DNA from: Hygrocybe punicea
Lineage: Eukaryota > Basidiomycota > Agaricomycetes > Agaricales > Hygrophoraceae
Direction: 5' to 3'
NCBI GenBank assembly: GCA_963556145.1
Contig: OY744465.1
Span: 1,116,001 to 1,180,000, forward strand
DNA length: 64,000 nucleotides
The position numbers and the translations under genes were made by a program. Of the stretch, positions 1-64,000 are shown piece by piece (the stretch's first letter is position 1; each line of letters begins with the position of its first letter). Below the pieces are notes generated by a model. It was not told the DNA's origin. It was given only the letters and a program-made list of their open reading frames with translations, and did no database searches.

Positions 1-2962
1 ATTTCTGCTGATTGCCGGATCATGGCTGATCATCTATGTGATAGCTTCCTGGGGCCTTCAAGGATTTCGCCACCAAGCAAACCGCAGGGGGGAAAGAACC
101 CAGTGATCAATTCATGGCGCACTGCGCTCGGGAGCTCATGCACGCCCACTGGATGATTCTACTTGATGACAAGTTTCTGGAAGCTTGGGTGCACGGCATC
201 ATGATTACATGCTGTGATGGGATTACACAACGGTTCTATCCCCGAATATTCACCTATTCTGCGGATTATCCTGAGAAGTAGGTCATCTATTCACAACCGT
301 GACCAATGGAATGAACTAACACAGCAATCTTTACCCAGAATCCTCCTTGCTAGTATTCATAAAATGCCTGCCCTTTGCCCTTGCCCCAGGTGTCTCACCC
401 CACTGTCACACTTTCATAACCTCGGGACAGCTACAGATATACAACATCGGGTAACAATGGCTCGCGTCGATGATCGTGGTCGACAGAACTTGGTTTTCGC
501 TGCTCGGAAGCTAATATATGAAAGGCACCAACAAGTGAATAGTACCGCTGTGGAGAATTTGTTGAAAGAGACATCTTTGGTTCCAAACCTAGTATGCCTG
601 TTGCCATAATAATATTATGCTTAGCCCGTTACAACTAACCCTTGTGATCTAGAATGCCTTTTCTTGTAGACTGGGATGCTTCGGCTTCGTTTTGTACTTG
701 ATGCTGGTAGTTGATTTATTGCATGAAATGGAACTGGGTGTTTGGAAAAGCACCTTTATCCATCTCCTGCGAATTCTGGAATCGCACGGGGGAGCAAATC
801 TGGTTGCGGAATTAGATTGTCGGTAAGACATTTATTGATGTATTGCTGTCACTGACCCTAATTATGGATGAAGGTATCGGCAACTCCCTTCTTTTGGAAG
901 GGATGCGATCTGACGATTCTCTGTTAATTGTTCCGAACTGAAAAACATGGCTGCTCGGGATTATGAGAATCTCTTGCAGGTATGAAGCAATCTCCTTCTC
1001 AGGTTACCATATTCATTATATGTCAATCAGTGCGCTATTCCTGTCTTCGACGGATTGCTTCCAGAACCTCACAATCAACAGATCTTGGATCTCTTGTTTG
1101 TGACAGCACATTGGCACAGCCTGGCCAAATTACGGATGCACAATGACTTGACTCTCGACATCATGGATGGTGTCACAACTTCTTTCGGTGAGAAACTTCG
1201 CGAATTCAACGACACGACGTGTTCTGCCTTCATGACTTGGGAGCTTGAATGCGAGTTTAACGCACGCGTTCGCCGGCAAGCTAAGGAGGCAGCAAAGAAA
1301 AATAACACCAAAGGCCGTCGCTCCAGATCTGACACTGTCGATGCCGAAGTAAGTGATCAACCTAGACCACGGATATCAGTCGCAGGTATCGAATCTCAGA
1401 ACACTGCAGCGGATGGGTCGAGGACTAATGCTCAACATCTTAAACATTTCAATCTCGATACATACAAGGCTCACGCCCTGGGTGATTACACTGCTACAAT
1501 TAGAAGATATGGCACCACAGACTCTTACTCAACAGAGCCGGTAAGTATCTTCAAATCCACACCGAAAATAATTTATTCTGAATTGCTTTGTAGGGTGAAC
1601 TGGAGCACCGCTCGCCAAAAGCATGGTATACCCGCACAAGTCGCAAACGGTTTATTCAGCAAATGACGTGCATCGAGCGGCGGCAGACCCGTATCCGTCA
1701 TATCCGCGAACAATTCCGAAAGGCAGGGAAGACTACGCAAGAGGACGTCTCCAATAAACCTGACGTGCATCACAATATTGGGAAATCTCAAAATTTTCCT
1801 GAGAGTATCCTGCTTTTCTTGCAGAAACATGCAGGTGATCCTGCAGTCAAGGTATTGGCTCATGCTCGTGACCGAAACAAACTAAGTTGTGCTTATTCAT
1901 TGCCAGGACTTCATTCCGAAACTCAAAGATCATTTACTTCCTCGAATCAAAGCCGTCTTGTCCGAAGAAGCTTCCACGGCCGATGGCATTCCATCCCGGC
2001 CTTTCAACTACGGGTTAGCAGACCCATTGTTTACGGAACAACATGAGACTATCCAAACTGCCTACGACTCGGTGCTGTTCAAAAATGATTGCATATACCG
2101 CCATCATCTTGCTCGATTCAATTACACGACCTATGATGTCCGACGATCGCAGGATGTGGTCAATCCCAACACTTCTCACTGTAACATAATGCTCCTTGCG
2201 AATCCCGAAGACCTTGAGGGGAATGCAAACCATCAATTTTTATATGCACGCGTCCTGGGAATTTTCCACACCCACGTTATTTACACCAGAACTGGGATGC
2301 TGGACTATTCGCCAAGAAAGCTGGAGTTCTTATGGGTGCGATGGTTCCAATATGTCGGAAGCCATTCCATTGTTTGGGAAGACCGTCATTTGGATTGTGT
2401 TTGATTTCCCCCAATGGCAAGCGATGGTGCGTTTGGATTTGTAGATCCAAGGGATGTATTGTGGGGATGTCACGTTATGCCCAGGTTTGCAAAAGGAAGA
2501 CTCCATCTTGATGGGGTTGGCCTATCATGCTGTTCAGCTGATTCAAATGACTGGCTTTACTACTACATTGATAGGTCCAATAATGATTTCATACTATACT
2601 CTCAGGTACTCAATTGTTTCCTCTCCTGCAGATTTGCGGACTGTGATATGACTATGCGCTATCACTGGGGTCTCGCCGTCGGGCATACCTATACACATGG
2701 TCAAGCTGCAAGCAGGGTCGCGCCCTCCAATCAGTCTACTGAATGTGATATCGAATTGGAAGTGATGCCAGTTGTCCTTGAAAATGTAGATTCAGCTGCA
2801 GACGACAACCAGGCGTTCAATGAAGAAGGATCTGATACCAAACAATGGGAACGAGATGATTGGGAAGATGCTGATGATTTGAGTGATGGGCACACTGACG
2901 GGGAGCGTGAAGAATTCAGTGATGATGAGATGGTTCTGGCCATGGATGACATGTATGGGTAG
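1..2962 (+). pseudogene. Plavaka-like (CACTA-related) transposase, decayed, 5' truncated by window edge
   Basis: Spliced reading in seven or more exons gives a protein I recognise as a repeated agaricomycete transposase family with a Plavaka-type core. Landmarks: a block reading CCDG.. RRFYPRIFTYSADYPEK near 205-280, a CPCPRC zinc-binding motif near 373-400, VVDLLHEMELGVW near 705-745, LLPEPHNQQ near 1060, TDSYSTEPGELEHR across the intron at 1541, and an acidic Asp/Glu tail ending at the stop at 2962. Introns with GT..AG borders lie near 281-341, 590-651, 825-879, 981-1038, 1541-1593, 1852-1906 and 2574-2630. Two in-frame TGA codons (911-913 and 2402-2404) break it. The first sits where family members have Arg in an I-R-R-F context. 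The gene starts before base 1. It is a transposon relic, not a cellular gene. The exact Plavaka subfamily is inferred. Confidence 0.75.
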
Positions 2963-5100
2963 GATATTGTGATTTCTGGTGAATGTACTCAAAAGTTTTG
3001 CTACCTGCCTAGCAATGAGGAGCAGATGCAAAGCACGACGTAGTGAATACATTCATAGCATAATGATCGCTTGCAACCACCTCTAACACGTTCATGTCAT
3101 CGAGAAATCGATATCACATCCCCCACCACAACCACCATCTCTGCCCGGAACTTTCAGTTCAACGACGTTCGAAGCAATCAAGCCAACAACATGTACTTGA
3201 AAAAAATGTCTGGCAATTTGTCCTACGATTTTTTGGCGCAGGACCAGGCGCTCCAGGTGGCTGCCCCTTTGTATTCTCCCTCTTCACATCTCATTTGCCG
3301 CTCTACTTTATTGCTTGGAATGTCTCACGGCCGGCATAATCGCGACATGCAACCGCTTGTGTGTTCACTAATCACTATGCACATACAATCTAATCTAGGT
3401 ACTCTTTTCATTTGTGGGTGGTCACCCTCATCTACGGTCTTACCTTGGTAAGAGTAAAGACTGCTTTCTGTGAGATGATGCTATGTGAACGCTTGGGCTT
3501 GGGCTTCTGCCACCGTTCCAAATATGGCCCACGATGAAATGGCAAACTGTTGTTGCAACCATGATCCTAGTAAGTGAGATATCATCCCATGCGCAACAAC
3601 AGTGCGCCTGAATTGCGCTTCCGCAGGCAATCATTTACTTGTCGCTGGTGAAGAAATAGAGAGTACATCGAATTCATTTTTTCTTATGAGCGACTTGTGA
3701 ATGACAGCGGTAATCCCTCCCCGCCACCTCGACTTTTGGGCAAGGACGCCCTCACGAGTCGGATATCACCCATCGATTCCTCCCTCCCAACCCCGCTCTC
3801 ATCTATAAGAAGCCACTACCGAGCATGTCATCAGCATTCCGTTCTAAAACCCAGCCACTCGGCAATGAGTGATGCATGAGCGCAAGTCCCGAAATGAGTG
3901 GCCATGTGGTCAGGACCACCGAGGAGGATTTCGATAGCAAGGGCATGGGTGTAGGAGGACGTATCTTGGGCGATGGAGGGAAGAAGGGCTTGAGGGAAAG
4001 TGCGTGTGAAGTGCGAGGTGTGGATCAAGAGAGGGAGGGAACCGGAGATGACTTCCACCAGCCCCAGGCGTGCTGGTTGAAAGTGACAGTGAAAATTGGA
4101 GATTAAATGGTTATTGGACGACTTACCTGAGCTGCCCCACTGATAGATTTTATTCTGGTCAGGTCTGTTTCCTCATCTCAGCATAGCTGTCTTGGTGATC
4201 CTCTCCCAAAAGACCCTTAGTGATGGACTCCAGTTGGCTCATATCTCATCGGCACCAAGCGACTGTTTCCAAGCACAAATGACGTGCAGAGTGTACAAGT
4301 TGGTGTGAACGATGCAACATTTTTGGTACTGTGTTTTGTACGCAGGCACAAACGATGCACAGGTATATTCAACCAAGTCAACACTGACCACACTTGACCC
4401 TCAACCGTCACATCCCACCGCTCGCTCACCACCAACACCTTCCCTCGCTCAGTTTTTACAACTGTGAACTCGTTACCATCGCTCTGGCGCCGACAACAAC
4501 TGTTGCCAACCTTTGATGCAGTAAGACCATTGCTCACGGTCCTTGAGCAATATTTGGCCCAGATAAAAGCGGCTGAAGTAAAAAATCTTTGTTATGTGTA
4601 AGCGATCATTTCCTGAATCCATCTGCGGACTTACAGCAGTTTTCAGGGAGGGATATCATCGTGGCCACCAACACCACACGATCCGTGGCTACTCGTTCCT
4701 GGACTGGATGAGTTTGACGGTCCATTTAGTGGACCAGAAGGGTTTTAGTAACCCAGCCGACGAAATATTTATCTATGGGGCGAGGGAAGTCAAGAAGTGG
4801 AGTGAGCTAAAAAAACCTGGCCTATGACATCGATTCTGGGAGGAATGTTTTGCGAAGATCAGTCTCTCATGTTTCAATTATCATCATGCTAAACTTCGTT
4901 GTAGGTCAACCGCTAATTTTTTTCTTTACTGGCATTCATGTACACCGTAGATATTCCGGAACTCAAGCACTGGACGCGATAACGAATGGCAATTGATATT
5001 CCCACTCAGAGATAAAATCATTGGGTCTCCGTTCAAGACAAGTTCGTAACGGCGCAAAGCGCTCGCATCTCAGTACGAGCAATCAAGAAAGTTCTGGTAA
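2963..5100. other. Gene-poor interval, nothing recognised
   Basis: Only short ORFs on both strands, none with recognisable protein motifs or a consistent chain of splice sites. A stretch near 3690-4110 has ORFs on both strands but no supporting structure. A small plus ORF at 4594-4827 (77 codons) is not recognised. Confidence 0.5.
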
Positions 5101-5129
5101 GGAAATATAAGACACTCTGCAGAGCGAGT

Positions 5130-5740
5130 AAAATGACAGTGACAAAGGAGTTGCTAGACATTGTGGAAATTGTCACTGACGACGGCGAATATGTTCTCTT
5201 CTGGTCAAACGACCTTGGCGTACCGCCTGCTCTATCGTGGTGCTCTCTCTCTCCCAGACTCCAATCTCCTCCTGGACGGTCTCACCTTTTCAGCCCCAAG
5301 CGCTGGCCTCAATCTCCTCCAGAACCCACTCGCCCTCGCCCTTGAGAGTATGCGTGGCCGACCTTGTCTGTCTTTTGTACGCGTCGAGAAGATGCAGGAT
5401 CTCTGGATGGATTTCAGTGGGGACGTTCGCATGTAAGCCCACCCTCGTTGTGCTGCTGGAAACTCGTGCCAAATGGAATCACGACAATTTCTGCATCATC
5501 TAGGGACATCCACCCACACGCAATCCTCTCCCGTATCTACTTTGAAAACACGTTCTGTCTATTACCGTGCAAGTCCCTGTCCACTCAGGACAGGCGCAGC
5601 AAAGTCGGCGTCAGAGTCGCACTTGGCGATGCTACCACCACCTCCAGTGTGTTTCATTATCCACGCCTGGGTCCCCACGCTACCTGCATTCATTGTCTGC
5701 CCCCGCAGCATCACCTGGAACAACAGAGATCATAATATAC
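5130..5740 (-). pseudogene. Remnant of an unrecognised gene, minus strand
   Basis: Two minus-strand blocks look coding. The upstream block (about 5691-5565) reads QAWIMKHTGGGGSIAK followed by an acidic stretch. The downstream block (5472-5160) reads PTEIHPEILHLLDAYKR, then an EEIEASAWG segment, then continues in the same frame past one TGA (5292-5290) into EEIGVWEREHHDR. The even amino-acid composition and the frame that continues across the stop suggest a once-functional gene that lost an Arg codon to TGA. I do not recognise the family, and the splice sites between the blocks are unclear. It may instead be chance coding potential. Confidence 0.35.
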
Positions 5741-8042
5741 ACACGACTTGCCCCTTCCTCCCCACAAAATATACAGCCACCAGTGCACTGGAACTCTGTG
5801 TGGCACGCATAACACCCGATCCACCACCTCTGCACGTCCGTCTTCCACGGCCCGACGATCCAACACCGCGTCATCCACCTCTCACCTTCGGGGACGCCGC
5901 AGTCAAGGGCAGACGGCTGGGAGATGTGGCGAACGGAAATACGGGTGAGAGTGGAAGCTGTGGACGTGTGGTGCATGAGCAAACCAGCGTTGCATGGCTC
6001 GGAAGCGGTGTACGGGTGGGTGTGCGGGTGGGTGTGGGTGCAGACATGGTATTCAAGGTGCCGGTGGTGCCCACGAGAGGCAACGCTCATGTTGGTGTGA
6101 CGGGGATGAGCATAGCTCAAACTCGAGCACGAGGTGGGTGAGGAATGCTGATGAGGAGATTGAGATGGCAAATAAGAGTGTGCGTGCTTTCCCGTTGCTC
6201 CGGCTGCTTGCGCCTCCCTCACGTCACTCATTACAGCTCCTAAAGAAGACTACGGTTGCGCAACTCGCCATGCACGGGGTAGCTCGGACACACCGAGTTT
6301 ATGGAACTGTTTGGGTTCATGTACCGGGGTGCAGCGTTTGCCTTGATGCGTTAAGTTCCTCTTGGCGGTTGCCTTCATCACCCTATATTTTTTCGGTGGT
6401 CGTGAACCTTCACCCGGGCCGTCGTCGTTGGCTCATGGCACTGCCACCACCGTTGTGTTCATTGGCTCATTGGCCAACTGGGTGGTTGAGGGGGGTTAGT
6501 GGTGATGGCGTATCGCAGCTGTATACAGAGTGATTGTAGATATAAGTAGATATAAGTAGATATAACAAAAAAACACATACCTTTCGCAGCGGAGGTGGGT
6601 GCACCACCCTCCGCTGCACCCCTCGCCATTTCCATCACCCACCGTCGCCTCACCAATCGCCGTTCTTCGTTTCCGAGGTCCGTCCTCCGTTTCCGTGGAC
6701 AATGGTGTGGGCGTTTGCGTTCACATTCACAGGTGCGTTGGTGATGGCGTTAACGTGTGGCTGTTGACTTTGGCATGGGCAGGCATTGGTGTGGGCGTCG
6801 TTGGGGTGCTAGTAGGTTGTGTAGTAGTTAGTAGATGTACAAGTTTTAAAAAAACTTACTTTTGGCAGCCGGGGTGGTGCACATCCCCCGATGTTCCCTT
6901 TCCCTTGTTTGGGGCCGACTTGTTTGTCACGATGCCTTGGTGGTTGACGGGAGACAGGTGGTTGTGATTGCTTTGAGAAGTGTGATCACTTTTGCCAAAC
7001 AAGGTTACATGGTCCGTCGTCGTCGTTACCTGCACACGCCATTGCTGATGTTGGCGTTGTCATCTTAAGAAATGCCCAGTCGGGCCCTAGTTGTATCGCT
7101 GTGGTTGTCGCAGCCGGCCCCCTGCTCATTCTGGTCGTCCACGTCGTGCTGGTCATCAAGGTTACCCTCGAAGGCACAAGCGCACACCATTCGACGTAAA
7201 CAAGTCACCTGGTGTGTGGATTATGGCAAGCGCGACATACCTGTGGGCACACCACCCCCAGCCTTCCTCGTCTCCCTCGTTGTCTTCTTCCCTGTCATCT
7301 TCAAGTTGTGTGTTCTTCATCTTTGTAGTCCGAGTCGTCGTTGTGGTCGAAGTTACTTATTACAACTTGAAGTACTTTATTTAGCTTTGGCCACGGACTG
7401 ACACTGTCTTCGATTTAGGTCAGGAACTTCAAGCCAGGACAGCGACACTTGCGGTTGTGCGGTGCAACCACGACCTTACCGCACAGCTAACAGAGCGGAA
7501 AGAATGGCTCAGCTAGTTGATCCAATTTATCAATGATAATGCTATGTTAACCAAGGTTCCGATTATTTTGTTTGAATTCATTATGCTCTGCTGATCGTTT
7601 GGGCCATAGATCTCGCCAAGGAGTAGGCAACCGACGCAGATGCAATGGGTCCCATGAGGCCTGTCACAGATCCAAGCGGCTTTAGCGTTCTGAGGCCTGA
7701 AGCTTGCTGACCGCAACTCCATTATTTTTGAGTGGGTCATGTCGAAAAGTATCGGATTCTATTTAATTATAGCCGTTAGTCTTTGCTTTCAAATAGTTGG
7801 GACTGGGTTTTTCTTCGCTTGCTAATAGAACGTAGGCCATGAAATATTTTCATCGGTGAAAGAGGGACTTGTTGGCGTTTCTGACTCATTTCTTTTTTGT
7901 GTGCGATTGGATTGGGCAGACCGAGTGCGGGGGCTTGTAGCGCACAACGCCATGTCCAATATAATCAATGAAAGGTACTTTTACAAACAATAAATCCATT
8001 CAACGTCGCGCCACATCATACCGCGAAAAATCGACGGTGATT
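5741..8042. other. Low-complexity, GC-biased interval without a recognised gene
   Basis: Long G/T- versus C/A-skewed stretches (6000-7400) create overlapping ORFs on both strands. A short direct repeat of TAGATATAAG occurs three times at about 6536-6565. Several minus-strand GTAAGT-like donors (near 6860, for example) precede AT-rich tracts. This resembles the internal part of the hAT-like elements at 15.2 and 45.9 kb, so it may be an old non-autonomous transposon. A short Gln/Leu-rich frame near 7415-7515 is unassigned. Confidence 0.35.
8036..8042. other. Target-site duplication (left), GGTGATT
   Basis: Identical 7-mer at 14932-14938. Together they define the insertion site of the foldback element. 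Confidence 0.85.
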
Positions 8043-10265
8043 CAGTAGACCCAGTCTTTTTGGTTAACCCGATCGCAGATATAGTTGCAAAAGGTAGGTA
8101 CACATAGCGCAGTTGCTTGCTGGGGGGGTAGGTTAACCCAAAAGACAGCACTTGCTGGGGAAATGTGGTGTGGTAGGTTGACCCAGGTACAGTTCTTGCT
8201 GGTCAAGGGTGGCTGGTTGGGTCAACCTGGTGTCAGCTCTGCCATGGGGTCGGTTAACCCAGGGCAGCTATTCCAGGACGGTTGGGTTGACCCAGGCCCA
8301 GCTGTTCAAGCCATGTGGGTTGACCTGGCTGCAGTTATTGTTGCAGCACTGGGTTGACCCCAGTCCAGCTCTTGCTGCAGGCTTGGGTTGACCTAGATGC
8401 AGCTTTTGCTGCAGAACTGGGTTGACTAGAGCCCAGCACTTGCTGGAGGGTGGGGTGACTGGGGTCCAGCAATTGCTGCAGCACTGGGTTGACCTGGCCC
8501 CAGCTCTTGCTGCAGCACCGGGTCAACCAAGAGCCAGTTATTGCTGCAGGATGGGGTTGACCTGGTCCCAGCTCTTGCTGCAGCACAGGGTCAACCTGGG
8601 CCCAGCTATTGCTGCAGCATTGGGTTGACCTGGGCCCAGCTATTGTTGCAGCACTGGGTTGACCCGGGTCCAGCACCTGCTGCAGGGCTTGGGTTGACCA
8701 GGATCAGCTATTGCTGCAGCACCAGGTCGACCTGGGCCCAGCTATTGCTGCAACATTGGGTCGACCTGGGCCAGCTATTGCTGCAGGATTGGGTTGACCT
8801 GGCCCCAGCTCTTGCTGCAGCACCGGGTCGACCTGGGCCAGTTATTGCTGCAGCATTGGTGGACCCAGGTCCAGCACCTGCTGCAGGGCTTGGGTTGACC
8901 AGGTTCCAGCTGTTGCTGCACCACCAGGTCAACCTGGTCCCAGCTATTGCTGCCGCATTGGGTTGACCTGGGCCAGATATTGCTGCAGCATTGGGTCGAC
9001 CTGGTCCCAGCTCTTGCTGCAGCATTGGGTTGACCTGGCCCCAGCTCTGGCTGCAGAACCGGGTCAACCCAGGGCCAGCTATTGCTGCAGCATTGGGTTG
9101 ACCTGGTCCCAGCTCTTGCCGCAGCACTGGGTCGACCTGGGCCCAGCTCTTGCTGCAGCATTGGGTCAACCCAGGTCCAGCTCTTGTTGCAGCATTGGGT
9201 CAACCCAGGTCCAGCACCTGCTGCAGGGCCTGGGTTGACCAGGATCCAGCTATTGCTGCAGCACCAGGTCGACCTGGGCCCAGCTATTGCTGCAACATTG
9301 GGTCGACCTGGGCCAGCTATTGCTGCAGCACTTGGTTGACCCTGGCCCAACACTTGCTGCAGGGTAGGTTGACCAGGGTCCAGCTATTGCTGCAGCACTG
9401 GGTTGACCCAGGTCCAGCACTTGCTGCAGGATAGGTTGCCGGGGGCACAGCTTGTTCTGCAGCATTGGGTTGATCCTGGACCCACTGATGGGGCAGGCTT
9501 GGGTTCACTAGGGTCTGGCTAGTGTTCCAGCACTGTGTTGCCATGCCCAGCTTTTGCTGCAGAAAAGGGTTGACCCTGGCCCACCTCTCCCTGCAGCATT
9601 GGGTTGACCAGTGTCCAGCTCTTGCTGCAACATGGGCTCATGTCGGTCGACAGGCTTGCATCACATCCCACTTTGCCTGCATGTATTTCATGTTCCAAAC
9701 ATTGACAGAGCTCACACCAGCTCAAGCCAATATTTATTCAGAAACTGCCATATAAAGTAATCAAAAATTTTCAATCTGCACATGACACACATGTACCACA
9801 TAATATAATTTGAATGCACTTATTCAAAGCACAGGGAATAGCAAAATTAAAAAATTATTATTTTGACAATGCACAATATCTTACTTTTACTATCAGCTAT
9901 CAGCCATTACAGGAGCTACTTATTCCCAATGACAATCTATGACAAAATCAGAACTTACCCCACTTGGAATATTGTGCTTTTCTATTTAATATTGCTCAAT
10001 TACCTCACTATTACTTAAAATAGACACATAAATTTAATGATTATTTTATCCAAATACATAATTAAATAGTGAAGGGCAGAAGGCAGGTGAGAGGAAGATA
10101 GGTGGGTGTGGAGTGGGAGGAAGGTGGGAGTGGGAGAAGGGAGTGGGAGAAGGGAGTGGGAGTGGGAGAAGAGGGAAGGTGGGAAGGCAGCAGGGAAGGG
10201 AGGGAGACGGAGACGGAGACGGAGACGGAGACGGAGACGGAGAGAGGGAGGAGAGTGGACTGTAC
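8043..10265 (+). repeat. Left giant inverted arm of foldback element
   Basis: Near-identical in reverse complement to 12325-14931. Outermost is about 110 bp of unique terminal sequence, then the 34-bp minisatellite (about 8160-9640), then an AT-rich unique part (9640-10080), then a purine-rich GGGAG/GAGACG simple-sequence part. It is about 300-380 bp shorter than the right arm, mainly through fewer minisatellite units. Confidence 0.88.
8160..9640 (+). repeat. 34-bp minisatellite, left arm (about 38-40 units)
   Basis: The unit starts GGGTTGACCTGGGCCCAGCT and continues ATTGCTGCAGCATT, 34 bp in all. Units vary at a few positions (GGTCGACC/GGTTGACC/GGTCAACC; CTATTG/CTCTTG) and some lose a few bases. 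Each unit contains the palindrome CTGCAG inside CAGC..GCTG, and a GTTGAC/GTCAAC core. The many overlapping ORFs here (Leu-Gln-His-Trp-Val-Asp type repeats) are artefacts of the repeat period and are not annotated as genes. Confidence 0.9.
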
Positions 10266-11051
10266 ATACGTTCCCGTTGTCCTCGTCGTCTTCGTCTACG
10301 TCTCCGCCGTCCTCGTCCCCCTCATTCCCGTTCCCGTTCCCGTCCCCATCGTCCCCGTCCACGCCGTTCCGGTCCCTGTCGTTCCCGTTCCCGTCATTCC
10401 TCTCGTCGTCGTCATCGTCGTCGTTGTCGTCGTCATCCTCGTCGTCCGATGGATCGTCGTCGTCGTCTGCGTCATCCTGTCGTCCCCTAGCTGGCCGTCC
10501 CCGTCGTTCCCGTCCCCGTTGTCCCCGTTCCCAACGTCGTCCTCGTTGTCGTCGTCCCCGTCTCCGTCCCCGTCGTCGTCCTCGTCGATCCCTGGATGGT
10601 CGTTGACTCCGTCGTCCTGTCGTCTCTTCGCTGGCCGTCTCCGTCCCCGTCGTCTTCCCCGGCTGGCCGTCTGTGCCCTCGTCGCCTCTGTCCTCGTCGT
10701 TGCCTGCCATCCGCCGTTTCGGCCCTTCAGTTGGGCGTTGACGTGACATGGCGCGGGCATGCGTGTTGCGGTCAATTCCAGGCGCGGCAGTGAGAAAGTC
10801 CTTCATAAAAACAATAATATTAGCTAGCATAGTAATAGTAATAAATTTTGAGAAATCTACTTACCTTCTACTTGATTTTGCTGCTGTTGCTGTTCTCGTG
10901 GACGCATCGTGGAGTACGCGACGATTTGAACCCACGCCGGAGGTTGCCGATTACCCAAACGGGCGCGAGTTGCCTTATATGTAACCAAGATCTTACTTTT
11001 CTCAGTGTAATTGCATGGAGCACAACAACTGTGTAGCACATTTAAGACCAC
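10015..11051 (-). CDS. Left-arm putative spliced gene of foldback element (Arg/Asp/Gly-rich)
   Basis: Minus-strand reading: a first exon (11051-10866) with LGNRQPPAWVQIV and a Gln run, a GTAAGT donor at 10864, an AT-rich intron, an AG acceptor just before 10800, then a long Arg/Gly/Asp/Glu low-complexity exon that runs into the arm. The right arm carries a diverged homologue in mirror position with equivalent splice sites and the shared LGNRQ motif, which argues that the structure is meaningful. No domain is recognised. The C-terminal low-complexity part may only reflect GAC/GAG/CGT repeats. Function unknown; possibly an accessory protein of the element. Confidence 0.35.
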
Positions 11052-11199
11052 GTAGGGATAGAATTAGCCTCTAACTACGTCCCCCCCAAATTTTGTATTT
11101 TATTATGGCATACATAGAGAGATATCCATGATTCATTGATACCTCCCTGCCAATTTCGGACCCTTAAAATGCTACTTTACCAATATTGCTCTGAAAAAT

Positions 11200-11480
11200 A
11201 TGAGAATAATTGTGAAACTACTATGTAAAGTATCTATTGTATTGATGATCAGTGCCTGGCACTTGGTGGTCCCAGAATCTGTTGTAGCCAAGAAATGAAA
11301 GGTTCAAAGTAAAGCTGAACTTGAAGTTCGGACTTGGTTGATGGGTCAGCCACAATGCACAATTCTGTGCATTTGCTTGGCTGAAACAAAGGTGCTGGTC
11401 CACCAACAATCAGGCACTTATGTGTACCACAATGAGTACTCATTAAAGTACTCCTGAGATTAATTTCAGATTTTTAAGAC
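11200..11480. other. Central spacer (loop) of foldback element
   Basis: AT-rich sequence between the points where the two arms stop matching. Just outside it, the left arm ACCTCCCTGCCAATTTCGGA and the right arm (reverse complement) CCTCTGCCAGAATTGGAC still align imperfectly. No ORF of note. Confidence 0.55.
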
Positions 11481-11618
11481 AAAGTTAGATCATTAAGGGT
11501 CCAATTCTGGCAGAGGAATGGAATAAATTGTGAATAGCTCTTGATGCAGGGCCGAATAAAATACAAATTTTAGTATGAGGGTAGATATACCATATTTACA
11601 CCTTTTGAGGATTTCACT

Positions 11619-12609
11619 TTGGGTATGCATGCATTGTTGTGCATGCTAGAAGATTCAAAAGCTTCAGCGACACTTCCATGTTTGGCAACTCGACCCCGTT
11701 TGGGAAATCGGCAACTGCCGGTTGGCTTTCCCGCGCGAGTTCAAGCGTTGAACAACGGGAGATGGGTGCAGAGGAGCACCCGAGGTAAATTTCTGATTTT
11801 AACTTGTGTTCTTTACTAATTGTTGACCTTTTCCAGCTACCCCACGCCAAACAGGCGATTCCGAACACCCAACAGCAGAACACAACGCGCCAGCAAACAG
11901 AACGGAAGCCGACGAAAACGGCCACCGTGAGGATGGCGGAAACGAGGATGCGCCAACGACCAGGACGGACGGCCGAGACAACCACGACAGCAACGACGAG
12001 GACAGTCGACGAGGTCACAAACGGCCGGCGAGGGGACGACGGGGCGGAGAAGGATAGCGACGGGACGACAGGACGACGGAGACGACGACGACCATCCGGG
12101 GGACGATGACAACCATCCAGGTGACGACGAGAACGACGACGGGGACGGAGACGCGGGTGACGACGACAACGAGGACGATGACGACGACGACGGGAACGAC
12201 GGGAACGGGTACGACAGCGACGGGGACGACGGGGACGAGGACGGCGGAGACGCGGACGAGGACGACGGGACGAGGACGGCGGAGATGCAGACGAAGACGA
12301 CGAGGACGACGGAAACACGAGAGGTATGTACATCCCACCCCTGCTCCCTCTCCCTCTCCCTATCCCAGTCCTCCTCCATCTCCATCACCCTCACCCTCTC
12401 CCTGCTGCCCTTCCCGGCTGCCTCCACCTTCCCTCTTCTCCCACTCCCACCCCCTTCTCCCACACCCATCCCCTTCTCCCACACCCATCCCCTTCTCCCA
12501 CTCCCACCTTTCTCTACTCCCACTCCCACTCCCACTCCCACCTTCTTCTGACTCCACACCCACCTATCTTCCTCTCACCTGCCTTCTGCCCTTCACTATT
12601 TAATTATGT
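11619..12609 (+). CDS. Right-arm putative spliced gene of foldback element, mirror of the left-arm gene
   Basis: Exon 1 (11619-11784) contains RPRLGNRQLPVGF. The donor GTAAAT at 11785 and acceptor TTCCAG ending at 11836 delimit an intron of about 52 nt. Exon 2 starts with a Thr/Gln/Arg-rich segment and passes into GACGACGACGG-type repeats. It is homologous to the minus-strand gene of the left arm, and the two are transcribed away from each other from the central spacer. The frame is not conserved over the simple-sequence part, so a functional protein is doubtful. Confidence 0.35.
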
Positions 12610-14931
12610 ATTTGGATAAAATAATCATTAAATTTATGTGTCTATTTTAAGTAATAGTGAGGTAATTGAGCAATATTAAATAGAAAAGCACAATATTCCA
12701 AGTGGGGTAAGTTCTGATTTTGTCATAGATTGTCATTGGGAATAAGTAGCTCCTGTAATGGCTGATAGCTGATAGTAAAAGTAAGATATTGTGCATTGTC
12801 AAAATAATAATTTTTTAATTTTGCTATTCCCTGTGCTTTGAATAAGTGCATTCAAATTATATTATGTGGTACATGTGTGTCATGTGCAGATTGAAAATTT
12901 TTGATTACTTTATATGGCAGTTTCTGAATAAATATTGGCTTGAGCTGGTGTGAGCTCTGTCAATGTTTGGAACATGAAATACATGCAGGCAAAGTGGGAT
13001 GTGATGCAAGCCTGTCGACCGACATGAGCCCATGTTGCAGCAAGAGCTGGACACTGGTCAACCCAATGCTGCAGGGAGAGGTGGGCCAGGGTCAACCCTT
13101 TTCTGCAGCAAAAGCTGGGCATGGCAACACAGTGCTGGAACACTAGCCAGACCCTAGTGAACCCAAGCCTGCCCCATCAGTGGGTCCAGGATCAACCCAA
13201 TGCTGCAGAACAAGCTGTGCCCCCGGCAACCTATCCTGCAGCAAGTGCTGGACCTGGGTCAACCCAGTGCTGCAGCAATAGCTGGACCCTGGTCAACCTA
13301 CCCTGCAGCAAGTGTTGGGCCAGGGTCAACCAAGTGCTGCAGCAATAGCTGGATCCCGGTCAACACAAGCCCTGCAGCAAGTGCTGGACCTGGGTCAACC
13401 CAGTGCTGCAGCAATAGCTAGGCCGAGGTCAACCCAATGCTGTGGCAATAGCTGGGCCCAGGTCGACCCGGTGCTGCAGCAAGAGCTGGGGCCAGGTCAA
13501 CCCAATCCTGCAGCAATAGCTGGCCCAGGTCGACCCAATGTTGCAGCAATAGCTGGGCCCAGGTCGACCTGGTGCTGCAGCAATAGCTGGATCCTGGTCA
13601 ACCCAGGCCCTGCAGCAGGTGCTGGACCTGGGTTGACCCAATGCTGCAACAAGAGCTGGACCTGGGTTGACCCAATGCTGCAGCAAGAGCTGGGCCCAGG
13701 TCGACCCAGTGCTGCGGCAAGAGCTGGGACCAGGTCAACCCAATGCTGCAGCAATAGCTGGCCCTGGGTTGACCCGGTTCTGCAGCCAGAGCTGGGGCCA
13801 GGTCAACCCAATGCTGCAGCAAGAGCTGGGACCAGGTCGACCCAATGCTGCAGCAATATCTGGCCCAGGTCAACCCAATGCGGCAGCAATAGCTGGGCCC
13901 AGGTTGACCTGGTGGTGCAGCAACAGCTGGAACCTGGTCAACCCAAGCCCTGCAGCAAGTGCTGGACCTGGGTTGACCCAATGTTGCAGCAATACCTGGG
14001 ACCAGGTTGACCTGGTGCTGCAGCAATAGCTGATCCTGGTCAACCCAAGCCCTGCAGCAGGTGCTGGACCCGGGTCAACCCAGTGCTGCAACAATAGCTG
14101 GGCCCAGGTCAACCCCATCCTGCAGCAATAACTGGCTCTTGGTTGACCCGGTGCTGCAGCAAGAGCTGGGGCCAGGTCAACCCAATCCTGCAGCAATAGC
14201 TGGCCCAGGTCGACCCAATGTTGCAGCAATAGCTGGGCCCAGGTCGACCTGGTGCTGCAGCAATAGCTGATCCTGGTCAACCCAAGCCCTGCAGCAGGTG
14301 CTGGACCCGGGTCAACCCAGTGCTGCAACAATAGCTGGGCCCAGGTCAACCCAATGCTGCAGCAATAGCTGGGCCCAGGTTGACCCTGTGCTGCAGCAAG
14401 AGCTGGGACCAGGTCAACCCCATCCTGCAGCAATAACTGGCTCTTGGTTGACCCAGTGCTGCAGCAAGAGCTGGGGCCAGGTCAACCCAGTGCTGCAGCA
14501 ATTGCTGGACCCCAGTCACCCCACCCTCCAGCAAGTGCTGGGCTCTAGTCAACCCAGTTCTGCAGCAAAAGCTGCATCTAGGTCAACCCAAGCCTGCAGC
14601 AAGAGCTGGACTGGGGTCAACCCAGTGCTGCAACAATAACTGCAGCCAGGTCAACCCACATGGCTTGAACAGCTGGGCCTGGGTCAACCCAACCGTCCTG
14701 GAATAGCTGCCCTGGGTTAACCGACTCCATGGCAGAGCTGACACCAGGTTGACCCAACCAGCCACCCTTGACCAGCAAGAACTGTACCTGGGTCAACCTA
14801 CCACACCACATTTCCCCAGCAAGTGCTGTCTTTTGGGTTAACCTACCCCCCCAGCAAGCAACTGCGCTATGTGTACCTACCTTTTGCAACTATATCTGCG
14901 ATCGGGTTAACCAAAACGACTGGGTCTACTG
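12325..14931 (-). repeat. Right giant inverted arm of foldback element
   Basis: Reverse complement of the left arm, including the simple-sequence CCCACTCCCA part (12325-12560), the AT-rich unique part (12590-12980), the minisatellite (13030-14830) and the terminal CAGTAGACCCAGT. It carries extra 34-bp units compared with the left arm, for example around 13350-13500. Confidence 0.88.
13030..14830 (-). repeat. 34-bp minisatellite, right arm
   Basis: Same 34-bp unit as the left arm in inverted orientation (AGCTGGGCCCAGGTCAACCC form). It is longer than the left array, with unit order largely shared, so the arrays expanded or contracted after the palindrome formed. ORFs within it are period artefacts. 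Confidence 0.88.
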
Positions 14932-14938
14932 GGTGATT
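14932..14938. other. Target-site duplication (right), GGTGATT
   Basis: Matches 8036-8042. Directly follows the terminal CTGGGTCTACTG of the right arm. Confidence 0.85.
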
Positions 14939-15148
14939 TCACCAAGAGTCTCCACACGAATGTGAATGCGGTGGTTGCCCTTGTGGCAGAATGAGCATCG
15001 GAATTGGCTATCATACAAAAAACTCACCCGATTCACAGCCTGGACGTAAGTCCCCGTTTGCCATGCAGCTCCGTAGCGGACTCAGACGGACTGTCCTCAC
15101 TGTCACGGTCGACGTCAGCACACGTGTATCAGAAGGCCTCGATCACAT

Positions 15149-15156
15149 ACCAGGAA
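15149..15156. other. Target-site duplication ACCAGGAA (left of hAT copy A)
   Basis: Identical to 16393-16400. Confidence 0.88.
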
Positions 15157-16392
15157 TAGTGATGGGGAAGTTCGGTTCGGTCCGGTTTTCGGCCTTTTTG
15201 CCCCAAACCAAAACCGAACGGTTCGGTTCCTACCAAAAAATCCCAAACCGAAACCGAAACCGACGTAAACGGTTTACGTCGGTTTGGTTTTGGTCCAGAC
15301 GCGGTCTGAACCGCGAACCGCGTGGGCTGGGGGCCCTCCCTCCCATCTGACCTCGCAAGAGCGCTGCACACGTCAATCGACGTGGCTAGCCTCATTACGA
15401 GGTGGGATTGGGGGTTGGTGGGCTGCACGGCCCTGTCCTAGCGAAACACACGCGTCAAACGCGTGTGTTCCGCCTCGGCTGTTGTCGATTGGGTGTGGTG
15501 GTGGTGGTGGTGATGCCCCAACGCGTCAGATGCGTTGTGCACGCGACGACGGGCGTGTTGGCCCCGCGTTGGTCCTGCGTTGGTTGTTTTCGGCGAGCGC
15601 GTGGTGGTGGCGTACGGGCCTCTCCGCGTGGGTGTCCCGACGCGTCATGCGTGTTGTACACATGCGGCGGGCGGGTTGACCCCGCGTTGGCCGCATTGGT
15701 GTTGCATGGTGGTGGTGGTGGTGGTGGTGTTGCATGGTGGTGGTGGTGTTGTGCCGCGTTCCGTTATATACAAATAAAATCAATAAAAGAAAGAATAAAA
15801 ATAACATACCACGAAGGAGCGGGGGTGGATGCACCACCCCCCGCTGCTCGACAACTGCCACTCCACCCCATTCACGTTCGTTTGCGTGCGCGCGCGTTGG
15901 AGGCGTTGGCGTGTCCGGTGCGGCGTTGATCGCTGCTGTCGTGGTTGTGGCCATCATGGTGGCAGTCGCTGTCGTTGCCGTCGTGGTGGTGGTGATGGTG
16001 ATGGTGGTGATGGTGGTGTGCGTCAACCTGTAATGTGTTAATGCCTTAGTTAAGTTCGAATAAATATAAATAAAAAACATACGAGGGCAGCAGGGAGTAC
16101 CCCGCCGCCCGTTTTGTCGACCTCGGGTGCTCCATCGTCCTCGTTTGGCGTACATCGGGGGTGTTGTTGGTGGGCGTTGGTGAATTTGGGTGACTTTCGA
16201 AGTCAGCCAAGTACTGTCGGTTTGCGGTTCAAACTCAGTTTGAAACCGTTTCGGCCCGTGGCCAAATCTCCAAACCGGAGACCGAACCGTTCGGTCTCAG
16301 CCGAAATTTCCCAAACCGAAACCGAAACCAGCGGTTTCGGTTCGGTCTAAACCGGGTTTGGGTCGGTCTGAGACCGAACTTCCCCAACACTA
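15157..16392. mobile_element. hAT-like non-autonomous element, copy A (1236 bp)
   Basis: The left end TAGTGATGGGGAAGTTCGGT and right end (reverse complement) TAGTGTTGGGGAAGTTCGGT form terminal inverted repeats. A perfect 8-bp duplication ACCAGGAA flanks it (15149-15156 and 16393-16400). The 8-bp duplication and TAGTG-type ends are hAT hallmarks. The interior near each end is rich in AACCG/CGGTT, so the subterminal regions are repetitive. The middle is GC-rich with GGT/GTT runs and minus-strand splice-donor-like sites. No transposase domain (BED finger, RNase-H fold, hAT dimerisation region) is seen. A second copy is at 45893-47177. Confidence 0.88.
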
Positions 16393-16400
16393 ACCAGGAA
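16393..16400. other. Target-site duplication ACCAGGAA (right of hAT copy A)
   Basis: Identical to 15149-15156. Confidence 0.88.
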
Positions 16401-16930
16401 ACGATTGTCGGCCACAGAACATCGAGCGGCGGCTGCAAGTCGAGCCGACCTTGTGGGCTAGGAGGCCGCTATTGAATAAATATATGAATATAACAAAAAG
16501 ACTCACTTTAGAATTCAATTTTGCCATTTGGTGGCGATGGAGGGCAGGTCTCGTGTTATGAGGTGGAAGTAGAGGATGAGGAGGGTGAACCAGCGGCAGC
16601 AGGCCTGGCGCACAGTGATGAAGGCGACGCAGGTGACGCAGGGAATGTGGAGGGTCGTCCATGGCGATGCCATCGTCTCTGTCGTCATCGAAATACCGCT
16701 GCCCCAACCGTCAGCACCATCACATATGTCCCCCTGCTTTTTATTTCCTTATTTCACTTTTCTCTCTGCATATATTACGCTATGTACAGTATCTAGAAGA
16801 ATACCTAGTTGATATATATAACACTTTAGAAGGCGGCGGGATAGTGAGAAAAGTCAAGCTGGAGGCGTTCCTGACAACAGGCGGCTGTCGGGACAGCGGC
16901 GGAAAGATTCGAAACAATGCCGCTATATAT
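16401..16930. other. Interval without a recognised gene
   Basis: Short ORFs on both strands, including a His/Pro-rich minus frame at 16390-16707 with a donor-like AGTGAGTC near 16505. Nothing recognised. It is the continuation of the host sequence interrupted by hAT copy A. Confidence 0.4.
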
Positions 16931-17011
16931 AATCATATATAATTATATATAATTCGGAAAGGAGGTTTTTCTCGATCGTATATTGTATGGTCAAGATTCT
17001 ACAAGACTGAT

Positions 17012-18000
17012 AAAAAATGGTATTTCACAGGAATAATTAAATATTTATCAGAATGACTTATATTGTGTGGCTAAGCTTCTACAAGACTCTAATCAATCAC
17101 CTTCAGTTGTCTGACGTGTTGAGACGTAGAGCAAGATGGATAGCCAAAAAAGGGCGGCCTCGTCCTGAAAACAGCGACGAGGTCCCCAAAGGATGTATTT
17201 TGTTGAAAAATACTGAGTTCAGGAACGGGGCGGAACCGTAGTTTAAGAAAAGAGTCAGTCATGAAACAATGAGTCCTTGAAGGAACTACGTGAGATAAAA
17301 AGGTGCAGCAGCCGAAAAGCAAGAAAGGGCGACGTGGGAAGGGTGATCGAAGAAGACAACTGAAGTCTGTCGAGAAAAGATGAGACTAATCGTTAAAAGA
17401 CATAAGAGACTTACTCGGGGGGAACAAGGTCGTTTGCGAGGACCCTGTGAAAACCCCGAGTATAAAAGAGGACATGAAAGGTAAGACTATGTGAACATGA
17501 GACGAGACAAATTTTGGAACAGTGAGTTCAGAAGGGTCCTGAGACGACTGAGTTATAGAAAGGTCCAGAGACATGCAAGGTATGAAAAAGGGAGGCGATT
17601 CCCGTTCGTACTGGTACGAGTGTAGATCATATCGCGATGGGTCGGCATAGATGAAGACAGATTGGACGCGTCCGTTTGGGATTTGTATGATTAGACTTTA
17701 GTAAACAAAACATTTTAAATTCAAGTAAAAAATGGTATTTAACAGGAATAATTAAATGTTCATCAGAATGGCTTATATTGTATGGCCAAGCTTCTATAAG
17801 ACCGTGAAAAAATGGTATTTCACAGGAATAATTAAATGCCCATCACAATGGCTTATATTATATGGCCGAGCCTCTATAAGACTTTGAAAAAATGGTATTT
17901 AACAGGAATAATTAAATCCTCATCAGAATGGCTTATATTGCATGGCCAAGCTTCTATAAGACTGTGAAAAAATGGGATTGCAGCGGAATAATTACGTGTA
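17012..18000 (+). repeat. 80-bp tandem repeat array with a 0.6 kb interruption
   Basis: Units begin AAAAAATGGTATTT(A/C)ACAGG and end with a TATGGCCAAGCTTCTA-type segment. Starts at 17727, 17807, 17887 and 17967 give an exact 80-bp period (the last unit diverges). A further unit starts at 17012, preceded by the tail of another (about 16976-17011). About 620 bp of unrelated sequence (roughly 17100-17720) separates that unit from the main array. No coding content is assigned. Confidence 0.8.
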
Positions 18001-18184
18001 TATTGTAGCCCCTTATATACAGCAATCAATTTCCACAAATCTGAGTGCAAGTGATCAACCATCGCAATAATTATATTGTACTTGAATGCATTTATTTGCC
18101 TAGATAAGACATTGCAAACGGCTGCAAGTCTGCTTATCAATTCTCAACTCCGCCTGGATATACCGGCGCCTCCCCGATTTCCCG

Positions 18185-19191
18185 ATGGTTTTGACTGAAA
18201 TGACGACTGAACCCTCCGCTACAAAGTCGCTCGAGTTCTGCGATATTGTGCAGGACTACAAGCATTTGTTTGAATGCTCACACTGTCGCGGAGTTTTTGC
18301 AGAGATCAAGTTGTGTAGCGGAGTATGTATGTACCTATCCTCAAAGATACCATGCTGGCTCACTGTATCAACCCAGTGCAAAATAGTCGGCTATTGTTCG
18401 AAAACAGTATGCTTTCATGTGTTTAAATACTGTCGCGACGTTATTTTTACATAAAGTCACCGATTGCAGTGTCAGACTATGAACTGGTATATTTGACCAC
18501 CACCGATCTTTCTGCCGTTTTAATGATCAAAGACTCGAACATCAGGAAAGAGCACAAGTTATACTGCAAAGGCACATTGACCGGGAAACTAGCGATGGGA
18601 CGAGACCCTGTCATGAAAGTAACAGAAAAACTCATGAAGAACGAGGAAATCATGGCTTGGGTGACCCACCTGCTTATTTCGGTTCTTGACCTTGCCCGTC
18701 ACCCAGAGAATTCCACCAAATTCGCAGTGGTCATTAATGCAGGAACCAGACCCGCAAGTGCCGATCCCGGCACCGCTACCAACAAATCCTCCCAACATCG
18801 AAAGAAAGTCCCAGTGCTATTAAACATTCTCCAGGTCAAGCGGCTCGCAAACGCAGTTGTTGACGTCCGCCTTCCGACTCTGAAAGGACTTTCAGATGAC
18901 CTTAGTCGGCGTCTGGACGAGCGATTTCACGGGAGCGAACGAGAAAACATTGTGGTTGTGCGTGCTGCGTGGGTGTCCCAGTTGAATACATCAGCCATTC
19001 AGATGTTTTGTCAACACATCAATCTGGCTCAAAGAACTTTTGTACAAAGTTTGTCTTTTACAACGGAAAACGTGATCCGGTATGTCGTCCTGTTGACCGT
19101 TGGGAATCATTTTGACTCACAAGATTACATAGACATATCAATGACCAGCCAGAATTGCACCCCGATATCAAGGAGATATTCACTATCGTAA
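18185..19191 (+). CDS. Orphan protein, 287 aa, two exons
   Basis: Exon 1 18185-18326 starts with MVLTEMTTEP and carries CSHCRGVF. Donor GTATGTACC-type at 18327, intron with branch-like CACCGAT, acceptor TTGCAG ending at 18469. Exon 2 18470-19191 stays in frame (142 + 722 nt = 288 codons with stop). The protein shows a possible Cys-x2-Cys pair near residue 31 and a mixed alpha/beta-like composition, with no signal peptide or membrane segment. I do not recognise a family. An alternative is that further exons lie downstream, since the last residues are weak. It lies between the 80-bp repeat array and the convergent membrane-protein gene. Confidence 0.5.
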
Positions 19192-19732
19192 GTTTCGATG
19201 ATGGTCTAAACTTCTAAATGGAAGGTAAATGTGTTCTTTCAGAGGGTTCCCATAGGAGAGTCGTAATCGTCTCAATCTGCATAACTCCGAAACGAGCGAC
19301 AAGGCTCTGCCATCGTAAACTAGTTTTCGGCTCTTCCAAGTTTTAGCTTTTGCTTTGCCATTCGGTTCACCCCGCTTTTCACTATCGTGTCTTGAACTTG
19401 TGTCCAGCAGACTCCAGCCGTGTCATTATCGGCCCAAGAAATACAACGGAACTTGAAAGACTTCGAGTCGAGTCGTTCGGATCTCTTGTTTGCTCTCGGT
19501 TCTTTCGCGGTGCTCGCTTACAAGACCTGCATCCCCTTCCACTGTCTCTCACCCGACTTTTTTGGAGTGCATTCTGAGGTTTAATTACAATGGTAAAAAC
19601 GACTTTGTTCCGTTCTACAACAGTTTCAGCAGGTAAAAGAGAACAACCAGAAGTATTGAATCAAAGCAAGGAAAGGCAAAAAAAAAAGGAGTGAACTCCA
19701 GATTAAACATTAACAACTGATGGAAGAGATGG
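19192..19732. other. Intergenic interval between convergent genes
   Basis: 3' flanks of the orphan gene (plus) and the membrane-protein gene (minus). A 75-codon ORF at 19350-19577 is not supported by anything else. Confidence 0.4.
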
Positions 19733-21588
19733 CTACATGGCTACACCCGGCAATCTGGAACTCGCGGAAGATTTTGACGGTACGCGGGGCAACGATCTGG
19801 GAGTCTGAGGAGATTCTGTTGAATCGGTTAAGTGCCCATCCGCGTCCCAAGACATGTAAGCCGGCGGCAACCTCCCAGATGCGGAACGCTCCAGGCCCAC
19901 TGGCAAAGACCCACCATCCTGATGTCGTTCAGACAAGTCGAGTTGTGACGATGAGGCAACAGGTTGCGATCCGACGGATGAGGAGGGAGCGCCTGATAAT
20001 GAAGGGGCGGAGGTTTCGTGACTTGGCGCATTCCCATGCAAAGATCCACCATTCCTTCCGAGTAAATCGGCACTGCTTGGGATTTCTGGTGAAATTATGC
20101 ATGAGAGGGTTAGTCTTTGGGGGGGAGGGGGCTAGAAATTCCTTTGGTGACTTACGTGGGTCATATAATGTAAAGGGCGTTATTGGCCCTGGCGCACGAT
20201 AATAATCGGACCTCTCTCTAGTTGTAGCAGCGGCATATTCTCGTTCCAAGTTGAGTGACCTCCGTACACCACGACGCTTCCTACAGAAGAACCACAATCC
20301 AACGGAGATAAGCGTAACGAGGGCCAATGCCCCGGCCACTCCGCCACCTATCACAGCCCCGCTCGTTTGTGTGGGTGTGCCGGAGGTTTGGGGTGTGTCG
20401 GAAGGTTTGGCGACAGATACTCGAGGAGGTGGTGGTGACGTGGTTGCAGGTGATGACGTGGCGGAAACTATAGCAGAGGCAGATCATCTGGTGAGGTGAT
20501 TACATGCGAAGCGGATATCAACGACGTACCTGTCCTGGTAATACTTGAAGAGGTGGCAGACGGTGATACTTGGTTTGCGCAATGTGTGAATGTGTTGTTG
20601 GCAAACTGGACTTGCTCCAATTGGGCTGCATTCTTGGTATATGTGCTAAAGACCACCCCCGAAAATGAAGATATCAGTATCAGCCCCAGGAACGTCCTGC
20701 AAGACTCACTAGAACCTGGAGCAGCCCACCGTTAGGAGCCGAAAATTCTGTTAAATTGAAAACTTCAGACTTACCAGTCACCAGTGTTCCAGAATAATTC
20801 ATACAGAAAGTTATCCAGCCGAATCCCTAAGTTGCAAACAGCACTTTGGACGTTAGTAGGGAGTCTACAGATATCAAGAGATGAATAATTCATTGATCCC
20901 AACTTTTTCAACATGGAAAGTTACTACTGACGTTTGATTAGTTCCTGGAGAACATAAGTTGCCATCGCTGCGGGTGCGGTATAAGGTATATGCAGTAGCC
21001 CCTAGAGCGAATTACAACACACAAGTCTCCAAATTGGTGAAGTAAAACGTACCAGCGTCTATCCCATTAATACCTGAACTGTACTGACAACTGGACAAAA
21101 AGATGTCAAAGCAAAGTTTGGTGGTGGAGTATCCGCCACGCACTTCATGCACAGCATGCTCAACGCCCAAGATATTGAATTACAACAACAGTCCGCTGAG
21201 AGTATTAGGTGATCGTGAGTGATAAGAAATTTAGATAATGCATGAGTCGCATTACCTAGTTGATCATCGCAGCTGTCGCCTGGGGTGTCCGGTCTGAAGA
21301 TGGGGACTTCATCTAAATGCAACGCGCAAATTATATGTGCGGCTGAAAGATATTTGAACACTCACAATCTGTATTGCATATCTGTCTCAAACGTTGGTAT
21401 GTTGTACCTAACCCGATTTACTGGTGGGTTAGAACAAAACGAGAGGAGAACTCACAAGGTGTCTCGCCCACTGCACTCGTATACCAATCAACTTGAGTCC
21501 CGTTACAGGTCGTATGGCCTGCGGAAGCAGCGCCAGCACATGCAAACGCTACGAGGACGGCTCCAGCGCCCCATAAATGACCATGCAT
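19733..21588 (-). CDS. Single-pass membrane protein with Cys-rich ectodomain, agaricomycete family, about 436 aa
   Basis: Ten exons chain in frame on the minus strand: 21588-21456, 21407-21366, 21312-21256, 21195-21140, 21083-21053, 21001-20932, 20864-20775, 20696-20530 (or start 20645), 20467-20156, 20085-19733. The N-terminus MHGHLWGAGAVLVAFACAGA is a signal peptide. The ectodomain reads ETPCTTYQRLRQICN, then TPGDSCDDQLADCCCNSISW, CSPGTNQTLPTNVQSAVCN and FANNTFTHC. These are hallmarks of a very common agaricomycete receptor-like family of unknown function. A Ser/Thr/Pro stalk precedes the transmembrane segment GGGVAGALALVTLISVGLWF, then a basic stop-transfer CRKRRGVRR and a Ser/Pro-rich cytoplasmic tail. 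There are no premature stops. An upstream ATG at 21624 would add 12 residues but would spoil the signal peptide. Role inferred: cell-surface or secretory membrane protein. Confidence 0.85.
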
Positions 21589-24189
21589 TTTGCTGGCAGG
21601 ACTGTTGGCTCTGAATATTACCAAGAATATGGCAACCAGTGTAGTGAAAACTGCAAGTCACCTGTTGACAAAGACTTTGATGACGGAAAGCGGCGGTGTT
21701 CCTGGTCTGCTCCATGGAAACGTGGCCTCCAATTACAAGATTCACAAGCTTGCTTGCATTAACACTTTGCTCAAGGCGAAAATCCATTGCCCGTCAGGCA
21801 TGTTATTGGGAAACGAGGAATATTATACAGGATATATCCCTCCCCCCCGGTGATTCAATAACTACGACCTGCCAGTGGACGGGCCTCTCGGATACGCTCT
21901 AAAATTTCCACAACCGTGACCTTGGAAAATATCTTGTGAATGTTGTCTCTGGTATCGCCTGAATCCTGGCGAGGGGCGGTGCTTCTTCGTCTCCTGATGA
22001 AATCAAGTTTCATGCGGGATTATTCGTTTGCTGCGTTGATGCAATATTTTGGGCTGCAGGACATGTGAAACCGCGATCAGCTGATTTTTTATAACGAACG
22101 CGGATCCAGTGGGTCGTACTTGGGCGATACGGCCGATACGGGACCATGCTGGAACTTCTTACTGGTCGCGGTTCTACTCGTCATTTGGTGGTCTACGTTC
22201 AGATTCGTGAGGGCCGGAATCCAATGAGAAGTCGTTCGATTTAACCGTCTTCCGACCCTTTGATTCCTGACATGTTTGAGTAGGTCCGACTTAGATAGTA
22301 TGACGGGAAATTGTTGAGTGTTACACATATACCGATATTTGTGCGGATCACTGAGTTGTTCGTGGATCATCTAGTTGTTCTCCCCCAAGTCACCTGCCCA
22401 GGGTCTTTATGACGACGTCGGGCATCGCGACGGTAGTAAGTCACGAGTCCATGGTTTTTGGTTCACGGAACGTTTTTCTGATTTCGGAGTTATTCCCGAT
22501 GCCTTGTTTCATTCTTGGGGCAACTGGAAAGGATTGATTACACCATGAAGGCAATATTTGTCGATGGCTATGGTAAGTACAATAATACAGTACATTGGGT
22601 GTGATGCTCAAATAAACGAGGCAAAGTTGAACAAATGATTATAGTTTTACTTTTCCTTGGCCTTTTAGCGACGAGTCATCGCTGCTCGACACGCAAAGCA
22701 AAATTCGTCTACACTGTCAGCGTTCTTTTGCACCTCTGGACCGAAATTCTGGCTCGCCCAATGTTGAGATCAGGGACGAACGTCTCGATGGGGAAACTGA
22801 AGTTCTTACTTTGATGCAAGCCGCGTTTCGACATCCTGGAGGATGCAGATAGCTCCGCTCACAACAATACGAATTACAATCCATGATGGCGATGACAAGG
22901 TGTCTCTGGAAATGCTAAGTACCATGGACAAATTAGGCGGGTGCGCGGTTCTGCATCAATAGAGCAATACCCCACAGCGCGTCCATCGCGTTCCTTCACT
23001 TGGTAAAAGAAAGTCAGTACATCGAGAACTGACTATCCACAGAGGACACACGCTATCTGCCGACACATAGGAAGGGTATCGTATATAAGCTGGAAAACGC
23101 CACTGAGGGGGGGCGAGGTGTAATAATGGAGTATTTGAAGTTTCTTTAAGCGAGAAAAGAAAGGGAGGCGAGACTTTTGGGTGGAGCAGGGGAAAGTGGT
23201 GAAGGCAAATAGCCCAAAAAAAACTAGCATCAAACTCTGGCTTTATGCGATTTTTGCAGCCCCAACGGCCCCAACCACATATATACGCTCGCTACGGATG
23301 GAATCTGCCGTTGCATTAAAAAAAAATATCGAGAGTCGGTAACCGCATCGGTCTTAGCAGACGAGGACCACATGACCTGTGTCGCTCATGTGACACCATA
23401 CGGTTTGTACCGGTACCACAGCTGCCATGAAGACTGCTGGTTCAGCAGTGGCGTCAGCACGAATACCCGGGCCCTGGGTTGTTTAAACCTATCTAGAGCC
23501 TATCTCGATGGCTACCGTGCAAATTCCGTATCAGGGAGGATAAGAAATAATCCAAACTATGCGACTTTTGTTGCCAGACCGGGGTAACAGGTAACTTAAA
23601 TAAATCTCGCCCATCAAGAAATTCTAACCCTGTTCGGGAAGCTGTCCCGTTCACTACCCGTCAAGGAGGTTGTATGGCTCTCAACATGATCATCGCACAC
23701 CTGATTCTTTTACTCCGAGTCCGAGCCCAAGGGACAGGGAGTGATAAAGTACTTGTTGTGTATGTGGCAAAGTCCTACTGATCAGAAAACCGACCTGACC
23801 TAAACTTATCGAGATTCAGTTACTTTCCGTACCGTGCGTCCATTGTGGACCCTTTGCTAAATGTCGATCGAGAATGGCCTGCTTAGGAAGGGGAGCCATC
23901 CGGTGTCTCTGCTTCTGTTCCTTATCAGCCACGTTGTGCAAGCACACTAAGCTAACAAAGACCCACTACCCTGCATGAACTCGTGCCAATATCGTCATTT
24001 GCTTCTTGGCATCCATTGTAATGTCGTCGCATCATTCTGTAATTCCGTTCACCACGGTAGCTGTGGTGACTGACATCGATCATCTGAACTCCTTGGCCAA
24101 AAAAAAAGTTATGGCACTCATGACACAATGATTTCTCAATGTCTGAAAGTTCCATCAGAAGTGGGAGTGGTTGTCGGCAGAAGATACAG
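21589..24189. other. Long interval without a supported gene
   Basis: Scattered short ORFs (such as 22089-22370 minus and 23372-23587 plus) without recognised motifs. An ATG at 22544 opens MKAIFVDGYG and is followed by a GTAAGT donor and later a TTATAG acceptor, which could be the start of a small gene, but I could not follow it. The last part is the 3' flank of PIG-T. Confidence 0.35.
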
Positions 24190-26201
24190 CTAATCAACTT
24201 TAATACCTGCACTGAACTCCGCCTTGTCCTGAACAAGTTTAACCACTACAAATTTTCTCGTCAGCAAATTGAAGATACTGCCGAAAATGAAGGCTATCAG
24301 AGAACAACTAAAAATAATAACGTTGTAAGGCATGCTGAAATCGGGGGTAGCCAGGTCCGCCAAAAGTATGGGAGTGTACATTCTCTGATAGCGGTTGGGT
24401 ATATCGATGTCTCGAGTCCGATTCATAGTCTCATTGCCATTGGTCCCGATTGGCACGAGGACGGCAGGCGGAAGATCCCAGCCTCGCTGAGCGTCCGGCG
24501 GATGTTCGGTGTACCGAAGAAAGGATTTCAGGACTTCAACTGTCACTTGAATTGTGCTGCTCGGCGGTAATGTAAGAATGATTTGAAACGTTGAAGGGCG
24601 CGAATGAGGAATGGGAGGCGTATAGAACATATCAGATATGAGATCATCTAGGGTCCCAAGATGTGAATCAAGATTGTGGCTTTGAGGCGGTAATAAATAG
24701 ATAACCACGTACCACGAGGACTGGCATTGCAATTTATCCGGAGGGTGTGAAGATAGAATTGCAGAAGCCAAGGCATTGTTTCGAGATAAATTAATTTTAG
24801 TTCTGTCGGATAATTATTCTTGATCACTGTTAAAAGTTGACCACGGGCTTGGCTTGAACCTCTTAAGGTGCGTTGAACGGAAATAGCTGCGAGAGGTTCG
24901 TCGTCGGGTCTCAAAGCTTCTGTCCACGTTCCTTAGCTCATGCTGGGATGAATGTAGAGCGACTAACGGTATTGGAAAGTTGACTCATCCACCCAATGCA
25001 TAAAAACATCAAGTGGTTCAGCGCCTGATCGGAATACTGAATAAGCTGAATGAAGGAGATTCACTTTGTAAACGCACCCTGTGTGAGCTTAAACACCGCA
25101 AAGTTTCCAGCCGTTTCGGACGGATCAGGGGTGAGAATAATTTTTTCGTCCGTAGGTAACGCAACGACCACGCTACTGGACGTCGCAATGGGACAAGCTC
25201 TGTCCACTCTGCGATTAAAAATGGAGCTGAAGGACCAATCTGAGTTCAAACCGCTCAACAGATTAAAAAAAATTCGGCCAATGTCAAGATATCCGGATAA
25301 CAAACTAACCTCGTTTGTTGACCAAAGACGAACGTAGAGGATCCGACACCGCCTGAAAAGTCATTCGGACTTCAACGCCTTCATCTGGGCGCCACAACAC
25401 ATGTACGCCCAAGCCATGCCAATCAGCATCGAAAATCTTATGTGGGTTCAAAAGGCTGGCAAGTCCTGACAGCGACTTGCAGGGAAGAAGTTTAAGAAAT
25501 GGCGTCAGATTTTCGGTACAAACGTGCTCCGATGGCAATGATGCATGTCGTAATTTGTGAGGTAGTTCCCAGTTTGGTAACGAACCCTCCGGAGGGAAGG
25601 AGTGGATGGGCGATGTTGTGCGATGTTCATCAAGAGCCCCCAAAGAGGCGCAAAATAACCCTGCAAGAGCGTTACGGAGGCCTTGCCATCGATGATCAAC
25701 ACTAAGCTATGTTCATGAATCGGTATGCTGTATTCAATGGGTAGGCCACTAACGAAGCAAGATCACTTTCACCCATCCAAGCCCATAGTTCTGCTCCTGT
25801 TCCAACTCCAGGTTCATCTGGGTAACCCCATCGGTCGTAATTCCAGTTTCCTGCATTCAGAGTGAGATGTAACTCGGTAACAGCGTATTCGCGAAGGATT
25901 TGCCCCAATGCCAGAGGAAATACGGCATAGTGCTGGGCTGTTTGGAGGGGGGTTTAACCGAACCATGTTAAAGTTATGGATATCCTGACGTACAGAAATC
26001 GCTACGGCCAAGTGTTGCAGGATCCCTGGGCGCAGCTCCTCTCAAGAGGGATTTGAATGAGAAATGTGAAGCTACCTTTCCGTCACGAAGAGTCCGGATA
26101 TTTAGTTTTTCATCGAATTGCTCTGTTGATGATGCGGCCACCAGTCCTAGGTATGGAAGCGACAGGTGTAAAAGGGCTAGCAGGTTAGTTTTCCAACCCA
26201 T
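24190..26201 (-). CDS. GPI16: GPI transamidase subunit PIG-T / Gpi16, 579 aa, complete
   Basis: PIG-T is a core subunit of the ER GPI transamidase that attaches glycosylphosphatidylinositol anchors to proteins. Seven exons: 26201-25994, 25937-25750, 25706-25306, 25253-25078, 25036-24968, 24916-24709, 24679-24190. Together they make 1740 nt, exactly 580 codons with stop. The N-terminal signal peptide is MGWKTNLLALLHLSLPYLGL. Family motifs follow: GKVASHFSFKSLLRGAAPRD, FPLALGQILREYAVTELHL, WNYDRWGYP, RNALAGLFCASLGALDEHR, TELKLIYLETMPWLLQFYLH, YTEHPPDAQRGWDLPPAVL and, at the C-terminus, LATPDFSMPYNVIIFSCSLI leading into the single membrane helix and FGSIFNLLTRKFVV. The length matches human (578) and yeast (610) proteins. 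It shares a 95-bp promoter region with the divergent AFG2 gene. A 3-10 nt shift at individual exon borders is possible; the identity is firm. Confidence 0.95.
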
Positions 26202-26296
26202 CCAGAAGTCAACAGGTTTAGCGTGGCAGTCGGTGAACGTCGAGCGGAGCTTGTATTATCTCAGAGAGCTAACCTATAATTATCTATTATATAATT
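26202..26296. promoter_or_regulatory. Compact bidirectional promoter between GPI16 and AFG2
   Basis: Only 95 bp separate the two divergent start codons. The segment is GC-mixed on the GPI16 side and very AT-rich (TATAATTATCTATTATATAA) just before the AFG2 ATG. Transcription start sites must overlap the 5' UTRs or lie within this segment. No known factor site is claimed. Confidence 0.6.
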
Positions 26297-29424
<3,128 letters not shown>

Positions 29425-32400
29425 CACTGTCTAGACACCATTCAATCCACGTGAGGACTGCTATATTGTGCCTCGACCTCGACGTCAGACCTGGGGGTCT
29501 GACTCTCCGAGTTCGGGGATTTACGAAGTGGAACCTGGGCCAGCGTCGTTTACACTCAATTCATGTGGGAATCGCCAAAATATTGGTTGGCCAGGTCATT
29601 GCGCTCGGTTTGATGACCCAATTCAAGAGAAGAGGCGTAGACAGGTTGCAAGATTCAACGATGGTCGGGGCAGGAGTTCGGGATGGCTCAGATGAGTTTG
29701 AAGGTTCACACGAGACGGGCCAATCCTATACCTGACCATGACAAAAATGCGACACTCCATTCCGCGCCCGAACAGACACTGCTGGATATGTTGTCGGGTT
29801 AACTGTTGACCGATGAATGTCTCTTCACCTTTCTGGCCTCGTGGTGCATGTCACCTGGCTCTGGTAGAATTGCCAAGTTGGAACGCATGCTACATCCCAT
29901 GAGTGGCTTGTGAGTGGCTTGTGGGTCACCGGTTACTCTTGGTGCCCGATACGAGAGGTCATCAGCAAAACCGGATTTACGGTCATAGCAAATGGTCATT
30001 TCCATATAAGTCATAGCACTATCATAGCACTCATAGCAATCACCTCCCCTATACATTGCTACACAGCACTGTAAAGCTTAGGCACCACCTACATTTCACA
30101 CTGCATAGCTTAGGTGGCACCTACACTTCGCTCTAAGGATCGTACTCTCACTATGAGGGACTCGATAGCTGGATTCTCCATAAGGAATGTCCAGCCAAAG
30201 TTGTTATCGCCACTAGCCTGCCCCCACCCCCCCTGCATTCCAACTTGAAGCTTGACCGCCATTTGTGTCCACGTCTGCATTGACAACAACTTCATTAACC
30301 ACTTTCTCGCAAACACCGTGACCAGTATTACATAGAGACGCGTCCGACACCGGCTGAATTAGATGCGCCGCGTGTTGAATCCTCCCCCCTCTCTCTCATC
30401 TTGCATGCAGGCTTCAACTTGAAAACTGACAACATTCCTGATCGCAAATGTTCTGCCCAACGCGTGGCTTTACTGGTAAAGTTTTAGTTTTTTTTTCTCG
30501 TACATTCAGACCATTAGTAGCTGTTCTCTACATCATCCTGACGCCCGCTGCTACTTCAGCACAAATCCATCTTTCCAGAGCTCATTTCCAGGATGTGGAG
30601 AAGATGAGCAGCATGGTGGGTACATGGGATGACGAGAGGGGGTTTTTACTGGTATGGAGGTGCACGGTATTTGGGTGCATGGTATTCGAGTCAATATTAT
30701 GAATTCCACTGTAATAATATCTCGGAAAGGCTGCAGACAATGATTAATTAAGCCAAAGGAAGGCATGCGAATGATACATACTCATATGTGCACACCTTTC
30801 CACCCAAAAAATCCAAGACAAACCGTGCATGCTCAAGCGCCTGGCCGCAATTATTTCTCTTGACGGCAGTGGTCATAGGCACCTGCTGCTGCCGTTGTGC
30901 TTTGTTGTCACCACGCCCCGCTGTTGCCGTTGCTATCTCTGGTTGTCATGATCGCCATCGTCGTCCTGGTCCTCGTGAAAATCTCATGCAGCACGTTGCA
31001 TAATACATATGGTAGTCTGGGTCGTAGGCTCACTGCAATATGATGTGAGCGGCGATGGTGCTAGCGGTACATAAATTGTATAACTACAGACCTTGAGATC
31101 TACAAAATGCTTGAATAATTATAGAGTTTTCTGTTCAAAAGGGTGGGCTGCGCCATCGCCTTCTAAAATAGCCAAGACAAAGAAATCAGCTGAAGACAAT
31201 AGAAACAAACGCACAGAGCAAGTTGCAGATAAAACAGCAAGAAATGGAGGCACTAAAGTATGTCACGACTTCCCGATCTCCCTCCTATCGTTTATTACAT
31301 GTATCCCTTATCCTTCGCATCCACACAGAGCCTACCGATCACGCCCTTGCCGGTGTCCACCTTCAGATTGACCACCGTTGCAGCCAAAACCTTGCCGTGC
31401 AGTTTACCGTTCTTCTGGATGACTACGCTGTACCTCCTGTCTATGCAGAACCTGCCTTGGTCGATACGAAACCCAAGTTGTTGGTCAAGTTCTGACGTTC
31501 GAGGGGGTAAGATATGGTGGCCCACGCCATTTTTGGTACCTTTAAGTAACTTCTCCAGGTTTCCATCCAACAGACAATACTTGAAAAATGAAAGTAGCGC
31601 TTTCTTTAAAAGTGTAAGTATCAAGTAAAGTAAGTGAACGTATTGTTCCTACCTTCATACTTAAATATTTCGGTTTCCTGTAGTTTTGGTAATGAAAAAT
31701 AAGGTAAAAAAAAACAGGTAAGGAAAACAACTTACTCAAGTCTGGTGTTGACTCTTGCTGAAGATATCAAGAGCATACAAAAGTCTGAAAAAGGGCTCTT
31801 AACAATAACAAACAAACAAAACTCGACTTTGACAAACCTCAGCTTGCCCACCCATAAACACTTAGCAATGTAGCGGGGGAATCTTTGGGTAGCAGGTGCC
31901 TAAAGTGTCCCACTCATTGAAATTCTTCCCGAATTGGTTGAATCGCGTTCCAGAAGGCAGTGATGGGTAGGATGAGGGAGAGGATGATATTTTATGGAAT
32001 TCCCCCAACCGCCGTACCTCCTGCACGCAGATGAACCCTCACACGCGAGTGTGAGTATTCTGGCTAGAGCACCAAATTCAAATATTGAACATTACTGCAA
32101 TATTCCCAGCCATACAGGAAGCATCGGCAGGTGGCCAATCGCATGGGTCGACTCGTTATAAATTCTCTCGCATCAGCATGGTGAGGTAGGCGACGTTTAA
32201 TGTATTAGTTCTGCATTGTGTGACAGAGGTTTCATATCCCGCATAACATCAGGAATGTGTATGAGAGCCTAAGACATGGCATCAACATCAAGTGGTCCAC
32301 CAGATGTGTGGGACCATTTTGAGGGCATTTTCAATGGAGGGACTGATTCTTGATGCCAGTGGGAGTTTGCTCATGTAGCAAGTATCCTTCGAGAACTTTA

Positions 32401-32525
32401 TAATTTTTTTCTATGTTCACAATGATATAGATTCTTTTTTCAGCAACCAGAATGGAAATTGGAAATTGGAATAATTTACAATGTTTACAAGGGATCGTTG
32501 ACTGTACATCAATCCAAACAAATGG
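29425..32525. other. Long interval without a supported gene
   Basis: AFG2 3' flank followed by scattered ORFs. A 109-codon minus frame at 31624-31295 (GFRIDQGRFCIDRRYSVV..) is the longest plausible fragment but is unrecognised. A short repeat of a (C/G)CTTAGG.GGCACCTACA motif occurs near 30080-30125. At 32277-32355 a 25-codon ORF MASTSSGPPDVWDHFEGIF recalls the start of a BED-finger (hAT) protein but is too short to call. Confidence 0.35.
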
Positions 32526-33279
32526 CTAACTGCCCACTCCGTGTATCCACGCAGTGCATAACTGTGAAATGCTGTCAGTGGTGGTGCCGCCAAAAAAAAA
32601 AAACTCACCACCATCCGTTTTTACAACCACATGCTCCAGATTAGGAGGGACATTTTCAGGCGGCAAGACTTCCTTAAGAGTAGTCTTACTTATGACCCAA
32701 CGAACATGAGAAACATTGAAGTTATCAACCTCAAGATTTCTTTCAGCTTGTTTTGCTTTCATGTTGCAAAGTTCAGTGTGCAGCTTCGCTTCCTGTAATT
32801 TGGAATCAGCGAGATCCCTTTCAAGCTGTAAAGTATCCCATTTGCTAGTTGCAGATTCGAGCATGTCTAATGCATCTTCCCAACTTTCTGGAACGGGGAT
32901 GGTCTGGGAATCAAATTAAGGGCACAGATTAGAGCAATTAACCAACACTTACCATCAAAGCATCAAACATTAGTGACGCGGCATCTGTCGATACATTTGA
33001 GGAAGATCCAAATGTGCAATTAGAGTGGATTGATGGAACAGGGGAATTGTGGGTAGTTGGGGAATGGGATGGCAAAGGAGAATGACCAGGACGTGGAAAA
33101 CAGGAAAGCTTGGTGGCAGGTGCAGAAGGACCTGAAGGATAAAAATGGATAAAATGCTCCATTTCAGGATCGAAGGAGGAGAGTGTTTGAGGAGTAGGTG
33201 TTGGAGGGATGGAAGAGGAGTATTCCAAAGGCATTTGCACGAGTGGAGTGTGTTTTTTGGTAAACATGGACAAGTCCAT
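32526..33279 (-). CDS. Small coiled-coil-like protein divergent from Plavaka transposase, 234 aa
   Basis: Two exons 33279-32953 and 32903-32526 (327 + 378 nt = 235 codons with stop), intron with GTAAGT donor and CCCAG acceptor. The N-terminal half is Pro/Ser-rich (MDLSMFTKKHTPLVQMPLEY..). The C-terminal half is helical and charged (WDTLQLERDLADSKLQEAKL..) and looks like a coiled coil, ending in an unusual FFFFGG stretch. Its ATG lies 45 bp from the ATG of the divergent Plavaka transposase, so it probably belongs to the same transposon as an accessory gene. No family recognised. Confidence 0.55.
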
Positions 33280-35718
33280 TTAATCTGAGATCCATCACAA
33301 TCCCAACCTGGAATTCGAACAACTATGACTCAGGCAGAATGCCCTAGATGTTCAAAAGTCTTTGACTCTGTCTTCAGTGTGACCCGTCACCTCAATCAAC
33401 CCCGGTCTTCCTGTGCAAGTGTCTTTGACAGGCCGACTACAACTCAGACTCTCTGGCCCACCATGTCTACCGAACTGGTCAATGACGGTCCCTATGAAGA
33501 TCTGGACCCCAGCGGAATCGACCGCCAATGTCTGGAGGGGAGATTTGAGATGGACTTGGATAATTCGTCTTTCCCCGATTCCACACCATTTCGTGAGGAT
33601 TTCCTTGGTGCAGCATCTACGTTTGGCCCCGGCACCTCGTTCATGAACGAATTTGACCTTGATCAATTCTCTGACATGTGTCAAGAGAATCTTTATTATC
33701 CATTCGCATCACAGAATGATTGGCAAATGGGGTTGTTCCTGCTCTTATCTGGCATGAGCATGGGACTTATTGACCAGTTCTTGCGCCTCGAATTGGTATG
33801 TAGTTTGCCTTCAGCTATACTTACTGAACTGAAACCTCGTAGATCAAGCAACTACCGTTATCATTTCGAACTGCTAAAGAATTAAGAGGTCGGTCTGAGT
33901 TGCTTCCGCCTGGTCCTAAATGGCAAGCAAAACCATGGCAAATGACTCATCCTACAAAGTCTCTGATCACCCTATATTATCGTGACCCAATTGAATGTCT
34001 GAAAACATTATTTAATTCACCCCTTCTCGGGGACGACATTGAGTATGCACCTTATCGTTTGTTTAAGACTGCAGAGAAGCTCACACGCATCTACACCGAA
34101 TGGTTGTCATGCGATGATGCTTGGGAGATGCAGGTAACTATTTTTTTTATACACTAATCAAAATATTCATCAATTTTCAAAGATGAAAATCCCGGCGGGT
34201 GGTACGCTTCTCGGGACAATCTTATCCTCGGATAAGACCAATATATCCATTTTGGCAGATGATCGGAAGGCGCACCCTCTGCTCATCAGCCTTGCCAATA
34301 TTAAGGGTGAATATCGTTGCAAAGGCTCACATCATGCATTTTTACTCCTTGCCCTTCTCCCCATCCCCAAGTTCATCGAGAAGGATAATAATCTCTGGGG
34401 TGTTCTAGAGAACTGACTGATCCATGAATGCCTAGATTTGGTTTTGTCACCTCTGAAGAAGGCTGCCCATTTTGGCATCATGTTCAGTGACCCCCGTGGC
34501 AACATGCGATACTGTTTCACTCCTCTTGCAGAATACATTGCTGATACCCCGGAGGCTGCAATGCTTGCAGGGGTCGGTGGAAAAACCTCACATCTCACAA
34601 TGGCCACATACAAGCAATTTGGCGACTCATATCGACATGAGCCAAGAACAGCATCTACCACACTGGCACAACTCGACTCTCTGGCCTCGGCGGTTGATCC
34701 AGTCCACGATTTAGCTGCCTATATCAAAGCGGCGAAAAAGATTCGGCTCAATGGAGTAGATCAGCCATTTTGGAGGGACTGGCCGCTAGCAGATCCAGAT
34801 AAATTTTTTTCCCTTGAACCGCTTCATCATTTGCACAAAATGTTCTGGGATCACGACTTGAAGTGGTGCATTCGTGCCGTTGGCAAGAGTGAAATTGATT
34901 TTTGATTTTCTGTCCTGCACCCTCACACCGGATTTCGATACTTTGCTGGGGGGATTTCAAAACTCAAGGAAACAATGGGACAGGATCACAGAAACATCCA
35001 GCGATACATCGTAGGCATCATTGCCGGTGCAGTACCGAATCCCTTTGTTATTGCCATTCGCGCCTTGATGGACATCCGATACCTTGCCCAGTCTCCCATG
35101 ATTGATGAACATACTCGCATAAAAATAGAGGTAGCGCTGAAACAATTCCATGACCACAAACAAGCGATTCTTGATGCTGGCGCACATACTGGGAAGAAAA
35201 AGAAGCAAATCAACAATTGGCATATACCCAAATTAGAGATATTGCAGAGTGTGTCTGTGAAAATTCAAACAAACGGTGTCCCCTGCCAGTGGAGCGCAGA
35301 TGCTACAGAACATGCACACATTGAAGTTGTCAAGGACCCTGCTCGATCTGGTAACAACCAGCGATATGAAAGCCAAATATGTCATACACTGGATCGGATT
35401 GATAGGTGTCAGCGGTTCAACCTCGCAATGGCTATTCATGAAATGGAAACACTCAACAGGGCACCCGAACGCTCGGGGGGCTACTCTTCCGAAACTGAAG
35501 GTGAGTCGGACTCTAGTTCTGATGACGACGATTTGCATCCCCGGCAGGCAGGCACTTCACTCCTAGAAAGGATCCATGATGTCTCAAATATCAGATCTCG
35601 TCGAATTCCCGTCAACTATTTCAAAGTAGCTGAGCATCTTTCATCCATGCATGATGTTTCCATTCCCCATCCACTCTGAACTTGGGGCTCTCATTCGACA
35701 GCGTTCCACTTGTCACGG

Positions 35719-35876
35719 TGGAGTGGTACCGAGGTACCACTCCGGGGGCTCACGCAGGACTCGAGGGAAAGGTCGACTGGATAGGAAGGATGGACTGACT
35801 ACTACATCTGGAAGGCTACTGACTAGGTCAAACCGTGGGAACCTGGTCACGTGACTGACCAGGCACAACTACTACA
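35719..35876 (+). repeat. 5' LTR (158 bp)
   Basis: Starts TGGAGTGG with the inverted motif TGGTACCGAGGTACCA, ends ACTACTACA. Paired with 37573-37730. Confidence 0.85.
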
Positions 35877-37572
35877 AGTGCCCCTCCTCCTCATGGTGAC
35901 GTCCTCGTCACCATACCGCTACTAAAAGAAAACAAAAAGCAAAACAAAACTGACCAAGAAAAAAACTCTCCAGTCACGACTCCCAGTCCCTCACGATGCC
36001 CCGGGCCTTATACGTGAGGCGGGACCGTATCGTCCTCCAAGATCGTTGGGGGTGGTAGATGACCAAACTGTAACTCTGCTCTGCTCCTCCATCCTCGAAT
36101 GCCTCTGGGACTCACATCGCAGGGTAGGATAAAAACGTTCAAAACCATAAGTTCTTGTAGCCCAGGGTGTGAGTTCTTGTGATCCGAAAATAGACTGGGT
36201 GGTTCGTGCGAAAGTAAATAGGTACGGTGCTGTCGAGCAGTGATGGTTCGTAGATAGGTCGAATATCCAATAAATGTCGAGGGCGGGGAAAGGGGATGGG
36301 ACGGGACAAGGTACGGTGTAAACGGGGGAAAGGGAAAACATACGGGTGCATTGGGCCATGCGGTGGCATCGGGGATTCTCGATACGAGGGGACTAGCGAT
36401 GGGGTGCTAAGTGGTCGCGGCGGTGACTCGTTTGGGTCCCTACGGGTCGGGGAAGTCGCCAGGGTCGAGAACGAGGTCGCGGGGAGCTGAACGAGGGCTC
36501 GAGGAGCCGGGTATGGTGCAAGAATCCGGCCGAGAGATGGTGACGTGGCGGAATGCGGTGGGGGTCTGGGAACGGTGGGCACGGTGGTATTGGATCGAGG
36601 TGGGGTGCTCCGGGATGGTGAACGGGTGGGCGGCGAGCTTTGTGAGTCGGTCTGGAGCTGGGTATGTTGGCAGAACGGGGCCGCGCGATGGTGACGTGGC
36701 GCCTGGCCCAGGTGTCTGGAAACGACGGCGGGGGCTTGTTTGGCGCAATGGAGGGGGACGGGGGGTCCTGGCCGGTGGAACGAGGGCACGGGAGGTCGAA
36801 TGGGTCCATGTGAGGCTGGGGTACACGAAAGAACGGGGGGGCGCGACGGATCCGTGGTGTGACCAACAACGGCGGTGGGGGCTCGTTCGGGGCGTTAGTG
36901 AGACGCAGGGTGCTCTGGGGGGTGGGCCGCGAGATTGGTGAGCTGGTCTGGGGCCGGTTGTGCTGGCAGAACGGGGCCGCGCGATGGTGACGTGGCACAT
37001 GGCTCGGGTGTCCGAAAACGACGGTGGGGGTTCGTTTGGCACAATGGAGGGGAACGGGGGGTCCTGGCCGGTGGGACGAGTGTGCGGGGAGTCGAATGGG
37101 TCCGTGTAGGGGTGGGGGTGACGAGAAACGGGGTCCGTGCGGCGGCGCTGCGATTTTCATTGGGTTGTCCTAAACTCGCAGTAGCGGGCTACGTGGGATC
37201 CTGATGGGGAACGCGGGGCTCCGGAACGTCGAACGAAGTTGCGGGGGGTTGTCTGGACATGGCTGGGTCTAAAGAAAGTGGAAATTCGGGGGGTCGAAAA
37301 AAGTGACGTGGCCTGCCGCTTGGGTGCTGAGAAGGGTCGCGGGCGTGTTTTTTGGGTCAACAGGGGGCGATGCGGGGCCCTATTGGGTTGAACATGTGCA
37401 CCGGGGGGTAATTTGAGTGTTGTACGGCCGTGAGTGAAGAGAAAATGCGCGGTTGCGCAGCAGTGGGTGGTGAGGCCGAAAAAAGGTCGTCTCGCGAGAA
37501 AGTCGTAAGGAGTGGGAACCCGAGAGAAAAAAGAGAGAGGCGTGGAGTCGAAGAACACTCTCATCACCACGT

Positions 37573-37730
37573 TGGAGTGGTACCGAGGTACCACTCCGGG
37601 GGCTCACGCAGGACTCGAGGGAAAGGTCGACTGGATAGGAAGGATGGACTGACTACTACATCTGGAAGGCTACTAACTAGGTCAAACCGTGGGAACCTGA
37701 TCACGTGACTGACCAGGCACAACTACTACA
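37573..37730 (+). repeat. 3' LTR (158 bp)
   Basis: Same length as the 5' copy. Mismatches seen: CTACTAACT versus CTACTGACT, and CCTGATCACG versus CCTGGTCACG. Confidence 0.85.
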
Positions 37731-38774
37731 GCGGGATCCAACTTTCAAAAGAATGCGTCTGGAAGATGTCATGGTCAAATTTAACATTCCTGATCTTGAG
37801 CTGGCACTTTCCTACTGCCTTCAACGCCTTGAACATTGTGAAAAAGTGTACACTATTGGTGGCCGTCGCCCAGCTGTGGCTAACATGTCAATTTTGGTCA
37901 ACAAATTGCAGGTATGGTCAGCAATGTGGATGCAGTTGAAGGACTACCACTGCCCAGACATTGTCTCAACACCAATGAAATTGTTTGCTCACCCCCCCAC
38001 ATCTGAATGGCCTCTCGGATGTTATGATACTGCATTCACAAATACAGACCCCCACATGGTATGGCCGCAAAGTGGTATTTCTGGTGAGGTGCTTTCACCC
38101 CATTAATGTTTGTGATTGACGATGGTGATTGCAGGGCATTCTGTCGTACAGGTTTGACTTATTTTCCGCGTGGTACCTTCGGACAATTGTTGGGCAGATC
38201 CTGCTCTCTACCCATTTCTTGCCTATGTGCAGCATTTCGATATTGTGCCACAAGCAGCTACATTTGACTCCGGCATCTCCCCATATCATGTGTCCAGACC
38301 CCATCACGCGAATGTATGTTCTGAGGCATAGTCACCGTGCTAACAGCACACACATGGGTGATGTGATTCCACTTTCGAGTTTGAGGGCCCCTGCAGACCT
38401 CATCCCTCGTTTTCATGCTGCTGCCGACACACGATTAACTAAACAAACAAGTCTCGAGTATTGTCCCAAATTTTTTCTAAACAAATGGTTTGATAAAAAC
38501 ATGTACTATTCCTTAGATGTATAGTACAATCATATTCTAAATCTGCAGTCCTGCGTCCAAGTCTATATTCTACTTAAAAGATCATTTGCTATGGCAGTCT
38601 TACGAACCCACAACAAATTTACTAGGTATGGCCTGTACGGGAGAGGTCACACGGGAGAGGTCACATCTTAGCAGTGGTGTTTTAAAAATAAAAAAAACCA
38701 AGCTTAGCATACTTCAAGTTATCCACCCAGTCCTGTTGCACCTAGAGCTGGGCGGCGCTTAAGCCCTGGGCGTA

Positions 38775-41700
38775 ATGGCTCCACGCAAGAGTGCAGCTCC
38801 AGGTCATTCTCATGTTGGTCCTTTACGTGCCAGTGGTGCTGGCGAAGCCAACTTGAACTCCAACACCGGCACTTGGGCTAGTCCTTTACCACAAGCTCCA
38901 AAAACAAGTACAGGATTGGAAGGCTTGCGTGATAAAGGTCCGTCTTCCCACTGACTAGTCCCAGATTAAATAACTGAGTTTCCATAGAAAACGAACCTGT
39001 TCTACGTCACTCTGACCATTCATCAAAGGGTACAGGTGGTCTTTAATGGCTTCAAATCGTATCAGATTGTGTGACGTGAAAGAGCGGGACTAGGAAATGC
39101 AAAAATGCACAATTTGACGACATCCCGGCATCAACCGTCGAAAACCCTATGGCCCCTCCACCAAAGACCAAGAAAGGTCGCACTCAAAAGGTGAGTATAG
39201 CATTGCATTGCATTCACTGTATCGGTCTGAACCAGGTTATTGCTACCAAGGGAATTGCTGTGGAATGTGGACAGCAGGCCCCGTTGTCAATTCCTTTGCC
39301 TGTCCAGCAACCTGTCCGCATTGTACCTCCTGGTACAGAACCAGTGCTACGAAACGATTCCTATCAGTTTGGTTTCAACCCTCCTCCAGCGCTGTCTGCT
39401 CCCTCCTCCGAAAGCTGTCCTCATTCACCGAGTTCTCATAATTCTGGAGTGGGAACCTTGCAAGGACCTGGAAGGTAGGCTGCCTCTCATAATCAGTGAC
39501 AGTTTTATGACGCTGTCTGTAGACAACGTGCCTCGGTGTCAGTTCCTTTGCCCGCCCGGCAACCTGAACCAGCGGGATGAAATGATTCCTATCAGTTTGG
39601 TTTCAACCCTCCTCCAGCGCTGTCTGCTCCTTCCTCCGAAAGCTGTCCTCATTCGCTGAGTTCTCATAATTCTGGAGTGGGAACCTTGCAAGGACCCGGA
39701 AGGTAGGCTGCCTCTCATAATCAGTGACAGTTTTATGACGCTGTCTGTAGACAACGTGCCTCGGTGTCAGTTCCTTTGCCCACCCGGCAATCTGAACCAG
39801 CGCTATGAAATGATTCCTATCAGTTCGGTTTCGACTCTCCTCCAGTGCTGTCTGCTGTGTTATCCGAAAGTCGTTCTCATTTGCCAAGTCTTCATGCTTC
39901 TGGAGTGGGAACCTATCAAAGGCCCAGAAGTGCTAGGTTGGTAGCCTCGCTATTTAGTGACAATCTTTTGATGTTCCCATAGGTGTCCACCAACCATTGA
40001 TCCTCTCCTTTTGATGGGCAACTCTGCTGTACATCTTCAATGCCATATAGGTCGAGACGTAACCGGCCCTCGATATGCAAACAACCTTTCACCCTTGAGA
40101 GACCATAACTATAACCATGCCAATGCCGATACTAACGCTGTCAATCGTAGGTTAGTTTTATCTGAAGAGGAATCACCAATCCGCCCCCAAATGTATTCGG
40201 CAACTAATGACCTTTATGATGCTGACTCTGACAATATTAATCGTGACATTACCGATATTCATGTCACTAACGACATTCATCACGACACTCACGGCCATTC
40301 GATCAACTCTAATGACATCCATCATGACATTCATGACTATGCAATCAATGACCAGAACCGTTATTCTGAAGAAAACTTAGGTATATTGTCATTTTTGCGC
40401 CATTTTTTTACTTTCTTACTGTACCCCACCGCCAGAATTTGGCCAGGTACCCTCTGGAAATGAAAATGCTACCGAAAACTCACTCAGGACACCAGCTGTG
40501 AATAATCACGTAAATGATGTGTGTTCCTCTTAATTTTGCGCTGTGCCCATTGATATATAGTATTTTAGTCGGATATGGAGGATGACTCTTATGATGTTGT
40601 TGCTGACCATCACCGGCGAAATCGTGCACCTAAGCCACCCAATGCCCATCAACTTCGTGCAATCCAGGAATCTGGCCAACAAGACGATGACAATGCCATG
40701 ACTGATTCTGAAGCCGAAGTTGAAAGCAACAATGAATCTAGAACTAGGCCGAAGGCCAAACGACACTCCCACAAAGCCTACAGTAAAACATCAACTAACC
40801 CAAAGAGATATCGTTTCTATCTGTTGCGGTGGAGGAAAGTCCTTGACAACGCAAAGGCGCGCTTTCGAAAATGGATGACAATCAAATGCGCATTCCCAAA
40901 CCCCTCAAATGAAGGTCATCGTGAGACTGCGGCCAAGTGCATTGCTGATGCCCTACTTGAATATGAAAGAAAAGGTGGCCGAGTGGAACAAGGTAAGATT
41001 GACCGTCAATTTTTGAACATGAGTTCTGATTTTTCGCAGGATTTTATCCCGAGCACGAAAGTGATATGATTGCTTATGTGAGTATTCAAAGTTCACATAT
41101 GAGATATTGTCCAATTTGTAATACAGCTCTTTAGCGATCGTTCAACATTTCGCGGTGAAATCAAGTCAAGGGCTAAAGCCATTGTAGAATCTCGCTACCC
41201 TCTATTCCCAACAGAAACTGTCCCTGGACAGATGGAATATCTAGCCGCTGTTTCGGCAAATGTCAAGTGGTTGGTGGATAAAGGATTCTTTCTTCAAGGC
41301 GAACACAAAGACAGCCAGGTGCGGAGTAGCTTAGAAAGATAAATGGCTTTCATTCACTTTTTCTGTAGGGCAAGACAAACAATCTGGCGCATTCGGCCAT
41401 TATCGAACTAATTCAAAATTTCTATGGCCCCTCGAAGCTAGCATCATTGTTTCCAGAAGATTTCGAACGGGAAGTCCCTTGTGGTGCTGTTGCACTTGTT
41501 GCAACTGCGGTACGTTCTTATTCGTATACTCTACTCTAGCTCAACATTTGTTACAGATAAAATGTATTCTCAATGCCTACGCGAACGGATATTATGATGA
41601 GAAACACGAATTCTCCGAGGATGCTTACATAGAACATTACGAGGCGATCTGGAGACTCATCGAGTCTTTGAAAGCAAACCTGTATCACTGGGGAAAATTT

Positions 41701-41845
41701 TGTGCAGCCTGGAGGCAGTGGGCTGAAAATGCCAAGTGAGTGATGCATGAGTGCGGTGTCATCCCTCTAATATACTTTGAACAGGACTCACAATGGCATG
41801 GAAAGGCATCACGCAGACAATGGAATGGTGTTGGTCTTGGACTGA
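38775..41845 (+). CDS. DUF6532-like protein with triplicated internal exon
   Basis: A multi-exon gene ending in a domain I recognise as the DUF6532 type, widespread in agaricomycete genomes and often near transposons. The 5' part starts at MAPRKSAAPGHS (38775), with a second candidate start MAPPPKTKKGRTQK at 39149. Middle exons around 39238-39910 are three tandem copies. The C-terminal exons (40575-41845) read KRYRFYLLRWRKVLDNAKAR, SRAKAIVESRYPLFPTETVP, NNLAHSAIIELIQNFYGPSK, CILNAYANGYYDEKHEFSED, YEAIWRLIESLKANLYHWGK and end GMVLVLD. Introns of the last part (40993-41039, 41078-41125, 41320-41369, 41512-41557, 41736-41785) keep one frame without stops. The function of the domain is unknown. 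Exact 5' exon structure is uncertain. Confidence 0.72.
39288..39990 (+). repeat. Tandem exon-intron triplication, 228-bp period
   Basis: CCTCGGTGTCAGTTCCTTTG occurs at 39531 and again at 39759 (228 bp apart). A related, slightly longer first unit lies upstream (from about 39288). Each unit contains an exon-like stretch ending GGAACCTTGCAAGGACC(T/C)GGAAG followed by an intron starting GTAGGCTGCCTCTCATAATC and ending CTGTCTGTAG. The third unit is more diverged. Confidence 0.82.
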
Positions 41846-42022
41846 GAAAGGGACTGGTGTTTAAGAATTGTGCCGCCGTGTTGTAGTTAGTTTTAATCTG
41901 ATAACCCTTTAACTGCGACAATCAAGGATGGAGCAATATATATATAATATATAAAATAATACAGGTGCTCGTGTTCACTAGGCTAGAGAACACTAGATAG
42001 CGCTATACAGAGGTTGGCGCGC

Positions 42023-42630
42023 TGTAGAGGCTCCGGACCCTCTAGACCCGAATCCTCTTCATATCCCACTTCATCCCCATCCAGTCCCATTCACGTAACG
42101 TCGATTCCGCCCGATTCCGGTCCTTTCCGTCGATTCCGGTCCGGATTCTGCCTCTGGAATCGTTCATACTCAAGATGCGATGTCTCTAATGACCCGGAAT
42201 CAGTATGTATATAGTTACATATGATATATCTTCGTTTCCCGTTACTTAGTACATAGCATCATTCCTCCTATACTCCACTCCACTCCTCTCCTATCAGTTA
42301 CAGCCTTCGGTTGTAGTACATAGTTACTACAGCACAGGATCTCTCCCAGTAGTATAAAAGATGTACCCTTATACTACAACCATATCATATCCCATCATAT
42401 AGAAAATACAGGTTATCGCTCCCCTTCAGTTCTGTTTCTTAGTCCTCGCTTCGTATCGTCTCCATATTAGTCTTCGTACTCCACTCCCTTCACTTCCCCT
42501 CTGATCCGGAACCCCGGATTCAGGTTGGATTGACTAGACTACATAGACACTAAACTCCTCTGATCACTTCTTAGCTGATCACCCTTTCTGTAGATTCCCA
42601 TTTGGGTCTACAACAGAACTCGCCGTCACA
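42023..42630 (+). repeat. 5' LTR (608 bp)
   Basis: Contains TATAAAAG at 42353-42360, a likely TATA box that sets plus as the sense strand. Confidence 0.88.
42353..42360 (+). promoter_or_regulatory. TATA box of retrotransposon LTR
   Basis: TATAAAAG preceded by CCCAGTAG, present in both LTRs at equivalent positions. Confidence 0.6.
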
Positions 42631-42828
42631 ACTGGAGCCCACCGCGAGGAATTTATTTCTTTTGTCTTTTCATACCCTCCCCACCGTCGGGTTGGACTTT
42701 CATGATGTTCCTCTTTTGTTCCCGACTCTAATCGCTCAGCCCCGCTTACGACTTCGACCCCTTCCTCGTACCTCCCCGACCCGACCCGCTTCCCGATTTG
42801 GAAATTCCCCGATATGACGCACAGATTG

Positions 42829-44521
42829 ATGCCTCTCCGAGGTGATCGTTCAGCCCCGACGTTTCATGGTGACGAACACGACCTTCCGCTTCTTTGACAA
42901 AATTGACATGCTCGGCTCCGACTGTGGACTCACGGACACTATGAAGATTCGCTATACGCTCCGGTACCTCAATAACGACGATTACGAACTTTGGTCTACC
43001 CTACCCGCCGCTTCAGCAAAGGACTTCATCGCTTTCCGACGTGCCGTTTTCGCCTTCTATCCCGGTGCCACGGACAGTATTCGGTATACAATCGCGGATC
43101 TTGATCAATTGATTAGACGACAATCGGCTTATGGTATAGAAAACAAGATGGACTTAGGACAGTATTTCCGGGACTTCATACGCATATCCGGAGTACTATA
43201 CGACAACGGCTGTTTATCGGACAAGCAGTGGAATGAGTATTTTGCCAACGGATTTGACTCAGATCTTCATCAACGTGTTGAAGAACGACTCCATTACCTT
43301 CTTCCCAGTCATTACCATGACGATCCGTACCCGGTTGATATTTTCCACGACGCCGCGTTATTTCTCCTTTCCGGTTGCCATTCCGTTCCGGAATCCGTTG
43401 TCACTGCAGCCCCCGTTGCCATTTCCAGTCCCGATTCCGGTCCCGCTCCTGCACCTGTCACAGTCATTTCACCTCTGGAACAGATCCCGTCCTTGATCCC
43501 GTCCTCGATCCCATCCTCGATCCCGCCCACTGTCGTTCGTTCCGTCCCCCACGTTCATTCCGGTCCTTCGTATACTCCGTCCCCGTCATTGTGTTCCCCG
43601 TCCCCGTCCATTCCGGTGCCCGTCGAGACCGTCATTTGTTTACAGGTTTTGTCGTCCAGTCCCGTGTCGCCCCCGTCCGATCCCACTCCCAATTTATCGA
43701 TGCCGGTCAACGATTTATCCATTCCGTTTCCTATTTCGTCCCCGTCATCTCCGGTTTCGTACCCTCCGGTTTCCGTCCACGAACTCGTACCAGACCCGCT
43801 CCAATTGTCATCGGATTCTCCAGAAATAGACATTCTGTCCCCGATATTGTCGCCATATTGTCCTCCGTCACCGTCTACTGAGATTCCATCGACTTTGGTT
43901 GAGTATTCCGTACCCGTTCCCATTCCGGACCCCATTCCTCCCCTTTTATTTGATTTCGATTCCGGTTCTGATTCCGTTATGTCGACCCCTTCGTTCCCAG
44001 TTCCCCTCATCGTTTCTGCTCCCGTATCGTTGTCGGTTCTGTCTTCGCCCGCTTGGGGCACCCTGTCGTTTTTAGACCCGTCACGCGGCACACCCGTTAT
44101 ATGGGATCGTGTTGGTGTCGGCACTCCGGTTCTCGATTTTATTTTATTTCTTGTTTCCGTTTTCATTCTACTTTGTCATCGCATTTTGGACCTCCGCCCC
44201 CTCGACACCTTGCTCAAATATTTGCAAGAAGTTCTCCGCCTCCTCTCGTCGTTCCGCCTCCGACCTTCTTTCAGAAACTCTTGTGGGGATGTAGACCCGT
44301 TTCCATCTCCTATTTTTGCGTTTTCGTCTTCCGTTCCGCTTTCCGTTCCCGTTCCCGTTTCTTGTTTATTTATATTTTCATTTCCATTTCTAGTTCTCTT
44401 TGTTTCCCGTCCTTTCTGGACCTGTTTCGTTTCCGTTGTATTCCGGTCCCGTCCTCCTCCTCGACCCCCAGATTCCGGTTATCTTATCTCATCATTCCGT
44501 TTCCCTCTTTTGCGTTTATAG
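42829..44521 (+). pseudogene. Gag-like ORF of the LTR element, frameshifted near its start
   Basis: The natural start appears to be MPLRGDRSAPTFHG at 42829, a motif common at the N-terminus of basidiomycete Gypsy gag proteins, but that frame stops at 42895. A one-base shift near 42888-42892 joins it to a 559-codon frame (42842-44521) containing DKIDMLGSDCGLTDTMKIRY, DDYELWSTLPAASAKDFIAF and LYDNGCLSDKQWNEYF, a capsid-like helical gag region (residues about 15-180). The rest is Pro/Ser-rich and then hydrophobic, with no zinc knuckle. Gag would bind and package element RNA. It ends 73 bp before the convergent antisense gene. Confidence 0.7.
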
Positions 44522-45884
44522 TTTTATTATGTACTCTATTTTTCTTTATGTACATTGTCCCGCATTCCGTTTTCCCTTTCCGTCCGTTCCCTTTTATTCC
44601 CTTCTCCCTTCGTCGAGTTTGGTGTCGATTAGGTCGAGTTGACCCAGGATATGGGCCTGGTTCGCGCGTAGTCGATTTAGCTCCTTCGTCCAACGGGTTA
44701 GCTTGGTGTGGACCTCCGCGATGTATTCAGAAAGGCCGTCCGCGATTGTCGATATCTCCCTTTGCGTTTCCGTCGCCATCTTGCGTACTGCCCGGACGTG
44801 GTCGTTGATTCTGGCTCCGATCCACGGGTGCTTGAACGGATTCCCTCGCCTCCCATCGTCCCGCTCCGATTCCGTATCCGGTTTGACGTTGGTCAACGTC
44901 CGCTTACTCGTCGACGCCTCTCCGGTCCGCAACCTAGGCTTCCTCACGGGCTTTGGTATCTTCTTCGCGACGACCTTTCTCTTCGGACTACCTGCCTTCG
45001 CCTTCCCTTTCCTTTCCGCTTTTCTGGATCCAGTGGCCAGTCCCTTCGTCAACAATCCGCAACGTCATTTAAGTCTTTTGCACCGATCGCACGCATATCC
45101 CTCGATTCCGCGACAAACCGCGTTGGCGGTCACGCACGCATCGCATTGCCGGATCCGGAACGACTGCATGTACTACGGATTAGTTAGGCACCATGGATAT
45201 ACGAGTCCGCGAAATATCACTTACCCCCGGAATCTTTCCCTTCGGTTCCGCGTCCTCGTTCCCGCTCGCATTCGAGAAATCGTTGCCGCTGTTGTAGTCC
45301 CCGTGAACGGTCTCGTCGTCCCGGGTGACCCTCTTATCCCGGTTGAGCTTTTTGTTTTTGATCGCGTTCAGTACTTGGAGTCTTTCGTATTTTCGAAGTT
45401 GCTGATTGGACCAGGTGTCCTCCTTGTCCTCGCTTCCGTGATCGCTGGTTTGTGCAGTCTCCTCCCGGTCCCTTTCCGCGGCTGCATCAGCCTCCCTTTT
45501 TGCTGCCTCTGCCGCCTTCACCCTTTCCGCCTCCTCAACCCGTTGTTTCCTCGCTTCTTCCTCCTTTTCCTCCTGCAACCGTACAGTTTCCCGACACCTC
45601 ACCTCTTTCCGTTCCCGTTCGTAGTCTTCCCAGCTCCGCAACCACTCCTCGACCTCCACCACCATCTCTCCGCCCATCGAGAAATCCTTCGGTTCCGTCA
45701 CGTCAATTCCGTTGTCCCGGATTTCCGTCAAGATTCCTCTGTAGTTCCGCTGTCGGGTATCGTTAGTCTGTGCCGTTTATGGGAACAGGATCTCTTACCA
45801 TGGCCCGTCGTCGTCTCACCACCCATTGCCGTGCTTCATTCTCGAATCCGTCACGTACGATATCGATTCCGGCTGCGTCGACTT

Positions 45885-45892
45885 CTAGTAAC
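45885..45892. other. Target-site duplication CTAGTAAC (left of hAT copy B)
   Basis: Identical to 47178-47185. Confidence 0.9.
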
Positions 45893-47177
45893 TAGTGATG
45901 GGGAAGTTCGGTTCGGTCCGGCTTTTGGCCTTTTTGCCCCAAACCAAAACCGAACGGTTCGGTTCCTACCAAAAAATCCCAAACCGAAACTGAAACCGAC
46001 GTAAACGGTTTACGTTGGTTTGGTTTCGGTCCAGACGCGGTCTGAACCGCGAACCGCGTGGGCTGGGGGCCCTCCCTCCCATCTGACCTCGCAAGAGCGC
46101 TGCACACGTCAATCGACGTGGCTAGCCTCATTACGAGGTGGGATTGGGGGTTGGTGGGCTGCACGGCCCTGTCCTAGCGAAACACACGCGTCAAACGCGT
46201 GTGTTCCGCCTCGGCTGTTGTCGATTGGGTGTGGTGGTGGTGGTGGTGATGCCCCGACGCGTCAGACACGTTGTGCACGCGACGACGGGCGTGTTGGCCC
46301 CGCGTTGGTCCTGCGTTGGTTGTTTTCGGCGAGCGCGTGGTGGTGGCGTACGGGCCTCTCCGCGTGGGTGTCCCGACGCGTCATGCGTGTTGTACACATG
46401 CGGCGGGCGGGTTGACCCCGCGTTGGCCGCATTGGTGTTGCATGGTGGTGGTTGTGGTGGTGGTGTTGCATGGTGGTGGTGGTGTTGTGCCGCGTTCCGT
46501 TATATACAAATAAAATCAATAAAAGAAAGAATAAAAATAACATACCACGAAGGAGCGGGGGTGGATGCACCACCCCCCGCCGCTCGTTCCACCTCTCTGA
46601 CTCCCACTCCACCCTGTTCACGTTCGTTTGCGTGCGCGCGCGTCTTGAACACGTTGTTGTTGGCGTCCGACGTGGCGGTCCTGGTGGTTGTAGCGGTCCT
46701 GGTGGTTGCGGCCGTCGTGGTGGCAATCGTCGTCATCGTCGTAGTGGTGGTGGTGGTGGCCGTGGTGGTAGTGGTGGTGATGGCCGTGGTGGCCGTTGAC
46801 TGTAACTTGCTACTGTTAGTGTCGAATAAAAAAAATAAAAAAATAAACAAAGCATAGGTGGGCAGCAGGGAGTACCCTGCCACGTTTGGTCCACCTCGGG
46901 TGCTCCGTCGTCCTCGTTTGGCGTACGTTGTGGGCATTCTTGGTGGTTGCAGAAGTGTCTTGGTGACTTTGGAAGTCAGCCAAGTGGCCGACTTGCGAAT
47001 ATCGGTTTGCGGTTCAAACTCAGTTTGAAACCGTTTCGGCCCGCGGCCAAATCTCCAAACCGGAGACCGAACCGTTCGGTCTCAGCCGAAATTTCCCAAA
47101 CCGAAACCGAAACCGGCGGTTTCGGTTCGGTCTAAACCGGGTTTGGGTCGGTCTGAGACCGAACTTCCCCAACACTA
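45893..47177. mobile_element. hAT-like non-autonomous element, copy B (1285 bp)
   Basis: Ends TAGTGATGGGGAAGTTCGGT and (reverse complement) TAGTGTTGGGGAAGTTCGGT. Perfect 8-bp duplication CTAGTAAC at 45885-45892 and 47178-47185. Largely identical to copy A at 15157-16392 through the outer parts and the GC-rich middle. It differs in the segment about 46590-46860, where GGTGGT-type repeats have changed length. Confidence 0.9.
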
Positions 47178-47185
47178 CTAGTAAC
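47178..47185. other. Target-site duplication CTAGTAAC (right of hAT copy B)
   Basis: Identical to 45885-45892. Confidence 0.9.
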
Positions 47186-47593
47186 TCAGCTACGGCGCTC
47201 TCGAAGTCTTGCCGCATTTCCGCATCGAGAGTATTGAGGAAAGTGTCATATTCCGTCGACATTTGGTGTTGGTGTTTGTTGGGTTTGTTGGGCTTGTTGA
47301 GGTTGTTGTCGAGATTGTTGAAAGTCGCGTTGAAAAGTTTTCTTCTTTGTATTTGTTGCCCCGTCACCTGACCGTTGTTCCTTTATCCAGCCGTTTCGCC
47401 CCACCCTCTTTCAGTAGCTCCGGATCGCCCCTCCCGACGCTTCGATACCCACCGGCTTCGACTCTGCTCACGTTGTACTCCCGTTTCCGTCCGTTTTCGA
47501 CATCGCATCCACTCATTTATTCCCACGACCCCGGTATCTTCGTTATTTCGTATGGATCGACCAGGGATGGTCTCTATCTGAGTCCTGACCGGA

Positions 47594-48201
47594 TGTAGAG
47601 GCTCTGGGCCCTCTAGACCCGAATCCTCTTCATATCCCACTTCATCCCCATCCAGTCCCATTCACGTAACGTCGATTCCGCCCGATTCCGGTCCTTTCCG
47701 TCGATTCCGGTCCGGATTCTGCCTCTGGAATCGTTCATACTCAAGATGCGATGTCTCTAATGACCCGGAATCAGTATGTATATAGTTACATATGATATAT
47801 CTTCGTTTCCCATTACTTAGTACATAGCATCATTCCTCCTATACTCCGCTCCACTCCTCTCCTATCAGTTACAGCCTTCGGTTGTAGTACATAGTTACTA
47901 CAGCACAGGATCTCTCCCAGTAGTATAAAAGATGTACCCTTATACTACAACCATATCATATCCCATCATATAGAAAATACAGGTTATCGCTCCCCTTCAG
48001 TTCTGTTTCTTAGTCCTCGCTTCGTATCGTCTCCATATTAGTCTTCGTACTCCACTCCCTTCACTTCCCCTCTGATCCGGAACTCCGGATTCGGGTTGGA
48101 TTGACTAGACTACATAGACACTAAACTCCTCTGATCACTTCTTAGCTGATCACCCTTTCCGTAGATTCCCATTCGGGTCTACAACAGAACTCACCGTCAC
48201 A
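47594..48201 (+). repeat. 3' LTR (608 bp)
   Basis: Same length and ends as the 5' LTR. About 1.6% divergence by eye. Confidence 0.88.
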
Positions 48202-48772
48202 GCGCTATGTAATGCTACACATCTGATGCACGAAGCTATGTAGACAAGTGTTGGAGATATGTAGACAAGGTGCAGCCTATGCACTGCTCTATAGCACTCT
48301 ATAGCAGTGGCACACAGCTATATCATAGTATATGGCATTCGTGTGACACTGACTAACGCTACCGAAAGGGGGCCTGTGTGTGACGCTATGGCCGCTATAG
48401 GTGCTATAACTCCGCTACACAGCGCTTGCTCACCAATCAAGGTTTGCTGATGGTCGCTCAGCAATGCCGGTTGTCTGCAGAGTAGGGGGTTTCTAAAGAA
48501 AGACATTCTAAACTTGAAGAGACATTCAACGGTTCTTGATGTGACCATGTATAAACCAAAAAGCTTCAAGTTGCCAGAGGGTAGTGAGCTGGTGGCGACC
48601 TTGGGTCCTTGTTGACTCTTCACTTACTAGTACTGATAAGGTTCGGAGGAGTTGGCAGGAATCTTTCAATAGCGGCAACTATATACAACACAAAACGCTT
48701 GCCAGCTAAATGATCATATATATTGCACAACGAGTGATGTGCCAGTGAAATCAGCTCAAGGCCGGAAGATCT
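48202..48772. other. Interval without a supported gene
   Basis: Short palindromic CTATGTAG/GCTATAG words at 48206-48330, and a 101-codon minus frame (48623-48318) that is unrecognised. Confidence 0.4.
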
Positions 48773-49591
48773 TACAGCCATTTGGGTAATTGTTGGCAGT
48801 AACTCAGCTTTTTTCAATCAATTAAGAAATATGGACTTGGTAGAAATTTGAGTGCTCTATTTTGTATCTCATGATGAAGTACTGCATGGATTGAGATGGT
48901 TATAGAGGGAAAGTTGTACTATTTATTGAGGGCTATCAACTCCTGTAATTACATTTGGACCATATTTAATGTATGGTGAGTTATGGATGAAACAAAGGGT
49001 AAACCAGTGCTTTTTGAGACTCAAAATGATATTGTCACATTATGGCATCAAATGAGCTCCTATGAAGAACATTGTAGGGAGACAGTTGTTCATTTTTCCA
49101 AGGGCTAGAAGTACATATACCATGTTTTTCTTTATTTTTGTTCTTTGAGCCAACATATATGATTCTTGTGATATTTTGATTCCAATGCAGACCAATGTAG
49201 TCCAGCTGTCATGTTGGCTCAAAGAACAAAAATAAAGAAAAACACGGTATATGTATTTCTAGCCCTTGGAAAAATGAACAACTGTCTCCCTACAATGTTC
49301 TTCATAGGAGCTCATTTGATGCCATAATGTGACAATATCATTTTGAGTCTCAAAAAGCACTGGTTTACCCTTTGTTTCATCCATAACTCACCATACATTA
49401 AATATGGTCCAAATGTAATTACAGGAGTTGATAGCCCTCAATAAATAGTACAACTTTCCCTCTATAACCATCTCAATCCATGCAGTACTTCATGAGATAC
49501 AAAATAGAGCACTCAAATTTCTACCAAGTACATATTTCTTAATTGATTGAAAAAAGCTGAGTTACTGCCAACAATTACCCAAATGGCTGTA
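48773..49591. mobile_element. Palindromic MITE (foldback), 819 bp, copy 1
   Basis: Arms of about 380 bp (48773-49155 and 49212-49591) are almost perfect inverted repeats around a 56-bp loop. The outer ends read TACAGCCATTTGGGTAATT and its complement. The element interrupts a minus-strand frame that resumes on both sides. No target duplication beyond a TA/TTA is evident. Related to the copy at 55752-56489. Confidence 0.85.
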
Positions 49592-50047
49592 ATTTAAAGC
49601 ACCCAACCACCTTTCACATTTTTCCAATGCTGGTGCTCCTTCGTCAAGTGTGCAAGTGGAGCTGCTACTGGTGCGGCTGTTGATTTGACTAATTTTGGGG
49701 CTGCATGTTGGGCTAGAGACGTTGGCGCTGATTTCGTGGCTGATTTCATTTGCAGGGGTCGATTCCCTGGAGGTGCTGGCCAACCCAGGCGTTTGGTGGG
49801 GCATGGTACAACTGCCGACTTGGCTAAGTTTGGGTGGGTAGAAGTTGTTGGGATTGCTGATTTCATTTGTGGGTGTCGACTCCCTGGAGGTGGACGGCCC
49901 AGACATTGAGACGGTGGTCGACGGCGTGCGGCCGCTGGCTTGACTAAGTTCAGAGCCACATAGTGGGGAGGGACTTTTGATGAAGATTCGGTGGGTTTCA
50001 CTGGCTGGCCCCAAGGGGCAGATGGTGCTTTGGCTTGAGTATGGCAA
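49592..50047 (-). pseudogene. Ser/Thr/Pro-rich minus-strand fragment with internal repeat
   Basis: Open frame with the duplicated motif STSRESTPTNEIS / STSRESTPANEIS about 40 residues apart, and Pro-Lys-Leu/Ile-Ser-Gln repeats. It runs straight into the MITE, so its 3' end is lost. No family recognised. It could be part of a transposon-associated gene. Confidence 0.35.
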
Positions 50048-50555
50048 TCAAGAGTGATCTGCTCAAAATTTTAGATTATGGAGCCACACTGACCTTGAAC
50101 CTAGGCAATAGCTGAATATAAAAAGTAAAAATGGAGCGACCTCTGTAAGATAAAATTTAATCTGGAATAAATGTTATCAATCTCCCATGTTCAAGTAAAG
50201 CAACCAGCTGAAAAGCCGTGATCGGTCAGGGTCCTTTTCCCACCGAATTCCTCAACTGACCTCTGTATAAACCTTATTCTGTGAGGGGGTCGGGACCCCC
50301 CTTACAGATTTAAAAAAATTCTCCATTACCATATATAGGATTTGGCATGATCCATGATCAGGTCACGCCAACCTGGTGCTACAACTCCTCCCTGTCCTTC
50401 AAGATCACTCTACCTGTATATGTCTCACTGAAACAACTCACTACTGGTCTCATGGTCTCATCTATCCATTCTCATCACGGTGGCCACCAGTCGGCCAGAC
50501 AACAACAGGTATGACCCAGCTTTTTTGTCGTTCTTCCATTCTTTGACTGGATGCT
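50048..50555. other. Interval without a supported gene
   Basis: Nothing recognised. An AT-rich part with a CCCCCC/GGGGG tract near 50285-50305. Confidence 0.35.
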
Positions 50556-50562
50556 GCAGGCC

Positions 50563-50850
50563 ACTAGACTTCAATTGGGCCAGAGTGCACCGCCAGTCAT
50601 ATTGCTGAGGTGCATCCCTGAACTCTTGTACTGATGGAATCATTGGAAAAACTGTATAAAAAGGTATGGTCAAGTGCAGCGACCTTTGAGATCATCACTC
50701 AATGTCAGCCTACTAGACTTCCATTGAGCAAGAGCATACCTCAAATAATATCGCTGTGGTGCATCCCTGAACTCCTGAGCTGATGGAATTGTCAGACAAA
50801 TGGTATAAAAAGGTATGCCCTTGTGCCAAGCTTCAACATTGTCACTCAAT
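50563..50850 (-). repeat. 149-bp direct tandem duplication with coding-like content
   Basis: ACTAGACTTC begins units at 50563 and 50712. Both units carry GTGCATCCCTGAACTC and end with a TATAAAAAGGTATG box. On the minus strand both encode a related peptide (FRDAPQQYDWRCTLAQLKSS and FRDAPQRYYLRYALAQWKSS), so this is probably a duplicated exon of a lost gene. Confidence 0.6.
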
Positions 50851-52020
50851 GTCAGAACTCCCTCCTTTTCATTTCAACAGCGCTCAAGCCTTCCCATCCA
50901 ACCTGATTGATCCTTGTTTGCAGTTCACCTTCTCGGCCCCTGCCCAACCTCACTTCCAACTGCCACTCTGCATACCTCTCAAGCTGCTACTGGTGACCAA
51001 TGGCCAGTAAGTCTTACCAATCTGGACACATACTTGTAACACTTACCTATGAGCCCATAGATTGACCCTGCCGTTATACCCTTGCTGACCACAGATGATG
51101 CCAATCTGGTCCATCCACCCTCCATCGCCCAGGCTGTCAGTGGTCCTGCCAATCCCAAAGTGGCCGGGTCTCGACACAGTTAGAAGAAGCGCAAGGAATG
51201 GGTCCACATAATTAGTGAGGGCAGTGATGCTGATTGATTGATACCCCAATGAAAGTGAGGTCATCCATCTGGATCCAGTAACTATGCTGATCGTGATGTC
51301 AAAGCTTTATTAAGCTTCGTCGAGATGGTTAAGCCCATGGGTCAACAAGGATGGAGCAAAGTTTATGTTCGATACACTGAATGGGCTTGGCTGCACAAAT
51401 GCCCTGATTGTACCCTCAGTTCTCTCAAAATGAAGTTCAAGCAACTTTGCATGTCACGAAAATAACTGGGAGTGGGGAGATTCGTGAGAACATTGTCCAT
51501 GCCCAAGAGATTAAGATGCTGATTAATGAACGAGCAGGCACTTGAGCTCTCTTGGATGCCAAGTTTGACGACAACATTGATGATGCCAAGGTATCTGACA
51601 ATGGGGAACCTATTGAGATTAGCAGTGATGAGGAGGGAATGGCAGATGTCAAGGTCAAGGCCCATATTGGTCATGGATCCAAGGCTTCAGTCAACCCAGT
51701 TTGATCCCATTTGTCTCATGGACAGGAGTTGATGGAGAAGCTCAATAAAGCATTTGATCCAACTGTACAACTGGCCTGCAACTCTTCCTGAGTGATGCAT
51801 GCCCTCGACCATGCTCATTATGTCAGAATTGCCCAACAGTTACGTGACTCTCAAGCTATTGTTGAATCGCTATGAAATGTGATGATGAAGTTGCAAAGCA
51901 GCTTCCACTCATCTGAGTTGGCGCATGAATGAGCCAAGATGCGGATGGAGATGATGGGACTTACCATGAATTTACCAGCTATCTCAACGCCCACAATGAA
52001 GCCCCCAACCCATCCCCATA
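50850..52020 (+). pseudogene. Myb/SANT-like protein gene of a PIF/Harbinger element (DUF6818-like), decayed
   Basis: The segment 51290-51440 reads ALLSFVEMVKPMGQQGWSKV followed by YVRYTEWAWLHKCPDCTLSS and KMKFKQL, a trihelix/Myb-like DNA-binding domain of the kind that accompanies fungal PIF/Harbinger transposases. After a one-base frameshift near 51462 (A-run), the frame continues through IREN..HAQEIKMLINERAGT, an acidic IEISSDEEG block and a helical C-terminus. It is broken by in-frame TGA at 51543, 51702, 51789, 51873 and 51930. Upstream parts also contain TGA and one TAG. A Harbinger transposase remnant lies 2.2 kb downstream on the opposite strand, fitting the two-gene layout of that superfamily. 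Confidence 0.65.
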
Positions 52021-52059
52021 AACAGTTTATGCAATGTCATGACCCCAAGTGTTTTTGGG

Positions 52060-53360
52060 TGTAATGTCATGGGTTTACCATCAGACCACAGACTTAGATA
52101 TTTAAGTGCAACACTATGGATGCACACCTACACTCATTAGTACCCATTTTATGCCTTTCCACATTATGCATGCTAGTGAACAGACACAAATAGCATATAT
52201 GCTTACCTTTATATCATTTATTATGGCTTCACTAGCAATGCCCAGACCTAGCCATTTATGTATGGTGCACAGAGGCACATCCCCCACTCATTAGTATTTA
52301 TTATATATTTCTCTGTATTGCGCGTGCAAGGAGACAAGCCCAACTAGCATTCTTACCTATTTTAGCAGTAATGGATTGATTACAAATCTTGTTTACTTGT
52401 ATTGATCAAAAGCGGCTCAGCTAGATAATGGAAAATGATTAGATAAGATGTGAACAAGAGGATGATAAGATAATGATAAGATAGGATGCATCAGAGAGTG
52501 ATTGTGATATTCTGCTTACATAAAGACAATGGTCTATTGTTCTGAGCAGTCTATTGTTCTAAACAGTCCAAATGGAGATAGAGCCCATTGTTCACAGCCT
52601 CTTTGATGCCATCCATTGTTCTCATGACTCAGTCCTATTGTTCTCACTTTCCCATTGTTCTCAGTCCCCCGATTGTTCTCCAACAGTATAAATAGGGCCC
52701 CCAAATTCCAGTAGTCAGTAGGATTTCCCTCCTCACCACTCAGTAGTCACTCTTAGTTGGGTTCACACAGTGTGATCCCTCATTCTCTTAGTACTAGTAG
52801 TTACTCATTGTAGTAGCTAGTGCTTGCAATCCAGTCTAGTTCACTCTTATTCTATCATTCTCTGAGTTCTCTTTGTCATCAAGGAGAATTCACCCAGTTC
52901 ACTCAGTCCAATCAATTCATTAGTCAGCATTAGTCAGCTAGATACACTTCTAAGGTTAAGGTTTCATCCTAAACAAAATAGAGTATTCAAAAGGTATTAA
53001 AGATATCCCTGAACTAGTAGCCAATGTGTGTTTGAAGCTTCGGATTTAAGTCAGATATTATAATACCCAGAGATACTCTTGATTGAATAGGCCCTGTAGC
53101 CAAAACCGTCCATATTCAACTGGTGAATATTGTTATCAGTATTCATTAGTTCATATTTTTATATTCCAGTAGTTCATATTAGTATTTTCAGTACATCACA
53201 CACCCAATTGCTATTCATACCCACTCAAAGTCTCAATTCTTAATTGAAGAGACCTCACTATTACATTCTATTGATTCATATAGTACATATACCCACAAAC
53301 CCCTTCCTGATAGGTTATTTAGATATTAGAAACCCACGAACAACAAGAAGGTACCTGAAC
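52060..53360 (+). repeat. Possible solo LTR or promoter-rich repeat
   Basis: Begins around TGTAATGTCATGGGTT, holds a TATA box (TATAAATA at 52687) followed by CAGTAGTCAGTAG-type repeats and a non-coding AT-rich 3' part, as in many basidiomycete LTRs. No partner LTR, primer-binding site or target duplication was found, so boundaries and identity are tentative. Confidence 0.35.
52536..52694 (+). promoter_or_regulatory. Array of seven ATTGTTC motifs upstream of a TATA box
   Basis: ATTGTTCT/ATTGTTCA starts at 52536, 52553, 52587, 52615, 52637, 52654 and 52672, all in the same orientation, then TATAAATA at 52687-52694. ATTGTT is the general core bound by HMG-box (MATA/Sox type) factors. Use as an operator array is inference. 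Confidence 0.5.
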
Positions 53361-53638
53361 AAAGTCAACTCCAGTAATTCTTGGTGAAACAAACATTCAC
53401 ATAACAGTGATTCCTCGTAAGAATCAATACCAGCCAAAGCGTCGCTATGAGGAGAAACATCCTGATGGAGGTGGATGTGTCCTGTGGCTGATGGATACCA
53501 AGCCCAACAGCGACAGTGACAAAGAAAATTGCCAAGGCACCCCTTGACATGATAAGGTTCATGTTTGGCAACTCCATCAGCAACGTGATATTAGGGAACA
53601 CCCTGCCTCTGAAGACACTGTTTTGACTCTTCAATGTC
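53361..53638. other. Interval without a supported gene
   Basis: An 89-codon minus frame with hydrophobic stretches, not recognised. Confidence 0.3.
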
Positions 53639-54009
53639 TAGTGTTGCCAAGGCTATAGCCGATGCTTTTTGAAAAATTGCCTTTTTAGGCTAGTAAAATT
53701 AGGCAAAATTATGAAAATATTTGAGGAGATGGGCGAAGCCAAAAGCTGAGGGGTCACTTAAGGGTGCTAAGGATTTGGGGCTCAATTCTCAGGGTTCTTC
53801 AGGGATAGCTGTTGGATGGTAGCTGGCTAGGCTCAACAGCTATGGTTGAATAACTCTGAAGATTGGGCACCAAATTCTTAGCACCCTTAAGTGACCCCCC
53901 AGCTTTTGGCTTCGCCCATCTCCTCAAATATTTTCATAATTTTGCCTAATTTTATTAGCCTAAAAAGGCAATTTTTCAAAAAACATCGGCTATAGCTGTG
54001 GCAACACTA
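53639..54009. mobile_element. hAT-like MITE, 371 bp
   Basis: Long inverted repeats of about 150 bp whose ends read TAGTGTTGCCA, sharing the first eight bases TAGTGTTG with the right end of the hAT-like elements. Inner arms include GAGGAGATGGGCGAAGCCAA and its complement. No matching 8-bp target duplication was found, so the flanks have changed or the ends are off by a few bases. Confidence 0.65.
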
Positions 54010-54228
54010 CGAGTCTTCATTCCCCCCTTTCTGCTTTCACTAAACCTTCTAAAGATACTTCACTTGTCTCCCAGGATGCCGATGTTGATGTAGTGGTGTA
54101 TGATGTCCATACTTCGAAGAATGAGTAACTGATTTCTGTCTGGTGTCTTTTGTCTCACTGTCATTACTTTTCATATCCCAACTAACACCTGTCTTTACTC
54201 GAATTTTGATACTAACTACAGTCTGTCC

Positions 54229-55461
54229 TTACTCATAAACTGCTACAGTATGGTAGTTAGTAACACAATCATTTGCCCAAAGCTCTGAAAACAATGCGTT
54301 GTGTAAATCACGAGGTAGATTACCAGGCTCCATCCAAATTTGCTCATATATGGTTTGTATCTGGTTCAGGCTCACTTGGCATGTTCGGAGGCAATGACCT
54401 TGGACACAAATCTCCAATAAATTGGCTTGGCACTGATTGAACTCAACCAGGAGTGGGATGCATAACCATGAAAAGCTCTGTTTCAGAGTGTGGTTGCCCC
54501 ACTCCACTGTCTGGTGGTACAATAAAAGTTGTTGGTCAAATGGCATCCTGGTTTCTATTGCAGCCTCAGAACCCAGTACTTGATCTCCGACTTTGAATGG
54601 TGCCCATATATGACCATCCATGGCATCCGTTCCATGTGGAAATGCTGTGTCTGACACCAGGTAAAAACCTGGCAGCGTATGATCCTGAAGCTTCTCGTAA
54701 ATGGGTTTAGTGACCCAGGAATCATGCCAACTTCCTGGGGCATTCAAATTTGCTGATATGATGAGACCTATAAAACAATTGATGGCAACAAATCTTGTAG
54801 ATCAAATACAGTACCCTCAGGGGAAAAAACCAACACTGAAGAGATAAAATGAGCTCGCAACCAACCATTATAAGTCAGTTTTCAATGTCGACATTCAACA
54901 ACATCTGGACAGGTAGATTGAGGCCGTCAATGCTTGCAAATGCTCTGGTGAGCATAGGGTGTGACAACAGCGAATGAGGGCATTAAGGTGGCTGAAGTCG
55001 TCATCTCAGGGCCATGTAATAGTAGCATCGGGAAGCTGGCAAAGAACCTGCAATAAGATTGGGAGACCAAAATTGAGGTATCAGGAAACTGTCACTGGTA
55101 TGAGGGCAAAAATGTCCTGGAGTGCCACCTTGGGGGCTGTCGAGCACAGGTAATGAAGGACCAAACCTAGGCCACTGGTGGCATCAAGAGATCAACAGCC
55201 AGAACGTGCTGACCCCTTGGGATTCACGTCAGTACAGTGAATCGAGGTTGCATACCACTGGTCTTGAAAACCGTTGACAAGTATGTGGTGAAATGTTTCA
55301 ACATCAAATCCCATCATTACAATGAATCCCCTGTTGTCATGACTATGGAGGAGACGCTGCCAAGATGTATCGAAATGGGGGGTTTGGAAGGAGGATGGGT
55401 CGGGTGAGGTAGGACTGATTAGCCTGGCGAAGGATCCTCCGCTGCTCATTAGAGATCTCAA
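54229..55461 (-). pseudogene. PIF/Harbinger-type transposase remnant
   Basis: The minus-strand N-terminal block (55461-55192) reads WQRLLHSHDNRGFIVMMGFD and FHHILVNGFQDQW, typical of fungal Harbinger (DDE_Tnp_4) transposases. A middle part near 54890-54800 reads TYNGWLRAHFISSVLVFSPE. The C-terminal block (54747-54229) reads NAPGSWHDSW, GFYLVSDTAFPHG (the catalytic Asp region of the DDE fold) and QTVEWGNHTLKQSFSWL, ending in a RTCQVSLNQIQTIY-type helix. The stretch 54900-55190 is frameshifted or intron-broken. Partner of the Myb-like gene at 50.9-52.0 kb. Confidence 0.75.
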
Positions 55462-55751
55462 AGTCTGTTATTCAGTTGCACTAGCTGTTCCTCATAATTT
55501 TCTTCTGCTTGCATAGTGGTGTTAGATGCTGTGGTGGTGTCCATTGTGTTTGCCCTCCCTAAAACAGCCCTAGCCGTGTTTACAATGAATATGATTATCA
55601 TTTGTCTTTCGGCCTTATGGTGTACTTTCATATCATAGATTATAATCATAAATCCTAGATCTTTCCTGATATAACAAAAAAAGGCTCTCTAGATTATAAT
55701 TTCCTAATGGATGTTGGCCCAATCTTTTTATGCGTGTTTGTATAAATGATG
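55462..55751. other. Harbinger 5' flank
   Basis: No recognised gene. A 63-codon minus frame here (55649-55458) may be the N-terminal leader of the transposase. Confidence 0.3.
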
Positions 55752-56489
55752 GCACTTTTTGAAATTTTTTGAATCAATTGAATAATATGGACTTAGACAA
55801 ATTTTCTGTGCTCAATCTTGTATCTCATGAAATACTGCATGGATTGACATGGTTACAGAGGGAAAGTTGTAGTATTTTCTAAGGGCTATCAGCTCCTGTA
55901 ATTACATTTGGACTATATTTAGTGTATGATGAGTGGTGGATGAAACAAAGGGGTAAAGTAGTATTTTTGACACCCAATATGATATTGTATAATTATGGCA
56001 TCCAAAGAGCTCCTATGAAGAAAATTGTAGGGAGAAAATTGTTCAGCATTTCAAGGGCTAGAAGCTCATATACCATATTTTGCTTCATTTTTGTCCTTTG
56101 AGTCAAATATTACTCTGTATTATATTTGTTTATAGTAGGCTTGAAATGTCACATGAATCATAATTATGGGATCAAAGGACAAAAATGAGGCAAAATACAG
56201 TATATGAGCTTCTAGCCCTTGAAATACTGAACAATTTTCTCCCTACCATCATCTTCATAGGAGCTCTTTTGACGCCATAATTATACAATATCATATTGGG
56301 TGTCAAAAATACTACTTTACCCCTTTGTTTCATCCACCACTCATCATACACTAAATATAGTCCAAATGTAATTACAGGAGCTGATAGCCCTTAGAAAATA
56401 CTACAACTTTCCCTCTGTAACCATGTCAATCCATGCAGTATTTCATGAGATACAAGATTGAGCACAGAAAATTTGTTTAAGTCCATATT
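55752..56489. mobile_element. Palindromic MITE, copy 2
   Basis: Inverted arms (about 55784-56105 and 56170-56489) around a loop of about 65 bp. The left arm shares AGTACTGCATGGATTGA-like, TCCTGTAATTACATTTGGAC and AAGGGCTAGAAG segments with the 48773-49591 element. The left side extends further (to about 55752) than the right, which is truncated. Confidence 0.8.
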
Positions 56490-56599
56490 CACTTCAGGCA
56501 ACCACCTAGCCCCAACTAATTAGATGTAACACAACTCTATAGGTGTTCCATCTAAATGTTCATATAAACATGGTACTCCCAAGGACAATTTATTGCCCC

Positions 56600-57830
56600 A
56601 GGGACATTCTGACTGTAGGAAGGCGTAGGGATATATTTTGATCCATAGGGACAATTTCCAAAGAAGCCCAAGGCCTGAATAGTTATCCCAAGGGATGATT
56701 TTGACAAAGGACCATGGCCTGAAAATATGATCCCATGGGATATATTACAATACCATCAGGGAGAATATATATTTTTCTAGGATATATTATAGAAATATCT
56801 CAAGCAGGTCTACTATAGCCAGAGATAGTGTTGTCTCAGCTCAAGCTGATGTTTTTTGATTAAAAGGCCTAGGAACTGTAATAGTATCCCAGGGGATATT
56901 CTGGTGGTTGTAGAAACAGCCCATGGGACACATAAAATATTCTTTGGGATATTAATTTTATCCCAGAAAGCAAGCCATGGGACACAAAGAATGTCCCTTG
57001 GGATACTTATCTTACCTGAGAAAAGCCCATGGGACACATAGAATCTCCCATGGGATACTTATGTTGTCTTAGAAAACAGCCCATGGGACACGTAGAATAT
57101 CCCTTGGGATACTTTTGTTGTCTTGGAAAACAGCCCATGGGACATGAAAAATATCCCTTGGGATATTTACCTTACCCGAGAAGAGCCCATGGGACACATA
57201 GAATCTCCCATGGGATACTTATGTTGTCTTAGAAAACAGTCCATGGGACACATAGAATATCCATTGGGATACTTTTGCTGTTACAAAAACAGCCCATGGG
57301 ACATGAAAAATATCCCATGGGATATTTACCTAACCCCAGAAAAGCCCATGGGACACATAGAATATCCCATGGGATACTTATGTTGTCTTAGAAAACAGCC
57401 CATGGGACATGTAGGATATCCCTTGGGATACTTTTGTTGTCTTAGAAAACAGCCCATGGGACATGAAAAATATCCCTTGGGATATTTACATTACCCAAGA
57501 AAAAGCCCATGGGACACATAGAATCTCCCATGGGATACTTATGTTGTCTTAGAAAACAGTCCATGGGACACATAGAATATCCATTGGGATACTTTTGCTG
57601 TTACAGAAACAGCCCATGGGACATGGAAAATATCCCTTGGGATATTTACCTTACCCAAGAAAAAGCCCATGGGACACATCAAAGCAACCCGTGGGACACA
57701 AAGAATGTCCCTTGGCATATTTACATCACCCAAGAAAAAGCCCATGGGACACATAGAATATCCCATGGGATACCTATCTCATCTTAGAAAACAGCCCATG
57801 GGACAAATAAAATATCCCTTGGGATATTCT
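56600..57830 (+). repeat. CCCATGGGA satellite, about 53-bp units (about 17 clear copies)
   Basis: Each unit reads AGCCCATGGGACACATAGAA, TATCCC(A/T)TGGGATACTT and a TTGTCTTAGAAAAC-type linker, so every unit holds two near-palindromes that can pair into a hairpin. Clear copies run from 56926 to about 57830; diverged ones start near 56600. ORFs of the PMGHIEYPMGYLCC type are repeat artefacts, though three forward frames stay open over several units. Confidence 0.85.
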
Positions 57831-60800
57831 TATAGGTCTTCGGAACAAAGAATCACTGTATCATAAAGGCCCACTACAACATGCAAACTGGTATACGAAG
57901 AGGGGCTAAGCAAAGGACACATGGTATGTACCAACCTGAAACCAATTCTGCAAGTTTGCTCATCTTCCGAGCCATCCAGAGTTTCATCCACCAAGCCATC
58001 CGGAGTTTCATCCACGAAGTCGACATCATATTCACGTTGGTGGCAGGAGGGACCTGCCTCAGGTGTCTTCGGCATCCTGTTGTAATCGTGGGCATGTGTG
58101 TGATTTTGGTAGGCCTTAGACTTCTTGTGCATGGCAAGCTTGGGGATTCGCATCATATGAGCCCCATCAGAGTACTGGTATTGAGAATAATCATCCTCGT
58201 AGTGAGCGCGCTTCCTTACATGCAATGGGGGGCTTGCCACTTCATGATCAACCTGTTGATAAAAATATTCGTCTGGATGATATCTCCTATATTCATCGGC
58301 ATCCAAAGGCCTACCCATGGGTCGTGGCATAGTGGAGCGAGACACCATCGGGGCAGCTCCATAAGAAGCAGCATAATGCTGCTTCTCGCGTGGCATGATA
58401 GCTTTGTCATCCATAAAACGGCGCTTGTCTCTCCTGGCATCCTTTATGATAGGTCCGTCATCTTCTGGATAAGGCCGAACTTTGGGTTGCCATTGCAACA
58501 CAGGCGGATGCCGGGCAGCTTTGTTCTTGTGCAGATTATGAGGGGGGCCTTCATCCGACTCCCACTCAACCCCAACATCTGAATCGACAGCTCCAAGCTG
58601 CATCAACTCATTGTTCATGGAATCAACATCGCGGTCACGGAGGGTGGGTCGAACGTCATGGGGCCGCACAGCAGGTTGCCACACTCTCTCTGCTGTATTC
58701 TTGGATGTAAGGTTATCGTGCGAGGCGGCAGCTTTCTTTTTAGAAATGCGTGAGCGGTTTTTTGCCGCATACATCTTCTCAATGTGGGCGATCCATTCTG
58801 GACAGTCCTTGAGGATTCGGAGAGAGGCGCCGGAGCTTGATATGACTAAAGGAATGTGCCCCTTGAGCGGGTCGTCATCAGGGCGAGCAATATCCTCTAC
58901 AGGTGGGGTCTTAGGCAACATTTCATGAAAGTTTGATATACACACCATCACTCCATGACACAATGTGCGGATAAGGATTGTCATTATTGTCGTTCCTCAC
59001 ATTCTCGATGTAGCCCCCTACCAGCCAGCTAAGGGCACTGGTGGCTAGATTCTTCAAGTTGAAACCTGGCCTGGGGGATATGATATCGTCTGGCCAATCT
59101 AGAATACATAGGTGGTGCTGCCAGGCATTCTTCATCCATTTTCCGTAGTGCATTTTCTTCCTGAGCACGTCCTCAACCTCCTCGGCTGTACAAATGTTAG
59201 CAGAATACACTGGACAAGGCTAGGAATACATACCGGCGCCGTTCTGCATCATGGATGTGAACACACGGCGATCACGATCACGATTGTTTTCATGGCCTCG
59301 GCACTCTACATCAAGGGTCCCAACTGGAAGGTTTAATCCCTTCCTGCGGTACTCAATAGACCTGCCATGCCGTCAGTCAAAGGAACATTTTTGGGTGAAA
59401 TAAACACACTTGAGGGTTGTGGTTATCTTATCCATGATTTCATGAACGTCCAGGTTGTGGGCTTCAATCAACTGGAACACTGCGTCAGAGCCTCCAAAAA
59501 AGGCCGAGGTTTGTCGGGCTGCAGCATCCATTCCTGTGTAAACGATCGCGCCGATGACTTCAATTTCTTCCAGATTATGATATGATGCAGCCTGCAGGAA
59601 TGATGAAATCGCCGTAGAAGTGCTCTGTCTTGGTACTCACCAAACTCATAAACTGGTCCTTTGCAGCCTGCATCGTTGCGACGATGGACTTAAGAGTGTG
59701 TGCACCACCAATCTCACCATCGTCCAGGGCATCCATGAACTCTAGGATTGGCTTCAAGACTTCCGCGCGCTTGACAGGGTCCTCCACCGATAATACCATC
59801 TCGCGATAGGCCCGGTTCATGACTTTACCATACTCTGTGTAGGTGACTGCTCAGGGGATTAGTGGCAAGCGCAGCGCAAGTAAATTTTTTGACTCACGGC
59901 TACCTTTAGGGTTATGGTGTGCATACCATTTTTTGAACATGTTGAATGGGTTCTTGGAGCGGGACGTGCGGACTCCTAAGCCGGCGGCGAGCATGACATC
60001 CCGTGTGCTTTTCTTGTATTTGCGGGCAATTCTCTCAGCCTCTCGGGTCACTTTGAGAGTGAACTCCTGTGCTTCCGCTCGTGCCGCCTTGGAAAGCGGC
60101 CCCGGAGTTTTGATCCAACGGCCATCACCCTCATTAGCATCCTCCTCATCACCATCACCAGCCCTCTCTTCGTCGCCACGATTAGCATCGTCATCGCCGG
60201 TGCGAGCGCGCTGCTTGGTCGCCTTGGAATGGTGCTTTTGGGCTTCAGCGCCATCGACAGTCTCCTCGTCATCATTGTCAGCATTCTTGTGAATGCGGAT
60301 GCCCTTCTTGGCTGCCTTGGGACGACGCTTGCGTGGTGGAGAATCGTCATGCTCCGAAGCAGCCTCCCCTGACAGTTCACGGTCCACGCGTGCATCCTCC
60401 GATTCCGTATCACTGGCTTCGTGACCGCGTTCTGCCTTCTTGCGATGCACGGCTTGCTTTGCTTGCATTGCTTGGCCATAGTCGCTGCCAGAGGTCCCAG
60501 ATTCGTCATCATCTAGCATGGCTTCTGAAATGACATCAGTGGGGACTTCATCATGTTAGTGACAATGAACAAACCGGGCGCTTCTGGAACTCCCCCCTGC
60601 GGCAAAATTTCAGGGGCCGGGGTCCCTCCAGCACTGCTCGGTTCTTGTGGTGTGGGGACATCTTTGTCAGCGGTCTGAAAAAAATGCGGCGAGAGAACAA
60701 GTGAGCGAAAGTCGGGGACAAAGGCCAAGGAAAACTCACTGGCTGCAGCTGGCCTACAGCTGGTTGATCAGGCCTGTTGCCTCCGTCGTCGCGTGCACCA

Positions 60801-61411
60801 TCAACGGTGTTGTCTTCATCATCGCGCGCACCATCAACGGCCATCTCTGCCGTACTATTCACAAGGTTAGTGTTTCGCTCCTTGTCCCCCTCGCATTTGT
60901 CCACTTCCTCAGCTCGTCCTTCATTATTGCGAACACCCCGTTTGGGGCGAGGATGCTTGGCTTTCCCCTTCAACGCGCCATTCGCAGCGCCCGGGGGTTC
61001 CCCCTCATGTACCACCAGCTCATTCACCTCGTCTAACGCGTTAGATGCGTTAGATGCTCCGCCAGTTTGTCCTACATTGCTGCGAGTGCGTGATTTGGAG
61101 TGAGGACGCTTGGATTTTCCCATCAACGCGCCATTCGACGCGCTAATCACAGATCTAGGGTCTTCCCCCTCGTTTGCCGCCAACTCCTCTCCCCCTTCTA
61201 ACTCGTCTACTTCCTCAGCTGGTCCTTTGTCACCACGAACATGCGGTGTGTGGGGAGGACACTTGGCGTTTCCCTTCACTATGTTGGGACGGCCCGAGGG
61301 CGCAGCAGTAGCATGGGACTGGGAAGAACGCAACTGTCGGGGTGCGTCTGCGACGATGGCGGGCGTGGACATAGACCTGGGGGTCTTAGAGGTGGTGGGT
61401 GGTGGGGGCAT
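57830..61411 (-). CDS. Large orphan multi-exon gene with HMG-box-like segment, divergent from KDZ transposase
   Basis: Exons that chain in frame: 61411-60740, 60674-60575, 60524-59898, 59846-59641, then about 59589-59430, 59382-59235, 59186-58957 and a last exon from about 58922 to 57874-57830. The N-terminal 400 residues are Ala/Gly/Glu/Lys-rich with KGKAKHPRPKRG-type basic patches. Residues about 440-520 read KNPFNMFKKWYAHHNPKG and YTEYGKVMNRAYREM, resembling an HMG-box-like fold. Then come IGAIVYTGMDAAARQTSAFF and a VEDVLRKKMHYGKWMKNAWQ..ILDWPDD block that I recognise from numerous uncharacterised agaricomycete proteins. The C-terminal third is His/Asp/Tyr-rich and ends beside the satellite. 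An upstream exon (about 61580-61497, TTLDDMLSHYRSDKTGT) may precede 61411, so the true start is uncertain. One intron near 58922-58957 would be unusually short. Confidence 0.65.
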
Positions 61412-62360
61412 CGTTGTCCAGAGATTGGCGAGCAGGAGCTGAGTTTAATTGTATCAGATTAATATCAATAGTTACGCGATTGAAAACAAATTGTACCTCA
61501 GATTGGAAAGCCGTGCCAGTCTTGTCACTCCGATAATGGGATAGCATGTCATCCAGGGTTGTGAGCACGCTCAATAACTGCTTGATGTGTCTGGACTAGT
61601 CAACTTGGGATCGTTCAAGTTTATTAGTAAATTAAATGAACTTACGGTGGTTGAGCGGAAGGCCGAGTGCGATGGGTTCCGCAGTTCTGAAAGGAATTCC
61701 GTCAGTACGATACCGTCTTCTTGAGATGACTTACGTCAAAGAGGCACTCCAGACCCACAAAATGATACCGCAGGACATGAAGGAGAAATGCGTCGTTGCC
61801 GCAAATCGAGCACACAGAAGAGACTGCGATAAGATAGACTGAGTGGATCGCGGCGGCGGCAAACCACGGTAGCCAGAAGATGGGGAAGATGAGAGGCTGA
61901 CAGGTCATAACTTGAGAGTTGGGAGAAGTGAGGCATTTGAAATTGTCCCACCATAGTGGGAAACGTCCCAAACTAGAAAGTTTCCCAGGGCCATTTCAAC
62001 GAATCAACAAGGTCACCACCCTCAGGCTGAGGATGAGGGGCAGCAAGACATCCCCCATGTCGGTGCAGATGATTTTCTGGCGGTATATATCAAGTGCTGA
62101 GCTCCTGGTAAGTCGGATTTGCATTTCTGGCTGGGCAACTTTTACTAACTCACGTGGAAATCAGTCTGGCCAGCGACTTGTCACTCTCGTACTTTTCGTC
62201 ATTCTCTGGTCAGTCTCATGTCATTCTGGTTCTCCACCGACGTTAACAACACTTCTAGCTCCTCAATGTCATTCCGCTGACCCAAAGCAAGGTACAAACC
62301 TCGTTTACCATCCTCACCAGCAACAAGCACTATCTTTCCTCACCTGCGACCAGCCCCATA
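61412..62360. other. Divergent intergenic region, possibly holding upstream exons of the orphan gene
   Basis: A minus-strand exon-like block at 61580-61497 ends in a GTACAATTT donor and is followed by an acceptor at about 61440 before the 61411 ATG. Beyond it, only short unrecognised ORFs on both strands. It also has to contain the promoter of the KDZ transposase gene. Confidence 0.4.
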
Positions 62361-64000
62361 TTGTCATCTCTGGCAACACAGAACCCATCTAGCTCTCTAC
62401 CCCCACTACCGGCTCTCATCCCGCTGCCTGACGCCCGCCGTACCAAACGTCCTCGTCATTCTACAGTCATCTTCTTGCCTGGCCCCGAGGAGCTTGTTGC
62501 CTTGCCTGGTCGCAGAACATTCACCCAACCGGTAGACCGTTGCAGGGATCAAGCTTTAAGAAATCGGCCCGCTACTCCATCTGATGCTAGCTTCTCAGCT
62601 GCTGATGACAAGACTGAAGACCGCAGCAGCATGGATCTCAGTTCTTCCGAATACCTCGAAGAGCATGACTTCGAAGAGCATCACCTCCGTCAGCGGGAAC
62701 GTCAGCACGGTAAGGTCAAACGTCAGCATTCCTGGTGGACAAATTTAATCACTTCCTTGGTTCCACTTCACCTCCACCTCCTGCGAGAGACCAAGTGCCT
62801 CCGAGACCCTCCGCAAGATACCCATCACATTTGTACATGCGGTAGCAATGTGCGCGCATTGACCGTCCTGTGTATATACTTCCAACGTACGTATATCTTG
62901 AGCTACTTCTTTTTTGCGTCTGATCTTTCACCTAGATACAGAATACATCGATATCAATGTATGTTCGTGCGCACCAGCAGCTCAGCAGCTCCTCTCGTGA
63001 GAACTTTTTCCTTGCGCTCCCTTGTTTCCGTCACTCGCCGTTAATGTCAACCTATTGACATTTGCCCGTGAACTCTTCGTTCACATGCCGCCCAACATGA
63101 CTGGCTTCTCAGAGACATTAGAGGCTTTTCTGCATGGTCGAGGCTATCATGTCCAGGGGCAGGTGAGTCATTCTGTAAATTCTAAGTCCTGGAGCCTGTG
63201 TATACTCTATACAACAGGGATCTTTGCGCCGTCGGGTCACTGCAGCCTTCCGCTGGTACGCCACACTTTGTGATGCAACCGATGCCCACATCCAAGGCCT
63301 GATAGAAATCGCACGCCAACCTCCCCTCCAGCCCCCTTGTACGCCATCAGGACGCACTGCCGATCCCTGTGGAGTGGACTGAAACCCCACTAACCGCAAT
63401 ATTCCGTCGCCAGACTCCCATCAAGGGGGCCAAAACCCAACCAACGGCAATACGGCGGTGTCCGGCACATCGTCCCTAACCCGACCAAGCGAGTATCTCC
63501 GCCGGCGTTGCCCCCTCTGTTTCAGGGGTGTTCCCTCTCACAATTCCAGGCACGTGCCCTCAACCCCATTTGTCCAATCCCTTTTTCATTGTTATGGTTA
63601 GCCCCAATTCTATAGCATGTGTGGACGCGTGCTTCAACCACAAACGTCGTAGAAATTCACACGACCCCGCAGACCCAGCCTCGGAAAGTCCCCACCCAGC
63701 CACTTTTATTCCTGAGGCAGAAGTCAAAGCAATGGAAGATGACGTGGAGGGGCGCCAATCCAGCCGATCCAACCGCAAGAAAAGCCATGACAACCCACAG
63801 GAGGATGGTTACGAGGGCCCGTTGAAGGTTCCAACATCGGTGCTCAACGGGTGCCATGAGTCCTTCACGGCAGCTGATGAAAAGCGCCGCAAGGCGAGCA
63901 CGAAATTTTTTGCAGACACAGGGCTAATGGCCATGCTCTGCTGGCACGATCAGGTGCTTTGGCTCGTCAACATGACTTCGGCGGGGGAAAAGCAACATTA
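62361..64000 (+). pseudogene. KDZ (Kyakuja-Dileera-Zisupton) transposase with CxC2-type cysteine cluster, 3' truncated by window end, one TGA
   Basis: Exons 62361-62886, 62936-63162, 63218-63338, then 63414 onward, with intron phases that fit. After a Ser/Pro-rich N-terminus come WWTNLITSLVPLHLHLLRET, the cysteine cluster HHICTCGSNVRALTVLC..NVCSC and ELFPCAPLFPSLAVN. Then NMTGFSETLEAFLHGRG, SLRRRVTAAFRWYATLCDA, YLRRRCPLCF, IACVDACFNHKRRRN and, up to base 64000, VPTSVLNGCHESFTAADEKR, FFADTGLMAML and LVNMTSAGEKQH. This is the CxC2-associated KDZ transposase of basidiomycetes. A TGA at 62998-63000 lies where an Arg is expected (LLS[R]ELFPCAP). A TGA at 63380 is removed by the 75-nt intron 63339-63413. 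Divergent from the orphan gene at 57.8-61.4 kb. Whether the rest is intact is not visible. Confidence 0.88.

What the first reader, a model, noticed from the sequence alone, without database searches (positions are those of the whole stretch)
8043..14931. Complete 6.9 kb foldback transposon with giant minisatellite arms and a 7-bp target duplication
Both ends, the perfect GGTGATT duplication and the near-palindromic arms are visible, so this is an intact, relatively recent insertion. I know of no named basidiomycete element of this form: 34-bp repeats filling more than 1.3 kb of each terminal repeat, no transposase, and an inverted duplicate of the whole body. It may be an undescribed family.
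Basis: partly seen in the sequence, partly recalled or inferred. Interest (0 to 1): 0.8.

Follow-up and report, generated by a model that had tools for sequence, protein, structure and literature searches.

The report
Palindromic jumping gene borrowing KDZ machinery
This is one of roughly 150 near-palindromic pieces of mobile DNA in a mushroom-type fungal genome; it carries no recognisable enzyme of its own and shares its long repeat-filled ends with a transposon of the KDZ superfamily, which probably moves it.

Summary
Window 8043-14931 is a complete 6,889-bp element with CAGTAGACCCAG ends and a GGTGATT duplication. Its inverted arms hold 39 and 48 copies of a 34-bp unit. None of its 27 ORFs (70 aa or more) resembles a transposase. 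Exact ends occur 328 times in the genome (control 25). Identical 7-bp flanks border 22 of 24 elements with both ends in hand. The window's joined flanks match 16 undisrupted copies of the target repeat.

A likely mobiliser was found. A 10.7-kb element (C7:5413909-5424580, duplication TTGGCAA) has the same ends, a 34-bp unit identical at 32 of 34 positions, and CxC2 and KDZ transposase domains. The family is best read as non-autonomous KDZ foldback transposons. The 7-bp duplication fits the Kyakuja lineage; no tree was made.

Two features stand out. The palindrome runs to the dyad through a decayed, apparently non-coding core. In the AT-rich arm segment the two arms of an element evolve in concert: 16 of 1,386 polymorphic cells differ, although subfamilies differ by about 4-6%.

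Foldbacks are known in the P and Mutator superfamilies. My searches of the held library showed none for KDZ.

The parts
8036..8042 (.). left target-site duplication GGTGATT
   Evidence: single copy in 16 full-length empty sites
8043..14931 (.). complete foldback element, 6,889 bp, ends CAGTAGACCCAG...CTGGGTCTACTG
8043..8315 (+). left terminal segment; the first 300 nt of the arm align with the ends of the KDZ-encoding elements (82%)
8316..9636 (+). left minisatellite, 34-bp unit, 39.1 copies
9637..10080 (+). left AT-rich arm segment, identical to the right one
10081..10740 (+). left simple-sequence part (purine-rich GTGGGA/GGAGAC, then CGTCCC/TCG-rich); boundaries set by eye
10741..11830 (+). 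core shared by the family; palindromic with decay, dyad near 11330; no coding signal found
11831..12584 (-). right simple-sequence part (GAC-rich, then CTCCCA-rich); boundaries set by eye
12585..13028 (-). right AT-rich arm segment
13032..14658 (-). right minisatellite, 34-bp unit, 48 copies
14659..14931 (-). right terminal segment
14932..14938 (.). right target-site duplication GGTGATT

Best explanation
The element is a non-autonomous, palindromic (foldback) DNA transposon that is moved in trans by a KDZ-superfamily transposase (CxC2+KDZ type, most likely the lineage with 7-bp duplications, Kyakuja). The transposase recognises the ends and probably the tandem 34-bp units as multiple binding sites, then cuts and reinserts the element with a 7-bp staggered cut. 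Shown: a mobile family, precise insertion, 7-bp duplications, and ends and 34-bp units shared with a KDZ-encoding element that has its own 7-bp duplication. Shown: the AT-rich segments of the two arms of one element evolve in concert. Inferred: mobilisation by KDZ, binding to the 34-bp units, and arm homogenisation by gene conversion or template switching between the arms.
For: Exact ends 168+160 times against control 10+15. Duplication of exactly 7 bp in 22 of 24 elements (23 foldback-type and the KDZ element), with no match at any other length from 4 to 10. The window's joined flanks match 16 undisrupted places over query 1-254 at 92-98%. Joined flanks of 7 of 21 elements span empty sites in the DNA held. 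C7:5413909-5424580 has both ends, TTGGCAA on both sides and minisatellite arms, plus CxC2 (2.3e-35) and KDZ (5.3e-35) domains. A second KDZ copy, in L033, has the same right end. The first 300 nt align throughout: window to KDZ 82%, L036 to KDZ 88-90%. The 34-bp unit matches at 32 of 34 positions. L036 is a foldback with the same core and KDZ-like ends. Arm concert. Kyakuja has 7-bp duplications and CA..TG termini (PMC12730594 section 3.2.1).
Against: Transposition was not observed. Neither KDZ copy held was shown to have an uninterrupted transposase gene, and L033's left end was not found. Foldback and KDZ arms are only about 78% identical, and nothing internal is shared. KDZ duplications elsewhere are 8 bp, or 4-8 bp in Cryptococcus (PMC12810828), and the two Laccaria Kyakuja families lack TIRs. 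Two of 24 elements have no matching 7-bp flanks: L006 and L031/32. For the minisatellite part of the arms, in 7 of 18 elements an arm of another element is closer than the sister arm.
Confidence: 0.86

Rival explanations
1. A different 7-bp-duplication transposase (hAT7, P/Galileo-like or Mutator-like) moves the foldbacks, and the KDZ element merely acquired similar ends.
For: hAT7 with 7-bp duplications exists in rust fungi (PMC12730594). Galileo, a P-superfamily transposon, is foldback-like with 7-bp flanks (PMC3573991). A DDE_1+Ulp1 element lies inside one copy, L010.
Against: The KDZ element has its own 7-bp duplication, and its KDZ gene lies between two such ends. A second KDZ copy has the same end. 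The L010 insert begins in the middle of a foldback and looks nested. No hAT, P or Mutator family was searched for in the genome, so this rival is not excluded by search.
Confidence: 0.08
2. Arm identity needs no special mechanism: one master with identical arms amplified recently, so all copies inherited the same arms.
For: Many copies within a subfamily are almost identical, and the minisatellite arms of 7 of 18 elements are closer to another element than to the sister arm.
Against: Three subfamilies differ in the AT segment by 3.6-6.3% substitutions from the window's and by an indel of about 20 bp, and nearly every change is present in both arms; master lineages must therefore have copied changes between arms. 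A small indel has different states on the two arms in four elements (L014, L020, L022, L025), while L023 has one state and L011 and L024 the other in both arms; it lies in a TA run, so repeated slippage could also explain it.
Confidence: 0.1
3. Assembly artefact: the inverted copy is a read-through of one arm.
For: Long inverted repeats are prone to such errors (general knowledge).
Against: 22 of 24 elements have matching 7-bp flanks at different sites. The window's two arms differ by 309 nt and by 0.56% substitutions, and the core halves are only 72% alike. Reads were not available.
Confidence: 0.01
4. The family is not only a transposon: the long inverted repeat may be transcribed into hairpin RNA that silences the KDZ source.
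For: Near-perfect arms of about 2 kb; the core is more conserved than the AT segment against L036 (8.5% against 19.7%).
Against: Arms are only about 78% identical to the KDZ arms, so few 21-nt matches are expected (inference). No transcript data were available. Against L031 the core is not more conserved than the AT segment (10.5% against 10.1%).
Confidence: 0.05

Closest known systems
Kyakuja lineage of KDZ (Kyakuja-Dileera-Zisupton) DNA transposons, Agaricomycotina
   Same: KDZ-type transposase in the presumed partner; CA..TG termini; 7-bp duplications (PMC12730594, passages and section 3.2.1)
   Different: The two Laccaria Kyakuja families are described as having no TIRs; this family has about 0.9-kb (KDZ copy) to about 2-kb and longer (foldback) TIRs, and the window member encodes no transposase. 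Lineage not tested by phylogeny.
KDZ1-KDZ3 of Cryptococcus neoformans
   Same: KDZ transposons of 9-11 kb with real TIRs, mobile (PMC12810828, passages)
   Different: CxC1 rather than CxC2; TIRs of 139-241 bp; 8-bp or 4-8-bp duplications; no foldback derivative mentioned in the passages seen
Galileo (P superfamily, Drosophila)
   Same: Long TIRs with internal tandem repeats, 7-bp duplications, copies with non-matching 7-bp flanks; transposase binding sites lie in the repeats (PMC3688188, PMC3573991, passages)
   Different: P-type transposase with a THAP domain, not KDZ; no homology claimed
Foldback-type elements: Tetris (Drosophila virilis), Tm1 (root-knot nematodes, Mutator)
   Same: Foldback transposons; resemblance judged from titles and abstract starts only (PMC4079207, PMC3169594, listings)
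   Different: Other hosts; Tm1 is assigned to Mutator in its title

Membership tests
KDZ superfamily (as its non-autonomous derivative) | KDZ transposase between the same ends elsewhere in the genome | tested here: met
   C7:5413909-5424580, KDZ 5.3e-35 and CxC2 2.3e-35; second copy in L033 with one such end
KDZ superfamily (as its non-autonomous derivative) | the window element itself encodes a KDZ transposase | tested here: not met
   27 of 27 ORFs of 70 aa or more listed for 9600-13100 show none; it can only be a non-autonomous derivative
KDZ superfamily (as its non-autonomous derivative) | terminal sequence shared with the autonomous type | tested here: met
   first 300 nt of 7 ends aligned, window to KDZ 82%; 13-14% substitutions over the first 123 nt
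Kyakuja lineage | 7-bp duplication and CA..TG termini | tested here: met
   22 of 24 elements; CAGTAG...CTACTG
Kyakuja lineage | no TIRs (as described for Kyakuja-1_LB and -2_LB) | tested here: not met
   about 0.92-kb TIR at 85% in the KDZ copy; feature. So it is not filed as a Kyakuja member
Kyakuja lineage | transposase groups with Kyakuja on a tree | not tested
   no named reference proteins at hand
Foldback-type element (structural class) | long inverted termini built of tandem repeats, most of the element inverted | tested here: met
Galileo / P superfamily | P-type transposase with THAP domain in the autonomous partner | tested here: inconclusive
   the partner found carries CxC2 and KDZ; P families were not searched for genome-wide
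hAT7 | hAT transposase in a partner with the same ends | not tested
   no hAT search was run

The most novel reading that the evidence does not exclude
A KDZ foldback class in which the palindrome is rebuilt at transposition: the excised or nicked element folds back on itself and one arm is used as the template for the other. Arms are thereby kept alike in every active lineage while the unpaired core drifts.
Probability: 0.2. Interest if true: 0.75.

Novelty: new variant of a known kind. Interest (0 to 1): 0.56.

Why it matters
Foldback elements recur in unrelated transposon superfamilies, and why is unsettled (general knowledge). This adds a case from KDZ, with a likely autonomous-type partner in the same genome, many copies, paralogous empty sites, and a record of arm segments evolving in concert. 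That makes two questions testable: whether repeat-filled ends serve as transposase binding arrays, and how palindromic arms stay alike. By estimate (about 150 copies of about 7 kb) the family makes up about 1% of this genome.

Tried and rejected
tRNA-like stretches in the core, seen by eye, suggested a pol III promoter or SINE-like part: ARAGORN found no tRNA in the window, and all 18 Rfam matches to 8000-15000 were below their gathering scores, 13 of them in simple-sequence stretches; rejected. Small genes in the core: in four representatives only short frames coincide (for example a 50-53-aa minus-strand frame at 11496-11646 in all four), indels are not multiples of three, and substitutions show no overall codon phase. 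One 110-bp stretch, 10800-10910, leans to one phase (9 of 17 and 10 of 17 in two comparisons), which I did not test further; rejected as far as these tests go. Origin of the AT segment or core from the KDZ element: no match for the AT segment and only a 17-nt match for the core. DDE_1+Ulp1 ORFs in L010 as the autonomous gene: the break lies mid-element and it looks nested; not followed to its other end. Gene model for the KDZ transposase: a simple splice search did not join the exons. Core conservation as a sign of function: for in the L036 comparison, not in L031; inconclusive. Species identification from a window ORF gave 2 unnamed hits. Other fungal genomes could not be searched with these tools. 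Literature searches; 'foldback + transposon + basidiomycete' and 'fold-back + transposable element + Agaricomycetes' returned 0 papers each; the others listed only part of their hits (20 of 68, 12 of 13, 6 of 6, 12 of 23, 8 of 1,513, 10 of 57), and most listed papers were not opened. Only the held open-access library was searched.
Full report
Observation. The window is part of a 92.2-Mb genome in 42 contigs (C7:1116001-1180000). The element spans 8043-14931 and is bordered by GGTGATT on both sides. The arms pair at 98-100% in the three longest stretches and hold 34-bp minisatellites of 39.1 and 48 copies. Arm lengths outside the AT-rich segment are 1,594 and 1,903 nt, a difference of about nine units. 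All 27 ORFs of 70 aa or more listed for 9600-13100 were scanned against Pfam: no transposase, and one match (SR-25) far below its cut-off.

A family, not a single copy. The terminal 128 bp gave 40 scored matches of 371 candidates, 98-100% identical. The exact 12-mer CAGTAGACCCAG occurs 168 times forward and 160 times reverse, against 10 and 15 for the reversed-pattern control. Of the 97 listed places on C1-C3, 70 form 35 inward-facing pairs under 12 kb (null mean 1.0, maximum 6 of 500) with a median length of 6.9 kb; 27 places were unpaired. I fetched 26 stretches at other copies and later L031-L036. Of 24 elements with both ends in hand (23 foldback-type and one KDZ-encoding), 22 have identical 7-bp flanks, none at any other length from 4 to 10, and no strong base preference; the misses are L006 and L031/32. 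The control for precise insertion is direct. The window's joined flanks with one GGTGATT match 16 undisrupted places over query 1-254 at 92-98%, three of them with small gaps; 43 matches were found in all. In the DNA held, joined flanks of 7 of 21 elements span empty sites, the L018 one only at 82.5% with a gap; the window's own had none there.

The mobiliser. The genome holds at least 186 KDZ matches, counted exon by exon. Comparing the listed places by eye, one KDZ match lay next to a CAGTAGACCCAG end: L033 carries KDZ ORFs, then a 34-bp minisatellite, then the same right end; its left end was not found. Searching with that end found C7:5413909-5424580. This is a 10,672-bp element with both ends and TTGGCAA on both sides; its inverted minisatellite arms match at 85% over about 0.92 kb and at 98% over the first 300 nt. 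It encodes CxC2 (2.3e-35) and KDZ (5.3e-35). Its 34-bp unit and the window's agree at 32 of 34 positions. The first 300 nt of seven ends (two foldbacks, two KDZ copies) align throughout; window to KDZ is about 82%, L036 to KDZ 88-90%. L036 (5,824 bp, GAACCGA duplicated) is a foldback with the same core (8.5% substitutions), so it links the two types. An intact transposase gene was not demonstrated. Relatives of the KDZ copy's last ORF number 135, the best 120 listed; the two with named organisms are from Pleurotus pulmonarius and Phellopilus nigrolimitatus, most others are unnamed records on short contigs.

Which KDZ lineage. The 2025 survey of TET-bearing fungal transposons reports 7-bp duplications, CA..TG termini and no TIRs for two Laccaria Kyakuja families, and 8 bp for Zisupton and a Dileera (PMC12730594, passages and section 3.2.1). 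Cryptococcus KDZ1-3 have TIRs of 139-241 bp and 8-bp or 4-8-bp duplications (PMC12810828, passages). Duplication and termini therefore point to Kyakuja, but long TIRs do not fit its description and no tree was made. I file the family under KDZ and leave the lineage open.

Anatomy. The palindrome extends to the centre. The two core halves align at 72% without gaps over 10929-11297 (score 89 against a shuffled mean of 14.4 and maximum 21 of 200), with the dyad near 11330, which is also the midpoint of the perfect 824-nt arms. A core of 1,000 nt or more is present in 22 of the 23 foldback-type elements with both ends in hand; L026 (4.2 kb) keeps only a 75-nt piece. The core shows no coding signal beyond a slight, untested phase lean in one 110-bp stretch. 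Three fetched loci (L012, L018, L019) carry it twice.

Arms evolve in concert. In an alignment of the AT-rich arm segment from 18 elements (36 arms, 77 polymorphic columns; L008, L016, L026 and incomplete copies left out), only 16 of 1,386 cells differ between the two arms of one element. Subfamilies differ from the window by 3.6-6.3% substitutions and an insertion of about 20 bp. One small indel in a TA run is in different states on the two arms in four elements and uniform in either state in three relatives. The KDZ copy (85% over the whole arm) and L036 (94%) have less similar arms. The minisatellite arms are looser: within-element substitution ranged from 0 to 4.8% over 18 elements, and in 7 of the 18 (L003, L004, L012, L017, L018, L021, L024) another element's arm was closer than the sister arm. 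So the concert is clear for the AT segment and only partial for the arrays.

How it probably works. A KDZ transposase binds the terminal segment and probably the repeated 34-bp units, pairs the ends, cuts, and inserts with a 7-bp stagger (shown: the duplications, the empty sites, the shared ends; inferred: binding and catalysis). [quoted passage not shown]). Arm identity is probably maintained by gene conversion or template switching between arms, favoured by the palindrome (inferred).

Novelty. Foldback elements are known in P and Mutator (listing). In what the searches of the held library showed me I found no KDZ foldback and no foldback from basidiomycetes (listings were partial). This is a new variant of a known kind.

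Noticed in passing
window 56914-57826: Minisatellite with a 53/54-bp unit (AAACAGCCCATGGGACACATAGAATATCCC...), about 17 copies, beside a 388-aa ORF (57833-58996, minus strand) with no Pfam family and 2 unnamed homologues.
   Followed up: partly
window 42830-46004: Three overlapping long ORFs without Pfam match; paralogous DNA at 43310-43709 and 44509-44888 is the empty site of elements L018 (82.5%) and L016 (96%).
   Followed up: partly
window about 63609-64000: A KDZ transposase match (1.9e-46) runs over the end of the window (C7:1179609-1180235); its relation to the element was not examined.
   Followed up: no
L010:2672-7941: DDE_1 and weak Ulp1-protease ORFs inserted in the middle of a foldback copy; looks like a nested transposon.
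   Followed up: partly
L012, L018, L019: Elements with the core duplicated in direct orientation.
   Followed up: no
L006:301-7777; L031/L032: Elements with non-matching 7-bp flanks, as reported for chimeric Galileo copies; L006's arms are nevertheless alike.
   Followed up: no
window 7910-8042 and 14939-15060: The element sits in a dispersed repeat with 16 full-length undisrupted relatives among the scored matches; the repeat was not identified.
   Followed up: no
window 17727-17994 and 39338-39914: Tandem repeats of 80 bp (3.3 copies) and 228 bp (2.5 copies).
   Followed up: no
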